DNA of 64,000 nt, taken from NCBI GenBank assembly GCA_026196225.1, contig JAPHRD010000027.1, positions 1 to 64,000 of the forward strand, read 5' to 3'. A program made the position numbers and the translations under genes. The notes beneath the pieces are model-generated. The model was not told the DNA's origin. It saw only the letters and a program-made list of their open reading frames with translations, and searched no databases. Below are positions 1 to 64,000 of the stretch, piece by piece. The stretch comes from Motiliproteus sp. (GTDB taxonomy: Bacteria; Pseudomonadota; Gammaproteobacteria; Pseudomonadales; Balneatricaceae). Within the stretch, counting starts at the first letter, position 1. Each line of letters begins with the position of its first letter.

Positions 1-213
1 ATGAACCGTGGACTCGATATTCACCACGACGCCGCGCTTCAACCCTCGAGAAGGGTGCGAGCCGATACCGATGACATCAATACTGCCATCAACACCCACT
101 TCGGCCACCAGCGCCACTACTTTCGAGGTGCCGATGTCCAGGGCGACTATCATGTTGTTATCTGATTCTTCACTATTAAAACGTTTCGCGTCCAACGCCT
201 TAATTCTCCCCAT
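1..213 (-). CDS. ftsA: Cell division protein FtsA, N-terminal part (truncated by window edge)
   Basis: Reverse-strand translation MGRIKALDAKRFNSEESDNNMIVALDIGTSKVVALVAEVGVDGSIDVIGIGSHPSRGLKRGVVVNIESTVH matches the FtsA N-terminal signature (DIGTSKV...GIG.HPSRGLK.GVVVNIESTV). Not in the supplied ORF list because it runs off the window. Confidence 0.88.
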   Translation of the reverse strand, partial: MGRIKALDAKRFNSEESDNNMIVALDIGTSKVVALVAEVGVDGSIDVIGIGSHPSRGLKRGVVVNIESTVH

Positions 214-464
214 AGCATCTGAATCAAACAATGCAATTACCACTCCAGAATTGAGAATTAAATAAGCTTCGTGCAAGTGGTTATTTTACAACCATCATTT
301 TATATTGATAAAAAGAACCTATTACCATAGAAAAGCTAACGGCAACTATTTGCCATACTTAACGGCAAAACTTGTCTTTTTTGAGGAATTGTTGGACTAA
401 TTGGCGATTAAATTAAAACGCCAAAAATCTGGCGCGCAAAATTCAATCAAATGGTGGGATTTAT

Positions 465-1013
465 TTAAATAGACGGCGGATTATTGGCACTTACTATTTC
501 ACAATCAGTATCGCCGTTATTTCTAAATCGATGAGGCAAAGAGCTATCAAAATAATAACCGTCACCCTGAGTTAGAAGTCGGGTTTCACCATCAACGGTT
601 AATTCCATCTGGCCCTTAATAACAAAACCACCTTCCTGCCCTTCGTGGGTAATCATATCGGAACCGGTATCAGCCCCAGGAGGGTAAATTTCATGAACCA
701 GTGATAAAGAACGTTGAGGATATCCCTGACCGACCAACCAGACCTGGATATTGCCATGGCCTAAATCGGAAAGCTCATCTGCAGGATAAAAGAACTGTTT
801 TTTCTCCGGCAGATCCATGGCAAAAAACTCCTGCATTTGCATAGGCAAACCATCCAGGACTTTTTTCAGGGAACTAACGGAAGGACTTACGCGGTTTTGT
901 TCGATCAGTGAAATAGTACTATTGGTAACCCCGGCTCGCTTGGCCAACTCCCGTTGCGAGAGTTTATTCTTTAAGCGGACTTCCTTTAAACGGGCACCGA
1001 CATCAATACTCAT
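465..1013 (-). CDS. XRE-family transcriptional regulator with C-terminal cupin domain (PuuR-like)
   Basis: N-terminal HTH (LKEVRLKNKLSQRELAKRAGVTNSTISLIEQNRVSPSVSSLKKVL) and C-terminal cupin (HEGQEGGFVIKGQMELTVDGETRLLTQGDGYYFDSSLPHRFRN). Confidence 0.88.
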   Translation of the reverse strand: MSIDVGARLKEVRLKNKLSQRELAKRAGVTNSTISLIEQNRVSPSVSSLKKVLDGLPMQMQEFFAMDLPEKKQFFYPADELSDLGHGNIQVWLVGQGYPQRSLSLVHEIYPPGADTGSDMITHEGQEGGFVIKGQMELTVDGETRLLTQGDGYYFDSSLPHRFRNNGDTDCEIVSANNPPSI

Positions 1014-1153
1014 GCATTCACCTTACTAACCGCCAACTGATCCTATTTTATAAGACTGGATCAGACTGAAATCGCCGGCAAGTATACCCTGCATGACACA
1101 AAAAAGTAACAGCAGCGCCCATACCATGGGCATTAGTCGGGAGTAACCTTAGG

Positions 1154-1378
1154 CTATTTTGATTCTCGCAATGGTTCCAGCAGGGTTTCCAGACCATTGA
1201 CCTTGATCTCATGGAGGCAACTCAACAATTCGCCCAATTGTCCTGACGGAAACCCCTTCCCAGCAAACCAAACTAGGTAGTGCTCGGGCAGGTCCATCAA
1301 AACCCGGCCGCGATACTTCCCAAAGGGCATGCGCATACGCGCCAACTTCAATAACACTTCTGGATCAGCTTCCAGCAC
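1154..1378 (-). CDS. DUF3820 family protein
   Basis: 74 aa; MPFGKYRGRVLMDLPEHYLVWFAGKGFPSGQLGELL is typical of DUF3820. Confidence 0.8.
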   Translation of the reverse strand: MLEADPEVLLKLARMRMPFGKYRGRVLMDLPEHYLVWFAGKGFPSGQLGELLSCLHEIKVNGLETLLEPLRESK

Positions 1379-1596
1379 AAATACTCCTCTTTATTTAAAT
1401 GGCAGCGCTACACTTTAATCGAAACAGAGATCCCGGTCATCGGATTATGTAAAGGATTGTAAAGCTGGGAACCTAGAGTGTTAAACGTTGCCAAATATCA
1501 ATTAGAATCAAATACATTCTAAATAATCGAACATTAAGGGCGATTTAATGGGATTTTATTCACACAAAATCGCCTTATACTGCATTCCATAAGGAG

Positions 1597-2142
1597 ATGA
1601 AACAGATGCAGTTTAAGAACAATTCAAGCCGTTATGGCGTCGTAGCGAAAGCCTTCCACTGGTTGCTGGCTCTAGCCATTATTGGCCTGTTTGGTCTTGG
1701 TCTGTGGATGCGGGATCTTGGCTATTACGACCCTTGGTATCAGACAGCACCACACATTCATCAAAGTGTTGGGGTACTGGTGATCCTGTTTATGATATTG
1801 CGATATCTGTGGCGACGAATCTCTCCACCCCCAACAGATATAGCAACCCAAGCACAGTGGGAGCATATGGCGGCCCACTTTGCCCACGCTATGCTCTACC
1901 TTCTGGTATTGGTGATCTGTATCAGCGGTTATTTGATCAACGCCGATGAAAACGCAGTTCCTGTTTTCAACTGGTTCGAAATACCTTCATTGCTTTTGGG
2001 CATTGAAGATCAGGAAGAGCTGATGGGTGAGATCCACGACTACGGAGCCTGGGTGATGATTATTTTGTCAGCTGGACACGCTTTAGCTGCGATCAAACAC
2101 CATATTTTCGACCGGGACGATACCTTGAAACGAATGCTCTAA
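1597..2142 (+). CDS. Cytochrome b561 family protein
   Basis: Four TM segments with conserved His; KAFHWLLALAIIGLFGLGLWM...HQSVGVL...HDYGAWVMIILSAGHALAAIKHH. Confidence 0.88.
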   Translation: MKQMQFKNNSSRYGVVAKAFHWLLALAIIGLFGLGLWMRDLGYYDPWYQTAPHIHQSVGVLVILFMILRYLWRRISPPPTDIATQAQWEHMAAHFAHAMLYLLVLVICISGYLINADENAVPVFNWFEIPSLLLGIEDQEELMGEIHDYGAWVMIILSAGHALAAIKHHIFDRDDTLKRML

Positions 2143-2250
2143 GTCAAGACCTAAGAGCCAGACCCAATTAAATTTAAGAACCGATTAACTTAAAAATTCA
2201 TTTTGAAAATGTTTAGCACTAACACCGATTGTTCACATAGAGGAAGAACC

Positions 2251-2832
2251 ATGAAAAAGACCATCCAAGGACTGGCCTTCGGCCTGATCACTGCAGTATC
2301 TGCGCCGCTAATGGCCGCCGACTACATCATCGACAAAGAAGGCGCTCATGCCTCTATCAACTTTAAGATCAGTCACCTGGGTTTTAGCTGGCTGACGGGG
2401 CGTTTCAATAGCTTTGACGGCAATTTCAGCTACGACGAAGAGAATCCTAACGCCAGCAAGATTGTTGTGAACATCGATCCTGCCAGTGTTGATAGCAATC
2501 ATGCCAAGCGCGACAAGCACATCCGTGATGAAGACTTCCTGGACGTTAAACGCTATCCCGAAGCCAAGTTTGAAAGCACCAGCTTCAACGACAACGGTGA
2601 CGGTACCGCGCTACTTAAAGGTAACCTGACCCTACACGGTGTTACCAAAGAGATCAGCATCGACGTCAACAAGATCGGTGGTGGTAAAGATCCTTGGGGC
2701 GGTTATCGCATGGGCTTCGCCGGTAGCACGGCCTTCTCCCTACAGGACTTCGGCATCGATAACAAAGGCATGATTGGCCCAGCGCCGAAGATGATCGAGC
2801 TGGATCTGCATGTGGAAGGCATTCGTCAATAA
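2251..2832 (+). CDS. YceI family periplasmic protein
   Basis: Signal peptide followed by YceI motifs (DKEGAHASINFKISHLGFSWLTGRFNSFDGNFSYD; GNLTLHGVTKEIS). Start chosen at MKKTIQGLAFG. Confidence 0.9.
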   Translation: MKKTIQGLAFGLITAVSAPLMAADYIIDKEGAHASINFKISHLGFSWLTGRFNSFDGNFSYDEENPNASKIVVNIDPASVDSNHAKRDKHIRDEDFLDVKRYPEAKFESTSFNDNGDGTALLKGNLTLHGVTKEISIDVNKIGGGKDPWGGYRMGFAGSTAFSLQDFGIDNKGMIGPAPKMIELDLHVEGIRQ

Positions 2833-2860
2833 CAGGGTAGATCTGGGCCGGGAATCGAAA

Positions 2861-4342
2861 TTAGTTTCCCGGTCCGACACTCTTATCATTCGGGCCGCTT
2901 TGATTAGCGGCCTCTTTGGTTTCTACAACGGAGGAATTCTCTTCCGCCGCCCGTCCAAGCAACTCCGATGAGAGCTGTTTCTTGCCCCGAACCCCTAAAT
3001 CCTGAAGCGCCGCAACGCGATTAAGCAAGCTCCCCTTACCGCTACTGAGTCGATTGTGAGCGGTATCGTAGGCCCCTTGCGCCAAGCGAAGATGGCGCCC
3101 GACCTCCTCCAATGAATCCACGAAACCAACAAATTTATCGTGCAGTTCACCACCCCGTCGGGCAATCTCCAAGGCGTTCTGGTTTTGCTTTTCATAACGC
3201 CAGATGTTGTTGATGGTACGCAGCGTTACCAGCAAAGTTGAAGGGCTGACCAACAGAATATTACTGTCGAATGCCTGTGCGAACAGCTCGCTATCTGCCT
3301 CAATGGCGGTCATAAAAGCGCCTTCGATAGGCACGAACAGCAACACAAAATCCAGACTGCGGAGATTTGGCAGTTCCTCGTAGCCCTTCTCTGCCAAACC
3401 CTTAATATGCCGGCGCAGAGAGTTGAGGTGCTCTTTAAGCGCCATTTGCCGCTGCGCTTCGTTGTCGGCGGAACAGTAGCGCTCGTAAGCCACCAAGGAT
3501 ACTTTGGCATCCACCACCACATCTTTCTGTTCTGGCAGATGAATGATCACGTCCGGCAGATAAAGACGGCCGTCATCATTGCGGTGACTGCTTTGCAGTT
3601 GGTATTCATAGCCGGCTCGCAACCCCGACTGTTCCAGAATACGAGTGAGCACCAACTCCCCCCAATTACCCTGAGTTTTGGTCTCAGACTTAAGGGCATT
3701 GGTGAGATTCAGTGCATCTTCGCTCATCTGCAGGTTAAGCTTTTTAAGATGCTCGATCTGTTCCTGCAGCCCGCGACGGTCTTTGGCTTCACGGTCGTAA
3801 ACATCATCAACACGCTGGCGAAATTCTTTCAGCTGCAACTGCAACGGCTGCAACATATGCTGCATCTTTTGCTGTTGCTGATCGCCAAAACGCTGACTGT
3901 TTGCGTCTAAAGTTTGCTGTGCCAACTGACTGAATTCAATCTGCAACTGTTTGCGCGACTGCTCCAGCTGCGCTAGCTTCTCTTGCTGGGCCTGCTGCTC
4001 CATAGAAAGCCGGGTATTGGTTGCGCTCAGTTCGGACTGTAATTGGCTATTGCGTTGCTGAAGCTGCTGCAGCTCATCCTCCCGCTGAAACAACTCCTCT
4101 TCGACACGGTCCATGCTGATCAGTCGTTCCCGTGCTCCAGATAGCTCAATCTGAGCCTGCAAATTCTGCTGGCTTAAGGTCTCCAGTTTTTCCCCTAAGT
4201 GCTGCTGTTGCAGACCAAGAGCCTGCTTTTCCTGCAACCACTGATGTTGATCACCACGGCGTTGCCATTGCTGCAGCAACATGGCCAACACCATGCCAGC
4301 CAAACCGGCACCAAGCATCAACATCCAGGGTTCAACGGTCAC
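2861..4342 (-). CDS. rmuC: DNA recombination protein RmuC
   Basis: N-terminal TM and coiled coil, then RmuC core (GNWGELVLTRILEQSGLRAGYEY; YLPDVIIHLPEQKDVVVDAKVSL). Confidence 0.93.
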   Translation of the reverse strand: MTVEPWMLMLGAGLAGMVLAMLLQQWQRRGDQHQWLQEKQALGLQQQHLGEKLETLSQQNLQAQIELSGARERLISMDRVEEELFQREDELQQLQQRNSQLQSELSATNTRLSMEQQAQQEKLAQLEQSRKQLQIEFSQLAQQTLDANSQRFGDQQQQKMQHMLQPLQLQLKEFRQRVDDVYDREAKDRRGLQEQIEHLKKLNLQMSEDALNLTNALKSETKTQGNWGELVLTRILEQSGLRAGYEYQLQSSHRNDDGRLYLPDVIIHLPEQKDVVVDAKVSLVAYERYCSADNEAQRQMALKEHLNSLRRHIKGLAEKGYEELPNLRSLDFVLLFVPIEGAFMTAIEADSELFAQAFDSNILLVSPSTLLVTLRTINNIWRYEKQNQNALEIARRGGELHDKFVGFVDSLEEVGRHLRLAQGAYDTAHNRLSSGKGSLLNRVAALQDLGVRGKKQLSSELLGRAAEENSSVVETKEAANQSGPNDKSVGPGN

Positions 4343-4398
4343 ACAGCACCTCCCTAACAGAAAGGATTGAGGCCACGCCCGCAGCCCGGATCATGGTT

Positions 4399-4749
4399 TT
4401 ACCAGAACAACCACAGCAATGGCGTACCAGCCAGCGCGATAAAGCCGCTCAACCAGAAACCTCGAACGGCGCCTAGCAACTTTTCAAGAATAACTACATG
4501 AATCACCGGAAAGGTGACAAACAAACAAGCCACAGGCACCCACCAGGTCAGGTGGAAGATCCCGTAAGCTATAGTAGCAATCAGCACCAAACCGAATAAG
4601 TTACCGGCCAAAAGCACTTTAGTGTTACCGCTACTACCGTGCATCCAGGAGGGTTTCTCCTCTTCAGGAAGCTTCAGCAATTGGCTGGCGGAGATGGCGG
4701 CGCTCATTGCGAATGAGCCGACGATAAGAAAGACGAGAATTGGGTCCAA
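4399..4749 (-). CDS. Small integral membrane protein, unknown function
   Basis: 116 aa with multiple hydrophobic segments; no confident family. Confidence 0.6.
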   Translation of the reverse strand: MDPILVFLIVGSFAMSAAISASQLLKLPEEEKPSWMHGSSGNTKVLLAGNLFGLVLIATIAYGIFHLTWWVPVACLFVTFPVIHVVILEKLLGAVRGFWLSGFIALAGTPLLWLFW

Positions 4750-4944
4750 GTTACGTTTCCCTCTACAGATGATTGGACGAACTCATTGTACGGAATTTAT
4801 AGTGTGGATTCATCGGCATGGGCATAATTCCCCATACCACCATAGTCCACACTCAATGTTCACATTGACGACCATGGATTAAAGGGAGATCTAAGCCAAT
4901 TGCGGGGGCTTAAGCAATAGGCCCGCGAGCAGGTAAGGAATGGA

Positions 4945-7656
4945 ATGATTAAACGCCTCGCTATTACGCTGTTTCTGCTGATGTTGGTAGCCCTTGTTGG
5001 CGCTTACCTGGCCACGCCACAACTGTTGAGCTGGTATGTACAGCGGATAATCGATGATTCTCAGTGCCAACATGCCAGTGCAGAGTTCGGGCACCCTGAC
5101 TGGAATCATTGGCAGATCGACAACCTACGCTTGGAAGGCTGCAGTCAGCAACCGTTCACATCGCTACAGATCGGTCAGCTCCAGCTTCACTACGATGCCG
5201 CCCAGGTCTTTCGTGAACAGCGGATACACACTTTAAAGGTACAAGGACTGGAGCTGGAACTAGCCTCCCCGGCCAATCGTCCGCAGAACTCGACCCCACA
5301 TTCACCACCAAAGTCTCCACCAAAGTCTCCACCTCTACTCAGCTACTGGTTAGCTCAGTTGCCACTGACAGATGCTGATATTGAAATAAAGAAACTGTCA
5401 CTGACAGCCTTTGACCACCGATGGCAAATCACAGGAAAACTAAAAGCTGATAATCAAAAACTGGAGAGCCAACTGACCGCTTCCAGCGGGAAAACACCTC
5501 CCCTATCTGTTGAGATCAGTGCCGATGCCAGCGATCGCATCTTGGCGAAATTGAACACACCCGATCAGCTGCTCTATCAGCTCGACGCTTCTCTATCTCT
5601 AGATGAGGGGAAACTAGCAATACATGCACAGGATCATCTGAATACCGAACCAACCCTGATCTACATTCGGGATATGGGGTTACTGACCGATCCCATAATT
5701 GCACTACTGGATAACTATCAGACCGAAGCCGTAATCGAAAACCAATGGCGGATTCAGCAACCGATATCATCCCTACTTAAGGGAACAACAGAAAACCTAA
5801 CTGTCGAACAGCAGATGGCACTCCAGCTCGATGCCCGTAGCGAATCACAAGCCATCAAACAGCTCAGCGGAGAAATCACTGCTCAGCTGAAATGGCAACC
5901 GGATCAACTAAATTGGCAGTTGCTTGATAGCAGCCAATTGGCTCTACAGTTAGACGATGCTTTGCTCCCACACCCCGAACTATCGGATCAATGGACACTA
6001 ACGCCTGGACAGCTGTCTGGCGTATTAAACTGGAAACCTCAACTACGGCTAAGCAGCGACCAAGGGAGATTGAACCTCCAATCCAGCAGCGACAATAAGT
6101 TACGTTTAACCAGTAATCTGCATCGATTTGGCTGGCAGCCGCAACGTAGTTACGGCCAGTTCGATAGCAAGATTGACAAAGATCGCCTGTCTTTGGAAAG
6201 CATGACACTCCAACAGGTAGAAAGCGGCTCTAGAGGCCAATTTGCCTTAAAAGGAAATAATCTCAGTCTTAACCTGGCACCGGGAAGTTTTATCAGCGCC
6301 AATCAATTACAGCACCAGAAATCCACCATCGATCAACTCAATATGGTGGTCAATCACGCCCTGCAGTTGCAATATCAGTTAGAGCAAAAACGCTGGCAAA
6401 GCGGTCCGGTCGAACTTAATCTCGCCAGCGCTAATATTAAGCACCCATCCTTCAGCAGCAGGGGGTTATCAGGCCAGCTCAGCTTTAATTTAGACGATAC
6501 TGAACCGGTTAAAAGAAAAGATGCTGCGGCCACCATTGCTGGTGATATCAATCTAACCCTGTTCGATCCACAGCCGGCCTCATTACGATTACCGGATTTT
6601 AATCTGGCCGGCCCCTACCAACTTATTTATCCCAATTTCAGTTTTCAACAAACAGCCCGGCTGGATCAAATCAAGCTGAGCGTTCAGGGCAAGACAAACC
6701 TCAAAACCCAGGTACTGAAAGCAGACTGGTCACTGCCCAACACCGATCTGGCAGCCCTTTGGGCGCTGGTTCCTGATAAGACCCAGCAGCAATTTCCGGA
6801 TCTGAAGATTCATCAAGGCAACATTATCGCTAACGGTAATTTCAGCAAAAAATCCGGCGCCGGTTCAGGACAATTCGAGGGCGATGCCGAAGTGAAAGCA
6901 CTGCAACTTCAACAAGGCAATTGGATGTTGTCGGGAGGCCGATCGTTAGTCCAGTTCAACCATTCCAATCATGGCGATCAACAAGGGCTTAACGCTCAAG
7001 GAGGTTTCTGGGCGGATCGAATATCCGGTGCCCTGGAGTTTGATACTTTGAGCAGCGGTTTCAGCCTAAGCCTACCAACAAGCGGCAAGACTCGATTTAA
7101 TCTACACCATGCCAGCCTGCGTGCTCTGGGGGGTAACCTGGCAATAGCTCCAGTTAGCCTGCAACTACCTCAGCCCAATACCAAGAGCCGTGTGTTTTTA
7201 AGCAATATCGATCTGGAACAGTTGTTAGCACTGCAACCCAAGGCCGAAATCGCAGGCAGTGGACGACTCAACGGAGAACTTCCGGTCAGTTTTAACGGCT
7301 CAGGTTTACATATATCCAATGGCATCATCAACGCCCAGCCACCGGGTGGCCATCTCAGCTACACGCCACCGGACGGCATGACTGCAGCGGCATCTAACTA
7401 TGGACTGGATCTGGCTCTAAAAGCGTTAGACGACTTTAACTACCATCACCTATCTTTGGGCATCAGTTACCAACCCGACGGAACCTTGCTTCTGGATACC
7501 CATCTAAAAGGGCATAATCCCAAGTGGCAACAGGGACAACCTATCGACTTTAATATTCGGATCGAGCAAAATCTGCTGAAGCTGCTACAAGCGCTGCAGT
7601 TCTCCGACAAATTAAGCGAAGGACTGGACAAAAGAATCCAGCAGCAAATGAACTAG
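4945..7656 (+). CDS. ydbH: YdbH-family protein (AsmA/YdbH-like intermembrane transport)
   Basis: 903 aa, N-terminal TM, long beta-rich body, C-terminal dicarboxylate/YdbH-like segment (GISYQPDGTLLLDTHLKGHNPKWQQGQPIDFNIRIEQNLLKLLQ), followed by ynbE- and ydbL-like genes. Confidence 0.87.
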   Translation: MIKRLAITLFLLMLVALVGAYLATPQLLSWYVQRIIDDSQCQHASAEFGHPDWNHWQIDNLRLEGCSQQPFTSLQIGQLQLHYDAAQVFREQRIHTLKVQGLELELASPANRPQNSTPHSPPKSPPKSPPLLSYWLAQLPLTDADIEIKKLSLTAFDHRWQITGKLKADNQKLESQLTASSGKTPPLSVEISADASDRILAKLNTPDQLLYQLDASLSLDEGKLAIHAQDHLNTEPTLIYIRDMGLLTDPIIALLDNYQTEAVIENQWRIQQPISSLLKGTTENLTVEQQMALQLDARSESQAIKQLSGEITAQLKWQPDQLNWQLLDSSQLALQLDDALLPHPELSDQWTLTPGQLSGVLNWKPQLRLSSDQGRLNLQSSSDNKLRLTSNLHRFGWQPQRSYGQFDSKIDKDRLSLESMTLQQVESGSRGQFALKGNNLSLNLAPGSFISANQLQHQKSTIDQLNMVVNHALQLQYQLEQKRWQSGPVELNLASANIKHPSFSSRGLSGQLSFNLDDTEPVKRKDAAATIAGDINLTLFDPQPASLRLPDFNLAGPYQLIYPNFSFQQTARLDQIKLSVQGKTNLKTQVLKADWSLPNTDLAALWALVPDKTQQQFPDLKIHQGNIIANGNFSKKSGAGSGQFEGDAEVKALQLQQGNWMLSGGRSLVQFNHSNHGDQQGLNAQGGFWADRISGALEFDTLSSGFSLSLPTSGKTRFNLHHASLRALGGNLAIAPVSLQLPQPNTKSRVFLSNIDLEQLLALQPKAEIAGSGRLNGELPVSFNGSGLHISNGIINAQPPGGHLSYTPPDGMTAAASNYGLDLALKALDDFNYHHLSLGISYQPDGTLLLDTHLKGHNPKWQQGQPIDFNIRIEQNLLKLLQALQFSDKLSEGLDKRIQQQMN

Positions 7657-7670
7657 AGAGGATCTATCTC

Positions 7671-7880
7671 ATGGCTCAAGGCCAACACCTCAAACCAGTT
7701 ATCCCCCTGCTGGCAGTGGCAACGCTGTTTGCAATATCTGCCTGTACTCCAAGAGTGGAAGTGGCTGTCCCTCAGGAACCGATCACAATCAATCTCAACG
7801 TCAAAATCGAGCACGAAATTCTAGTCAAAGTCGACAAAGAGATTGATGAGCTCTTCGATGAAAACAGCGACCTGTTCTAA
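7671..7880 (+). CDS. ynbE: YnbE-like lipoprotein
   Basis: Lipobox ISAC; TPRVEVAVPQEPITINLNVKIEHEI is the YnbE signature; between ydbH and ydbL. Confidence 0.88.
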   Translation: MAQGQHLKPVIPLLAVATLFAISACTPRVEVAVPQEPITINLNVKIEHEILVKVDKEIDELFDENSDLF

Positions 7881-7894
7881 GTAAGGAAATCACT

Positions 7895-8236
7895 ATGCAC
7901 AACGTACGATCTCTACTGGTTTGCCTGGGCCTTATTTTTACACTGGGACTACCTTCCACCGCCCTGGCCCTTAGCGTCGCTGATGCTAAAGCTTCCGGCC
8001 TTGTTGGTGAACAATCCAACGGCTATCTGGCCGCCGTCAGCGACTCCCCCTCTGCTGCGGTCAAGGCCCTGGTATCTTCGACCAATCAAAAGCGTCGTAG
8101 CGCCTACCAGAGTGGTGCCAAAAAGGCCGGCGTCAGCCTGCAAGTTATGGAGCAACGGGTAGGCCAGCGCCTGTTACAAAAAGCGACTACCGGGCAATTT
8201 TTCCGTAACCCTAAAGGCGGCTGGCAAAAAAAATAA
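7895..8236 (+). CDS. ydbL: YdbL family protein (DUF1318)
   Basis: Signal peptide, then ADAKASGLVGEQSNGYLAAV...RRSAYQSGAKKAGVSLQVMEQRVGQRL. Confidence 0.9.
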   Translation: MHNVRSLLVCLGLIFTLGLPSTALALSVADAKASGLVGEQSNGYLAAVSDSPSAAVKALVSSTNQKRRSAYQSGAKKAGVSLQVMEQRVGQRLLQKATTGQFFRNPKGGWQKK

Positions 8237-8372
8237 ACTGGTATATTATGTGGCTTCTCAAGGAAGGACTGATTCGCCCACCAAATCAGTCAGTTAACCA
8301 CTAGGATGCAGTTACAGCAGCGACCGAATTACGGTGCTGTTTTAATTCATTAACTTCAGGGGGGACTCGGCA

Positions 8373-8903
8373 TTGAATTATTCGACTGAACCTAATGGAC
8401 CGAAATATCGGCTCCTTAATCTGTTCGGTTTTATGATCTGTGCTGCTTCAATCACTTTTGCGGTGGTCTACCTGCAAGGCCAACTGGGCATGGAACCCTG
8501 TCCGCTTTGCAGCGCAGTTCGACTGATCGTTGTCGTTCAAGGCATTTTATTTCTGCTGGCTTTTTTGCATAACCCTCGCCAAATAGGCCAACGAGCCTAC
8601 GCGCTGCTGGGCTTTATTGTCGCCGCAGCCGGAATCGCTGTTAGCGGTCGGCATATCTGGTTGCAAAGCCTACCCAAAGACCAAGTCCCGGAGTGTGGCC
8701 CTGGACTGGAGTATCTACTGGACTCGTTTCCCCTGCTGGACGCACTGCAAATCATCCTCAGTGGCTCCGGTGAATGTGCCGATATTCAGTGGCAACTGCT
8801 TGGATTAACCATTCCGCAGCAAAGCCTGATGATGTTCTCGGTATTGGTTGTGGTGGTGTTCCTTCAATTTCGCAAGCGGTCGCAACGCAGCTATTTCTCA
8901 TAG
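8373..8903 (+). CDS. dsbB: Disulfide bond formation protein DsbB
   Basis: Start codon TTG or nearby; GMEPCPLCSAVRLIV (CxxC) and second Cys pair; 4 TM. Confidence 0.9.
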   Translation: MNYSTEPNGPKYRLLNLFGFMICAASITFAVVYLQGQLGMEPCPLCSAVRLIVVVQGILFLLAFLHNPRQIGQRAYALLGFIVAAAGIAVSGRHIWLQSLPKDQVPECGPGLEYLLDSFPLLDALQIILSGSGECADIQWQLLGLTIPQQSLMMFSVLVVVVFLQFRKRSQRSYFS

Positions 8904-9116
8904 CGATACTCCAGCCTCAGGCTGAAACCCCGGTCACACCAATTTTCCCAATCACACCATCGTGAAACCTTTGTAGTGTTTTTGAAATATTGGCTACTGC
9001 ATCGCTGCCAAAAAGGCTAAAATGGCGCTCTTTTTCCGCAACCCTTGGTCTGTGCCCAAGCCCGCATTTGAGACAGGCGGCATAGACCAAAACCAGAGAC
9101 ACCCCAGAGGTCAGCA

Positions 9117-12005
9117 ATGAGCAGCAACTCCTCCCTTTACCAGCTCGAAAAGCATGATGAATTTATCGACCGTCATATTGGGCCTGATCAGGCCCAAATC
9201 GATGAGATGCTGCAGAACCTCGACCTGCAATCATTGGATCAACTGACCCAAACCACATTGCCTGAAGCGATCCAATTAAGCCAAGAGCTAAGTCTGGGCA
9301 CGCCAGTCACCGAAACCGAAGTACTGCAGCGTATCGGTAAAATGGCGGCGAGCAACAAGGTCAACAAATCCTATATTGGCCTCGGTTACTACAACACCCT
9401 GACACCTAATGTAATTCTTCGTAATCTGCTGGAAAATCCCGGCTGGTACACCGCTTACACCCCTTATCAACCAGAGATCTCTCAGGGGCGACTGGAATTG
9501 TTGCTCAATTACCAGCAGATGGTCACCGACTTGACCGGTATGGATCTGGCCAACGCCTCGCTGCTGGACGAAGCCACCGCAGCCGCAGAAGCGATGACCC
9601 TGTGCAAACGCTCCAACCGCAAGAAGAGCAATATCTTCTTTATCGCCGATGATGTGCTGCCACAAACGCTGGATGTGGTGAAAACCCGCGCTGAATACTT
9701 CGGATTCGAAGTTGTGACAGGTAATCCGGCTACCGATTTGGAACAGCACGATTGCTTTGGCGTCTTGCTTCAGTATCCCGGCAGCAATGGCAACCTGCAC
9801 GATATCAGCTCCCTGATCGAATCAGCCCAGAGCCAAAAAGCGATGGTCTGTGTAGCGGCCGATCTGCTTAGCCTGGTGCAGCTCAAATCTCCTGGTGAGA
9901 TGGGTGCCGATGTCGTATTGGGTAGCGCCCAGCGTTTTGGCGTCCCCATGGGCTTTGGTGGTCCCCACGCAGCGTTCTTTGCAACCCGTGAAAAATACAA
10001 GCGCTCAGCGCCCGGTCGTATAATCGGCGTCTCCATCGATAGCCGAGGCAACCAGGCTTTGCGCATGGCAATGCAGACCCGCGAGCAACATATCCGTCGT
10101 GAGAAGGCGACTTCCAATATCTGTACCGCCCAAGCGCTGCTGGCCAACATGGCTGCAGCCTATGCCGTCTACCACGGCCCTGATGGATTGAAGCGTATTG
10201 CAGGCCGGGTACAACGCCTGACGGCGATCTTGGCCGAAGGCATGAAAAAATCTGGCGTGCAGCTGATCAACCCTCACTACTTCGACACCCTGACCCTTTA
10301 CGTCGCCGATCAGCAGCAGGCGATCTACCAACGAGCAACCGAACAGGGCGTCAACCTGCGTCTGGTTGGCGATCAACAGTTGGCACTTAGCCTGGATGAA
10401 ACTACCACCCGCGACGATATCAACACCCTGTGGACCTTGATTACCGGCAAAAACGACGAGCAATTGGATGTTCAAGGTCTCGACGCACAACTGCCTAGTC
10501 ACAGCGGCATCCCCGACAGTCTGGTCCGCACTTCCGAATTCCTGACCCACCCAGTATTCAATCGCTATCACTCCGAAACTGAGATGCTGCGTTATCTGAA
10601 GCGCCTGGAAAACAAAGACTTCAGCCTTACCCATGGCATGATCCCACTAGGATCCTGCACCATGAAGCTGAACGCCACCGCCGAAATGATTCCGGTAACC
10701 TGGCCCGAGTTCGCCAACATCCATCCTTTTGCTCCCCGCGATCAAGTACAGGGATACATGGAGATGATCAACGAGCTCGAAGCGATGCTGGCGGAAGTAA
10801 CCGGCTACGACAATGTCTCCATGCAGCCCAACTCCGGTGCCCAGGGCGAATACGCGGGTCTGCTGGCGATCCGCAAGTACCAGGAAAGCATCGGCGAAAG
10901 CCATCGCGATATCTGCCTGATCCCCAGCTCTGCACACGGTACCAACCCCGCTTCTGCAGCCATGGCAGCATTGAAAGTGGTGGTCGTTGAGTGCGATGAG
11001 AATGGCAACGTCAATGTCGATGATCTCAAGACCAAGGCGGAAAAACACAGCGATGATCTGTCCTGCATCATGATCACCTATCCTTCCACCCACGGGGTGT
11101 TTGAGGACGGTATCAAGGAGATCTGTCAGATCGTCCACGACAACGGTGGCCAAGTCTACATGGATGGCGCCAACATGAACGCTCAGGTTGGACTATCCAA
11201 GCCAGGTGAAATTGGCTCCGATGTTTCTCACCTAAACCTGCACAAGACTTTTGCCATCCCTCACGGCGGTGGCGGCCCAGGCATGGGTCCGATTGGCGTA
11301 AAGAGCCATCTGGCACCTTTCCTCCCCAATCACCAGGTCAGCCCCATTGATGGTCCTAAAGCGGAAATGGGCGCGGTTTCAGCGACACCATTTGGCTCCG
11401 GTTCAATCCTGCCGATCAGCTGGGCGTATTGCGCATTGCTGGGGGCCGAGGGTCTGAAGAAGTCCACTCAGGTGGCTATTCTCAATGCCAACTATTTGAC
11501 CGAAAAATTATCTGAGCACTACCCCATCCTCTATCGGGGTCGCAACAATCGCGTGGCCCACGAGTGCATCGTTGATATCCGTCCAATCAAGGACAGCAGC
11601 GGCATCACTGAAGAAGATATCGCCAAGCGGCTGATGGATTTTGGTTTCCATGCACCCACCATGTCGTTCCCGGTACCAGGCACGTTGATGATCGAGCCCA
11701 CCGAGTCTGAGTCAAAAGCGGAACTGGATCGCTTTATCGAAGCGATGGTGACTATTCGCAAGGAGATCAAAGAGGTGGAAAGCGGTGCCATCGATGCTGA
11801 CAACAACCCCCTTAAAAATGCGCCTCACACCCAGGCCGATATTATCGAAGGGGACTGGGACCGTCCCTATAGCCGCGAACAGGCGGTGTTCCCGGTTGCA
11901 GGTTTGAAGGCCAGCAAATTCTGGCCAACGGTCAACCGCATCGATAACGTCTATGGGGACCGTAACTTCGTCTGCTCTTGTCCGGATATCGATAGTTATC
12001 GCTAG
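9117..12005 (+). CDS. gcvP: Glycine dehydrogenase (aminomethyl-transferring), P protein
   Basis: 962 aa; [28 protein letters not shown]-lysine region [27 protein letters not shown]. Confidence 0.97.
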
Positions 12006-12216
12006 ATAACTATAATCTTGAGGCTATGTAATTAAGTTGGTTAACGATTTAACTAAGATGGTTATCTTAATTAAGTTGGTTAAGGGATGGTTTGAAGCTA
12101 CTTGTTCAATCCATCCCTAGGCTGGTACTAAACGAACAAATCATCAACATTTATTCCACCTCCAAGATAAATACGAAAAAGGCACTTATCTAAAGATAGC
12201 TTCACGTATTACGTGA

Positions 12217-12963
12217 CTACTGATATCGCTTCAAAGCCTTGATATTGTGAATGCGAATCCTCCTACCCTTAACGTCAATAATGCCCTGCTGGGCCATCTC
12301 GGACATCAATCTTGAAAGCGTCTCAGGTTTAATGGAAAGCCTTGATGCAATCACATGCTTAGGAGTGATCAGATGGACTACATGACCATTTCGAGCATTG
12401 CTGGGAACCAGGCTTGTTAAAAATTGAGCAACTCGACGGTTCGCCTTATCTTGAGTCAGACTCACCATTTCTGCGATACGATCATTCAAGTTGAGACTAA
12501 GGTTACGGAGATAATTGCCGCAAAATTCACTATTTCCCTTTACCAGTTTTAAAAACAACTGTCGTGGAATACCGTAAAGGCCAGAATCTTGAATAGCCTG
12601 TGCTGCCACCGGATAAATTTTCTCCGGCATAAACATTACGTGGTCCCCAATAGTCTGCCCGGCCATAGCCAATTCCAATACGTTTTCCGTGCCATCCAGC
12701 GCAGTGACACAAAGTTTGACTTGACCGGTTTCGATAACAAATACCTGTTCAGCAGACTCATGTTGCTGAAACAGGAAATCCCCAGGAGCCAGATCAATAC
12801 GATTGAGTTGCACCACAAGTCGCTGTAATTCACTTTCAGTCAATACCGAAAAAAGCGGGTGATGTTTCAAAATACGATGAGCAACTTCACGCTGGGTATC
12901 GGTTAATCGATTGCCCTGTTGCAAGTTAAATGAATGGTCATCGGAACATTGGGGGAAATTCAT
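12217..12963 (-). CDS. Crp/Fnr family transcriptional regulator (Dnr-like, no N-terminal Fe-S cysteines)
   Basis: cNMP-binding fold (LFQQHESAEQVFVIETGQVKLCV) and HTH with recognition helix SRLSIKPETLSRLM (E..SR as in FNR-type). Confidence 0.88.
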   Translation of the reverse strand: MNFPQCSDDHSFNLQQGNRLTDTQREVAHRILKHHPLFSVLTESELQRLVVQLNRIDLAPGDFLFQQHESAEQVFVIETGQVKLCVTALDGTENVLELAMAGQTIGDHVMFMPEKIYPVAAQAIQDSGLYGIPRQLFLKLVKGNSEFCGNYLRNLSLNLNDRIAEMVSLTQDKANRRVAQFLTSLVPSNARNGHVVHLITPKHVIASRLSIKPETLSRLMSEMAQQGIIDVKGRRIRIHNIKALKRYQ

Positions 12964-13065
12964 GGTTATCACCTTCCACGACTTAATACACACTAAGAGT
13001 TCTACCTAACCAAACCAGAATAGAATCGGTTAGGCAGCGCCCCTAAGAGGTTCATGGGAGAATAC

Positions 13066-13090
13066 AAGCCCCGCATGGCGGGGCTTTTAG
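13066..13090 (-). terminator. Hairpin terminator-like structure downstream of the molybdopterin oxidoreductase
   Basis: AAGCCCCGC-ATG-GCGGGGCTT perfect 9-bp stem in the gap before the Crp/Fnr gene. The T-run is better on the + side. Confidence 0.6.
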
Positions 13091-13138
13091 AACCAACTTC
13101 TTGGCAGCAAGCAGTGCCCGCTGCCAAGGTCGATTGGT

Positions 13139-15838
13139 TTAGCCGATATTACGTGGTACCCAGGACATGGAGCGGAACTCCGTCTTGTACTTGGACTCAC
13201 CCAGCTTGCGGATCTTGGCAACACCCATCTTGTAGTTGTAGTTACCAGAAATCTGGTCAACCACACGGGCGGTCAAGGAGTTACTAGGCTGACGCGTATC
13301 CAGCATATTGGCATAAAGTACACCTGGCTTAACTGAATCTGTGACGATAGCCACTGCAGTAACCGCCGCTTTGCTGAGTTCGATGTGGCCACGCTTCATC
13401 AGTTCAGAGAACTGGAAGTTGTTGCCTTCGACCCCTAGCAGGGTGTCTTTAAATGCCGGTACCCGGTCTGAGTACATCATCACCTGGTCACCGGATTCGA
13501 TACCCCGCTTTTTAGCATCTTCTGGGTTAATCTCAACCCAATTTTCTGGCCAACGTTGCGTGGTATAAGGGCGACGCTCAACATCATCAAAACCGGACTG
13601 CCAGATCTCGTTGATACGACCATTGCTGAACCACAACTCATCGTCCTTGGGTGACAGCCACTCATGGAAGTCGCTGAACAGGCTCCAGGGATGCTTATTG
13701 ATGTTGACTTTACCGGTCTGGCTATTGAAGTGAGTCATCTTCTTGCCTACAACATTAGCCCCAGTAGGACCGTTCTCCTGTCCCATCTTGATGAAGTCTT
13801 CCTTCGACTTGGTAGTATCGTGCAGACGCTTGGTGCCAAACAGCTCGCCGGTCTCGTAGTTATATACCACGGGTCCCTGAATACCGTCAGTACCGAACTC
13901 AGCCATCTTCTGGTGCAAGGTCTTGCCTTCTCGCTGTGCGGCGACTTTGACCATGTTGAAGGCCTTACGACTGCCACGGCTGAAGCGGGCGGATTCCTCG
14001 GCTACCTCATTGGAGTTTTTCCAATCAAAGCCGTCGAAGCCCATCTTTTTAGCCAGTTGCCCGATGATCCACCAGTCCGGCTTGGACTGTCCTGGGGCAT
14101 CGTAGAACTTCTGGTACAGACGCAGTCGGCGTTCGCCGTTGGCCCGCATAAAGTCCTCTTCACCCCAGGTGGCGGCGGGGAAGACGATATCGGCAAACTT
14201 GGCACCGATAGGATCGCGCAGGTAAATATCCTGATTGATCACTACCATACCACCGGAGTCAGCACGGGCCTTCAGTGTGTCGATAATCTCCTGCTTGTCG
14301 TAGCTGCGGACCTGATGCTCATTCTGAGTAACCAGCTCCATAAACTTACGCTGCAGCCCTTGGGAACCACACATTGCCTGGATCCAAGTAGTACCGATAA
14401 CATGAGCAAAACGGGTATGACCGGCATAGGTATAACGGTCAGTATCCATTGCTCTCTTACGACGACCTGGCAATTTCTCTGGAGACTTGGCGCGAGGGAA
14501 CTTACCACCACGCTGACCACCACGCTGGTGACCGCCGAAGCGACCCACCACCTGACCGGGACGACCGCCGGCACCACAAATGGTAGCGAGAGTGGAGATT
14601 GCCTCGGTATTGCCGGTGTTGTTGGACCAGTAGAAACCCTTCTCGATACCGATCGAGGTCTTCGGACGACTACCGTCAGCCTTGGGCTTGGCCAGCCACT
14701 CAGCGGCCTGGTAGATCTTCTTCACGTCGATATTGGCGTATTGGGCCGCATACTCCGGGTCATATTCCGGCTGCTCGAGGTTCCACTTCTTGTAGTCCTC
14801 ATAGCCCTTGGTCTGGAACTTGCCCCAGGTGGTCCGCCACTGCCATGGGGTATTCCGGGTGCCCTGACCGAAGCCGGAGCTGGATTCCCACTTGTTGTTG
14901 ACCCACTGCTTGATCCACTCGGAGTCTTCCCAGCCATTCTCCATGATGACCCGGGCGATAGCGCCCAAAACCAGCAGGTCAGTACCGGGATCAACGTCGA
15001 TATGCATCCCACCCATCTTTTTCACATAAGCCACACCGGCCGTTTCACGGGGATTCAGCATAATCACCTTCATGCCACCCTTGATGCCGGGCATGATGTG
15101 CTGAGTAAACAGCACCGTCTTGGTTTCATAAGGATCGGTACCACAGATCATCAAGGTGTCTGCAGCGCCCCAGTCATCATAACTAGGACCGAAGTTATCG
15201 AAACCAGCATCCCGGAAGCCCGGCGTGGAGGTCACGTCAGAGGGGGTGTCGTGGAAGGTAAAGTTAGCCGTGTTCACGTGACGCAGCGCGTACTTGGTGA
15301 TGGCATAGGTGTTTTCGATGTACTGGTAAGAGTAGGTCTTAACACCGTAGGCGTTACGGCCATGGGTATCGATTACGTAGTTACCCACTTCGGCAGCGAT
15401 ATCCAGGGCGAAATCCCAGGTTACTGGCTGCAGGGTGCCGTAGATACGAACCATGGGCGACTGTAGACGATCACGGGTTGGTGTTTTAGGGTTGTAGCAC
15501 TTCTGGGCGATTAAACCACCCCGCATACTGGAGTCACCATTAGTATTGACATACTTGGTGTCCTTGTCGGGAGTGATAATGATGTTGTGCGGCATATTCT
15601 TGTGGATAACCACGTTATGCTGCGCGGGTGCTACCCAGTCCTGCAATGCACTGGTGGGGAAGTCAACACCGAAGGCGTTCTCGGATGCCTTCAGGCCACC
15701 ATTCCCGGAACCTACCGGCCAGCGGTAAACCTTGTAACCACAGGCGACGATACAGTAGTCGCAAGCGGTAGTCAGGACTTCCGCGTGTTTCGGAGGCAGC
15801 GGAGCATGATCCTCAGGAAGATAGTAATTTGTAGCCAT
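13139..15838 (-). CDS. idrA: Molybdopterin oxidoreductase of the arsenite oxidase/iodate reductase (AioA/IdrA) family; iodate reductase catalytic subunit-like
   Basis: N-terminal 3Fe-4S motif CDYCIVACGYKVYRWPVG; PHNIIITPDKDTKYVNTNGDSSMRGG; RFGGHQRGG; WFSNGRINEIWQSGFDD. Idr rather than Aio assignment rests on the two adjacent di-heme peroxidases and active-site differences. Confidence 0.8.
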   Translation of the reverse strand: MATNYYLPEDHAPLPPKHAEVLTTACDYCIVACGYKVYRWPVGSGNGGLKASENAFGVDFPTSALQDWVAPAQHNVVIHKNMPHNIIITPDKDTKYVNTNGDSSMRGGLIAQKCYNPKTPTRDRLQSPMVRIYGTLQPVTWDFALDIAAEVGNYVIDTHGRNAYGVKTYSYQYIENTYAITKYALRHVNTANFTFHDTPSDVTSTPGFRDAGFDNFGPSYDDWGAADTLMICGTDPYETKTVLFTQHIMPGIKGGMKVIMLNPRETAGVAYVKKMGGMHIDVDPGTDLLVLGAIARVIMENGWEDSEWIKQWVNNKWESSSGFGQGTRNTPWQWRTTWGKFQTKGYEDYKKWNLEQPEYDPEYAAQYANIDVKKIYQAAEWLAKPKADGSRPKTSIGIEKGFYWSNNTGNTEAISTLATICGAGGRPGQVVGRFGGHQRGGQRGGKFPRAKSPEKLPGRRKRAMDTDRYTYAGHTRFAHVIGTTWIQAMCGSQGLQRKFMELVTQNEHQVRSYDKQEIIDTLKARADSGGMVVINQDIYLRDPIGAKFADIVFPAATWGEEDFMRANGERRLRLYQKFYDAPGQSKPDWWIIGQLAKKMGFDGFDWKNSNEVAEESARFSRGSRKAFNMVKVAAQREGKTLHQKMAEFGTDGIQGPVVYNYETGELFGTKRLHDTTKSKEDFIKMGQENGPTGANVVGKKMTHFNSQTGKVNINKHPWSLFSDFHEWLSPKDDELWFSNGRINEIWQSGFDDVERRPYTTQRWPENWVEINPEDAKKRGIESGDQVMMYSDRVPAFKDTLLGVEGNNFQFSELMKRGHIELSKAAVTAVAIVTDSVKPGVLYANMLDTRQPSNSLTARVVDQISGNYNYKMGVAKIRKLGESKYKTEFRSMSWVPRNIG

Positions 15839-15848
15839 GATAAAGCTC

Positions 15849-16469
15849 CTATGCTGAAGTCAGGTTGTCGTTGCGACCGAATAACAGTCCCAACACACCG
15901 ACGGCGTAGATGTTGTCCCCTTCCACCTCAAGCATCACCTGAGGCAGGCTCTGGTAAGCCTGACCGGAAACGATGATGCCGTGACGACGCAGGTCGAAAG
16001 TAGACAGGTGGAACGGACACTGGCCCAGAGTGCGGTGTTCATCGGTGGCCTTGTAGCTGCCCTGCAGCGGTCCACCCTGGTGGGTACACATGTAGCTAAA
16101 TGCCACAATGTCACGACCTTCACCAACACCACCACCGGCTTTAACACCCAGCTTGGCGATCATGCACTGAGTGCCTTTGCCATCGTCGGGATAGTTAAAG
16201 TCGATCGGCTTGTTGTCCTTCAACTGACTGACCTTAGCCACCAGTTTGCGGGGATAACCCACCACTCGAGCCTTCTGAGTACGCGCTTCGGCAGTCCCCG
16301 GAAACAGGTTCAGGGTTACCACACTGGCGGCAGCGGCTGTGGAGCTACTGTACATCAGGAACTGACGACGGCTGACCATGCACTTGCCATGTTCGGCGGC
16401 AGTCTGCTTACGCTTATCCTCGTCGGTCAGTGGCCGAGCTTGATCTTTATCGCTTTTGATGATTTTCAT
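15849..16469 (-). CDS. idrB: Rieske [2Fe-2S] subunit, AioB/IdrB-like, Tat-exported
   Basis: Twin-Arg signal SRRQFLM; Rieske ligands CTHQGG...CPFHLSTFD; adjacent to the AioA/IdrA-like subunit. Confidence 0.85.
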   Translation of the reverse strand: MKIIKSDKDQARPLTDEDKRKQTAAEHGKCMVSRRQFLMYSSSTAAAASVVTLNLFPGTAEARTQKARVVGYPRKLVAKVSQLKDNKPIDFNYPDDGKGTQCMIAKLGVKAGGGVGEGRDIVAFSYMCTHQGGPLQGSYKATDEHRTLGQCPFHLSTFDLRRHGIIVSGQAYQSLPQVMLEVEGDNIYAVGVLGLLFGRNDNLTSA

Positions 16470-17716
16470 TTCTTAGCCTCCTTCAGCTCAGCCTCAGTGA
16501 ACAGAGGCGCGTATTCAGGCAGTTCAGGCTTCTCCATCTCGATCTCATCACCGGAGAACGCTCCGATAAAGGCAAGCAGATCTTCCTTCTCCTGGTCGCT
16601 CAGACCCAGTGGCTTGATCAGCTTGCTCTTAGTTTTAGGGAAACCAGTAGTACGGCCATCTTCTGCAACACCGCCGGCGTTGTAGAAGTCCACCACCTCT
16701 TCCATGGTGTAGAAGGCACCGTTATGCATATATGGTGCGGTGTAGGCGGTGTAACGCAGGGACGGCGTACGGAACTTACCCTTGGACCACTTGTTCTTAC
16801 CGCGGAAATAGAGACCGGGGTCAGCCTTAGTGGTGCGATACATCTCTTCGTTGGAACCCTTAGCATAGAGTTCGAAACGGAAGGTGATCTGCGCCAGTCC
16901 ATCCTCTTCCCAACGCTCTGCTGGCGGAACGCCGATGTTGTAGTACTTCTCATCGGAGGCCAATGGACCGTTGTGACACTGTATACAACCAGCTTTGCCG
17001 TTGAACAGTTTCATACCGCGAAGCTGTTCTTCGCTGAGGGCAGACTTATCGCCTTCCAGGTACTTGTCCAGCGGTGTGTCGGTCTGAACCAGCGTGCGCT
17101 CGAAAGACGCGATCGCTTTCCAGGCGTTACCGATGGTAGGGTACTGATCACCGAACACCTCGTTGAAGCGCTTGCGGTATTCAGGAATCAACGCTAGACG
17201 GGCTTCCATGATGTCGTTCTCACCGTTACCGGCAACACCACCTTTGGCCGCTGAAGGCGCCTGGGCTTCCAGGGATTTGGCAGAACCGGCCCAGAACAGC
17301 TTCTTGTAGTAGGCGGAGTTCACCACGGTCTGGCTGTTACGCCAGTGCACGGTACCGGGATATCCCCGGGAGATAGCATCCGCCCAACCCCAACCAGACT
17401 CCGGCTCATGACAACTGGCACAGGAGATTGAGGCATCACCACCGAGACGGGGATCGAAGAACAGCATCTTGCCCAGTTCGACCTTCTCAGGGGTTTGCTT
17501 ATTATCCGCAGGAATAGGTACAGGAATCGAACCTAGCGGCGCCAGTGGGGGATCCATTTCTGCTTTGGCAGCCATGGCAATAGGTGTTACCACAGCAGCG
17601 GCAGCAGTCACCGGAGCAGATTGCTCCTTGGCATTGGCCACACAACCAACCATAGCTGTGGCAACAGCGGCGGTCAGAAGCGTAGATCCAGATAATTTAA
17701 ATTTCTTCATCTTCAT
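16466..17716 (-). CDS. Di-heme cytochrome c peroxidase/MauG family protein (IdrP-like)
   Basis: Lipoprotein-like leader; CASCH and CIQCH heme motifs; LGKMLFFDPRLGGDASISCASCHEP; overlaps start of the Rieske gene (ATGA). Confidence 0.88.
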   Translation of the reverse strand: MKMKKFKLSGSTLLTAAVATAMVGCVANAKEQSAPVTAAAAVVTPIAMAAKAEMDPPLAPLGSIPVPIPADNKQTPEKVELGKMLFFDPRLGGDASISCASCHEPESGWGWADAISRGYPGTVHWRNSQTVVNSAYYKKLFWAGSAKSLEAQAPSAAKGGVAGNGENDIMEARLALIPEYRKRFNEVFGDQYPTIGNAWKAIASFERTLVQTDTPLDKYLEGDKSALSEEQLRGMKLFNGKAGCIQCHNGPLASDEKYYNIGVPPAERWEEDGLAQITFRFELYAKGSNEEMYRTTKADPGLYFRGKNKWSKGKFRTPSLRYTAYTAPYMHNGAFYTMEEVVDFYNAGGVAEDGRTTGFPKTKSKLIKPLGLSDQEKEDLLAFIGAFSGDEIEMEKPELPEYAPLFTEAELKEAKK

Positions 17717-17728
17717 CTCCTCGAACGC

Positions 17729-18838
17729 TTAGTTGCGTGCCTCACGCCAGTTCGGAATGACTTCGTACTCTTCGGGGAAGCCATCCTTCCAAACATGCAT
17801 GTCGCTGGTCAGCGGGGCACCGGACAGAGACTCCAGAAAAGCAACCAAATCCTTCTTCTCCTGCTTACTCAGGTTCAAAGGCTTCAGTTTGTCGCTCTTC
17901 TTACTGTCTTCACCACCGCCCTGGTTGTAGAACTCAACTACATCACCCAGAGTCGCCAGCATGCCGTTGTGCATATAAGGCGCGGTGTACTTCAGCTCAC
18001 GCAGGGTTGGTGTAATAAAGGCACCCATGGGAACCAGATTCTCATCGTGGGTACGGATATACGCACCGGGGTCACGCTTGAGGTTCATGAAGCTCTCGAC
18101 ACCCAAGAACATGGTGAATGCCAAGAACGCCTGGTGGCGCATAGGATCCATAAAGACATCCAGGTTCTCAGGCACACCGGTATTGTGAGGCTGCTGGTCA
18201 GTTAACAGCGGGCCGTTGTGACACTGCATACAACCGGCCTTACCCTTAAACAGCTTCATACCGTTTTTGGCGCTCTTGGACAGTTTGCCCTGATCGAAGG
18301 GCACCTTCTTAGAGGTCAGGGTCTTGAGGTACTCGGGGATCGCCTTACGGATAGAACCGTTGGAGGGCTCACCATAACCGGCATCCTTGAACATCTTCAC
18401 ATACAGAGGATCCTGCTTGGCTCGCTCCTGCATGATCCGCATATCCATGTTCATACTGTAATCTTCAGTGAGCATCTCACGGGTAACATCATTGAGATTG
18501 GTACCCAGTCGACCATCGTGCAGCCATACCTTCTTATAAGCTGTGTTGATCAGCGTTGGCGAGTTCCTGAAATGCTTGTTGCCGGGATAACCGGGTGCCA
18601 GCGCATCGGGGTGACCGTAACCGGCCTCGGGCTGGTGACAAGTAGCACAGGAGATCGCAGCGTCTCCGGAAAGACGAGGGTCAAAGAACAGGCGCTTACC
18701 TAACTCGGCTTTCGCCTTATCGTACTTCATTGCGGGTAGAGGCCCGATATCTGCATCAGCAGCAAACACACCGGCCGACAGGCCGAGGGTTACAGCAGCA
18801 GCTAACAGGCGGGTCCCCTTCTTTTTTAAGCTATCCAT
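17729..18838 (-). CDS. Di-heme cytochrome c peroxidase/MauG family protein (second IdrP-like)
   Basis: Signal peptide from MDSLKKKGTRLLAAAV; CATCH and CMQCH motifs; LGKRLFFDPRLSGDAAISCATCHQP. Start refined from 18880 because of the RBS GGAAAG upstream of MDSLKKK. Confidence 0.87.
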   Translation of the reverse strand: MDSLKKKGTRLLAAAVTLGLSAGVFAADADIGPLPAMKYDKAKAELGKRLFFDPRLSGDAAISCATCHQPEAGYGHPDALAPGYPGNKHFRNSPTLINTAYKKVWLHDGRLGTNLNDVTREMLTEDYSMNMDMRIMQERAKQDPLYVKMFKDAGYGEPSNGSIRKAIPEYLKTLTSKKVPFDQGKLSKSAKNGMKLFKGKAGCMQCHNGPLLTDQQPHNTGVPENLDVFMDPMRHQAFLAFTMFLGVESFMNLKRDPGAYIRTHDENLVPMGAFITPTLRELKYTAPYMHNGMLATLGDVVEFYNQGGGEDSKKSDKLKPLNLSKQEKKDLVAFLESLSGAPLTSDMHVWKDGFPEEYEVIPNWREARN

Positions 18839-18951
18839 TATTTCTTTCCTCCGAACCGCCGGTAGCTCAGGGACCGGCAAATTCTGGGTTGATATTGTTT
18901 CAACAATTCCAAAACACCGCTGGAATCAAGACCACAATCACAATGTGTTTT

Positions 18952-18967
18952 TGCACAAATCGCGCCA
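18952..18967 (-). promoter_or_regulatory. Putative sigma54 (-24/-12) promoter of the idr-like operon
   Basis: Minus strand TGGCGCGATTTGTGCA: GG-N10-GC spacing, 2 mismatches to TGGCACGNNNNTTGCA; about 115 bp upstream of the first gene. Confidence 0.65.
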
Positions 18968-19021
18968 ACAGAAAAACCCGCTAAAAAAATTTTATATTCT
19001 TATTTATCAATTGGTTACAAA

Positions 19022-19064
19022 TTTAACGAAATATTAAATACGCTTTCTTTAACGTTTCGTTAAA
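19022..19064. promoter_or_regulatory. Pair of palindromic sites (putative enhancer/UAS) upstream of the sigma54 promoter
   Basis: 19022-19038 TTTAACGAAATATTAAA (imperfect) and 19048-19064 TTTAACGTTTCGTTAAA (perfect 7-3-7 inverted repeat). The motif recurs at 26379. Confidence 0.6.
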
Positions 19065-19267
19065 CCCGACAAAAACACTCAATTTATCGTTTTATTTAAA
19101 ATGGCTATAACAGATAAACAGTGAAGAAGGCACCCGCTAGAGAGGACAAGGGCGTAGCATTGGCCCGCCCAGAAGAACGTTCCAGAACCAGAATATGGAT
19201 CAGTTGGGGATAGAGGAGCTATTAGAAAAATTAGGATGCCAGGATATTTAGAGAGCTTGGAAAAAAA

Positions 19268-19738
19268 TCAGTAGCCGGCAGGCCGTCGAACCGGCAAATC
19301 GACCACCGGTGCACCGGCAGCCTTAAAGTGCAGTGTCAGGCTCACCGTTTCGCCTTCTGCGGGGACAGGTTTTAGGCCAATCAGCATCAGATGATAGCCG
19401 CCAGGCTTTAGCTCAACCTCCCCGGCGGCAGGGATCTCCAGATCGTCGACACGCTGCATCTCCATCATGCGCCCTGTTTTGACAATGCGGTGAACCTCCA
19501 CTGACTCTGCCACCGGTGTGCTGGCCGATAGCAATTGATCATTGTCCGTGCGACTGCTGATAATCGTCATATAGGCGGCTGTATTCTTGGCCACCCAAGG
19601 TACCGCCCGCACCCAACCTTGCTGCACGCTGATCCCCCCGGAGCTGACCGATGTCGAATTATCCGCATCCAGAACGTCGACAGACACAAAGACCAGAGCC
19701 AGCACGCAGATAGACAGTAAACCAAGCAGGGGCTTCAT
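19268..19738 (-). CDS. Copper chaperone PCu(A)C family protein
   Basis: VEVHRIVKTGRMMEM...GGYHLMLIGLK matches the H-M...H-x-M Cu-binding motif; overlaps SCO gene by ATGA. Confidence 0.88.
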   Translation of the reverse strand: MKPLLGLLSICVLALVFVSVDVLDADNSTSVSSGGISVQQGWVRAVPWVAKNTAAYMTIISSRTDNDQLLSASTPVAESVEVHRIVKTGRMMEMQRVDDLEIPAAGEVELKPGGYHLMLIGLKPVPAEGETVSLTLHFKAAGAPVVDLPVRRPAGY

Positions 19739-20397
19739 TGGGCTGCTCCGACCTGCAGTAGAGATTTCACCCCGGTGATCAACCCTTGCGAGCCTTCGTT
19801 AAGATCGTAAAATGTGCGCAATTTACCCGCTTGATCAATCAAGTAGACATAGCTGGTGTGATTGAAGGTATAACCCGCCGCAGAGCCGATATCACGGCGC
19901 AGATAGAACACGCCGTATTGATCGGCAACTTTCTCAACCTGCTCGTCCGTGCCAGTCAAACCGATAAAGCTGCTGTCAAAAAAGTCCATGTAGTGTTTCA
20001 ACTGCTCTGAACTGTCACGGGACGGATCAAAGCTGACAAACAGCACCTGCACCTCAGACGCCGAATCCCCCAATCCCTTGTAGACACTTCCCAGCTGTCC
20101 CAGGGTGATCGGACAGATATCGGGGCAACTGGTGTAGCCAAAGGTCAGCACCACCACCTTTCCCCGCAGTTCCTGCAGACTCAAGGTTCGTCCAAGAGAA
20201 CTCTGCAGAGCGAAGTCACCGCCAAAAGTTTGGTCGTAGGGCAACGGTTCTTGCTGCCCCCAGGCCGACTGCCCGACTAACAAGTAGCAATAGAGTAGCC
20301 CCAGAATAGGCCACAGCAATCGATTATTGTTTCTGTTTCTGTTTCTGTTTCTGTTTCTGTTTCTGTTTCTGTTTCTGTTTCTGGAAGTCACGATCAA
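19735..20397 (-). CDS. SCO1/SenC/PrrC family protein
   Basis: FGYTSCPDICPITLGQL (CxxxC) and downstream His (FNHTSYVYLID). Confidence 0.9.
   Translation of the reverse strand: MIVTSRNRNRNRNRNRNRNRNRNNNRLLWPILGLLYCYLLVGQSAWGQQEPLPYDQTFGGDFALQSSLGRTLSLQELRGKVVVLTFGYTSCPDICPITLGQLGSVYKGLGDSASEVQVLFVSFDPSRDSSEQLKHYMDFFDSSFIGLTGTDEQVEKVADQYGVFYLRRDIGSAAGYTFNHTSYVYLIDQAGKLRTFYDLNEGSQGLITGVKSLLQVGAAQ
20329..20382 (-). repeat. Hexanucleotide tandem repeat (GTTTCT)9 inside the SCO gene, encoding (Arg-Asn)n
   Basis: Nine uninterrupted 6-nt units; protein MIVTSRNRNRNRN... Confidence 0.95.
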
Positions 20398-20478
20398 ACC
20401 CTTAAACCTGCAGATAAAAAAGGCGCCTCCATGTTATTGGAAGGCGCCAACAGGGTAATGTTCATTGATGAACCAGTG

Positions 20479-22899
20479 TCAGGCCGCAGATTTGTTGCGC
20501 TGACTGCGCACCAGTAGTAAACCAGCCAGAAACACCAGCAGTGCCACACCCGCCGGGATTCCATAAATTCGGGTGGCATCAAACTTGGGCGGCAGCAGTA
20601 ACCAATACCAAGAGGTCAGGGTATGCTTGGAACCCACCTCACCGTTACTGCCATCCCAGTTTGCGAAAGAGATCGGCAAGAACTGACCTTCGGAGAAACT
20701 AAGATCTTCACTCTCCTCGCTACCCTGGCGGGGGCGTTTCATAATCACCCGCCATTTGCCATCTTTCCATTGCCCCTGGGCCATCAGGCTTTCATCTCCC
20801 TGACGGGGAGCAATCTTTTGATCCGGTCCAATGGCATCCATCAACATCGTCATCGCCTTACGTTCAGGTTCTACCGCACCGGCATTCCAGTACCAGATAG
20901 TAGTGGGGTGAGAGGCATCTCCGTGGCGGTAGAGGGGTTTCTCCACGACTGGCGATGAGGCGAAAGAGCCCTGCTTGGGCAACTGGATGGCGAATGCATC
21001 GGACTGCATCTCGATCTCTTCATCCTGAATACCCTCCGACACCTCTTCCCCGGGGCGACTGTCAGTGCGGTCGTTGACCTCCAGCAGGAAGACGATCTCA
21101 TCCTCATTAAACAGGGTACGCACGCTGACAGAATCATTCAGCGGGCTAAACAGCCGGTCCTCCTTGATGATATTGGGTACCAGACGCAACGCTGTGGCCG
21201 GTGCATTTTCCCAGGCAGCATCGTCGATGGATTCAGGCAGGGCGCCGTCTACCTTAACACCCTGGATAACACCAGACCGACCGGGCTTGGATTCATTCTC
21301 ACGCAGGGAATAAACATAATTGGCCACGTGCCAACGGTCATCCAGCGAGATGGGGTCTTTGTTACCCTCTTCCACAGCGCGGTGCGCCGGCATCGGTGTC
21401 CCGGGTAGGCCGATGGAGAGTCGGGTATAGATGCGCTTGATGGTTTCATCGCGGGACTGTTCCGGCGTATCCGCCACCGCATTGGTCCAGCGCCAAGTCC
21501 AGGGCTTGCTCAGATCGCGAGGCCAGATCCGGTAGCCCCAGTCATCTTCCAGTTTTTTGCCGGAGGTAATATTGCCACGGCCTTCATCGCCATGACATTC
21601 AGCACAGGCTTCAAACACCTCCTTGCCGCGGGCAATCGATTCCGGAGTAAAAGCCACCTGGCTGCTGGTGGGTTCCGGACTATCGAAGGAGATGAAATCC
21701 TCCTTCAGGTAACGTCCCTCATCGTCAAAGGCTTCGTCGTCGGCATCTTCTGGAGCAAAGGCGGCGGTGGTGTCAAAACCCTTGATCACAGGCACCAGAC
21801 TGGCGATCTGTTTGTCGCTCATCAGACTCTTCCAACCGGGCATTCCGGTTCCCGGCAAGCCATGTTTGATGGTGCGGATCAGGTCGTCGTCCCGAGGCGG
21901 CACACTGCCCTCGGACGTCTTATATTTATAGAGTCCAAGACTGAAGTCTCGGGGGCGAGGGTAGAGGAAGTCTGCCGCAGGTCCGTCACCCATACCCTCT
22001 TCGCCATGACAAACCTCACAGCGGAACTGGTAGAGCTCTTTCCCTTGTATGCTCTTACGTTCCGCTACCAGCTTGTCTTTCATGCCGGTAACAACCTTAG
22101 AGACCTCAGGATCCCAGATTCTGGGAACCTGACCAACATAATCGTAGAGGAAAGTAATGGTATTCCAAACCTCCTGCTCATCCAGCATCTCGTGCCACAC
22201 TGGCATGGCTGAATTCCACGGCGTACCCTCTTTAGGCAGCCCCGGGCCACCAGTGGTAATTCGCCAAAACAGAAAGGCTTCCTGTAACTGGGCGATAGTA
22301 CCGACATCCTGGAAGTTGGCCGGCAATGGATTGAACCCATCGGCAAAATGCCCCTGACCATCCAGCAGGTCACCGTGACAGTAGAAACAGTTCTGGTAGT
22401 AGGTATCCCGGCCTTCTCGGACAGCCTCGCTATAAGTATCCCAGCCTGCCTCTTCATCCTCGGCCATTAGTTTCAGAACCTCCTCACGGACTGGATTCTC
22501 CAACGTGGTGAGATCATAAGTCTTATTAAAGACCTTCAGCTTAGAGGGTGGAGCCGGATGCACTTGGCGTAACTCAACCGGCGCGTCAAAGGACGGCTTA
22601 ACCATCAGATACGCGGTGTAACCAACAGTAGCAGGGATCGCTATCAGTAGCCCCCAGCGGATAATCACCGTATTGTCATTGCGCAGCACGGCAAGCAACG
22701 GCGACATAAATTCGTTCCAACGCTCATCATCAAAGGAGAAATAGAGCAGCCCTGCGGCGATCACTATTACCATATACTGAATCATCAGCGACAGTGGTAA
22801 TAGCGGCGGAAAAGCATTATCAAACACCAGATAGGCGATGATCAACACCAGGACAAACTGCCAGAATGCGGAAATACCGAACCGCTTCATCATACCCAT
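20479..22899 (-). CDS. Membrane-anchored tri-heme cytochrome c with C-terminal ethylbenzene dehydrogenase (EB_dh)-like heme-binding domain
   Basis: CFYCH, CEVCH, CAECH motifs; N-terminal TMs; C-terminal beta-rich region VDGALPESIDDAAWENAPATALRLVP...KDGKWRVIMKRPR and final TM. Confidence 0.8.
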   Translation of the reverse strand: MGMMKRFGISAFWQFVLVLIIAYLVFDNAFPPLLPLSLMIQYMVIVIAAGLLYFSFDDERWNEFMSPLLAVLRNDNTVIIRWGLLIAIPATVGYTAYLMVKPSFDAPVELRQVHPAPPSKLKVFNKTYDLTTLENPVREEVLKLMAEDEEAGWDTYSEAVREGRDTYYQNCFYCHGDLLDGQGHFADGFNPLPANFQDVGTIAQLQEAFLFWRITTGGPGLPKEGTPWNSAMPVWHEMLDEQEVWNTITFLYDYVGQVPRIWDPEVSKVVTGMKDKLVAERKSIQGKELYQFRCEVCHGEEGMGDGPAADFLYPRPRDFSLGLYKYKTSEGSVPPRDDDLIRTIKHGLPGTGMPGWKSLMSDKQIASLVPVIKGFDTTAAFAPEDADDEAFDDEGRYLKEDFISFDSPEPTSSQVAFTPESIARGKEVFEACAECHGDEGRGNITSGKKLEDDWGYRIWPRDLSKPWTWRWTNAVADTPEQSRDETIKRIYTRLSIGLPGTPMPAHRAVEEGNKDPISLDDRWHVANYVYSLRENESKPGRSGVIQGVKVDGALPESIDDAAWENAPATALRLVPNIIKEDRLFSPLNDSVSVRTLFNEDEIVFLLEVNDRTDSRPGEEVSEGIQDEEIEMQSDAFAIQLPKQGSFASSPVVEKPLYRHGDASHPTTIWYWNAGAVEPERKAMTMLMDAIGPDQKIAPRQGDESLMAQGQWKDGKWRVIMKRPRQGSEESEDLSFSEGQFLPISFANWDGSNGEVGSKHTLTSWYWLLLPPKFDATRIYGIPAGVALLVFLAGLLLVRSQRNKSAA

Positions 22900-22948
22900 A
22901 CCTTTAATCTTTAAACCGAATTATGTGTCCCAAGCCTCTAGCTGCGAA

Positions 22949-23776
22949 CTACTGCATCGCTGCCAGACCCTGCACCAGCAATCCCAACTCTTTGACCGTC
23001 ATCCGCTCGGCAAAATTAGCCGGCATGATAGCGGGGAATCCTTCGGCTATCACCGCCGCCGGATCGATAATGCTTTGACGTATTTCTTCTTCGCCCAGTC
23101 GGCTTCCCACATCACGCAGATCGGGCCCCACCGGAGATTCAGTATCATAGACGCTATGGCAAGCGGAGCATCCGTATTTGGCGATCGCCTCTTCAACTGT
23201 TGCCGCAGCAGCCACTGCAGGAGTGGCCGCCACGGTTCCAGTCGGCTCAGAATCTTCCACCGCTGCTTCGGTGGGCAGGGCAACGGTTACTTCGTTGCCG
23301 TCTTTCGATTGCAGGAAGGCGATAATGGCGTCGATCTGCACTGCCGACAGTTCGATTGGTTTCTTGTCGACGGCGGGCATCGGTGACTCCGTATCGTTGC
23401 TGCCTTTCTTACCAAAGCCCGCCACCACATAGATACTGGGATCTGTCATGGATTCGCGCAGATAACCTTCGATATCGCTGGCCTTGCCCTGATAGCGACT
23501 GTCAGCCAGGCGCTCTTTAGCGGCCTCACCGACGTTCATTTCAAGAAGGTCAGGCGCTCTACCCAGATTGTTATGGCATAGGGTGCAGGTTCCCTTGCCG
23601 TTGAAGGCGCTTTCACCCAAGGCGATAAAGGAATCCATGGTCAAGGCACCGAGATCCACCTTTTCCTCTTTGGGCGGTTCCCCCTCTACCTGCGGCAACA
23701 GATTGGCTGTTACCGTGAACACCAATGTCAGTGCCAGACTGAATCCAAGAACCTTGGGTAAAGTACCCATAGCCAA
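22949..23776 (-). CDS. Di-heme cytochrome c
   Basis: CTLCH and CSACH motifs; N-terminal signal/anchor. Confidence 0.88.
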   Translation of the reverse strand: MAMGTLPKVLGFSLALTLVFTVTANLLPQVEGEPPKEEKVDLGALTMDSFIALGESAFNGKGTCTLCHNNLGRAPDLLEMNVGEAAKERLADSRYQGKASDIEGYLRESMTDPSIYVVAGFGKKGSNDTESPMPAVDKKPIELSAVQIDAIIAFLQSKDGNEVTVALPTEAAVEDSEPTGTVAATPAVAAAATVEEAIAKYGCSACHSVYDTESPVGPDLRDVGSRLGEEEIRQSIIDPAAVIAEGFPAIMPANFAERMTVKELGLLVQGLAAMQ

Positions 23777-23883
23777 CTCCTGAAAAAATGATCTTATGGT
23801 TTCCGGTCGCTGCCCGGAAATCTTCTATCGCAAAAACCGATTGCAAAAATCGAAAACAACGTCCCACTGGGGCAGCCCCCGAC

Positions 23884-25740
23884 CTATTGACTATCCGGCG
23901 GTATCTGCTTAGTACTGCTCAGGGATGCGATCCAGAACACGAACAAAACGCAGAGCAGGAACATCACCGTGACAATCGTCATCATATTGCCCGCATAACC
24001 GATCGCAGGAATAAAGTTATCCGGTGAACTGTCTTTCATCACTGTATACACGTGCCAGCTACCGCGCACAGAGGAGCGTACGTAACCCATCAACGCCATC
24101 AGCCAGGTAAAGGCCACCGGTAGTGCGAAGAGTGCGTACTGGGAGCGGTTGCTGACCTTACCCCACTCCGAGGGCAGCTTTTTGGCACCCTTGTACATCA
24201 TGCCGTCGATCACTACCCCGGCTACGATCACCACCAGAGTAGAGACTACCTGCATTACACTGGATCCCACTTTGTAGACAGTATTAGTGAAGTAGCCGTA
24301 GTAAACGCCAGCAAAGATCACATTCACCACCGCTATCACATAGATCGCTACCATCAAGGCATTACCCGCTGGCGCCCAACTCACAGTCGCCACCTTATCG
24401 GAGCGACGGTAGAGCTGGAACGACAGGAAGGTGACAATCAACATCAGGTTCACTGCGATATTCTTCGCCGGCATGATCCCCAATGGACCTAACAGGTGGT
24501 GGTGGCTTCCACCCAGCGCCGCAACCTCTTTAGCGCTGAGGATCAGAGTGTGAGGCGTCACCCAGACCAAGAAGCCACCAGTGAGCACGATGGCGATGTA
24601 TTTCACCAACCATTTATAACGGTAGGAGCCTTCGGTGCGGGACATGCCCGACCAGAGGTAGTAGTTACTAGCCAGCAAAATGGTGCCGATCAGTACCGCC
24701 TGAACGATAAACAACCAGGCCAGGATGCCGCCCATGGCCGTGATGCCCATCTGCTGGGAGTAGGCATACACCTCCGCCATCAGCCAGTAGCCAGCAAAGG
24801 GCAGCGGCAGGAAGGAAAGCACGGCGATAAAGTTGGAGGTATAGCCCATCCAATCATAGTGGGCTTTCTCGGTATTACTACGACCACTGAGGAATTTGTA
24901 GGCGGCGTAGGCACCAACAATGGCGCCACCGAAAGCGATGTTGGCGATAAATCGATGAAGATTAACTGGATTCCATAGCGGTCCGCGGATGATCTCCCAG
25001 ATATCACCGGTGACCGCGCCGTTGGCGTCGACACCAGATGGCGCCATCATAAAGGTGGCCCAGGCGTTGGCGATCACCAGCAGCGTGGTACCCACCACGT
25101 TCAACAGCAATCCCAGTGACAGGTGTACGTACTTGGCGTTGCCGTAGCGCAGCGCATACCAGCTGTAGTAGTACATGTAGAGGATGGCACTTTCCAGGAA
25201 AAAGAGCAGCGCATAGACCAACACCTGAGAGCCAAACACCTCCAGCATATAACCCATAAAATCGGGATAGAGCAGGAACAGCGCAAACGCCAGCGTACCG
25301 CCGAACAGCGCAGTGATGGAGTAGGCGGTCATACTCACCTTCATAAATTCGTGAGCCATGTCGTCGTATCGGGCATCACCGGTTTTTACCCCGACCCATT
25401 CGATCACCACTACAAACAACGGCACCGCCAATACGAAGGCGGCGAAGAACAGATGCATCTGCGCCAGAATCCAGACCACCGCACGGCTACTACTGTTGCC
25501 CACCCTTGGATAGTCGGCAGCAGCCAGCTCCGGTGCCCCCTTCAGCACCTCGGCCGACCCCTGCGCTACCACTTCCGCAGCCTGCAGCGAATCCACGGGG
25601 CTGATACCTAACAACTGCCCCAGCCCCATTACCACCATGATGCTAGCCAGCCATAAACACCATTTTGTCCGGCCTTGCTTGGGTACGGATGCCGCTGCTG
25701 CTGGAGACACTGTTAGTAAGGTTTTTAACCACATAGCCAA
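23884..25740 (-). CDS. Cytochrome bd-like oxidase subunit I (CydA superfamily), no CydB partner in window
   Basis: Many TMs; CydA-like elements: WILAQMHLFFAAFVLAVPLF, FFLESAILYMYYYSWYALRYG, VIANAWATFMMAPSGV, GPLWNPVNLHRFIAN. The quinol signature GRQPW is absent. Confidence 0.82.
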   Translation of the reverse strand: MAMWLKTLLTVSPAAAASVPKQGRTKWCLWLASIMVVMGLGQLLGISPVDSLQAAEVVAQGSAEVLKGAPELAAADYPRVGNSSSRAVVWILAQMHLFFAAFVLAVPLFVVVIEWVGVKTGDARYDDMAHEFMKVSMTAYSITALFGGTLAFALFLLYPDFMGYMLEVFGSQVLVYALLFFLESAILYMYYYSWYALRYGNAKYVHLSLGLLLNVVGTTLLVIANAWATFMMAPSGVDANGAVTGDIWEIIRGPLWNPVNLHRFIANIAFGGAIVGAYAAYKFLSGRSNTEKAHYDWMGYTSNFIAVLSFLPLPFAGYWLMAEVYAYSQQMGITAMGGILAWLFIVQAVLIGTILLASNYYLWSGMSRTEGSYRYKWLVKYIAIVLTGGFLVWVTPHTLILSAKEVAALGGSHHHLLGPLGIMPAKNIAVNLMLIVTFLSFQLYRRSDKVATVSWAPAGNALMVAIYVIAVVNVIFAGVYYGYFTNTVYKVGSSVMQVVSTLVVIVAGVVIDGMMYKGAKKLPSEWGKVSNRSQYALFALPVAFTWLMALMGYVRSSVRGSWHVYTVMKDSSPDNFIPAIGYAGNMMTIVTVMFLLCVLFVFWIASLSSTKQIPPDSQ

Positions 25741-25775
25741 ACCCTGGTCAGATCGATAGTTAAGTCAACACCGGC

Positions 25776-25910
25776 TTACTGCGCTGGCGTCAGGTTGAGA
25801 TTGAGAGGCAGATCCTGGGAGGACATCACCATATGATCGAGCCCGTAAAAGAACAGCGTAACCACCACAAAGGAGATCACCCATACCAATACCGTATTCC
25901 CTAAATTCAT
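25776..25910 (-). CDS. 44-aa single-TM protein
   Basis: MNLGNTVLVWVISFVVVTLFFYGLDHMVMSSQDLPLNLNLTPAQ*, with GAGAGAAACG upstream; immediately upstream of the bd-like gene. Below the ORF-track cutoff. Confidence 0.72.
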   Translation of the reverse strand: MNLGNTVLVWVISFVVVTLFFYGLDHMVMSSQDLPLNLNLTPAQ

Positions 25911-25955
25911 CGTTTCTCTCCAAGGTGCCAGAGGCGTAAAATTCTCGACGAAGTC

Positions 25956-26144
25956 TCAGTGGCTGCTCGCCACACCGTGGTCGTAGATCACCAACCACCA
26001 AGCGAAAAACAACGAGGCCACAAAAACACCACGAAGCAACCAGGGTCCCCAAGTTGCCTCTCCGTAGGCCGACTCCGAGCCGGAAGATGCCACTTCGCTG
26101 TCGTTGCCATTGTGCTGAGTATCTTTCTGGTCCTGATCACCCAT
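25956..26144 (-). CDS. 62-aa single-TM protein, first gene of the bd-like operon
   Basis: MGDQDQKDTQHNGNDSEVASSGSESAYGEATWGPWLLRGVFVASLFFAWWLVIYDHGVASSH. Confidence 0.7.
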   Translation of the reverse strand: MGDQDQKDTQHNGNDSEVASSGSESAYGEATWGPWLLRGVFVASLFFAWWLVIYDHGVASSH

Positions 26145-26198
26145 CTACCCGTACCTGTGTTTCTGTCATTGGCGAAAAACTAAAACTTCTGTGGACAA

Positions 26199-26214
26199 GG
26201 CAAAATACGTACCA
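26199..26214 (-). promoter_or_regulatory. Putative sigma54 promoter of the bd-like operon
   Basis: Minus strand TGGTACGTATTTTGCC; GG-N10-GC spacing; about 55 bp upstream of the 62-aa ORF. Confidence 0.68.
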
Positions 26215-26378
26215 GCATTTTCTTTTGCCCTGGTTACGGCCTCTAAAATCCTCCTTAGCCCTTAAAAAACGTAGCGAATTAAAATTTCACCAAGAGTGGT
26301 ATCGCGACGGTGGTGAACACTCCCCATCAAGCCCTTAGCAACGATTCATTCAACTCGGAGTAGAAACTAATCCGGGAA

Positions 26379-26395
26379 TTGAACGAAACGTTAAA
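26379..26395. promoter_or_regulatory. Palindromic site shared with the idr-like promoter region (putative activator binding site)
   Basis: TTGAACGAAACGTTAAA, 16/17 identical to the reverse complement of 19048-19064; lies between two divergent sigma54-like promoters. Confidence 0.62.
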
Positions 26396-26502
26396 TTTTC
26401 ACCCCGACCCACCGATCAAGCACGAAGCAATGCCACCACCCTGACCCTGACAGAGAGATAAAACCCCATAAAAACAATCCTCTGGAAGCAAGACATAAAT
26501 AC

Positions 26503-26518
26503 GGGCATGGATATTGCT
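26503..26518 (+). promoter_or_regulatory. Putative sigma54 promoter of the plus-strand HEAT/UspA/radical SAM operon
   Basis: GGGCATGGATATTGCT; GG-N10-GC spacing; about 85 bp upstream of the HEAT gene. Confidence 0.66.
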
Positions 26519-26603
26519 ATTCGCTATGGCATTGAGGTTTACAGCATTCCAATCAGCCGCAAGTGAGCCACCATGAACACGAGAGATTTATTCGGAGAGA
26601 CTT

Positions 26604-29099
26604 ATGACTGGCAGAAATGACGTGGTCGACGCCTTAATCAAATTACTGGAAAACGGCGATGAAGCAGACCGCTGCTACGCAGCACAAACGCTGGGAAAAC
26701 TGGCTGATAAAGATGCCATTCAGGCCCTGATTGAGCGTCTTCAGGACGAGGATATCGATGTTTGTATTGATGCCATCTACGCCCTAGGAGCCATCGGCGA
26801 TAGCCGTGCGACATCAGCGTTAGTCGAATCCCTTTTTAAAGATCCAGAGGGAGAGGTCAAAGTCGCTGCTACCGAAGCCCTGGGCCAGATTGGCGACCAG
26901 GAAGGAGCAGCTGTGCTGATCCAAATCGCTCAGCAGCGCCCCGATGGTCTGGAGATGGACGATGATGACAATTGGGATGACTACTGGGACATCCAGCTGA
27001 AAGCGGTCCAGGCTCTAAGTCAGATCGACACCACTAATACCGCCACAGCATTATGCTCGATTCTCGACAATGATGAGCTGCAGGATATAGAAAGCGAAGT
27101 GCTCACTGCTCTAAGTCAGGGAGACAGCCAGTGTTTAGAAGCATTGATCAGCCGATCCATCGAGGCAACTCCCCGCAGCCGTCGCCGCGCCATCAAGGCA
27201 CTGGGCCGAAACAGCAGTGATTCCGCCAAACAGTCTGTGCTCAATGCCCTGAAGGATAATGACGCCGACATCCGTAGTGAAGCGATCAGCGCCTTGGTGC
27301 GGATGCAAGCCACCGACCAACTCAACACCATTTTTAACTGCCTAAAAGATCCGGTAGCGGACGTACGGGCCGAAGCTCTTAGGGGGTTGGTACAACTGGC
27401 CCGAGTTCACGGCGCCAATAATTTTGGTCCAGAGCTGCTGATTCCACTGCTGGATACGGAAGACTCTCTAGTGAAGGGTACCATTCTCGAAGCACTGCGT
27501 GACAAGATCGAAACAACGAGTGCTGATTTGGATGAAGCACTGCTTCCCACCCTGCTGGCCAGCTTGAAGTCAGATAACTACGACGAGGCCGTAGCCGCCT
27601 GCGCCCTGCTATCCCATATCCATAGTCGCGATGTCCGTACCGAACTGGTACAGCTGATGTTGGATGAAGATTATGACGGTCGTCTGCGCCAGCAGGCGGT
27701 GCGGTCTCTGGGCCAACAACAGTGTCGTGAGCTGGAAGCCATTATGGCACTGCTGCAAGTGGTTAAGGACAAAAACCCTGCGCTACGAGTGGCAGCTATT
27801 GAGAGTCTCTATGGTCTACAACAGCTCCCTGCGCCAGAGATGGATGAAGAACAGATCCAACTCGACGAGCCTTTAAAACTGTTGTTATCGCTGATGCATA
27901 ACGGTGATCCACTGGAAGAGTTGGAGCAAGCGTTACGAGCCAAGGAGATTGCCGAAGCTGAGGCAAAAATAGAAGCGGAACAGATCGCTGAGCCTGCTGC
28001 CAACGATAACCAGCAACTGATCGATGCTGTTCAGCTGGATGGCGCTGCAGATACCGGCATGGCTGCCGCGCTGAAGGCGATCCACGATGAAAACGACAAT
28101 CAAGCACCCGACACTGACACTTCGTCCGAGCTAACCGTACCCAGCGATTACAGCGATCTAGAAACTGAAAGCGAATTCAGTGCCGGTTCGACCCTGGACG
28201 CTATCACCATGGACAACTTCGAGGTGATGACTGAAAGCAAGAACGATGCGCCCGACGACGAGCGCCTGCTCAATATGGTAGATGAAATGCCCGATGAGAT
28301 GCAGGGATTCGGAGATGTGGTGCGCGACCATCTGGAAACTGGCGACCGCGTGTTTGCCACCAAAAAAAGAAAGCCCGTGGCCGAGGATGTGCGCCTGTTG
28401 GTGATCCGCAGCCTTGCCGACAGCGAAGACCCGGAAGTGATCGAGTCGCTGATTCTGGCACTGTCTGACAGCGATATGGATGTGTGCCGCGAAGCGGCCC
28501 TGGCGCTAGGGCTGATCGCCGAGCGCAACCACCAAGCGGAAGGGATCAGCAACGCCTTCGGCGCCCTGGTCACGCAACTGCAGTTTAACAACCAGGATCT
28601 GCGCCTGGCCTGCCTGCGGGCGTTGGGTTCGTTGCAGCACAAAGAGGGCATCGTGCCGGTTCTGGACAGCCTCCAAGACCCCATCAGCGGTGTTCGTATT
28701 GAAGCGATCAATGCCCTACTGAGCCTTGCCAAGTCTGACTATTCCGATGACCCCAACTCCCATCATATGGTACTGGAGGAGTTCAGTGATCGCGAAGTAA
28801 TAGCCGCTATTCGTCCGCTACTGGAAGACTCTGAGGAAGGGGTTCGCAAAGCTGCGGTGGAAGCACTGGCAGAGCTGCAGGACAGCGATTCTTTGGATCA
28901 AATAATTGATGCCGGCTTATGCAATCACGGCGCCCTTGCCACACCGGTAGCGCGCGCCTTGAAAGTGATGGATATCGGAGAGATTACCAGCAAGTTGCTG
29001 TTACGGCTGGCATCCCTACCGGAAAGCAGTCAGCGTCGATTTGTCATCAAAATGCTAGAAACCCTGTTCCGCGCGCAAAAAACCACTGCCGCGGTTTAA
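26604..29099 (+). CDS. HEAT-repeat (PBS lyase-type) protein
   Basis: 831 aa of repeated ~30-aa units (VVDALIKLLENGDEADRCYAAQTLGKLADKDAIQALIERLQDEDIDVCIDAIYALGAIGD...). Confidence 0.88.
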   Translation: MTGRNDVVDALIKLLENGDEADRCYAAQTLGKLADKDAIQALIERLQDEDIDVCIDAIYALGAIGDSRATSALVESLFKDPEGEVKVAATEALGQIGDQEGAAVLIQIAQQRPDGLEMDDDDNWDDYWDIQLKAVQALSQIDTTNTATALCSILDNDELQDIESEVLTALSQGDSQCLEALISRSIEATPRSRRRAIKALGRNSSDSAKQSVLNALKDNDADIRSEAISALVRMQATDQLNTIFNCLKDPVADVRAEALRGLVQLARVHGANNFGPELLIPLLDTEDSLVKGTILEALRDKIETTSADLDEALLPTLLASLKSDNYDEAVAACALLSHIHSRDVRTELVQLMLDEDYDGRLRQQAVRSLGQQQCRELEAIMALLQVVKDKNPALRVAAIESLYGLQQLPAPEMDEEQIQLDEPLKLLLSLMHNGDPLEELEQALRAKEIAEAEAKIEAEQIAEPAANDNQQLIDAVQLDGAADTGMAAALKAIHDENDNQAPDTDTSSELTVPSDYSDLETESEFSAGSTLDAITMDNFEVMTESKNDAPDDERLLNMVDEMPDEMQGFGDVVRDHLETGDRVFATKKRKPVAEDVRLLVIRSLADSEDPEVIESLILALSDSDMDVCREAALALGLIAERNHQAEGISNAFGALVTQLQFNNQDLRLACLRALGSLQHKEGIVPVLDSLQDPISGVRIEAINALLSLAKSDYSDDPNSHHMVLEEFSDREVIAAIRPLLEDSEEGVRKAAVEALAELQDSDSLDQIIDAGLCNHGALATPVARALKVMDIGEITSKLLLRLASLPESSQRRFVIKMLETLFRAQKTTAAV

Positions 29100-29138
29100 T
29101 CGAGTGTCCGGGAAGGCCCGGAAAACTGGAGATCAAAC

Positions 29139-29867
29139 ATGAAAAAGTCAGTTATCGCAGTCACTGCTTTAATGGCATCGTCACTGTGTTTTACCGCTCA
29201 GGCAGCCAAATACAAAGAGATGACGGTCAGTGACGGGGGTACCGTCACCGGAAAAGTACTCTTTACCGGTAAAGATCCAAAACCGAAAACCTACGCCATC
29301 ACCAAGGACAACTCTGTATGCGGTGACGGTAATCGCGAAATTGATTTCGTTAAGGTCAACAACGGTGGTTTGACAAACGCCGTGGTCTACCTGGACAAGG
29401 TCAAAAAGGGCAAGTCCTTTCCGAAGATGGACGGCAAGATGGACCAGAAAGGTTGCGAATTTATGCCGTTCCTGAGCGTCATGCATAACGGTGGCAGCAT
29501 CGAAGCGATCAACCAGGACCCTGTGCTGCACAACATCCACACCTACGAACAGATCGGCAAGGCTAAAAAAACCGCCTTCAACGTCAGCCAGCCTGAACCC
29601 GGCACCATCTCCAAGTCGGTGAAGTTCAAGCGAGGCGTGGGTATGAAAGTGGAGTGCGACGCCCACGACTTTATGCACGGTTTTGTCTTTGTTGCCAAGA
29701 ACCCCTACTACGCTGTGGTAGACGATGAAGGTAACTTCAAGATCGACGGTATTCCTCCCGGTAAGTACAAGATCAACGCATGGCACGGCACCCTGGGCAT
29801 TAAAAAAGGCAAAGTGGAAGTAGCCGCCAACGGTGAAGTGACTGTCGAGTTTACCTATAAGAAGTAG
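29139..29867 (+). CDS. Periplasmic cupredoxin-like protein with carboxypeptidase-regulatory-like domain
   Basis: Signal peptide; type-1 Cu-like ligands HNIH ... CDAHDFM (C-x2-H-x2-M); C-terminal DDEGNFKIDGIPPGKYKINAWH. Confidence 0.8.
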   Translation: MKKSVIAVTALMASSLCFTAQAAKYKEMTVSDGGTVTGKVLFTGKDPKPKTYAITKDNSVCGDGNREIDFVKVNNGGLTNAVVYLDKVKKGKSFPKMDGKMDQKGCEFMPFLSVMHNGGSIEAINQDPVLHNIHTYEQIGKAKKTAFNVSQPEPGTISKSVKFKRGVGMKVECDAHDFMHGFVFVAKNPYYAVVDDEGNFKIDGIPPGKYKINAWHGTLGIKKGKVEVAANGEVTVEFTYKK

Positions 29868-29884
29868 CCGGTATTACGGCTATT

Positions 29885-29921
29885 ACGGAAGGGCCTAAGG
29901 CCTTTCCGTATCCTATTTTTT
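29885..29921 (+). terminator. Rho-independent terminator-like hairpin within the plus operon
   Basis: ACGGAAGGGCC-TAA-GGCCTTTCCGT stem (one G-T wobble) followed by TATCCTATTTTTT. Confidence 0.7.
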
Positions 29922-29934
29922 GGAGAATCTGGCC

Positions 29935-30054
29935 ATGATCAACACGACCATATGTCGACACCGTCTAGATAAGTTTGACCTGTTTGTATTGGCCGGCGGC
30001 CTGATGAATCTGCTAGTGATCGGCTACCTGGTGGGGTACTGGTTACTGCACTAA
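29935..30054 (+). CDS. 39-aa single-TM protein
   Basis: MINTTICRHRLDKFDLFVLAGGLMNLLVIGYLVGYWLLH*, preceded by TTGGAGAATCTGGCC. Below the ORF-track cutoff. Confidence 0.68.
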   Translation: MINTTICRHRLDKFDLFVLAGGLMNLLVIGYLVGYWLLH

Positions 30055-30102
30055 GCCGCCAATCGTTGTCTCCACTCCACTGCTGTTAACTGAGGTATTC
30101 AT

Positions 30103-32283
30103 ATGTCACTTCCGGAACAACTCCAACAACAAGAAGGCGATCAGACCCTGACGCCGCTGCCGGAATACCGCTCCATCCTGGTTGCAGCCGACGCCTCAGA
30201 TCACTCCAATCAAGGTGTAAAGATGGCTGCTTTGCTGGGCCAAACCTGGCAATCCAAAATTACCGGCGCCCACGTCTACGCAGCTAAACTCCACGATGTT
30301 CGCTTTCGCCAGATGGAAGGAGGCCTGCCGGAGCAGTACAAAGAGGAGACTGAGTTGGAACGGCAGCGGGATATCCATGATGAGCTGATCACCAAAGGCT
30401 TATCAGTGATCACCGATTCCTACCTGGACGGCGCCGAAGCTACCTGCACCGACGCCGGCCTGGAATATATACGCCGCTCGTTAGAGGGCAAAAACTACCG
30501 CGAGATGGTGCGCGAAACTAACTGTGGCAAATATGACCTGCTGGTGATGGGTTCGCTCGGACTCGGTGCCGTCGAAGGCAGCCGCATCGGTACGGTCTGC
30601 GAGCGGGTGGTCCGCCGCACCGATATCGACACTCTGATCATCAAAGAGGCTAAGCGAGATCTGACCGAAGGTCCTATCGTGGTGGCGGTGGACGGCTCTA
30701 GCCGCGGCTACGCCGGCCTGCTCAGCGCTTTCGCGATTCACAAGGCTCAGGGCACGCCGGTGCACGTGATCTCCGCCTACGATCCCTACTACCACTACGT
30801 GGCCTTCAACCGCATCGCCGAGGTGCTGTCGGAAGAGGCCGGCAAGGTGTTCCGCTTTAAGGAGCAGGAGGAGCTGCACGAAAGCATCATCGATGAGGGA
30901 CTGGCCAAGATCTACGACGGCCACCTGCACGTGGCCCGCAGTATCGCCGCCGATTACAGTGTCGAGATAACCACCGAGCTGCTGGACGGCAAGGCCCACG
31001 ATGCTATCGAAAAATACGTTCTCAAACACAACGCCAGTCTGTTGGTGATCGGAAAGCTGGGTATCCACGCCGACGACGAACTGGATATCGGCGGCAATGC
31101 CGAGAATCTGCTGCGCAATGTACCCTGCGGTATACTGATCAGTCAGAGCCACTTTACCCCGCAGATCGACATCGTCGCTGAAGCCACCACTACTTGGACC
31201 CACCAGGCCGAGGAGCGGATGAAAAAGATCCCCTCCTTTGCCCAGGGCATGGCCAAGATGGCAATCCTGCGCTACGCCCAGGAACGAGGTCATACAGTGA
31301 TCACCGAGGGTATTGTTCGTGAAGCCACCGACGCCCTCTGTCCGGTAAAACCGGGTGCCATGTCGGCGGAAGGTACAGGCAGCAAACAGTCTGCAGCGGT
31401 GGTTGATCATACCCAGCCCTATGATCCCGACTGGAGTGACGAAGCGGAACAACTCTTGGCAACCATCCGCGACCAGTCAATGCGTAACAACCTGCGTCGC
31501 CGTGCGGAAAAGAAAGCCCGTCAGGAGAAATCCAACACCGTGGAATGTAATCACCTGCAGGCCTTTATGAGTGTCCCCAAGCAGGCAGTTAGCGAAGCGG
31601 AAAAGACACTAGACACCACCAACGCCATCCCCCCCAGCTACCAATGGAGCGAAGAAGCCTTGGCCAAGTTAGAGCGGGTTCCTGAAGGCGGTATCCGCGA
31701 CATGGCCCGCGCCGCAGCCGAGAGCATCGCTGCCGAGTCGGCAATCCGCAATATCGATGGCGAATTTTTTGGCTCCATTCTCGATACCTTTAAAAGCGGT
31801 TCCGAGCAGGTTTCGGAGACTCTGGAGTGGAGCGATAGCGCCCGCCAGGGTATCGCTAAAGCGCCCGCCATGGTACGCGGCATGCTGATCCGCGAGATCG
31901 AAACCTTCGCCCGTGACCGGGGGGTTAGCCAAGTCGACGAAAGCACCGTGGCAGAAGTTAAACAGCGCTGGGGCGATAGCGGCACGTTCCACCAGGGTAC
32001 CGCTGATCCGCGCGCCTATTCACCAATAGAACATAGTGATGCAATAACGGATTCCTCCCCTGATCTCATCTGGAACAGCGAAGCGCTGGCTCGGCTGAAT
32101 CAGGTTCCTGAAGGCTTTATGCGTGAAAGCTGTCGCCGCCGTATCGAGTCATTCGCCCAGCAACAGGGGCTTGAACGAATCGATCTGGCCTTGGTGAAGC
32201 AACAACTGCAAAGCGCCTATGATGTCATGGAGAGCGTGGTCAAAAACGGCAAAGGTAAGTGCCCTTTGGGTCACGGCAGCTGA
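30103..32283 (+). CDS. Tandem UspA-domain protein fused to repeated PCP_red-like domains
   Basis: Two Usp domains (SILVAADASDHSNQGVKMAALLG; PIVVAVDGSSRGYAGLLSAFAIHK) then about five W-x-x-A-x2-x-L-x-x-I/V-P repeats (TTWTHQAEERMKKIPSFAQGMAKMAILRYAQERG; YQWSEEALAKLERVPEGGIRDMARAAAESIA; LEWSDSARQGIAKAPAMVRGMLIREIETFARDRG; LIWNSEALARLNQVPEGFMRESCRRRIESFAQQQG). Confidence 0.82.
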   Translation: MSLPEQLQQQEGDQTLTPLPEYRSILVAADASDHSNQGVKMAALLGQTWQSKITGAHVYAAKLHDVRFRQMEGGLPEQYKEETELERQRDIHDELITKGLSVITDSYLDGAEATCTDAGLEYIRRSLEGKNYREMVRETNCGKYDLLVMGSLGLGAVEGSRIGTVCERVVRRTDIDTLIIKEAKRDLTEGPIVVAVDGSSRGYAGLLSAFAIHKAQGTPVHVISAYDPYYHYVAFNRIAEVLSEEAGKVFRFKEQEELHESIIDEGLAKIYDGHLHVARSIAADYSVEITTELLDGKAHDAIEKYVLKHNASLLVIGKLGIHADDELDIGGNAENLLRNVPCGILISQSHFTPQIDIVAEATTTWTHQAEERMKKIPSFAQGMAKMAILRYAQERGHTVITEGIVREATDALCPVKPGAMSAEGTGSKQSAAVVDHTQPYDPDWSDEAEQLLATIRDQSMRNNLRRRAEKKARQEKSNTVECNHLQAFMSVPKQAVSEAEKTLDTTNAIPPSYQWSEEALAKLERVPEGGIRDMARAAAESIAAESAIRNIDGEFFGSILDTFKSGSEQVSETLEWSDSARQGIAKAPAMVRGMLIREIETFARDRGVSQVDESTVAEVKQRWGDSGTFHQGTADPRAYSPIEHSDAITDSSPDLIWNSEALARLNQVPEGFMRESCRRRIESFAQQQGLERIDLALVKQQLQSAYDVMESVVKNGKGKCPLGHGS

Positions 32284-32312
32284 TCTATCACTAGCAAACG
32301 CGGTAATTGCCC

Positions 32313-33608
32313 ATGAATGATCTCTATCTGCTGGCCATCAACCTAACCAAGCGATGTAACCTCGCCTGCGCCCATTGCTATCTGGATGCCGACACCCTAA
32401 AGAACGGCGCCAAAGAGGAACTCAGTGCCAAAGAGGTGTGTCAGGTACTGGACCAGGTGGCAGACCGTGATCAGCAGACCATGGTAGTCCTGACAGGCGG
32501 CGAGCCGTTGTTGCGCCCCGATCTTGAAGAGATTGTTCACCACGGCGCCCAACGAGGTCTGGCGATGGTCACAGGCACCAATGGCACCCTGCTCACCGAC
32601 CGTCGAGTAAAATCTTTGAAAGAAGCGGGATTACTGGGGGCGGGCATTAGTGTTGATTCCTTAGAGCCTGAATTCCACGACCAGTTCCGGGGTGTCAGCG
32701 GCTGCTGGTCACGGACCATGGCCGGGATTAAGAACTGCCGCAACAACGATCTGTCATTCCAGATCCACTTTTCCATCAACGACAATAACGCCCATCAACT
32801 ACCAGAAGTGATCGAATTTTCCCGCCGCCAAGGGGCTCGGGTGTTAAACGTGTTCTTCCTTATTTGCACCGGTCGCGGCGAATCCCAATCCGACATTTCG
32901 CCGTACCAGTACGAGCGGGTGTTGGAGCAATTGGTGCAGGCCCAGGCTGAATACCCCGATCTCATTATCCGCCCCCGCTGCGCCCCCCATTACAAACGTA
33001 TCGCCTATCAACAAGCCCCCGACGCCCAGATTAACCGCATTAGCGGCAATGAAGGTGATGGCTGTATTGCTGCCACCCACTACTGCCGCATATCCCCCAG
33101 CGGAGGCGTCACCGCCTGTCCCTTTATCGAGGAGGAAGTCGGCAATATCCGCGACCAGTCGCTGATTAAGATCTGGGATAGCGCCCCAGCCTTCGAAGCG
33201 CTGCGCCAACCGGATCTGAAAGGCGATTGCGGCGCCTGCGAATACCAGAAACTGTGCGGCGGTTGCCGCGCCCGCCCCTATGCATTAGGCGGCTCATTAA
33301 TGGATTCTGACCCCTGGTGCGCTTACCGCCCTCAAGGTGGTGAGGTGATACAACCACTACAGGTACTGGACAGTAATCTGCGCTGGTCAGAAGACGCCGA
33401 GCGGCGGCTTAACCTTATCCCCGGTTTTATTCGCAAGATGGTGCGTAAACGGACCGAAGCCTACGTACAGGACCTCGGAGAAAACTTGATCACCTGCGAC
33501 CACCTCAATCAACTGGCCGCCAAGCGCTTTGGCAAGGGCAAAATGCCTTCGCGACCTCAGATCTTTCAGCCGCAATCCGGCGAAAACGCAGGAGGTGATC
33601 ATGGCTGA
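32313..33608 (+). CDS. Radical SAM/SPASM protein (NirJ/AhbD-like) with C-terminal PCP_red-like domain
   Basis: CNLACAHCYLDA radical SAM motif, SPASM cysteines (CPFIEEEVGNI...CGACEYQKLCGGCRARPYA), C-terminus NLRWSEDAERRLNLIPGFIRKMVRKRTEAYVQDLG. ATG at 32313 preferred. Confidence 0.87.
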   Translation: MNDLYLLAINLTKRCNLACAHCYLDADTLKNGAKEELSAKEVCQVLDQVADRDQQTMVVLTGGEPLLRPDLEEIVHHGAQRGLAMVTGTNGTLLTDRRVKSLKEAGLLGAGISVDSLEPEFHDQFRGVSGCWSRTMAGIKNCRNNDLSFQIHFSINDNNAHQLPEVIEFSRRQGARVLNVFFLICTGRGESQSDISPYQYERVLEQLVQAQAEYPDLIIRPRCAPHYKRIAYQQAPDAQINRISGNEGDGCIAATHYCRISPSGGVTACPFIEEEVGNIRDQSLIKIWDSAPAFEALRQPDLKGDCGACEYQKLCGGCRARPYALGGSLMDSDPWCAYRPQGGEVIQPLQVLDSNLRWSEDAERRLNLIPGFIRKMVRKRTEAYVQDLGENLITCDHLNQLAAKRFGKGKMPSRPQIFQPQSGENAGGDHG

Positions 33609-35049
33609 ACCGCAGGTATTGATTATCGGCGGCGGTATCTCCGGCCTTAGCGTTGGCTGGTGGTTAAGCCGTGCCGGGATTCCCTGCCAGATCTGGGAGT
33701 CAGACGGCCGCAGCGGTGGCAAACTTCAAACCGAGCAGGTACAGGGCTATCTGACCGAGCAAGCCGCTTCTATTCTGATGAATTTCCGCCAGGAGGTGGA
33801 CCAGTTTGTGGACGAGGCAGGCCTGCAATCGATGAAGGTATGCCGATCCGACAGCGCCGAGCAGAATCGCTATCTGCTTCAGAACGATAGCCTGCAAAAG
33901 CTCCCCACATCCGCCTCCGGCATGCTGCGCTCACCACTTTGGTCAATGAAAGGAAAACTACGATTGGCCACGGAGATCTTACGCTCGTCGCGATCCGATG
34001 AAAACGAGACGGTCAGTGACTTTATTCGTCGTCGCTTTGGCCCGGAGCTGCTAGAAAAAGCGATGGACCCGTTTGTCGCCGGTACCCTGGCCTCCGACCC
34101 CGATAAGGCCAATGCCTATTCGGTACTGCCCCGCCTCACCACCCTGGAACGTCGCTTCGGCAGTATCAGCGCCGGTGTGATTGCCAAAAAACTGTTCAAA
34201 GGCCAGCGCGGCCCGTTGCAGCAAGCGTTTTCCTTCAGCGGCGGCATGTCGACCCTCACCGCCAAGCTGTCAAAGTCCCCGGGAGTGGATATCCGCTGCC
34301 ACCATCGGGTTAAGTCAGTAAAGCGTGTTAACGACGGGTGGCAAGTCTGGGCCGAAACCCCTCAGGGTGATCGTTTGCTACAGGTTCCGCAACTGGTGAT
34401 GGCCACCCCAGCAGCCCAGGCAGCCAACCTGCTCAGCAGTGAAAATAATGAGCTGGGGCATCTTCTGCGTCAGATCCGCTATGCGCCCCTAAATCTAGTT
34501 CACCTTGGACTGGATCGGTCACAGATTCCTCACCCTCTGGACGGTACCGGCTTCCTCACGCCCCGCGAGTCGGGGCTGCATATCAACGGCAACTTGTGGC
34601 TGAGTAGACTGTTTCCAAACCGAGCGCCTGAAGGTAAGGTTTTACTAACCTCCTACTTGGGCGGCGCGCGTCATCCAGAGCATTGCCAATGGGACGATCA
34701 CTACAGCATGGAACGGGTGATCGACGATCTCTCCAAGGTGTTTAAAACCCATCTGGCGCCGGAGATGGTGCGCGTGGTTCGCCACACCCAAGCTCTGCCC
34801 CTCTACCATGGCCACTACTACGCCATTTGTCGACAGCTGCAGCAGCATAGCCAGACACTAGGCAGCCTGCATCTGGCAGCCAACTATATCGGAGGAGTTT
34901 CTATTCGAGACAGAATTCTGAAAGGCCATCAGATCAGTAATGCAATTCAGCAACAACTGTCCCCACAATCACAATCGAAGTCGCCGAATATCATTACCCC
35001 TGATCCGGTAATTAAAACCCCGCAGCAACTTGGAATGAAAGGCTGCTAG
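33601..35049 (+). CDS. Protoporphyrinogen oxidase (HemG/HemY-type)-like FAD-dependent oxidoreductase
   Basis: VLIIGGGISGLSVGWWLSRAGIPCQIWESDGRSGGKLQT; HFTA-like C-terminal region; ...ANYIGGVSIRDRILKGHQISNAI. Start refined to 33601. Confidence 0.88.
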   Translation: MAEPQVLIIGGGISGLSVGWWLSRAGIPCQIWESDGRSGGKLQTEQVQGYLTEQAASILMNFRQEVDQFVDEAGLQSMKVCRSDSAEQNRYLLQNDSLQKLPTSASGMLRSPLWSMKGKLRLATEILRSSRSDENETVSDFIRRRFGPELLEKAMDPFVAGTLASDPDKANAYSVLPRLTTLERRFGSISAGVIAKKLFKGQRGPLQQAFSFSGGMSTLTAKLSKSPGVDIRCHHRVKSVKRVNDGWQVWAETPQGDRLLQVPQLVMATPAAQAANLLSSENNELGHLLRQIRYAPLNLVHLGLDRSQIPHPLDGTGFLTPRESGLHINGNLWLSRLFPNRAPEGKVLLTSYLGGARHPEHCQWDDHYSMERVIDDLSKVFKTHLAPEMVRVVRHTQALPLYHGHYYAICRQLQQHSQTLGSLHLAANYIGGVSIRDRILKGHQISNAIQQQLSPQSQSKSPNIITPDPVIKTPQQLGMKGC

Positions 35050-35051
35050 CG

Positions 35052-35384
35052 ATGACTGATCCACAACCACTCCAGACAGATGGCAACAAAGGCTTTAACC
35101 CGTTACCCTTGGTGGTAGTGGTGATCGCGCTGTTTCTGCTAATCTCATTGTGGACGAACAGTTATACTGAAACCAATTCCATTCAACGCTATTGCGGTGT
35201 CAGCGATGAAACCATAGGCTATTTGGGGAAGGTGCTCACTAAAAAAGAACCTGCCGGTGAGGAAGCCCGACGGCCCTACCTGATCGCCGCTAAATTGATC
35301 TTCCTGATTCCGCAAAAATCAGGTGAAAGCATCGATAATTATGTTGCCCGAGTTAAAGCAACCATCGACAGTCAGTGTCGATGA
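35052..35384 (+). CDS. Small membrane-anchored protein of unknown function
   Basis: 110 aa, one TM and C-terminal soluble domain; tightly packed in operon. Confidence 0.65.
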   Translation: MTDPQPLQTDGNKGFNPLPLVVVVIALFLLISLWTNSYTETNSIQRYCGVSDETIGYLGKVLTKKEPAGEEARRPYLIAAKLIFLIPQKSGESIDNYVARVKATIDSQCR

Positions 35385-35400
35385 GCAGTGAGGGCAGCTT

Positions 35401-38001
35401 GTGAAGATCTCAGTACCAATGACAATCGCTAAGCCAAACAAGCAGAAGCCTCGGTGGAGTCAGAAGCTCCAGCGTGCGATGGTGATCTTTCTGCCGATGT
35501 TCGTGCTGGTTAACAGTGTCCTGGTGGTCCACTACTGGATTCACACCACCAGCGCGCATGACCGGTTGGAGGAGAGCCAGAAACTCGGCGTTGAGCTGTC
35601 CCGTAAAGTAGTAGCTGATGAGATATCTAACGTTATGTTGGAGGTTAACTATCTGGCCGACTACTTGCAGCAAATTCAGATCAGTGAACAACTGTCCGTC
35701 GATGCCACCGCTCAGATCAGTCAATTCCTGGTGACCTTTGCTCGCCATCGTCCCTGGTACGATCATCTTCGTTATCTAAACCTGGAAGGTAATGAAGTGG
35801 TTCGCATCAACAACCGCGTCAACCCAATTCTGGTCTCCAAACGCAACCTGCAGAACAAGGCCAACCGCTATTACTTCCCTGGACTCAGTATTCTGAAACC
35901 GGGTCAAGTCTACATATCTCCGCTGGACCTGAACGTCGAAGGGGGAGCGGTGGAGATGCCGTTTAAACCCACCATCCGGGTCGGCGTACCACTCTATGAC
36001 GATCGAGGTGAGAAGGTAGGCTATATCCTGCTCAACTTCCTAGGCGATCAGCTGATTAGTGATTTCAAGCTGGCCTCCTCCCATATCTCTGAGCAAATGA
36101 TGTTGATCAACGCCAACGGCTATTGGCTGATTAGCCCAGACGAAAACCAGAATTGGGGATTTATCCTCATGCATCAACAGAGCTTTAACGGCAGCTTCAA
36201 GAACGAGTGGGACACAATTAAACGCATACCCTCCGGTCAATTTGAAACCGAACGCGGACTCTTTACCTTTACCACCGTACACCCCTATAACCGAGGTCTG
36301 GACGAGGCGGGATATGAACTCAACTCTGAAGCCAAAAATTACTTCTGGAAGGTGGTTTCCTTCGCGCCCCAGTTTCTACTCAACGCGCCCCGTTACGAAT
36401 TTCTGCGCAACAACGGTTTAAGCTACTCCATTACTCTGCTGGTCGCACTACTCAGTTCGGTGATGATCAGTCGGGTTCGTCAGCGTCATGAAGCGGTGTT
36501 GATCCAGAACGCCTATGAGAGCAGTTTCCGTCGTGTTCTGGAGAATATTCAGATGGCGGCAGTGACGCTCAACCGTTACGGCCGCATCACCTTTTGTAAC
36601 GACTATTTTGTCAAGCTGATTGGTTTTAGTCGCACCGAACTGCTTAATGAGGAGTGGAAAACCCTATGGCCCGACACCTCCAGATCTCAGCGGGACTATG
36701 ATCGGTTTCTGGAAGATTTGGCCAATCACCAGTTGCCGGAAACCGGTGAGGAGGAAATCTTCACCAAGGACGGACGACAGCTGCTGCTGTCTTGGAACAA
36801 CACTTACAGCCTCGACACCCATGACAAGGTCGTAAGCGTGACCCTACTGGGCCGGGATATCACTCTGCAAAGAGATATTGAAGAGCAACTAGTTAAGCTT
36901 AGTCAGGCGGTGGAGCAAAGCCCAAACACGGTAATGATCACCAACGCCCGCGGTGATATTGAGTACGTTAATCCGAAGTTCTCGAAGCTAACTGGTTATC
37001 AACCGGAAGAGGTGATCGGTTGCAAACCCAGCATTCTCAAGTCGGGTCATACCAGTCCTGATGAGTACACGCGAATGTGGTCCGATATTTCGCAGGGTAA
37101 GACTTGGCACGGAATTCTTAAAAACGTAAAAAAGAACGGTGACTTTTATTGGGAAAAAACCACTATTTCTCCAATTCTGGATACCCAGAATCATATCCGT
37201 CACTTTCTGTCAGTGAAGGAGGATATCACCGAGAAGGTTAAGTTGGAGCGAGACATTGCCCTGCAAACAAAAGAGACTCGTAAAAACCGGGAACTGGCGG
37301 CAGTAGGGCAAATGGCCAACATGGTTGCCCATGACTTACGCAACCCTCTAAGCTCAATCAAAATGGCGATACAAATTCTCAATAAGGAAAGCAGTAAATC
37401 TCCAAACTCAATAAACGCGCCGTCCAATATTACCGAGCTATTAATCATCGCCCAGGACCAGATCCGTTATATGGAGGGAATCCTCAGCGATCTCATGAGT
37501 TACTCTCGCCCCGGCAACCTCAATTCCGAGTGGCTGCGCCTCGATAAACTGATGGAAACCACTATTATCAGCCACCTCAAAGATATTCAGTGCAATAAGA
37601 TTGAGGTGGAGGAACACTACCAAAAAGGTTTACCTACCCTCTATGGTGATCCAGTAAAACTGCGTCAAGTGTTTAGTAACCTGCTAATCAATGCCATTCA
37701 CGCAGTCAAAGATAGTGAAGATCCGCGCATCACTATCAGCATTGACCTGCTAATGTCCGATGTCGGACCTAAAATTAAGGTAACAGTTATCGATGATGGT
37801 ATCGGCATCGATCCCTGTCAGACCAATATGGTGTTCGAGCCTTTCTACACAAATAAAGCGAAAGGCACCGGGCTTGGCCTTGCTATCGTCAAACAGCAGA
37901 TCGAACAACACAACGGTTCCATTAAGCTGACCCCTGTTGCACAGGGCGGTACCCGAGCGACCCTGATATTACCGATCAACCCAGAATTGCATAACGAGTA
38001 A
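35401..38001 (+). CDS. Sensor histidine kinase (periplasmic Cache-like sensor, two PAS, HisKA/HATPase)
   Basis: Two TMs flanking ~300-aa periplasmic domain; PAS motifs; MVAHDLRNPLSSIKMAIQIL; HATPase GTGLGLAIVKQQIEQHNGSI. Starts with GTG. Confidence 0.9.
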   Translation: MKISVPMTIAKPNKQKPRWSQKLQRAMVIFLPMFVLVNSVLVVHYWIHTTSAHDRLEESQKLGVELSRKVVADEISNVMLEVNYLADYLQQIQISEQLSVDATAQISQFLVTFARHRPWYDHLRYLNLEGNEVVRINNRVNPILVSKRNLQNKANRYYFPGLSILKPGQVYISPLDLNVEGGAVEMPFKPTIRVGVPLYDDRGEKVGYILLNFLGDQLISDFKLASSHISEQMMLINANGYWLISPDENQNWGFILMHQQSFNGSFKNEWDTIKRIPSGQFETERGLFTFTTVHPYNRGLDEAGYELNSEAKNYFWKVVSFAPQFLLNAPRYEFLRNNGLSYSITLLVALLSSVMISRVRQRHEAVLIQNAYESSFRRVLENIQMAAVTLNRYGRITFCNDYFVKLIGFSRTELLNEEWKTLWPDTSRSQRDYDRFLEDLANHQLPETGEEEIFTKDGRQLLLSWNNTYSLDTHDKVVSVTLLGRDITLQRDIEEQLVKLSQAVEQSPNTVMITNARGDIEYVNPKFSKLTGYQPEEVIGCKPSILKSGHTSPDEYTRMWSDISQGKTWHGILKNVKKNGDFYWEKTTISPILDTQNHIRHFLSVKEDITEKVKLERDIALQTKETRKNRELAAVGQMANMVAHDLRNPLSSIKMAIQILNKESSKSPNSINAPSNITELLIIAQDQIRYMEGILSDLMSYSRPGNLNSEWLRLDKLMETTIISHLKDIQCNKIEVEEHYQKGLPTLYGDPVKLRQVFSNLLINAIHAVKDSEDPRITISIDLLMSDVGPKIKVTVIDDGIGIDPCQTNMVFEPFYTNKAKGTGLGLAIVKQQIEQHNGSIKLTPVAQGGTRATLILPINPELHNE

Positions 38002-38006
38002 CCAGG

Positions 38007-39395
38007 ATGACACGACTGTTAATAGTGGATGATGATGAAGCAATATGCAGGATGCTCGAGTTTCATTTCCTAGACGATGACTACGAAGTCAAGATCGCCC
38101 ATTCTGTCGATGAAGGGATGGCAGTAGCTACACAGTTCGAACCGGAACTGGTCATTCTTGATATCCGCATGAGTGGTAAAAGCGGGCTTGAAGGCCTATT
38201 GGAATTCAAGCAATTAATTCCCAACGCACGGGTCATCATGATCACAGCTTTTCACGATATGGAAAGCACCATCCAGGCGATGCAGGGCGGTGCAGATGAT
38301 TATATCCATAAACCTATCGATCTGCAGGAGTTGGACAACGCGGTCAACAAAGCGATGAAACACCTGAATTCTTCGGATCAAGAGATCAGCGTTGAAGAGG
38401 GCAGCATTATCACCAGCGCCATGGTGGGTAGCAGTGACTCCATGCGTGACGTGTTCAAAACCATCGGCCGAGTGGCTGGAAATACCGCCACCATACTCAT
38501 CAACGGTGAAAGCGGCACCGGCAAAGAGCTGGTGGCCAGTGCTATCCATAACGCCAGTGCCCGCCGTGATGGTCCTTTTGTGGCTATCAACTGCGCAGCC
38601 TTGGTTGAGACGCTACTGGAATCAGAAATGTTTGGTCACGAGCGAGGTGCTTTCAGCGGCGCGGTCGCCCAGCAAAAGGGGAAGTTTTCCCTGGCAGAGA
38701 ATGGCACCCTGTTTCTTGACGAGGTTGGTGAGCTTTCCTCCACTATCCAAGCCAAACTGCTGCGGGTACTCCAAGAGAAGGAATTCACACCAGTGGGGGG
38801 CAGGAAAGTACTGACTACAAACGCCCGTATTATCGCCGCCACGAATGTCAACCTGCGCCAAGCTGTGGAGGATGGAAAATTCCGAGAAGATCTCTTCTAC
38901 CGCCTAGAAGTGGTCAATATTAAACTCCCCCCCCTTCGAGATCGCATCAGCGATCTACAATTGTTGGTACCGGCATTATTACACCGGATCAACAAGGAAT
39001 TGAATGCCAAGGTCAACCGTCTAACGCCAGAGGTTATGTCAGCACTGCGCAACCATCCTTGGCCTGGTAATGTCCGCGAACTAGAGAATATGCTCACCAA
39101 AGCGGTAGCACTGTGTCCCAGTGATTGTCTGACCTTGGATCTTCTACCATCGTCAATGATCGTAAACCAACCCCATCTCGCCAATAAAACATCGACGGAT
39201 GCAATACGTGAGCACCACTATAACAAACCTGTCACCAGCTACAGTTTGAAGGAAATAGAGTTTGAGCATATCAAGCGAGTATTAGAGGAAACCGGGGGAC
39301 ATAAAGGCAAGGCTTGTGAAATCCTCGGAATCTCCCGACCTAAGCTTCAGCGAATGCTGGTGCAACTGAATCTGGACGATCTAACCTGTAATTAA
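38007..39395 (+). CDS. NtrC-family sigma54-dependent response regulator
   Basis: REC domain (LLIVDDDEAICRML...LVILDIRM), AAA+ (GESGTGKELVASAIH; GAFSGA loop, a variant of GAFTGA), Fis-type HTH (GHKGKACEILGISRPKLQRML). Confidence 0.95.
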   Translation: MTRLLIVDDDEAICRMLEFHFLDDDYEVKIAHSVDEGMAVATQFEPELVILDIRMSGKSGLEGLLEFKQLIPNARVIMITAFHDMESTIQAMQGGADDYIHKPIDLQELDNAVNKAMKHLNSSDQEISVEEGSIITSAMVGSSDSMRDVFKTIGRVAGNTATILINGESGTGKELVASAIHNASARRDGPFVAINCAALVETLLESEMFGHERGAFSGAVAQQKGKFSLAENGTLFLDEVGELSSTIQAKLLRVLQEKEFTPVGGRKVLTTNARIIAATNVNLRQAVEDGKFREDLFYRLEVVNIKLPPLRDRISDLQLLVPALLHRINKELNAKVNRLTPEVMSALRNHPWPGNVRELENMLTKAVALCPSDCLTLDLLPSSMIVNQPHLANKTSTDAIREHHYNKPVTSYSLKEIEFEHIKRVLEETGGHKGKACEILGISRPKLQRMLVQLNLDDLTCN

Positions 39396-39653
39396 TTCGG
39401 TGAAACTGCCAAGGTAAAATCTAAGGAAGATCTGATTAAGTCCCGCCGAAAGACTTGGCACAATGACGCACCACACTTTTCCTTCGCGACTTTATGTACC
39501 AGGCACATCCAGTCCATTGGATGCATTACGTAGAGACGCTATCAAAATGTCCACTTTGTGCGCGAGAAGCACTAGGGATCGGCACATTCCGGACGTTAAC
39601 GGAATTGGATCATGGGCAGCAGTTTCCGCTCTTTGCGGACACTCGACGTAGGT

Positions 39654-40082
39654 TTATTCTGTCATATCAAACAGGTTGTCTATCGCCGCGCAGTTGGGCA
39701 AACCGCCACCTGTGCATTGGGCGGCCATAGACTCCAGGCTGCTTTCCAACCGCACCAATTCCTCAATCTTATTTCTAACAACGCTTAGGTGGCTAAGCAC
39801 AATCTGCTTGACCTCATCGCATGAGTAGCCGCCATCGGTTAGCTCCAACAGGTTACGCACTTCCTCCAGCGTGAAACCCAGTCGGCGAGCCTTACAAATG
39901 AACATAAGTCTTTCCTGAAAGCTCTGTGGGTACTTTCGATGCCCTCCTTCGGTTCTGGCAGGGGCAGGTAGTAGGGAAATTCTTTCGTAATAACGGATTG
40001 TTTCGATATTGCAGCCAGTCAACTTCGACAACCCGCCAATACTCAACGAACCACCTTTATTGGCCATCAAAACTTTCTCCAT
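39654..40082 (-). CDS. merR: MerR family regulator (mercury-type)
   Basis: MEKVLMANKGGSLSIGGLSKLTGCNIETIRYYERISLLPAPARTEGGHRKYPQ; divergent from merT. Start refined from the 200-aa ORF. Confidence 0.88.
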   Translation of the reverse strand: MEKVLMANKGGSLSIGGLSKLTGCNIETIRYYERISLLPAPARTEGGHRKYPQSFQERLMFICKARRLGFTLEEVRNLLELTDGGYSCDEVKQIVLSHLSVVRNKIEELVRLESSLESMAAQCTGGGLPNCAAIDNLFDMTE

Positions 40083-40090
40083 ATTATGTC

Positions 40091-40121
40091 TTGAATCTGT
40101 AGTTACTACAGGTTTTATACT
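40091..40121 (+). promoter_or_regulatory. MerR-type operator/promoter with 19-bp spacer
   Basis: TTGAAT-CTGTAGTTACTACAGGTTT-TATACT with palindrome CTGTAGttaCTACAG in the spacer. Confidence 0.75.
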
Positions 40122-40153
40122 GTGAGAATAACACTGACTATGGAGCTTAGAGA

Positions 40154-40522
40154 ATGGGTCTTGATGAAAAACCTGACAACAAGAGCTGGTGGTTGGCAAC
40201 AGGCGGAGTGGTTGGGGCGGTATTGGCTTCGTCCTGCTGTATTGCGCCCTTGGCATTATTCCTTCTAGGGGTGAGCGGTGCGTGGATCAGTAATTTAACC
40301 GCTCTGGAGCCGTATCAGCCTTTGTTTATTGTGATTACCCTTGGCCTCGTGGGTAGTGGCTTTTGGGTGGTTTACTTCAAAACCAAGAAGTCGTGTGCTA
40401 AAGATTCTTACTGCGCTAAGCCAGAGTCAGTAAAGCTATTAAAGAGCCTCCTGTGGACTTCGGCAGGGCTCATTGCTGTCGCTCTGGTTTTTCCTTACGC
40501 AGCCCCTCTACTTTTGAACTGA
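40154..40522 (+). CDS. merT: Mercuric transport protein MerT
   Basis: GAVLASSCCIAPLALFLLGVSGAWISNLTALEPYQPLFI; vicinal Cys pair. Confidence 0.93.
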   Translation: MGLDEKPDNKSWWLATGGVVGAVLASSCCIAPLALFLLGVSGAWISNLTALEPYQPLFIVITLGLVGSGFWVVYFKTKKSCAKDSYCAKPESVKLLKSLLWTSAGLIAVALVFPYAAPLLLN

Positions 40523-40536
40523 CCGAGGTAAACCCA

Positions 40537-40818
40537 ATGAAGAAGCTGGTCGCCTTAACGTTATTGCCACTTGTTGTTACTGCCAGCAGCGCTATTGCTG
40601 AAATGAAAACGGTATCGCTAAAAGTGGAGAACATGACCTGTGCCGCATGTCCCTTCATCGTCAAGAAATCATTGTTAAAAGTAAAAGGGGTCACTGAGGC
40701 CAGTGTGGACTTTGGTCAGAAGATCGCCAGTGTGACCTTTGATGATGAGAAAAGCTCAATTCCTCAGCTAACAACAGCTACGTCGAATGCAGGTTACCCA
40801 TCTGCATTACAGGAGTGA
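40537..40818 (+). CDS. merP: Periplasmic mercury-binding protein MerP
   Basis: Signal peptide, VENMTCAACPFIVKKSLLKVKGV HMA motif. Confidence 0.93.
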   Translation: MKKLVALTLLPLVVTASSAIAEMKTVSLKVENMTCAACPFIVKKSLLKVKGVTEASVDFGQKIASVTFDDEKSSIPQLTTATSNAGYPSALQE

Positions 40819-40823
40819 CATCT

Positions 40824-41270
40824 ATGGGCAACTGCTGTTTATCCAGTTCTGAGAAGGTTCAGATAGAGGCCAAGAAAGCAGCTCAATGCCCTTGTTGCGG
40901 TACTTCTGCGAAACCAGTTGGGTGGGGCACACTCATTCATCAAGTGGTTGCCCCACTTAACCAACAACTACCGCCTGATGAGTTCTTCTTCTGCGCTAGT
41001 ACTGACTGCAATACCGTGTACTTTTCCAATGGTGGTGTAGTGATTGAAAGGCCCCAGGTTCGCGGTGATGTGGGTCAGAAATCAACAAATGCAAATCGAG
41101 TCATTTGCTATTGCTTCGACATTAGGTACGCCAAGGTGCTGGAAGAGATCGCGCAGACAGGAACCAGCGCGAGTAAAGCCTTTGTAGTCGAGCAGACGAA
41201 GCTTCAAAACTGTGCTTGCGACGTCAGAAATCCATCGGGGAAGTGCTGCCTCAAGGAGTTTCCCAAATGA
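40824..41270 (+). CDS. CopZ-like/(2Fe-2S)-binding cysteine-rich protein in mer operon
   Basis: CPCCGTSAKPVGWGTLIHQVV...FFFCASTDCNTVYF...NRVICYCFDIRYAKVLEEI...CACDVRNPSGKCCLKE. Confidence 0.75.
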   Translation: MGNCCLSSSEKVQIEAKKAAQCPCCGTSAKPVGWGTLIHQVVAPLNQQLPPDEFFFCASTDCNTVYFSNGGVVIERPQVRGDVGQKSTNANRVICYCFDIRYAKVLEEIAQTGTSASKAFVVEQTKLQNCACDVRNPSGKCCLKEFPK

Positions 41271-41482
41271 GCAATGAGATTATCCGAGAGTCCGTACTCA
41301 CATGCCCTGAGTGCGGTGCGCAAACCAAGCAAACCATGCCTACGGACAGTTGCCAGTATTTCTACCAGTGCCCAGAGTGCAATGCGCTGCTGAGGCCGAA
41401 GGGGAAAGATTGCTGTGTCTTTTGCAGTTACGGCTCGGTTCCATGCCCTCCTGTTCAGGCAGCGATGGGCTCAACCCGCTAA
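41267..41482 (+). CDS. GDCCVxC-domain-like small cysteine-rich protein
   Basis: LTCPECGAQTKQTMPTDSCQYFYQCPECNALLRPKGKDCCVFCSYGSVPCPP. Confidence 0.8.
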   Translation: MSNEIIRESVLTCPECGAQTKQTMPTDSCQYFYQCPECNALLRPKGKDCCVFCSYGSVPCPPVQAAMGSTR

Positions 41483-41513
41483 GAATCGATAACTAACAAG
41501 GCGCTATTAAGCG

Positions 41514-41720
41514 ATGAAGAAAAACACAGTTCTTCTCAAAACGGGCATTATCGGCAGCGTTATCGCTGCATTGTGCTGCTTTACTCCAATCTTGGTTATA
41601 TTGCTTGGGGCGGTAGGCCTTTCCTCTTTAATTGGCTATCTCGATTTCGTCCTATTGCCCGCTCTCGCCTTGTTCATTTGCATAACCATTTATGCGATAG
41701 CACGCAAGAGCAAGGGCTGA
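41514..41720 (+). CDS. merF: Mercury transporter MerF
   Basis: 68 aa, 2 TM, VIAALCCFTPILVILLGAVGLSSLIGYLDFVLLPALALF. Confidence 0.88.
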   Translation: MKKNTVLLKTGIIGSVIAALCCFTPILVILLGAVGLSSLIGYLDFVLLPALALFICITIYAIARKSKG

Positions 41721-42171
41721 CCTTGGTATAGAAACTAGGTGATTTCAGCTCTGAATCGAACATTGCGTGTGACTGCTCAGTGTTGAGAGCAGCCTCCTAG
41801 CCAACTTTCCTGAACGTCTCCTGTTGGGCGATAGCTGAAATTCTTGAGAAGGCTTACAAGTATCCGTTTAAAATTGAAGACCAAATGGAACGCAACCTGT
41901 CGTGCCAACACTATATACTCCTACAGAGCTTTGAAAGATTAGTTCTTTCAGCGAAGGCAACCATTACAACTTTTACGGTGCTGCTCTCTACTGGACGAAT
42001 CTGCAATCACCATTAACCAACTTCATTCAATATTGGCTATTCCCTGTAGTGCCTCTTTTGGTCAAATTAACCAACTTTTATTAATGAGACACCTTCTACA
42101 GAGCCCAAGACCAGAAGCTTCAGTTAACCAACTAAGTTACACAGCCTCAAATCTTCAAATATCTAACAATA

Positions 42172-42197
42172 AAAGCGGACATCAGTGTCCGCTTTTT
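42172..42197 (+). terminator. Rho-independent terminator
   Basis: AAAGCGGACA-TCAG-TGTCCGCTTT followed by TT. Confidence 0.8.
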
Positions 42198-42308
42198 GTG
42201 CCTAATACTTATCTGCTTTCACCCTCTTCGATAAATATTCCAACTCTGGTAAATCTAAAACGCTTTTTGCACTAATATTTAATTAGGAGAATTTACCCCC
42301 CGACCTTC

Positions 42309-43316
42309 ATGGACCTGTCAGCAGCTTTCAATTGCTGGCCTCTAATTTCGGAAACACCTATGCATCCCTTAACCAACGATCTGATCCCTTTCAACGACTT
42401 TGAAGCAGCTACCCGGGAAGTACTGAGTTACCTTCACAAACGCCTGGGATTCTCTCTATGGATGATGACTCGAACTGAGGGACAAGATTGGATCGTACTG
42501 CAGGCCGAGGACAACGGCTATAAAGTAGAGGAAGGCATGGTATTTCAGTGGGCAGATTCATTCTGCTCAAAGATGGTCGAGGGCTTGGGGCCACGCGTAG
42601 CGCCGTGCTCGGACGAAATACCTGTATACCTTAACGCGCCTATCGGACAGCAAGTTCCCATTGGAGCCTACATCGGTGTGCCCGTCAATCGCAGTGACGG
42701 ATCGCTATTTGGCACATTATGCGCAATAGATCCGGAACCACAAAACGTCGCTATCATAAGCGAACAGCCAACCATCGAATTGCTGGCTCGGCTCTTGGAA
42801 ACTGTCCTTGAATACGATCTACGGGACGCTGAACAACAGCGACTGCTAGAGCGTTACCGTGAAGAGGCGCGTACGGATAGTCTAACCGGGCTTCTAAACA
42901 GGCGGGGCTGGGATCAATGTATTGAACAGGAAGAAGCCCGCGCCAAACGCTTTGGAAACCCGGTCTGCATATTTATGATCGATATTGACGGCCTGAAGAA
43001 AATCAATGACTCTGAAGGACATAGCAATGGAGACGAGCTAATACAGAAAACTGCAAATAGTCTGCGAGATTCCGTGAGAGAAGTAGACTTAGTCGCTCGA
43101 ATCGGTGGTGATGAATTTGGCATATTGGTGGTTGAAACAGAAGCCCTTGGCTGTGAAGCGCTACATCATAAAATTGCCAAAAAGCTGTCAAAGCAAGGGA
43201 TTTCTGCATCCATCGGACGCGCTATGCGAATGCCAAATCAAGGGATAGAAGCTGCTGCTGAAGAGGCGGATAACGCGATGTACCAGGATAAAAAGCGGCA
43301 CCGTCAAGGAACCTAG
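42309..43316 (+). CDS. Diguanylate cyclase (GAF + GGDEF)
   Basis: GAF-like N-terminus; GGDEF core RIGGDEFGILV; translation may start at MHPLTNDL (42360). Confidence 0.88.
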   Translation: MDLSAAFNCWPLISETPMHPLTNDLIPFNDFEAATREVLSYLHKRLGFSLWMMTRTEGQDWIVLQAEDNGYKVEEGMVFQWADSFCSKMVEGLGPRVAPCSDEIPVYLNAPIGQQVPIGAYIGVPVNRSDGSLFGTLCAIDPEPQNVAIISEQPTIELLARLLETVLEYDLRDAEQQRLLERYREEARTDSLTGLLNRRGWDQCIEQEEARAKRFGNPVCIFMIDIDGLKKINDSEGHSNGDELIQKTANSLRDSVREVDLVARIGGDEFGILVVETEALGCEALHHKIAKKLSKQGISASIGRAMRMPNQGIEAAAEEADNAMYQDKKRHRQGT

Positions 43317-43417
43317 AAAATATCTACTTCAAATATAAATTCTAATCGACGGCTGCCGTTAATCTTCGGTTCAGCTAAGATCTTCATACTGTTCTCGATT
43401 CAGATAAAGGACTTCCC

Positions 43418-44191
43418 ATGAAAATAGTGCCTCATTTAAAGAAAGCCGCCCCAATTTCTGCACTGATAATTGGCTTCGGCTTATTAAGCTTCCAACCTCT
43501 GCATGCAGGCTGGGGAGATCTACTGAAAAAGATCGAAGAAAAAGCGCCTGAGATAATGAATTCCGAGGAAGGAAAAAGCGCGGCTGGACTGGACACCGAA
43601 ACACTGATCAAAGGCCTGAAGGAAGCGTTGGCTGTGGGTACCCAACGGGCAGTTGAAGAAGTGTCTAAGACCGATGGCTATTTCTCCAATCCAACCATTA
43701 AAGTTCCGATGCCGGATACCGTTGAAAGCGGTGCAAAGTTGCTTCGTAAGTTTGGTGGTGATTCGCTGGTGGATGATTTTGAGCTATCGATGAACCGAGC
43801 CGCCGAAAAAGCCGCTCCGCAGGCAACCGAATACTTCCTGAACGCCCTCAAAGCGATGTCCATTGAAGACGCCAAGAAAATTTACGAAGGCTCAGACGAT
43901 GCAGCCACTCGATATTTCCAAGACAAAACCTCCGGCGACCTTGAAAACACCTTCAAGCCCATTATCAAAGACGCCATGAAACAAGTGGGGGTCACTCGCT
44001 ACTATCAACAGATGGTGGACGAGGCGAGCAAATACCCGCTAGTTGGTGATATGGACCTGAATCTGGAAAACCACGTCACCGACAAAGCCCTCGAAGGTCT
44101 GTTTGTCATGCTCGCTGCTGAAGAGAAAAAGATTCGTCAGGATCCAGTGGCACGCTCTACCGACCTGTTAAAACAGGTATTCGGTAACTAG
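43418..44191 (+). CDS. DUF4197 domain-containing protein
   Basis: KGLKEALAVGTQRAVEEVSKTDGYFSNPTIKVPMPDTVE...DALFVMLAAEEKKIRQDPVARSTDLLKQVFG-type ending. Confidence 0.88.
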   Translation: MKIVPHLKKAAPISALIIGFGLLSFQPLHAGWGDLLKKIEEKAPEIMNSEEGKSAAGLDTETLIKGLKEALAVGTQRAVEEVSKTDGYFSNPTIKVPMPDTVESGAKLLRKFGGDSLVDDFELSMNRAAEKAAPQATEYFLNALKAMSIEDAKKIYEGSDDAATRYFQDKTSGDLENTFKPIIKDAMKQVGVTRYYQQMVDEASKYPLVGDMDLNLENHVTDKALEGLFVMLAAEEKKIRQDPVARSTDLLKQVFGN

Positions 44192-44228
44192 TCCTCTCCC
44201 CTAGTTGACGATGATCCGGCAACAGCTG

Positions 44229-44242
44229 TTGATAATTATCAA
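44229..44242. promoter_or_regulatory. Consensus FNR/ANR/DNR-type box upstream of mscS-like gene
   Basis: TTGATAATTATCAA (TTGAT-N4-ATCAA), inside a 16-bp perfect palindrome GTTGATAATTATCAAC, about 90 bp upstream of the 44332 start. Confidence 0.5.
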
Positions 44243-44328
44243 CAATTGCTGGATCTCGCTGACAAATTGTTGAAGAATATTTCACCAGCTTCACACCCTC
44301 TCTTTTCCACTAAGTTAACAAGGAGTTA

Positions 44329-45174
44329 ATGATGGAAAACGTCGATCTATCCGTACTCGAGAAGTATCAGGACCAAGCCATTGAATACGCTAGCCTTTAC
44401 GGGAGTAAAGTGCTGTTGGCCATCCTGACGCTGATTATCGGCCTGTGGATCATTAAATACATCGTTTCCGGTGTCGATAAGGCACTAAAAGTAGCCAAGG
44501 TAGAAGACACCCTGGCGATCTTCCTGGAGAAACTGATCAGTACCATCCTCAAGGTACTGCTGTTTATTTCCGTCGCCTCCATGGTGGGCATCGAAACCAC
44601 CTCCTTTATCGCCATCTTCGGTGCTGCCGGTCTGGCGGTGGGTTTGGCGCTACAGGGCAGTCTTTCCAACTTTGCCGGTGGCGTACTTATCCTACTGTTC
44701 AAGCCCTACAAGGTGGGTGATTTTGTTGAGCTTCAGGGTTTTTCCGGTTCGGTTAAGGAGATTCAGATCTTCAATACCATCCTCCACACAGGTGACCGCA
44801 AGACCATCATCATTCCCAATGGACCGATCTCCAACGGCAGTATCGTCAACTATTCCTTAAGCCCCATCCGTCGCGTCGACATGGTGTTCGGTATCGGATA
44901 TGACGATGATCTGAAGAAAGCGAAGGAAATTTTACAGCGCCTTGTTGCAGAAGATGACCGCATTCTTAAAGAGGAAGACAATCAGGTTATGTTGTCGGAA
45001 CTGGCAGACAGCTCGGTGAACTTCACCGTTCGAGCCTTTGTTAATTCCGCCGACTACTGGGGCGTTTACTTTGACATGCAGGAAAAGGTCAAACTCACCT
45101 TTGATGCTGAAGGTCTGTCGATCCCCTACCCTCAGCAAGATGTCCATATGCATCAGGTCGAGAAGGTCGCCTGA
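44329..45174 (+). CDS. mscS: Small-conductance mechanosensitive channel MscS family
   Basis: FGAAGLAVGLALQGSLSNFAGGVLILLFKPYKVGDFVELQG. Confidence 0.94.
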   Translation: MMENVDLSVLEKYQDQAIEYASLYGSKVLLAILTLIIGLWIIKYIVSGVDKALKVAKVEDTLAIFLEKLISTILKVLLFISVASMVGIETTSFIAIFGAAGLAVGLALQGSLSNFAGGVLILLFKPYKVGDFVELQGFSGSVKEIQIFNTILHTGDRKTIIIPNGPISNGSIVNYSLSPIRRVDMVFGIGYDDDLKKAKEILQRLVAEDDRILKEEDNQVMLSELADSSVNFTVRAFVNSADYWGVYFDMQEKVKLTFDAEGLSIPYPQQDVHMHQVEKVA

Positions 45175-45226
45175 TTGACCTAAACCACAGTCTCAGCCAG
45201 ACATTCAGAACTGGTAGTAACACATG

Positions 45227-45256
45227 CGGGAGCCAAAAATTATGGCTCCCGTTTTA
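45227..45256 (+). terminator. Rho-independent terminator after mscS
   Basis: CGGGAGCCA-AAAATTA-TGGCTCCCG then TTTTA. Confidence 0.82.
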
Positions 45257-45460
45257 TATTCCCTTGTGTTCATAGCGGATGAATTAGAGAAACCGAATAC
45301 CTCCGTTATCCTTAGTCAATCCACCGCAAGATTGGTTTTCAAGAGATCCAAGGGGACTACTATCGACCCGCCATGAGCGCTGTTGATCTGGCAGAGCTGA
45401 TCGCCGCTCAAGAACAAAAAGTACGCTCAGAAGTGCGCACTGAAGTAAAAAGCACCTGAG

Positions 45461-48349
45461 CTAGTTACTTTCGTAAACCGGTGTCAGCATCCGGTCTTTC
45501 AGTAACTGTTCGAACTCTTCCGCCGGCACCGGCTTGCTGACCAGATAGCCCTGAATTTCATCACACCCCTGTTGGCGCAAGAAATCCAGTTGGTCATGGG
45601 TCTCCACACCTTCGGCAAGGGTTTTCAGATTGAGGCTGTTAGCCAGACGGATCACCGCAGTGATAATCGACTCGTCGTCGACATCATGGGAGATATCCCG
45701 GACAAAACTCTGATCGATTTTTAAACGGTGAACCCGGAAACGTTTTAAGTGGGATAGCGACGAGTAGCCGGTTCCGAAATCGTCCACGGATAAACGCACC
45801 CCCTGGTGATGAAGACGATCCATGATCCTTATCGCCGAGTCGACATCATCCATGGTCATACTCTCGGTCAGTTCCAACTCCAGCAGACGTGGTTCCAGTC
45901 CCGCTTCATCCAGCACTTCCTGAACTCGGTCGGTCAAGTTGTAATGACGAAATTGTGCCGCTGACAGGTTTACCGCCACCACCAACGGTGGATAGCCCGC
46001 CCGCTGCCAATTCACATTCTGCTTGACTGCCTGATTGAGTACCCAATCACCAATCGCCAATATCTGGCCGCTCTCTTCAGCAATAGGAATAAATTCCGAA
46101 GGCGGTACCATTCCAAGATCCGGGTGATGCCAACGCAGCAGCGCTTCACAGCCGATAATCCGGTCATCTTCCAGCGAGACCTGGGGTTGGTAGTACACAC
46201 TCAGTTCATTGTTGCTAATGGCGCGACGCAAGGCATTATCCAGCTGCAATGCGCGACTAGTATGCAACTTCATCTCCGGCTGGAACATCCGGAACATATT
46301 ACGACCATTCTGCTTAGCCCGGTACATAGCCGAGTCTGCACATTGCAGCAATTCATCGACGCTTTGGCCGTTATCGGGATAGATAGCGATACCAATCGAA
46401 GGAGTAATATTCAGTTCATGCTCACGAATTTGAAAGGGTGCGGCGATCACTTCCAGGATCTTCTCAGCCACCTGGGCAGCTCCGTCGCCGGTCACCTCAG
46501 GCAACAGCAAAATAAATTCATCACCTCCCAGTCGAGACACCGTATCTTCGCCACGCACTGTCGATTTAAGACGCCCAGCAACTTCAATCAACAGCTCGTC
46601 GCCAAACTGGTGCCCCAGCGAGTCATTGACTTTCTTAAAGCGGTCTAGATCCAAAAACAGTACCGCCATGCGATGCTGTTCCCGTATGGCACGACTGATA
46701 CCCTGATTGATACGATCATTGAGTAAAGTCCGATTCGGCAGATCGGTGAGGGCATCGTAGTGGGCCAGGTGACGAATATGTTCTTCAGCCTGCTTGTGCT
46801 GAGAGATATCGTTGATTATGCCGATGTAATGGCTGACCTCCTGCTGATCCCCATAAACAGTCGAAATCGATAACCATTCTGGGAACACCTCGCCATTCTT
46901 GCGGCGATTCCACACCTCCCCCTGCCAGTGGCCCTGCTCTTTTATCTGTATCCACATATTGCTGTAGAAATCTGGATCGTGTCGACCCGAACTCAGCACT
47001 TTCGGATTTTTCCCCAACAATTCTTCAGAGCTGTAACCGGTTATTTCACACATTGCCCGGTTAACCATCACCATCTCTCCATCGGCATTACAGATGATGA
47101 TCCCTTCGCTACCCTGCTCAAATATCTGAGCGGTCAGCTCCATTTCTGCCTGGGCATGTTTACGCTCAGTGGTATCGGTGGCCTGGACGATATAGCACTG
47201 CACAGTCTCCTGTTCATCGAAAAGGGCGGTAATAGCCGCATCCGCGCTACGGACCTCACCGTCTGCGGTAAGAAAGATATCGTCGGTTGTAACGGGCGCT
47301 CTAGTCTCCACGGCCAGATGCATTCGGTGCTTCCAGATATTTTTCCACTCGGGTAACGATGCCCATGCCGGGGAATCCCAAAATGGCTTACCCAAATAAT
47401 CCTCTCGACTGGCCTTTTGCACTTTCAGGGGTAAATCGTTTATCTCCTGCACAATCCCCTCGGGGGATAGCACAGCCATAAACTGAAACTGCTGATTGAA
47501 GATGGCACGAAAACGCTCTTCGCTGGCCCGAAGTTTGGTTTCAGAGGCTTTCTGATCTTCCAGCAAGCTGAGTAACGCTCGCCGGGAGCGGTCCTCTTCA
47601 CGCAGCAACGATAGCGTGTCTTCCTGGGATTTCCGCAGTTCATCTTCCAACCGCTTATGCTCGCTGATATCGAATATGCTGACGGGGATAGAAGACCATT
47701 GGTGCTTACTTTGGGGAATCGGCATGGAGATGATCGCGGTGAATTCTTCCCCTTCAAGGTTGGTGAATTTCGCCTCTGATCGAAACGAAGTATCACCAGC
47801 CCAGATCGCGCAAAGCTCATCCAAAAAAACCTGATGGGCACCTTCGCCGAAGGTATTCCCGATCGAGGTGATCAGCTGATTTTCGCTGGCTGCCTTAAAC
47901 AACTTCAAACTGGCGCGATTAACCTGGTTGATGGTTATCAGCTCGGCAATCTCAGCGAGACGCTTAGGGTTTTGGGTGAGATACTCACGTAAATCCTTAA
48001 CGCCGAGCCGACGCATCTCCTCCAAGGCCAGATAGACGCTGTTAAAATCTTCATTCCAGATAGAGATTTCGGAACTGTTAAACAGTTGGCGATAGGCGTT
48101 GAGGTGACGATTGCGAACTTCACCCACCTTCTGCACACGATACTGGGCCCGTTCAATTCGCATTATCAGCAGATAGGCAAGGATTGCCGTAACAACCACG
48201 TAAAACCAGCCTTTGTATAGCTGTACCTGGGCTAATTGGATTGGATCTGTAACCAGTGATCGAGCCACTGAATCGCTAAATAAAATCCATAAGCTACCAA
48301 AAATCAGATAGATAACGGCTACTAGAAAGCTGTACGGAGAAAACTTCAT
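45461..48349 (-). CDS. PAS-GGDEF-EAL signalling protein
   Basis: PAS repeats, GGDEF (RLGGDEFILLL), EAL (GCEALLRWHHP...ELTESMTMDD...DDFGTGYSSLSHLKRFRVHRLKID). Confidence 0.92.
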   Translation of the reverse strand: MKFSPYSFLVAVIYLIFGSLWILFSDSVARSLVTDPIQLAQVQLYKGWFYVVVTAILAYLLIMRIERAQYRVQKVGEVRNRHLNAYRQLFNSSEISIWNEDFNSVYLALEEMRRLGVKDLREYLTQNPKRLAEIAELITINQVNRASLKLFKAASENQLITSIGNTFGEGAHQVFLDELCAIWAGDTSFRSEAKFTNLEGEEFTAIISMPIPQSKHQWSSIPVSIFDISEHKRLEDELRKSQEDTLSLLREEDRSRRALLSLLEDQKASETKLRASEERFRAIFNQQFQFMAVLSPEGIVQEINDLPLKVQKASREDYLGKPFWDSPAWASLPEWKNIWKHRMHLAVETRAPVTTDDIFLTADGEVRSADAAITALFDEQETVQCYIVQATDTTERKHAQAEMELTAQIFEQGSEGIIICNADGEMVMVNRAMCEITGYSSEELLGKNPKVLSSGRHDPDFYSNMWIQIKEQGHWQGEVWNRRKNGEVFPEWLSISTVYGDQQEVSHYIGIINDISQHKQAEEHIRHLAHYDALTDLPNRTLLNDRINQGISRAIREQHRMAVLFLDLDRFKKVNDSLGHQFGDELLIEVAGRLKSTVRGEDTVSRLGGDEFILLLPEVTGDGAAQVAEKILEVIAAPFQIREHELNITPSIGIAIYPDNGQSVDELLQCADSAMYRAKQNGRNMFRMFQPEMKLHTSRALQLDNALRRAISNNELSVYYQPQVSLEDDRIIGCEALLRWHHPDLGMVPPSEFIPIAEESGQILAIGDWVLNQAVKQNVNWQRAGYPPLVVAVNLSAAQFRHYNLTDRVQEVLDEAGLEPRLLELELTESMTMDDVDSAIRIMDRLHHQGVRLSVDDFGTGYSSLSHLKRFRVHRLKIDQSFVRDISHDVDDESIITAVIRLANSLNLKTLAEGVETHDQLDFLRQQGCDEIQGYLVSKPVPAEEFEQLLKDRMLTPVYESN

Positions 48350-48414
48350 TTCTTCACGCTACCCAATATATTGATACAGTATCTAACCCTAACTTACACT
48401 TATCCGATATTTCT

Positions 48415-50133
48415 TTATGCCTTTGGCTCCCCATATCTCGGCGATTCACCCAAGCGGCTCAATAGTTCGTTGACTTCATCTTTCAGTTCCAAAATCCGCT
48501 CCTCACGCCCCAGAGTCATCTGATGCCAGCGTCGCAACTCATCCAGTTGCTCGCTCTTCCGCTCCATGGTCTGCTTCTGGTCGCTGATATCGGTCATGAT
48601 CGACATCGAATGCAGCAAACAGTCCTTGTCATCGTAAACCGCATTGGAATTAATCAAAACGGTCTTAGTTTCTCCCTTACGATTGCGAACCAGTAGTTCA
48701 CCATTCTCAATCAGACCCGTTTTAAGCCATTGCTGAAATAGTTGGTCTGCTAATTGATGACAGCTCGGGTCTATTAACTTTTTTCTAGATTCACCCTGTA
48801 GTTCTGATTTGTCATAACCAAACCACTTCAAAGCTGCCTGGTTGGCATCTAAAATATGATCATCTGGTGAGACCATAAAACAGTAGTTAATATTGGTATC
48901 AAAAAATTTATGAAAACGCCTCTCACTGGTGCTGAGGGCTTTTTCCACCCGTTTCTGTTGGGTTACGTCAACAAAGGTCGCCAAAAAGTCTTGGCCCAGA
49001 GTGATCCCCGAAATGACCACCTGTTTCTCAACGCCATTGCTACATGTGACGTTGTATTCCTGCGGCGCTATATCCCACTCCCGCTCAGCCGCTTCATCAA
49101 CCGCCTGTTCCCAAGTGCTGACGACCCAACGTCGGTAGTCTTCATCGGGATAGGCTTTCTGCCACCAGTGATCAATGTCTGGAAGATCATTAAGGGTATA
49201 ACCAAACAGCTGGGTAAAACGCTGATTGATAAACTGGAATTGACCGTCGCTGGCTACATGACATAGGGCTAACGGCAGGCGCTCAAACAAAATCCTGAAA
49301 CGGGCTTCACTTTCCACCGCTTTTTGAGCAGATAATTCACGGTATTCATCGGACAAAATAGCCGCCAAACGCTCCAACATGCGGTGCTGACTCAGCACCC
49401 CCACCATATGACCATTGCCACAATTGACCACCATATGGCGAATACCCAACTCCTTCATCGACGCAGATGCCTGCTCAACCGAAGCCGAAATACTGATGGC
49501 GTGTACAGGCGAGGTCATCACGTCACTCAGTGTCACAGATTCCGGGTCTGTGCGCTGGACCAACAAACGTGTCACATCACGCTCGGTAACAATTCCCAGA
49601 GCATCCTGATCTTTACTCACCACGATATGATCAAGCTTGGCCAAGGTCATATGTTCCAGGGCTTGACTCAAAGGCACATCGGGCGCCATCTGAGCCACTT
49701 CACTATCCATGACTGCACTTAGTTCGTGAATTCGTTCGAGCAGATCACTACTGATATGGCGGCGAAAGTCGGTCTGACTGACAATGCCCGACAATTTTCC
49801 CCGTTGATCTAGCACGATTAGATGACGAACGTCGTGATCGCTCATCATCCGCTGAGCATCCAGACAGTCCAGATTGGAATGCGCTGTCAAAATAGGTGTA
49901 GTCATCACCTCCGATACCGGCCGCCCCTGTGGAATCCCTTTATACATCAGGCGTACCACATCTCGTTCGGTCAGTAATCCTATAGGTTCAGAGCTTGCTG
50001 CATCAACGATAACCACACTAGAGCAGGCATGATCGCTCATCAACTTGAGCGCATGAGCGATCAGCTCATCGGGCTGGACCGTAACCACATCAGCGCTGGC
50101 AATATCGGAAAGAAGTAGGTGCTCAACGGTCAT
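48415..50133 (-). CDS. Multi-CBS-domain and PAS-domain signalling protein
   Basis: Four CBS-like motifs (GLLTERDVVRLMYKGIPQGRPVSEVMTTP; GIVTERDVTRLL...) followed by two PAS domains. Confidence 0.88.
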   Translation of the reverse strand: MTVEHLLLSDIASADVVTVQPDELIAHALKLMSDHACSSVVIVDAASSEPIGLLTERDVVRLMYKGIPQGRPVSEVMTTPILTAHSNLDCLDAQRMMSDHDVRHLIVLDQRGKLSGIVSQTDFRRHISSDLLERIHELSAVMDSEVAQMAPDVPLSQALEHMTLAKLDHIVVSKDQDALGIVTERDVTRLLVQRTDPESVTLSDVMTSPVHAISISASVEQASASMKELGIRHMVVNCGNGHMVGVLSQHRMLERLAAILSDEYRELSAQKAVESEARFRILFERLPLALCHVASDGQFQFINQRFTQLFGYTLNDLPDIDHWWQKAYPDEDYRRWVVSTWEQAVDEAAEREWDIAPQEYNVTCSNGVEKQVVISGITLGQDFLATFVDVTQQKRVEKALSTSERRFHKFFDTNINYCFMVSPDDHILDANQAALKWFGYDKSELQGESRKKLIDPSCHQLADQLFQQWLKTGLIENGELLVRNRKGETKTVLINSNAVYDDKDCLLHSMSIMTDISDQKQTMERKSEQLDELRRWHQMTLGREERILELKDEVNELLSRLGESPRYGEPKA

Positions 50134-50260
50134 TCCTGAACCTATATCGAGGCAGACGAATTAAGCTCTAAGTATTACCGCAACCCCTAGATTTAACAAC
50201 CCGATTTCAATCAATACAAATTGTTAGTAGATTGTTTAGAAAGGAAAAATTGAGCATCAA

Positions 50261-50350
50261 TCACTTAGTGTCGTTTTGGCCCAACCAAAACCACCAAACA
50301 ATAGCGGCGATCAGGGCTATTCCACCCAGATTTACAATCACAGAAATCAT
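50261..50350 (-). CDS. 29-aa single-TM peptide overlapping the copA stop
   Basis: MISVIVNLGGIALIAAIVWWFWLGQNDTK*, ATGA overlap with copA. Confidence 0.65.
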   Translation of the reverse strand: MISVIVNLGGIALIAAIVWWFWLGQNDTK

Positions 50351-53139
50351 GCGCTGCCCTCCCCTTTGCCCAGCTTCAATAAACGCAGGCGATTGGCATT
50401 GGAAACCACTGTCAGCGATGACAAGGACATCGCCACGCCGGCAATCACCGGGTTCAGCAGAACTCCAATAAAGGGATACAACACCCCGGCCGCGATGGGA
50501 ATACCGAGACTGTTGTAGCCAAAAGCACCCCAAAGGTTCTGGCGGATATTACGCATACAGGCGCGACTGAGTTCGATACTGTCAGCGACGCTATGCAGCG
50601 ATCCTCGCATCAGAGTCACATCGGCGCTTTCGATGGCCACATCGGTACCGGATCCGATAGCAAAACCGATGTCAGCCTGGGATAGCGAGGGGGCATCATT
50701 AATACCGTCACCCACCATGGCTACCCGCTTGCCTTCGTCCTGAAGTTGACGAATAAATGCCAGCTTATCATCTGGCATCAACTCGGCCCGGTATTCATCC
50801 ACTGCCGTGGTACGAGCAACCGCTTGAGCCGTCGCACTGTTATCACCGGTCAGCATCACCACCTTTAAGCCATGCTCACGCAGCCGCTTTATCGCAGCTA
50901 CCGCATCCGACTTGATCTGATCGGAGATCGCCAGCAAGGCCACTAGCTCACCATCAATGGCCAAGTAGACTACCGTACAGGCTTTAGCGTGCCACTCAGC
51001 CGCCAGATTCTGGGCTATTTCAGTATCTACCTGGTGTTGCTGCATCAATCGCGCATTACCCAGCAGCAGTTGTTTTCCATCAAGCTGGGCACTTACCCCC
51101 AGCCCGGATAGCGCTGAAAATTGAGTCAGTAAAAGCTTCTGCTTACTATCAACACAATCAATTCCATAGCGGCAAATAGCCTCCGCCAGTGGGTGTTCAG
51201 ACTGGGATTCCAGGGTGTGGATGAGAGCCAGTAAATATCCATCGCTCAGTGTCGACAGGTTCCTGAACTCACTGACACTGGGTTGCCCTTCGGTGATGGT
51301 GCCGGTCTTGTCCAGCACCACCACATCCAGTTCGCTAGCCCGTTGCAGCGCCTCGCCATTACGAATCAAGATACCCGCCTCTGCCGCCTTGCCGATCGCG
51401 ATCATCACCGAAATCGGTGTCGCCAGACCCAGAGCGCAGGGGCAGGCGATGATCAACACGGTACAGGCGCTCACCAGCATATAGGTGATCTGCGGCTCGG
51501 GGCCAAGGTTAAACCAGGCCAAGGCAGTGACCACGGCAATAATCATCACGCTGGGAACAAACACCGACGCGACGCGGTCGGCTAGATGGCTGATGGCCGG
51601 TTTACTGTTTTGAGCCTGGCGTACCATCTCGATAATCTTCGCCAGCACCGTATCCTGTCCGATTCGGGTTGCTCGATAGACCAGACTACCACTGCGATTG
51701 ATAGTACCCGTCGAAACCTGATCCCCCGCCGTCTTCACAACCGGCATAGGCTCACCTGTGAGCATCGCCTCATCCACCGAGCTCTCACCGTCGACAACCA
51801 CGCCATCCACAGCAAACTGCTCTCCCGGGCGAACGCGTATCTGGTCGTCTAATTCGACTTGCTCCACCGGCAGATCCAGTTCCTGTCCATCCCGTAATAC
51901 CCGAGCGGTTTTCACCTTCAGATTTAGTAGCCGTTTGATCGCTTGGCTGGTACGCCCGCGGGCCTTAATCTCCAGCGCCTGGCCGAGATTAATCAATCCG
52001 ATAATCATCGCCGCCGCTTCAAAATAGAGTCCACGAGCCTCCACTGGTAACCACTGAGTTGCAAACACCACCACCATGGAATAGAGCCAGGCCGAACCGG
52101 TTCCCAAAGCGATCAGGGTATCCATATTGGCGTTATGGTTACGGAAGGCTTTCCAGGCCCCCACAAAAAAGTGTCGCCCTGCAGTCATCAGCAGTACACC
52201 GGTCAGTATTCCTACCAGACCCCAGCCCAAACGCTCAGCACTGCTGGTGACACTCATATGGAAAAACAGGCCGTAGAGCATTAAAGGAATACCAAGCCCC
52301 AATCCCAGCCAGGTATTATCGATACGACGCCGGTATTCACCTTGTTCGTTCTGTTCTCTGAGCTGTTCAGCTTGCTCAGCATCCTCTACCTGACTGGCTC
52401 CGTAACCGGCACCGTCTACAGCAGCCAGTACCAGCCCCGCTATTTGATCGACGTCGGTGTTGGCTTGCAGATAAACCTGAGCATTACGACTGGCAAAGTT
52501 GACCTTGGCCTGGGCTACGCCTGCCACCGAATCAAGAGCATCTTCCACGGACTTCACACAACCGGCGCAGGTCATACCGCTTATGGCCAGGTGAATACTG
52601 GCACCCGCGGCAGCAGAAGGGACATCCTGAGAGGCGCTATCTCGTCTCGATTCACCCTCTTCTACAGGTGAATCGGCTAATGCCGGTTGCGCTACCGACT
52701 CGCTCTCTAGCAGAGGCTCGCAACCATAGTCCAGTTGCTGTAACAGCGCCTGCAACTGATCGGGCTCTAGTCTGGAATTAAAATGAAGGGTGGACTGTTC
52801 TAGGTCAGCGTCCACTTCCGCAGCGCTATCCAGTTGCTGCAACTGTTTGCGGATCTTGTTCACGCAGCCATTGCAGCGCACACCGGTCACTTTAAAACGG
52901 GACTCGCGCGGTTCTATCGCAGAAGCGGTAAACCCCAGTGCGGTGATAGTCGAGACCAAAATGGGTTGAGGTAGGAAGCTAACAATGGTTGCGCGCTGGC
53001 GTGGTAACTGAATATCAACCTGCACAGCTTGATCCTGCTCCAGCAAGGCATTACGGATCTTGTTTACACAGCCATTGCAGTTCACCCCGGTTAACTGCAG
53101 GTGGTAGTCATGTGTGGATTGATCAGCCAAGGTACTCAT
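50347..53139 (-). CDS. copA: Copper-translocating P1B-type ATPase with three N-terminal HMA motifs
   Basis: CNGC, CNGC, CAGC HMA motifs; CPC in TM (IACPCALGLATP); DKTGTIT; GDGINDAP. Confidence 0.95.
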   Translation of the reverse strand: MSTLADQSTHDYHLQLTGVNCNGCVNKIRNALLEQDQAVQVDIQLPRQRATIVSFLPQPILVSTITALGFTASAIEPRESRFKVTGVRCNGCVNKIRKQLQQLDSAAEVDADLEQSTLHFNSRLEPDQLQALLQQLDYGCEPLLESESVAQPALADSPVEEGESRRDSASQDVPSAAAGASIHLAISGMTCAGCVKSVEDALDSVAGVAQAKVNFASRNAQVYLQANTDVDQIAGLVLAAVDGAGYGASQVEDAEQAEQLREQNEQGEYRRRIDNTWLGLGLGIPLMLYGLFFHMSVTSSAERLGWGLVGILTGVLLMTAGRHFFVGAWKAFRNHNANMDTLIALGTGSAWLYSMVVVFATQWLPVEARGLYFEAAAMIIGLINLGQALEIKARGRTSQAIKRLLNLKVKTARVLRDGQELDLPVEQVELDDQIRVRPGEQFAVDGVVVDGESSVDEAMLTGEPMPVVKTAGDQVSTGTINRSGSLVYRATRIGQDTVLAKIIEMVRQAQNSKPAISHLADRVASVFVPSVMIIAVVTALAWFNLGPEPQITYMLVSACTVLIIACPCALGLATPISVMIAIGKAAEAGILIRNGEALQRASELDVVVLDKTGTITEGQPSVSEFRNLSTLSDGYLLALIHTLESQSEHPLAEAICRYGIDCVDSKQKLLLTQFSALSGLGVSAQLDGKQLLLGNARLMQQHQVDTEIAQNLAAEWHAKACTVVYLAIDGELVALLAISDQIKSDAVAAIKRLREHGLKVVMLTGDNSATAQAVARTTAVDEYRAELMPDDKLAFIRQLQDEGKRVAMVGDGINDAPSLSQADIGFAIGSGTDVAIESADVTLMRGSLHSVADSIELSRACMRNIRQNLWGAFGYNSLGIPIAAGVLYPFIGVLLNPVIAGVAMSLSSLTVVSNANRLRLLKLGKGEGSA

Positions 53140-53173
53140 TGTGTCAGTCCTAAGGATTAGGTACCAAACAATA

Positions 53174-53204
53174 AGATAAACCCTAAAGTAAACTTTAGGG
53201 TCAA
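53174..53204 (-). promoter_or_regulatory. CueR-type (MerR-family) copA promoter with 19-bp spacer
   Basis: Minus strand TTGACC-CTAAAGTTTACTTTAGGGT-TTATCT; palindrome ACCCTAAAGtaaaCTTTAGGGT. Confidence 0.78.
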
Positions 53205-53234
53205 TAAAGATTGATTAAATTGATATAAAAAAAG

Positions 53235-53708
53235 TTAAACCCACTTTTTTCGCTCCAGAGCCACATAAGCGCCAGACAGGCGGAAGCAGAGTTCGCCGCC
53301 TTCAATCACCTGCACCACCACATCCATGCGGGCCTTGCCCTTTTGCTTGATCTTATCGATAAACTGATCGGTATCGGCAACCTCAGCAAATTCAGCACGA
53401 ACCTGGAAATCCTGAGTCACCGGCAGGAAGTATTCCAACCGGCTGTCGCGAATCACCACGTCATAGTCCTTTTCCAAAGACTCCAGCAACAGTGTGATCA
53501 GCCCCCAACCGCAGAGGTTGGCACTAGCGCTGAGGGAGCCGGCAAAGGCTGTGCCCTTGTCGTTATGATTCGGCTCCAGTGACAGCGAAAACGTCAGAGA
53601 ATCACGGTCATACTGCAACTGCTGGAAACCCATATGATTGATCAGCGGAATATCGTTGCGAACCCGCTCCTCAAACTGCTCTATCAGTGTCTCAAGGTCC
53701 TGACTCAT
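53235..53708 (-). CDS. Thioesterase domain protein (YiiD C-terminal type)
   Basis: INHMGFQQLQYDRDSLTFSLSLEPNHNDKGTAFAGSLSASANLCGWGL. Confidence 0.85.
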   Translation of the reverse strand: MSQDLETLIEQFEERVRNDIPLINHMGFQQLQYDRDSLTFSLSLEPNHNDKGTAFAGSLSASANLCGWGLITLLLESLEKDYDVVIRDSRLEYFLPVTQDFQVRAEFAEVADTDQFIDKIKQKGKARMDVVVQVIEGGELCFRLSGAYVALERKKWV

Positions 53709-54271
53709 GCCTCACCTTCCCAATTGCTGACAAAATCCTCAACCGACAATTGTGGTACTTTTTTCAGACGATCTGGCATAGCTCCCAGGTAGAGATAGCC
53801 GATGATCTGTTCTTCCACCGCCAGCCCCAACGCTTTTTTCACCTCAGGGTGGTAGGCCATTTCGCCGGTGCGCCACATGGCTCCGACGCCCTGTGCAAAG
53901 GCGGCCAGCAGCATATTCTGGGCAGCCGCACCGGCAGATACTTGCTGCTCCACCACCGGCACTTTGGGGTGACCACTGAGTTTTGCTACTACCACGATCA
54001 ACAACGGTGCTCGCAGAGCCATCTTGCCGAGTTTATTAAATTTGGCATCATCGATTTCTGAGTCGTCATTTTTAGCCGCTTGCTGAAATACCTTGCCCAG
54101 TGCTTCACGGGCTCCGCCCTCAACAGTAATAAAGCGCCAGGGCCTTAACGCTGCATGATCAGGCGCTCGCAAGGCCGATTGGAAGATCACTTGCAGCTGT
54201 TCTGGGTTGGGGCCCGGCTCTGACAAATTCGGTGTAGAGACCCGGTTTAGCAATAATTCGATAGCATCCAT
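53705..54271 (-). CDS. Nitroreductase family protein (YdjA-like)
   Basis: ALRAPDHAALRPWRFITVEGGAREALGKVF...MLLAAFAQGVGAMWRTG. Confidence 0.88.
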   Translation of the reverse strand: MDAIELLLNRVSTPNLSEPGPNPEQLQVIFQSALRAPDHAALRPWRFITVEGGAREALGKVFQQAAKNDDSEIDDAKFNKLGKMALRAPLLIVVVAKLSGHPKVPVVEQQVSAGAAAQNMLLAAFAQGVGAMWRTGEMAYHPEVKKALGLAVEEQIIGYLYLGAMPDRLKKVPQLSVEDFVSNWEGEA

Positions 54272-54304
54272 GAAAAATCCTTAACTTACTGCGTACACGC
54301 CCAA

Positions 54305-55126
54305 CTATTGGCGTACAAGTCGTTTGTTCTCTGCACCCGTCGATCTGTCGGTGCTGCGGTAGGGATTAATATCCAGGCCTCCACGACGAACATAGCGTGC
54401 GTAGACCGTCAACTCGGTTGGCTTGCACTGCTGCAGCAGGTCCATAAATATCTGCTCGACGCATTGCTCGTGAAAATCCCCGTGCTCTCGATAGGACACC
54501 AGATACTGCAGCAAGCCAGCACGATCGATAACTGGACCATGGTAGTGAATTTCGATGCTGGCCCAATCGGGCTGACCGGTTACCGGACAGTTGGATTTCA
54601 ACAGATGGCTGTACAGTTGCTCGCTGACTTCTGTTTCAGGCTGGCTCTGCAATAGCTGCGGTGCCGGTTGGTAGTGTTCAATCTCGATATCCTGATGATC
54701 AAGGCACTCGCCCCCCAGGCACGTAAAGCTGGCGGGGTGGTCAAGATCATGAATAGCAACCTCCACCTCACCGCCGGCGCAGGCACTGAGATCCTTGACC
54801 ATCTGCTGCTGCACCTGCTCAGGATTGTCGAAACGGGTCAGGTTATAAGAATTAAGGTAGAGCTTAAACGACTTGGATTCGATGATATGGGGAGTATCGC
54901 AAGGCACCCGAAACTCGGCCACCGCCACCTGCGGCAAGCCTTTGGCATTAAGCCAGGAGACCTCATAGGCATTCCAGATATCGACACCGTCAAAGGGCGC
55001 ACCGTCATACCCCCGATCCTGCCAGTTGTTGGCGCGCGGTATGGGACATAACTGGCTGGGATCATACTGACTGACGTATTCGGTATCCCGCCCCAGTGGC
55101 GTGTGGTGAAGATTATCGTGGCTCAT
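54305..55126 (-). CDS. queF: NADPH-dependent 7-cyano-7-deazaguanine reductase QueF
   Basis: ESKSFKLYLNSYNLTRF; CPVTGQPDWASIEIHYHGP; SYREHGDFHEQCVEQIFMDL. Start refined to MSHDNLHH. Confidence 0.95.
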   Translation of the reverse strand: MSHDNLHHTPLGRDTEYVSQYDPSQLCPIPRANNWQDRGYDGAPFDGVDIWNAYEVSWLNAKGLPQVAVAEFRVPCDTPHIIESKSFKLYLNSYNLTRFDNPEQVQQQMVKDLSACAGGEVEVAIHDLDHPASFTCLGGECLDHQDIEIEHYQPAPQLLQSQPETEVSEQLYSHLLKSNCPVTGQPDWASIEIHYHGPVIDRAGLLQYLVSYREHGDFHEQCVEQIFMDLLQQCKPTELTVYARYVRRGGLDINPYRSTDRSTGAENKRLVRQ

Positions 55127-55181
55127 AACTACTTCTCGTCTATGTTCTCTGCTGTATTCTCTATCGTCACTGTATGACGAC

Positions 55182-55955
55182 TCACTGCCTGATGCCCTTT
55201 CCGATACGCAGCAGGTAGTAGGCAAAACTATACAGGCCGATTACAAATCCAATAATAATTGTAAACGCTATCCCTAGAGGAATGTCAGTCACACCTAAAA
55301 TACCGTACCTAAAGGTGTTGACCATATAGAGGATCGGATTGATCAATGAAACATTCTGCCAGAACTCCGGCAGCAGGCTGATGGAATAAAACACCCCGCC
55401 CAGATAGGTCAACGGCGTCAGAACGAAGGTCGGAATAATAGAGATATCATCAAAGCTGTTGGCGTAGATGGCGTTGATAAAACCGGCAATAGCAAACAGG
55501 GTGGAGGTCAGGGCCACCACCGACAGGGTTACCCAGATGTTATGAATCTGCAAATCGGTAAAGAATAGCGACAGGCAGGTAACAATGGCTCCCACCGACA
55601 AACCACGGGCAACGCCGCCGACCACATAGCCGATCAGAATAATACTGATGGGGATGGGCGATACCAGCAGTTCCTCGATATGACGCTGGAATTTGGTGCC
55701 GTAAAAAGAGGACACCACATTGCCGTAGGAGTTGGTGATCACCGACATCATAATCAGGCCGGGGACGATAAATTCCATATAGCCGTAGCCACCCATTTCA
55801 CCGATACGGGGGCCGATCAAGTTACCGAAGATCACGAAATAGAGGCTCATGGTGATGGCAGGTGGCAACAGCGTCTGCAACCAGATTCTTAAAAAGCGAC
55901 GTATTTCGCGATAGACGATGGTGTAGAGGGCGATGGACGTTTCTCGAATTCTCAC
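55182..55955 (-). CDS. ABC-2 type transporter permease
   Basis: 6 TM; GLIMMSVITNSYGNVVSSFYGTKFQRHIEELLVSPI. Confidence 0.9.
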   Translation of the reverse strand: MRIRETSIALYTIVYREIRRFLRIWLQTLLPPAITMSLYFVIFGNLIGPRIGEMGGYGYMEFIVPGLIMMSVITNSYGNVVSSFYGTKFQRHIEELLVSPIPISIILIGYVVGGVARGLSVGAIVTCLSLFFTDLQIHNIWVTLSVVALTSTLFAIAGFINAIYANSFDDISIIPTFVLTPLTYLGGVFYSISLLPEFWQNVSLINPILYMVNTFRYGILGVTDIPLGIAFTIIIGFVIGLYSFAYYLLRIGKGIRQ

Positions 55956-56920
55956 AGATTACTCTCCACCAAACGGACAAACAGCTCTTCAAGACGATTA
56001 CTTTTGTTGCGCATACTAGCCACCTGAATGCCCTGCTGGTCCAGCTGCTGAAACAGGCTGTTCAACCCTTTGCTCTTCTCCACATCGACGATCAGGGTGT
56101 GATCACCCTCCATCTGCAATGGATAGCCTTCAATCTCTGGTGCGGTGGTCTGGGCTGGAGCGATATCCAAAACGAAGGTTTCTACATTGAGCTGCGCCAA
56201 CAGCTCCCGCTTGCTGGTGTTGGTGCGAATCTCACCGCGATCGATAATGGCGATATTGCGGCACAGGCTCTCGGCCTCTTCCAGATAGTGGGTGGTGAGA
56301 ATGATAGTGGTACCGCGACTGTTAATCTCGGTGAGAAATTCCCACATGGAGCGGCGCAGTTCGATATCAACGCCAGCCGTAGGCTCATCAAGGATCAGCA
56401 TTTTCGGCTCATGGATCAGCGCTCGTGCGATCATCAAACGACGCTTCATACCGCCCGAGAGACTACGTGAGACCTCGTTGCGCTTCTCCCACAATCCCAA
56501 AGCCTTCAGGTAATGATCACAGCGCTCACGGACCTCACCTGCTGGCAAACCATAGTAGCCCCCTTGGGTGATGATAATGTCGCGGACTTTTTCCCACTGG
56601 TTGAAATTAAATTCCTGAGGTACCACACCCAGCATCTTCTTGGCATTAACCGGATCGCTGAAAACACTGTGACCGAAGATCTCCACCTCACCCTCGGTGC
56701 GATTGACCAGCGACGAGACAATTCCCAGCGTGGTGGATTTTCCAGCGCCATTGGGACCCAGCAGAGCAAAGAAGTCCCCCTGCTCCACATCGAGATCGAT
56801 CCCTTTAAGGGCGGTAAAACCGTTGTCGTAGGTTTTACGTAACCCACGAATCGATAGCGCCTTAACGGATGGGTCCGGCACAGAAATACCGGCACTGGGA
56901 GAGGACAGGGGTTGGAACAT
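55952..56920 (-). CDS. ABC-2 type transporter ATP-binding protein
   Basis: LLGPNGAGKSTTLGI; SLSGGMKRRLMIARALIHEPKMLILDEPTAGVD. Confidence 0.93.
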   Translation of the reverse strand: MFQPLSSPSAGISVPDPSVKALSIRGLRKTYDNGFTALKGIDLDVEQGDFFALLGPNGAGKSTTLGIVSSLVNRTEGEVEIFGHSVFSDPVNAKKMLGVVPQEFNFNQWEKVRDIIITQGGYYGLPAGEVRERCDHYLKALGLWEKRNEVSRSLSGGMKRRLMIARALIHEPKMLILDEPTAGVDIELRRSMWEFLTEINSRGTTIILTTHYLEEAESLCRNIAIIDRGEIRTNTSKRELLAQLNVETFVLDIAPAQTTAPEIEGYPLQMEGDHTLIVDVEKSKGLNSLFQQLDQQGIQVASMRNKSNRLEELFVRLVESNL

Positions 56921-57057
56921 AGTTGGGGACCTGTAGAGCATGCTGCTAAGACTGTCTATTTGGGGTCTAGGCGAGTTATTTTCAAGGCTGGACTGGACCC
57001 TCACCGGCAGGGTTTCTAAAATAGTCGTTTATTAATCTTTGCAGTGAAAAAACCACC

Positions 57058-57462
57058 ATGAGCGATCATCTTGACCATCAGGCGTTCCACATCAATCTGC
57101 TGAAAGCCAGCTTTAATCGCCTGGTCAAACAAGCGCCCTTTAATGACCAAAATATGGCCGAGGGAGAACAGAGCTTTTTGGCCCAATTGGTGATTCTGGT
57201 GAAAGCACTGGAGGAACACGACGACAACTCAAACTATATCGGCCAGGAAGTTCTGAGCAGGCTGGTGCGTTGCTACCCACATCTAGTGCCACTGTTCGAT
57301 CGCGACCTGTTCTGGTTCTTCGGCGGCGACTGCCTGCACTTTATGCCCGACGAAGAGATCGAACAATTCCAGCAACTAGACGAACTGAGATTTAAGGCCG
57401 AAGCCAAAGGTGAAGTGTTCAACGTAGAAGAAGCTCGGGCGCGAATTTTTAAACTGCATTGA
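57058..57462 (+). CDS. PA2817-family protein
   Basis: LAQLVILVKALEEHDDNSNYIGQEVLSRLVRCYPHLVPLFDRDLFWFFGGDCLHFMPDEEI. Confidence 0.8.
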   Translation: MSDHLDHQAFHINLLKASFNRLVKQAPFNDQNMAEGEQSFLAQLVILVKALEEHDDNSNYIGQEVLSRLVRCYPHLVPLFDRDLFWFFGGDCLHFMPDEEIEQFQQLDELRFKAEAKGEVFNVEEARARIFKLH

Positions 57463-57494
57463 GCGCCCGAATAACTTTCTGTTTTCCTGTGGGT

Positions 57495-60400
57495 CTACTG
57501 GCTGAAGTTTTCCCGCCAGTAGATTATCCGGTCATGTCCACGGTAACGGCCAAAAGTAGCCTGCCCCTGCGGGTCAGTATCTCCAGCCCCCAACCAATCA
57601 AACTCCAACCACCCAGGGGCGTCGTAGATCACATCTACCTGCCCCTCGTTACCTTCATCAGGTGCAGACAGTACCAGCGGAGTTGCTACCAAACTGTTGC
57701 CTGCACTTACCGCAGTGGCTGTGGTAGGATCGGTAATGCTGGTTTCTCCTGAATCCAGATTATCGCTACCATAACTGCTGTGATCCAGAGAGGCATCAGT
57801 ATCGATATAGGTAGTGCAGCTATCATCACCATTCACGACAAAACCACTACCGTTGTAATACTGCAGCTGTAGCGGAACGTTCAGATCTTCGGTTTCCGGC
57901 CCAAAGGCATTCTTCACATACAGTCGACCGTAACGGATGACAGTCGACGCCACCAGACCGTGTTCATCACTGCCGTTGCTATCGACATCCAGATTAAAAC
58001 TGTCCAGTTGAGCATCGCCATCATCTGGGGCAGTACCTACCGATAGACTACCAAAGGGACCGTCCACACTGGTATCCCGATTGAGCCTTAAATCTACGTC
58101 CATCGTCCCGATACCTGCGCTGACATTGCCAACCGCTGGCCAGGTTAGTGTCGCAGCCACGGCAGCCAAACGGGATGTTAGGTCAGTACCTGAGTTCACG
58201 GCCCCCAGATTGAGTTCACTGACGTTATCCAATTTGGCAAAGCTGCCAGCATAGTTGCTGGTGGTTGCATTGCTGGTATTTTCTGCGGTCAACGTATATT
58301 GAGTATTAAAGGTCTCGCCCATATAGGTGAAGGTAGAACTGCAACTGCCAATATCACTTCGATTGGTGAGCGTTGCAGAACCAAGGCTGAAGTGATCCGG
58401 GTAGAAGCGCCCCACATAAGGCACACTGCCGATAACAGCGCCTGCGCCCAGGTAGTCGTTATCGGTTAATGCCGCAGCAAAACTGATAACTCCTACTTCG
58501 CTCCAGGCGAGGCTGGTATTGGTTTTTGCGCCACTGCTAAATCCACTAAAGCTGGCATCAGCCAAGGCCGGATTGGCGCCTCCACTGGGTGCCACCAAGG
58601 CTCGGGAAATTGTTACCGTTTCGGCAGAACTTTCCTGTCCGAAGTTAGCCGTCGAGCCATTATTGGATAGATCAGCGCCACTGTCAGGAACACCGTCATT
58701 GTCACCATCATCAGCAGACTGCCAAGGGACGGCGGTCACTGTGGTGGAGAACGTCTCACCGGCCGCTTTAAATTTACTTCCTCCGGCCCCGGTAGCTCCA
58801 GGGTTTCCTGGCACGTCCACGTGGAAAGCAAAGGGTCGGACGACAAAGCTATTGGAGCTGCCGTTGAGGGTCACTTCTGGATCGTCGCCACTAGCCGCAA
58901 TGATTTTGGTCGCATGCAGACGAACCTGACCCACGTCGGAATAATCAAAGGTAAATGCCGCCTGACCGTTAGTGCCGAAATCAAGGCTGACGTTACTGTA
59001 ATTGGTGACCCCAGAAGCGGGATTGGCTCTTAAAGTGGTTGCGTCGTCAATAGTGAGTTTGTTATCACCCTGACAAGTACTGGGGTTCTGGCATTGATAG
59101 GCCATCTGCACCACTTGAGTGTTTAACAAGCGGGCTTCACAAGCGCCGGTATCGGTATTGGTCTGAACTGCGCGGATTTCGATGCTCTGGTTTCCGGGAG
59201 CGATATTACTCTCTTTTCCGGCGATCTGATTGCCAATATTGTTTGCCACATTGGCACCGTAGAATCGGAAAGCAGCATCCCGAAATTCCAGCTTAGCATC
59301 CTCGGTGGCATCACCGTCGTTATCGGTCGCGCTATCGCCGTCGACAATATCGATATCCATATGGGGAGCAGTTGTGGTCGCCAGATGCTGGAGCATCAGC
59401 GTTACCGCAGTTTCGCCAGCACCCCAGGTGTAACTGGCAATACCATCGTTGGCGGTACCGTTAGCGAGGCTACCGCCACCGCTGCTTAGTATCCAATCAC
59501 CAACACTAGTGCCGGTGTTGATAGTCATCGTCACACTACTACCCGGTTCGACGGCCGCCTCGCTGGCGTCGTGAGCGGTTATGGTGACCGTTTCCGCTTC
59601 ACAGGTAACCCCCAAGCCACTATGGCTGATGGCATAGTGATCCACCGCGGTTGTGCAGTTGGTGTCTTCGGCAACGATCTCAATATACTCGACAATAAAA
59701 TTCTCATTGCTGCCACCGTAAGTATTGGTAACGCGAAGACGTATTTGGGTATTGCTGGCGATATAACTAGTGATAGTCAAACTGATGGTGTTACCGGAAG
59801 TCGCGCCACTAATACCACTGAAATTCTGCAACGTACTCCAGTTGCTTCCACCATCTGATGAAATTTCCAGGGAAACCTGATCACCACTATCGACACCGCT
59901 AGTGGTGCCGTAACTCATATTTAGAGTTGCTGTGTCATAGCCGGAAAGATCCACTTCTCTAACAACACCCGGTGTTCCTCCCGTATCGGGCTGATCATCA
60001 AGATACAAACCACCACTGGTGATAAAGGCATTGCCGCTGGAAGGATCGCCATCATCATCGATTTCAGTCCAATTTCCTGCCCAATCGGCATCACCGTCAT
60101 TATTGTTGTAGGCCGTTACCGAAAAGTTGTCTCTGAAGGTATCGGTACAGGTCACACCGGTAGGACAATCTCGCGATTCTCCATCCCAATTATTTCCGGC
60201 AACAGTATTGGTGTAGATACTGGTTACCTGAGAAGCAGAAACTGCTTCGTGGAATATCAAAACCTCATCAACTAATCCTTGCCAGTCCTGACTGGGATCG
60301 AAGCTGCCCGCCAAACTGTCTTGTTCCTGACCAAGGATTAAACCGCCTGAAGCAATACTAAGTGCGGATGTTGATCCTGTTGAGCAGCCCTGAAGAGCGG

Positions 60401-63236
60401 TATCACGATAAAAACAATTTTGGCTTCCACTACGGACCCAAACCAAATGATGCCATTGGTCATCAGCAATACTGGAAATACTAATATTGCTCAGCGCACT
60501 GCCTTTTAAAAATGGTGTAAATGTAGAACCGTTGGTAAACCACATGATCAGTTCATTATGCTGGGAACCACTTGATCCAGATACCAACGATTGGTTGCTA
60601 TTATTATTAGTTTTCACCCATGCCGAAATGGTGAAATCGGTGGCGCCATCAAGTGCCGCATTGTCTACTGAAATATAATCACTGATACCATTGGCGCTGA
60701 AGTCTGCAGCGTTACACAGCATTCCCGTTGCAGGATCGGTTGAAGCAGCTATACCATGATTCGCCCCCTCGCTATCCACCACCTCGTCAGCCGAACCATC
60801 CCAACTGGTTTCATCAAAGCGCCAATGGGCTACTGGCGTGCCTGCACAGGCGTGAGTTTCAGCCAATATCGTACTTAATTGAGAGGTTCCAAGAGCGCCC
60901 TGATAAAACCGGATCTCATCCAAATTGCCATAGAATCGATTATTGGTTTCGCCGCTATTGGTTTCACCACCTATGGATGCCATACCACTATCCGTTCCCC
61001 AGGTACCGGTAAAGCTACCCGTTGTGGTATTTAGTAAAGTACCCGCTGACGAATAGACATAGATGGTCTTCTGACTGTTAGTGATATCAGCCACTGCCGC
61101 AACGAAGTACCAGGTATCATTTGTAATGATCGAAGGAGTATCAAGACTGACTGGACTGGTGCCTCGGTCATAAAACCGAATTCTACCGCTGCCCGGATCA
61201 CCCAAGCTCAAGGCAAAACCACCGGTGGTCTCATCATCGGCGAATACTCGCTGCCCAGACCTGGATACATCACTAGATCGAATCCAACCGGTAATGGTGA
61301 AATCTGAGGTTTGATCAGGGAAATCCGGAATCGCTAGATAGTTACCCGATGAACCACCGGCATCGTCAAAAACACCGTACCGGCAGGTTCCTGGATTGCC
61401 AGCAACCACCGGATCGGTTCCTAATGTGGTCGCGCCATTCACTGCAATAGCGTGGTTGCCATTGCCGCTGTTATCCACCACCTCATCAGAAACACCGGAC
61501 CAAGTAGTTTCATCCATCCGCCATTCGCCTACCAAGGCACCACTGCAAGATCTAACTGTTCCATCCCAACTCTTATTACCAGCGGATTGGTTGCTATAGA
61601 TCGAACTGACTTCGGAAGCACTTAGGGCTCCGTCAAAAATAACCAGCTCGTCCACCAAGCCTTCCCAGTCCTGCCCTGAACTAAAGCCACCGGCAAAGCT
61701 ATCTTGCTCTTGTCCAACCAGCAAACCACCATCAGCAATACTCAGGGTCGATGTGGTCTTGGTTGAGCAGCCCTGAGAGCTACCGTCAATGTAGAGGCAG
61801 TTTTCGCTACCTTCACGAGTCCAGACAAGATGGTGCCACTGGTTATCAGCGATACTGGTAATACTGATACTACCGTCACTTGTTCCCTTGAGGTACGGCG
61901 TGAACGTGGAGCTGTTAGGGAACCACATAATCAGCTCATTGTGCTGAGAGCCGCTGGACCCAGAGACCAGTGCCTGGCTTCCTGTATTGGATGTTTTCAC
62001 CCAGGTAGAGATGGAAAAGTCTGTTGCCCCATCAAGCGCATCAGCATCCAACAACAGGTAATCTGAAGTGCCGTTATCGGTTAAATCAGCAGCCTGGCAA
62101 ACTTGTCCAGAAGCCGTGCTCGTAGCAAAGGCCGAGGTACCATGACGATCATTGCCACTGGAGTCTTCAATCTCATCAGCAGTGGTATCCCAACTTTGTT
62201 CATCAAACCGCCATTCCGCTGTGCTGGTTACTGTAGAAACGCAGTCATCATATGAAAGCTCAATATCGTCGGCGTAAAAACCCACAACAGCGTTAGTAGC
62301 CGATGCTAGAAATCTTATTTGAGTATTGCTGGCTATATAGGGAGAAAGATCCACACTTTCAGCCGTAGCCGACGCATTGCTAGAGCTAATAGTGTAGGTT
62401 CGCAGGGTAGTCCAACTGCTGCCCCCATTAGAGGAGGCCTGCAGAGTAATTGTTTCCGAACCCAGCTGTACTCCTGTCCGATAGTTGAAGGTTAATGTTG
62501 CTGAACTAGCTCCGGTTAAATCTGCTTCGCGACTTACACCCACATTAGAATAGGTTTGCGCTGAACCGCCCGATATCACCCCTAAACGGAGACAATTTCC
62601 TGAAGTACAGCGATCATTTCGAACTCTTGCCAACCCAGCACTAACACCATCACTTTCACCCACTTCCTGCCAGCTTCCAGACCAATTCTGAGAGCCATCA
62701 TTCTGTGAATAGGAAACGGAGTTGAAATTGTCTGCAACGGTCTCAGTACTGCAACTTCCGCCACTGGATACAGTTACAGCATTGGACAAGGTATACAGAT
62801 TACTCCCACTGCCTCCACAAGAGTTGTCATGTGAAGCCTCGAAATAAGCATTGTAGATGCCCGGCGTTGTAGGTGCAGTTATGGTAAAACTTTCGGTGTG
62901 TGTACCCGAAGAGCTGATATCTGCTTCGTTGTTACAAGAGTAGGACCCGCTAGAACTGGTAGAGATAAGCCAATCTGTTGACTCCCAGTCATTGCTGACT
63001 CCCCCTCCAGAGGTCGTAACATTCAATGAAACTGTGATTGTAGCCCCAGGTGCTACTGTCACGCTGCTAGAACCATCCAGTGTCGCCGAGTTAATCGTTC
63101 TCGCCGCGTACACAGCATTGGAAACCAACATCAGAAATGTTAGTTGTAAGATCACCCTCAAAAGGCGACTTTTTTGCCAAAAACTAATCTCAAGCATACG
63201 TTGATCAACGCTGAAGGTTTTAGGAACTAGCAGCAA
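57495..63236 (-). CDS. Giant secreted LamG-repeat/DUF6701 protein (MshQ-like)
   Basis: 1913 aa; Sec signal; several LamG-like domains and C-terminal MshQ/DUF6701-like region (AFHVDVPGNPGATGAGGSKFKAAGETFSTTVTAV...RFYPDHFSL). Likely start MLEISFW at 63197. Confidence 0.82.
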   Translation of the reverse strand: MLLVPKTFSVDQRMLEISFWQKSRLLRVILQLTFLMLVSNAVYAARTINSATLDGSSSVTVAPGATITVSLNVTTSGGGVSNDWESTDWLISTSSSGSYSCNNEADISSSGTHTESFTITAPTTPGIYNAYFEASHDNSCGGSGSNLYTLSNAVTVSSGGSCSTETVADNFNSVSYSQNDGSQNWSGSWQEVGESDGVSAGLARVRNDRCTSGNCLRLGVISGGSAQTYSNVGVSREADLTGASSATLTFNYRTGVQLGSETITLQASSNGGSSWTTLRTYTISSSNASATAESVDLSPYIASNTQIRFLASATNAVVGFYADDIELSYDDCVSTVTSTAEWRFDEQSWDTTADEIEDSSGNDRHGTSAFATSTASGQVCQAADLTDNGTSDYLLLDADALDGATDFSISTWVKTSNTGSQALVSGSSGSQHNELIMWFPNSSTFTPYLKGTSDGSISITSIADNQWHHLVWTREGSENCLYIDGSSQGCSTKTTSTLSIADGGLLVGQEQDSFAGGFSSGQDWEGLVDELVIFDGALSASEVSSIYSNQSAGNKSWDGTVRSCSGALVGEWRMDETTWSGVSDEVVDNSGNGNHAIAVNGATTLGTDPVVAGNPGTCRYGVFDDAGGSSGNYLAIPDFPDQTSDFTITGWIRSSDVSRSGQRVFADDETTGGFALSLGDPGSGRIRFYDRGTSPVSLDTPSIITNDTWYFVAAVADITNSQKTIYVYSSAGTLLNTTTGSFTGTWGTDSGMASIGGETNSGETNNRFYGNLDEIRFYQGALGTSQLSTILAETHACAGTPVAHWRFDETSWDGSADEVVDSEGANHGIAASTDPATGMLCNAADFSANGISDYISVDNAALDGATDFTISAWVKTNNNSNQSLVSGSSGSQHNELIMWFTNGSTFTPFLKGSALSNISISSIADDQWHHLVWVRSGSQNCFYRDTALQGCSTGSTSALSIASGGLILGQEQDSLAGSFDPSQDWQGLVDEVLIFHEAVSASQVTSIYTNTVAGNNWDGESRDCPTGVTCTDTFRDNFSVTAYNNNDGDADWAGNWTEIDDDGDPSSGNAFITSGGLYLDDQPDTGGTPGVVREVDLSGYDTATLNMSYGTTSGVDSGDQVSLEISSDGGSNWSTLQNFSGISGATSGNTISLTITSYIASNTQIRLRVTNTYGGSNENFIVEYIEIVAEDTNCTTAVDHYAISHSGLGVTCEAETVTITAHDASEAAVEPGSSVTMTINTGTSVGDWILSSGGGSLANGTANDGIASYTWGAGETAVTLMLQHLATTTAPHMDIDIVDGDSATDNDGDATEDAKLEFRDAAFRFYGANVANNIGNQIAGKESNIAPGNQSIEIRAVQTNTDTGACEARLLNTQVVQMAYQCQNPSTCQGDNKLTIDDATTLRANPASGVTNYSNVSLDFGTNGQAAFTFDYSDVGQVRLHATKIIAASGDDPEVTLNGSSNSFVVRPFAFHVDVPGNPGATGAGGSKFKAAGETFSTTVTAVPWQSADDGDNDGVPDSGADLSNNGSTANFGQESSAETVTISRALVAPSGGANPALADASFSGFSSGAKTNTSLAWSEVGVISFAAALTDNDYLGAGAVIGSVPYVGRFYPDHFSLGSATLTNRSDIGSCSSTFTYMGETFNTQYTLTAENTSNATTSNYAGSFAKLDNVSELNLGAVNSGTDLTSRLAAVAATLTWPAVGNVSAGIGTMDVDLRLNRDTSVDGPFGSLSVGTAPDDGDAQLDSFNLDVDSNGSDEHGLVASTVIRYGRLYVKNAFGPETEDLNVPLQLQYYNGSGFVVNGDDSCTTYIDTDASLDHSSYGSDNLDSGETSITDPTTATAVSAGNSLVATPLVLSAPDEGNEGQVDVIYDAPGWLEFDWLGAGDTDPQGQATFGRYRGHDRIIYWRENFSQ

Positions 63237-63385
63237 AAGTACTATGCTTCTATGGATTCCTGGGCATTAGACACCGTTATCGGCCTTAGCAAAGAATACT
63301 ACATTGCTAATAGGATCATAGCCTTAACGGCAACAGAGTTGATTTAGATCGCAGAAAAAATATAGAGGATATATAAAGTGAGATT

Positions 63386-63461
<76 letters not shown>

Positions 63462-63493
63462 ATTTATCAAAAGAGTCAATTACTCAAAAAGAG

Positions 63494-63569
63494 TGGCGTC
63501 CCATAGGGGGTTCGAACCCCTGTTACCGCCGTGAAAGGGCGGTGTCCTAGGCCACTAGACGAATGGGAC
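63494..63569 (-). tRNA. tRNA-Glu (TTC)
   Basis: GTCCCATTCGTCTAGTGGCCTAGGACACCGCCCTTTCACGGCGGTAACAGGGGTTCGAACCCCCTATGGGACGCCA. Confidence 0.97.
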
Positions 63570-63596
63570 GCAGCCGATGCTGTTGCTGTGGATATT

Positions 63597-63672
<76 letters not shown>

Positions 63673-63707
63673 ATTTCTCAAATGAGCATATTACTCAGTA
63701 GAGAAGT

Positions 63708-63783
63708 TGGCGTCCCATAGGGGGTTCGAACCCCTGTTACCGCCGTGAAAGGGCGGTGTCCTAGGCCACTAGACGAATGGGAC
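63708..63783 (-). tRNA. tRNA-Glu (TTC), second copy
   Basis: Identical cloverleaf to 63494-63569. Confidence 0.97.
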
Positions 63784-63844
63784 GTCGTAAATATCCAACG
63801 TTGGATGTCATTTTCATGAACATTCCCCAACAAAGGAGGCGCGT

Positions 63845-63873
63845 ATAATAGGGATTTATAAAAATATCGTCAA
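63845..63873 (-). promoter_or_regulatory. Sigma70 promoter of the tRNA operon
   Basis: Minus strand TTGACG-N17-TATTAT followed by GC-rich discriminator ACGCGCC. Confidence 0.82.
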
Positions 63874-64000
63874 GCGCATAGCCGCAAAAATTGTGTTTAA
63901 ATTTTGAAGTGATGAAAAGCTGTACAACCGCAGAGCAAAAACCCTTCAAGGTTTAAGTATTTGCAGTAATCGTCGATAATAGGCAGATAATTAAAGCAAG

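Follow-up and report, generated by a model that had tools for sequence, protein, structure and literature searches.

Gene content and conservation of the locus

The window, a 64,000-nucleotide stretch of a Motiliproteus sp. contig, contains at positions 26604-35384 of the plus strand six open reading frames encoding a HEAT-repeat protein, a cupredoxin-like protein, a Usp protein with five PCP_red domains, a radical SAM/SPASM enzyme that also carries PCP_red, a protoporphyrinogen oxidase (PPOX) homologue and a small membrane protein. The operon is divergent from a minus-strand operon for a CydA-like protein and c-type cytochromes. An earlier note had described this arrangement, and all the reading frames were found at the positions it gave, domain and family calls for the window proteins being based on Pfam and NCBIfam profile searches. 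The order CydA-cyt2-cytEB, with HEAT-cupredoxin-UspPCP-rSAM-PPOX-TM110-kinase-regulator on the divergent side, is kept across different families of the class and variants of it occur in genomes from other classes, so the arrangement is not due to chance. Features not previously noted were two mini-genes before cydA (s1 and s2), a third before the Usp gene (s3), sigma-54-like sites and an idrABP1P2-type cluster.

The CydA-like membrane subunit (23884-25740, minus strand) matches Cyt_bd_oxida_I in its N-terminal part only (5.3e-23). Its likeness to CydA of the bd superfamily lies in H96, E183 and H262, the equivalents of H19, E107 and H186, which are invariant in 11 members. Unlike canonical CydAB there is no CydB-like gene beside it in the conserved operon, either in the window or in the loci of relatives, the quinol loop is probably absent, E99 aligns to an invariant tyrosine (Y176) and E445 is probably lost, being aligned to S556; this last point is given as probable because MAFFT misplaces parts of the C-terminal half, where the alignment is weak and M393 has no reliable placement. 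As CydX lies beside CydAB, small single-TM proteins lie beside the CydA-like gene: s1 (25956-26144, minus strand; 62 aa), with the pattern WGPxLF...FFWWLxIYxxGV and relatives that tblastn detects in nine loci (E down to 2.6e-15), and s2 (25776-25910, minus strand; 44 aa), with the pattern FFYGLDHxxMxxQGLPLNLxLTPAQ and tblastn relatives in ten loci that are 36-74% identical. A further difference from canonical bd oxidases is the fixed company of cytochromes and linked tetrapyrrole-type genes. On the same strand a di-heme cytochrome c (cyt2, 22949-23776) is conserved adjoining cydA, followed by cytEB (20479-22899), a multi-heme cytochrome c with three Cytochrome_CBB3 stretches and an ethylbenzene-dehydrogenase-type heme b domain (EB_dh, 8.1e-15), and by a SCO1/SenC copper chaperone (19735-20397; 7.7e-41). 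The likely electron donors of the CydA-like protein are c-type cytochromes, a donor also proposed for a bd-superfamily enzyme of Nitrospira that has no quinol site (PMC12324825; compare PMC12342949).

Further along the minus strand lies the idrABP1P2-type cluster (13139-18880), in the order A-B-P1-P2. It comprises an IdrA/AioA-type molybdopterin subunit (13139-15838; TIGR02693, 404 bits) and an IdrB/AioB-type Rieske subunit (15849-16469; TIGR02694, 123 bits), both over their cut-offs, and the di-heme peroxidase-like proteins IdrP1 (16466-17716) and IdrP2 (17729-18880). Synteny of P1 and P2 is a marker of idr (PMC8692401), and judged by gene content, an AioA-like gene with a Rieske gene and two di-heme peroxidase-like genes, the cluster would qualify as idrABP1P2. 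A kinase and a sigma-54 regulator are also found near idr in Azonexus and Thiothrix. Published idr islands are poorly conserved in their surroundings (PMC8692401), and no link of idr to CydA-like genes was found in the literature searched. IdrA-type proteins 47-74% identical are present on named plasmids, and no CydA-like relative was found on the plasmids searched.

The plus-strand operon is headed by the HEAT-repeat protein (26604-29099; 831 aa; HEAT_2 1.4e-65, HEAT_PBS 4e-28), orthologues of which (27-35% identical) head the divergent operon in six genomes of the class and occur also in G150 and G270. A reading as bilin lyase was rejected, as the scores lie far under the curated cut-offs of CpcE (66 of 330 bits), NblB (61 of 300) and CpcF (50 of 220). 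The next protein (29139-29867; 242 aa), which is exported and has a C-terminal CarbopepD_reg-like domain (fn3_3/CarboxypepD_reg), had been called a cupredoxin. It matches no cupredoxin model in Pfam, but H131, C173, H176 and M179 form a type-1 copper ligand set that is invariant in 13 relatives, as are C61 and C106, and the label is kept here as type-1-copper-like. A terminator-like hairpin of 12 pairs with a T-rich tail (29884-29910, plus strand) lies within the operon, followed by s3 (29935-30054, plus strand), a 39-aa single-TM peptide conserved upstream of the Usp gene with tblastn relatives in G071, G150, G211, G260, G270, G274, G275, G375 and G406. At the other end is TM110 (35052-35384, plus strand), a small membrane-anchored protein without Pfam or NCBIfam match; eight family members share its position, and C48 and C109 are invariant.

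Downstream on the plus strand, and in the same position in relatives, is a sensor histidine kinase (35401-38001; HK_sensor_dom, PAS, HisKA), and then an NtrC-type sigma-54 activator (38007-39395; ntrC 433.7 bits) with the motif GAFSGA, several of whose 53-59% identical orthologues have GAFTGA. Sigma-54 -24/-12-like sites point toward the HEAT-rSAM-PPOX operon (26503-26518, plus strand; 8/10 consensus positions) and the s1-s2-cydA operon (26199-26214, minus strand; 9/10), and another precedes idrP2-P1-B-A (18952-18967, minus strand; 9/10), with similar sites before P2 in G275, G375 and G406. All seven homologous divergent intergenic regions have outward sites in both directions. A scan of the whole window gave 74 matches against 72.5 expected by chance, and the sites therefore rest on their position and recurrence in relatives. 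On these grounds the co-regulation of the two operons that had been proposed earlier is predicted.

Proteins of tetrapyrrole-type families

The radical SAM/SPASM enzyme (32307-33608, plus strand; 433 aa; Pfam Radical_SAM, SPASM and, C-terminally, PCP_red) belongs to the NirJ2/AhbD clade. Its best NCBIfam scores were to TIGR04055 (NirJ2, 308 bits) and TIGR04545 (AhbD, 302 bits), both under the 500-bit cut-off, and the same two families score highest for all 14 members. The CX3CX2C cysteines C17, C21 and C24, in the motif CNLACAHC, are invariant in the 14, as are the auxiliary cysteines C308, C311, C317 and C338. Auxiliary motifs similar to that of NirJ are also found in other SPASM enzymes. The spacing here matches the CX2CX5CX20-21C motif described for NirJ (PMC12505453), a likeness that extends to AhbC. 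The enzyme differs from NirJ2 and AhbD in falling under the equivalog cut-offs, in its fusion to PCP_red (one to three domains among the members) and in not lying beside ahb or nir genes; a true NirJ is encoded separately in the same genome.

The PPOX-family flavoprotein (33601-35049, plus strand; 482 aa; Pfam Amino_oxidase), for which 33601, where the gene overlaps the stop of the radical SAM gene, is a more likely start than 33529, scored 237 bits with TIGR00562 against a cut-off of 97.85, which is passed by all 13 PPOX members of the cluster family. Like HemY/CgoX-type PPOX it aligns over its full length to true PPOX and not to generic amine oxidases, the family profile matching the solved PPOX 2ivd at 1.6e-111, and an invariant Arg-Tyr is present at 90-91. 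It is the sole protein of the genome over the TIGR00562 cut-off; HemJ is also encoded, however, which rules out the cluster protein as the organism's only PPOX. Unlike HemY/CgoX, then, it sits in a CydA-like cluster and is probably not a housekeeping enzyme, and any oxidation of protoporphyrinogen IX by it would in principle be dispensable.

The third family is represented by a protein of double Usp and five PCP_red domains (30103-32283, plus strand; 726 aa; Usp 9e-30, PCP_red 2.9e-50), in which the Usp nucleotide motif GxxGx9G(S/T) is kept. The setting in which PCP_red was already known is protochlorophyllide reductase, where it is a feature of subunit B of the light-independent enzyme, and solved relatives are available both stand-alone and full-length (2l09, 2kru, 3aek). 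Cluster and BchB types have the pattern W..A...l..iP.f.R......E..A...G...I in common, although the homology does not extend to the whole of BchB (88 of 490 bits, through the PCP_red stretches only). Further differences from protochlorophyllide reductase are the multiple copies (two to seven per genome), the fusions to Usp and radical SAM, the lack of a BchN/BchL-type partner and the absence of a conserved axial heme or metal ligand from the copies compared, because of which a role in binding can only be extrapolated from BchB. A literature search found no paper describing PCP_red in a comparable setting. The earlier assignment to tetrapyrrole-type families is borne out for three kinds of protein, those with PCP_red, the radical SAM enzyme and the PPOX homologue.

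Distribution of the module

Co-occurrence with a CydA-like gene lacking CydB had been named earlier as a test that could refute the proposal, and the proposal withstood it. In a sample of 369 genomes of the class the radical SAM set was found in 14 of the 16 CydA-like carriers and in none of the 353 others (Fisher 1.5e-23; about 12/13 families), the non-carriers being scored for the radical SAM-PCP_red fusion through a PCP_red search. An independent sample of 389 genomes of the phylum gave the same picture, the CydA-like and radical SAM profiles marking exactly the same four genomes. When genome contigs were searched with the radical SAM sequence alone, the matches were limited to two short contigs from Gammaproteobacteria and one other that was unrelated. 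The set is not an accessory of idr alone, as the radical SAM was found in 0/4 genomes with idrA but no CydA-like gene and is present in three CydA-like carriers without detected idrA (G071, G177 and G398); it follows the CydA-like gene, not idr. The link between module and CydA-like gene is solid.

The main caveat is that in two carriers, G150 (90% complete) and G250, no radical SAM of the cluster family was found, which weighs against a module dedicated to the CydA-like enzyme. The operon of G150 is without Usp-PCP_red, radical SAM and PPOX, yet the genome retains CydA-like, HEAT, cupredoxin-like, s3 and TM110 genes. The HEAT and cupredoxin-like proteins, which the earlier note had counted as part of the heme set, stay with the CydA-like gene in this case.

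A putative tetrapyrrole-tailoring module

On balance the Usp-PCP_red, radical SAM and PPOX-like proteins are narrowly favoured to be a dedicated module that tailors or inserts a tetrapyrrole for the CydA-like enzyme. In favour are the co-occurrence with the CydA-like gene and not with idr, the three tetrapyrrole-linked families in one operon, the sigma-54-like sites common to the divergent operons and the altered heme site of the CydA-like protein; with HemJ, NirJ and nirDLGH-type genes encoded elsewhere in the genome, the module is extra equipment. The near-exceptionless joint presence suggests that this bd-like family carries a custom-made heme. The computation establishes gene content, family membership, synteny, co-occurrence and the sigma-54-like sites. 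Sequence tests cannot show a product, so the special heme is something we infer, as are the substrate, the type of reaction and the recipient. Against the tailoring module are the radical SAM scores under the NirJ2 and AhbD cut-offs and the frequency of peptide substrates among SPASM enzymes. Murali et al. reportedly observed in 2021 that b hemes alone can suffice for CydA homologues, so that nothing a priori demands a special heme.

The alternative that survives best, though still improbable, is a second route to ordinary heme, in which an AhbD-like coproheme step and an extra porphyrinogen oxidase would supply the heme-rich operon when oxygen is low or under oxidative stress. The second-best family of the radical SAM enzyme is AhbD, which converts coproheme to heme b (PMC7242693), the PPOX members score above the cut-off for true PPOX, and the adjoining operons encode many hemes. 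This would leave unexplained why the set follows the CydA-like gene and is missing where idrA occurs without it, and HemJ is already present. To our knowledge PCP_red arrays have no role in heme b synthesis.

Modification of a side chain in a peptide or protein, for instance in s1-s3 or at a CydA-like residue, with the PPOX-like protein finishing the product and tetrapyrroles uninvolved, is rather less probable. Peptide maturation is common among SPASM radical SAM enzymes, the relatives of the window protein include PqqE, mycofactocin and SkfB enzymes, and the two operons hold three conserved mini-proteins. The gap between the scores to NirJ2 and AhbD and that to PqqE (123 bits) is wide, however, and neither the full-length PPOX homology nor the known occurrence of PCP_red fits well with this idea.

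It had also been remarked earlier that partners for heme d1 are not visible. This is true of the window, but contig C5 of the genome carries nirDLGH-type genes, nirF, nirJ and two cytochrome-d1-domain genes, and the route is not absent from the organism. The module might then branch from the siroheme/heme d1 route and pass a d1-like isobacteriochlorin, derived from nirDLGH-made didecarboxysiroheme, to the CydA-like protein, as the best score to NirJ2 would allow. That is unlikely indeed, as G211 and G270 carry the set with no second NirJ-type radical SAM found at E<=1e-30 and the cluster has no d1-type insertion proteins. Least probable is that the set protects, by repairing, detoxifying or recycling heme damaged by iodine oxyanions or by the peroxide that is a by-product in published models of iodate reduction (PMC8692401), since it occurs in carriers without detected idrA and is missing from idrA genomes without the CydA-like gene, even though genetic linkage and predicted regulation tie it to the idr-type cluster.

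AhbD and NirJ act on propionate side chains. In the tailoring module, by analogy, the radical SAM enzyme would attack a side chain of a tetrapyrrole and the PPOX-like enzyme would change the oxidation state of the macrocycle or side chain. The macrocycle may be held by the multiple PCP_red domains, those of the radical SAM enzyme as well as those carried by a nucleotide-binding Usp scaffold, before this cytoplasmic module passes it to the CydA-like protein for insertion. HEAT, TM110 and s3 may aid assembly or docking, while s1 and s2 could be small subunits of a CydA-like complex fed by c-type cytochromes and not by quinol, and the cupredoxin-like and SCO proteins may have a part in electron transfer in the periplasm or in supplying copper. 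The sensor kinase and NtrC-type activator would switch on both operons and the idr-type cluster from sigma-54 promoters.

The fullest form of the proposal, that an undescribed modified heme made by the radical SAM and PPOX-like enzymes on PCP_red carriers is the active-site cofactor of a cytochrome-fed bd-superfamily enzyme working with iodate respiration, is possible but doubtful. If the module does tailor a heme for the CydA-like enzyme, a respiratory enzyme of the bd superfamily would have a tetrapyrrole pathway of its own, new to science, and there would be a function for multi-copy PCP_red domains outside chlorophyll synthesis. The idr-type cluster, CydA-like complex, heme module and shared sigma-54 switch would define a respiratory unit that is testable in cultured marine bacteria.

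Gene order in the window and its relatives

The window lies on C59, a contig of a genome of 3.96 Mb. On its plus strand, at 26604-35384, lie genes for a HEAT-repeat protein, a cupredoxin-like protein, a protein that joins two Usp domains to five PCP_red domains, a radical SAM/SPASM protein carrying a single PCP_red domain, a PPOX-like flavoprotein and TM110, a small membrane protein, followed downstream on the same strand by a sensor kinase and then an NtrC-type regulator. The minus strand encodes a CydA-like protein (a bd-type membrane subunit without CydB beside it), a di-haem cytochrome c, a multi-haem cytochrome c with an EB_dh domain, and SCO. Left of SCO, and unmentioned in the earlier note, an idr-type (iodate reductase) cluster at 13139-18880 encodes an IdrA/AioA-type molybdoenzyme, a Rieske subunit and two MauG/MbnH-like di-haem proteins, a gene order by which iodate reducers have been recognised (PMC8692401); a Crp/Fnr-type regulator (12217-12993) lies beside it. 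A MerR-like regulator and mercury-transport-like small genes were seen at 39654-41482, 3' of the NtrC-type regulator gene, and mer genes near idr have been reported from Denitromonas as well (PMC8692401).

Two single-TM mini-genes, s1 (62 aa, 25956-26144) and s2 (44 aa, 25776-25910), separate cydA from the candidate minus-strand promoter, and a third, s3 (39 aa, 29935-30054), precedes the Usp gene; relatives of each occupy the equivalent position in ~10 other loci. In their position and size s1 and s2 are like the small bd-oxidase subunits, an analogy and not a homology. A strong, T-tailed, terminator-like hairpin within the operon (29884-29910), between the cupredoxin gene and s3/Usp-PCP_red, may serve for attenuation or processing.

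A search for PCP_red covered 369 genomes of the class, and the neighbourhoods of non-phototrophic matches were compared. In 12 genomes (G071, G177, G182, G211, G260, G274, G275, G284, G375, G383, G398 and G406) CydA-like and the two cytochromes lay near Usp-PCP_red, radical SAM and PPOX genes. The full order from HEAT to regulator was found in 6/12, with identities to the window proteins of 73-78% for CydA-like, 58-63% for radical SAM and 27-35% for HEAT. An idr-type cluster lay within ~40 kb of CydA-like in 6/12 of the syntenic genomes. Two genomes, G284 and G383 (L049, L054 with L072, L074), carry two distinct CydA-like paralogues close together, each with its own cytochromes and adjoining idr-type genes, possibly a CydAA'-like pair. 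Radical SAM proteins of ~680-714 aa at four loci (L044, L048, L053, L056) have three PCP_red domains in the tail.

Co-occurrence of the CydA-like gene and the radical SAM set

The earlier note had suggested that the gene set may serve the bd-like oxidase, and their co-occurrence was borne out in both samples. CydA-like was present in 16/369 class genomes, 14 of which had the radical SAM-PCP_red fusion, and by PCP_red search the fusion was found in no genome without CydA-like (Fisher 1.5e-23 by genome; 1.7e-18 by family, using a lower-bound family count; the effect of relatedness is removed only in part). In a second, independent sample, of 389 genomes from the phylum, direct scans with both profiles marked the identical four genomes. 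The three new carriers belong to other classes; the genes are neighbours in G666 and G441, while G453 has CydA-like on one contig and the radical SAM and Usp genes on another. One in-frame TGA each, which may reflect a frameshift, an assembly error or a pseudogene, was seen in the G441 CydA-like gene (L139) and the G453 radical SAM gene (L142). Linkage of the module to CydA-like is close to certain.

The exceptions varied. G150 keeps CydA-like, HEAT, cupredoxin, s3 and TM110 in an operon lacking Usp-PCP_red, radical SAM and PPOX, and no radical SAM of this family was found elsewhere in its 90%-complete draft. Its congener G270 retains PPOX in the operon, with Usp-PCP_red and a 38%-identical radical SAM on another contig. 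No radical SAM was found in G250 or in G321, the latter having PPOX and a fragment of PCP_red. Because of these genomes, HEAT, cupredoxin, s3 and TM110 are perhaps better assigned to the CydA-like complex than to the tetrapyrrole module.

IdrA-type proteins were found in 15 class genomes (excluding a 34%-identity match in G168), and 11 of these genomes also carry CydA-like (Fisher 1.5e-14). The radical SAM set is present in three genomes with CydA-like and no detected idrA (G071, G177, G398), whereas no radical SAM of this family was found in the four idrA genomes without CydA-like, a 142-bit match in G369 being of NirJ strength; the set therefore follows CydA-like. Stand-alone PCP_red proteins of 72-84 aa were seen in two of these idrA carriers (G268, G369; L045, L052). 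Azonexus and Thiothrix plasmids have a kinase/sigma-54 regulator pair near idr-type genes, and no plasmid of the collection searched carried a CydA-like relative.

The CydA-like enzyme and its predicted regulation

H19, E107 and E99 of canonical CydA correspond to H96, E183 and Y176 in all three alignments made and in a profile comparison; support for H186 as H262 comes from the profile searches and from a single MAFFT alignment of the three. The C-terminal RxxW motif aligns, which tentatively puts Ser at the place of canonical E445. The quinol loop is absent, and the attached c-type cytochromes are therefore probably the electron donor, as proposed for a Nitrospira bd-superfamily enzyme that also has no quinol site (PMC12324825).

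Outward -24/-12-like sites in both directions occurred in 7/7 HEAT/CydA-like intergenic regions (chance of both by shuffling 0 to 0.07 per region) and were not found in a further case, that of G150. Such sites also lie ahead of the idr operon of the window and of those of G275, G375 and G406, and the linked regulator is NtrC-type. Window-wide the motif occurs at chance frequency, so the weight of the sites rests on position and repetition.

Enzyme families and the proposed role of the module

NirJ2 and AhbD were the strongest matches for all 14 members of the radical SAM group, with the window protein under the cut-offs, and the cysteine pattern is that published for NirJ (PMC12505453). All 13 PPOX members passed the PPOX cut-off, and solved PPOX structures ranked first in the family profile search. 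Positions with Trp, Ala, Pro, Arg and Glu are common to the PCP_red copies and BchB-type domains, but a metal ligand is not; their nearest solved relatives are stand-alone and BchB structures. A tetrapyrrole is the likely substrate of the module, and modification of a peptide is the rival on this point. A second route to ordinary heme and heme repair are further rivals. The genome has HemJ and a separate nir locus (L158, G000:C5:1-14000) with a true NirJ (618 bits), nirDLGH/siroheme-decarboxylase-type subunits and two cytochrome-d1-domain proteins, so the PPOX and radical SAM enzymes of the cluster are additional. This bears on the remaining rival, a d1-type branch: heme d1 partners, which the earlier note did not see in the window, do exist in the genome, but apart from this cluster.

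The individual parts are variants of known families; the literature searched, a non-exhaustive set, gave no description of their combination, of the tie to CydA-like or of joint regulation with idr. The most economical reading of the co-occurrence makes CydA-like the putative recipient, and the balance tips slightly towards the Usp-PCP_red, radical SAM and PPOX genes forming a dedicated tetrapyrrole-tailoring module for it.
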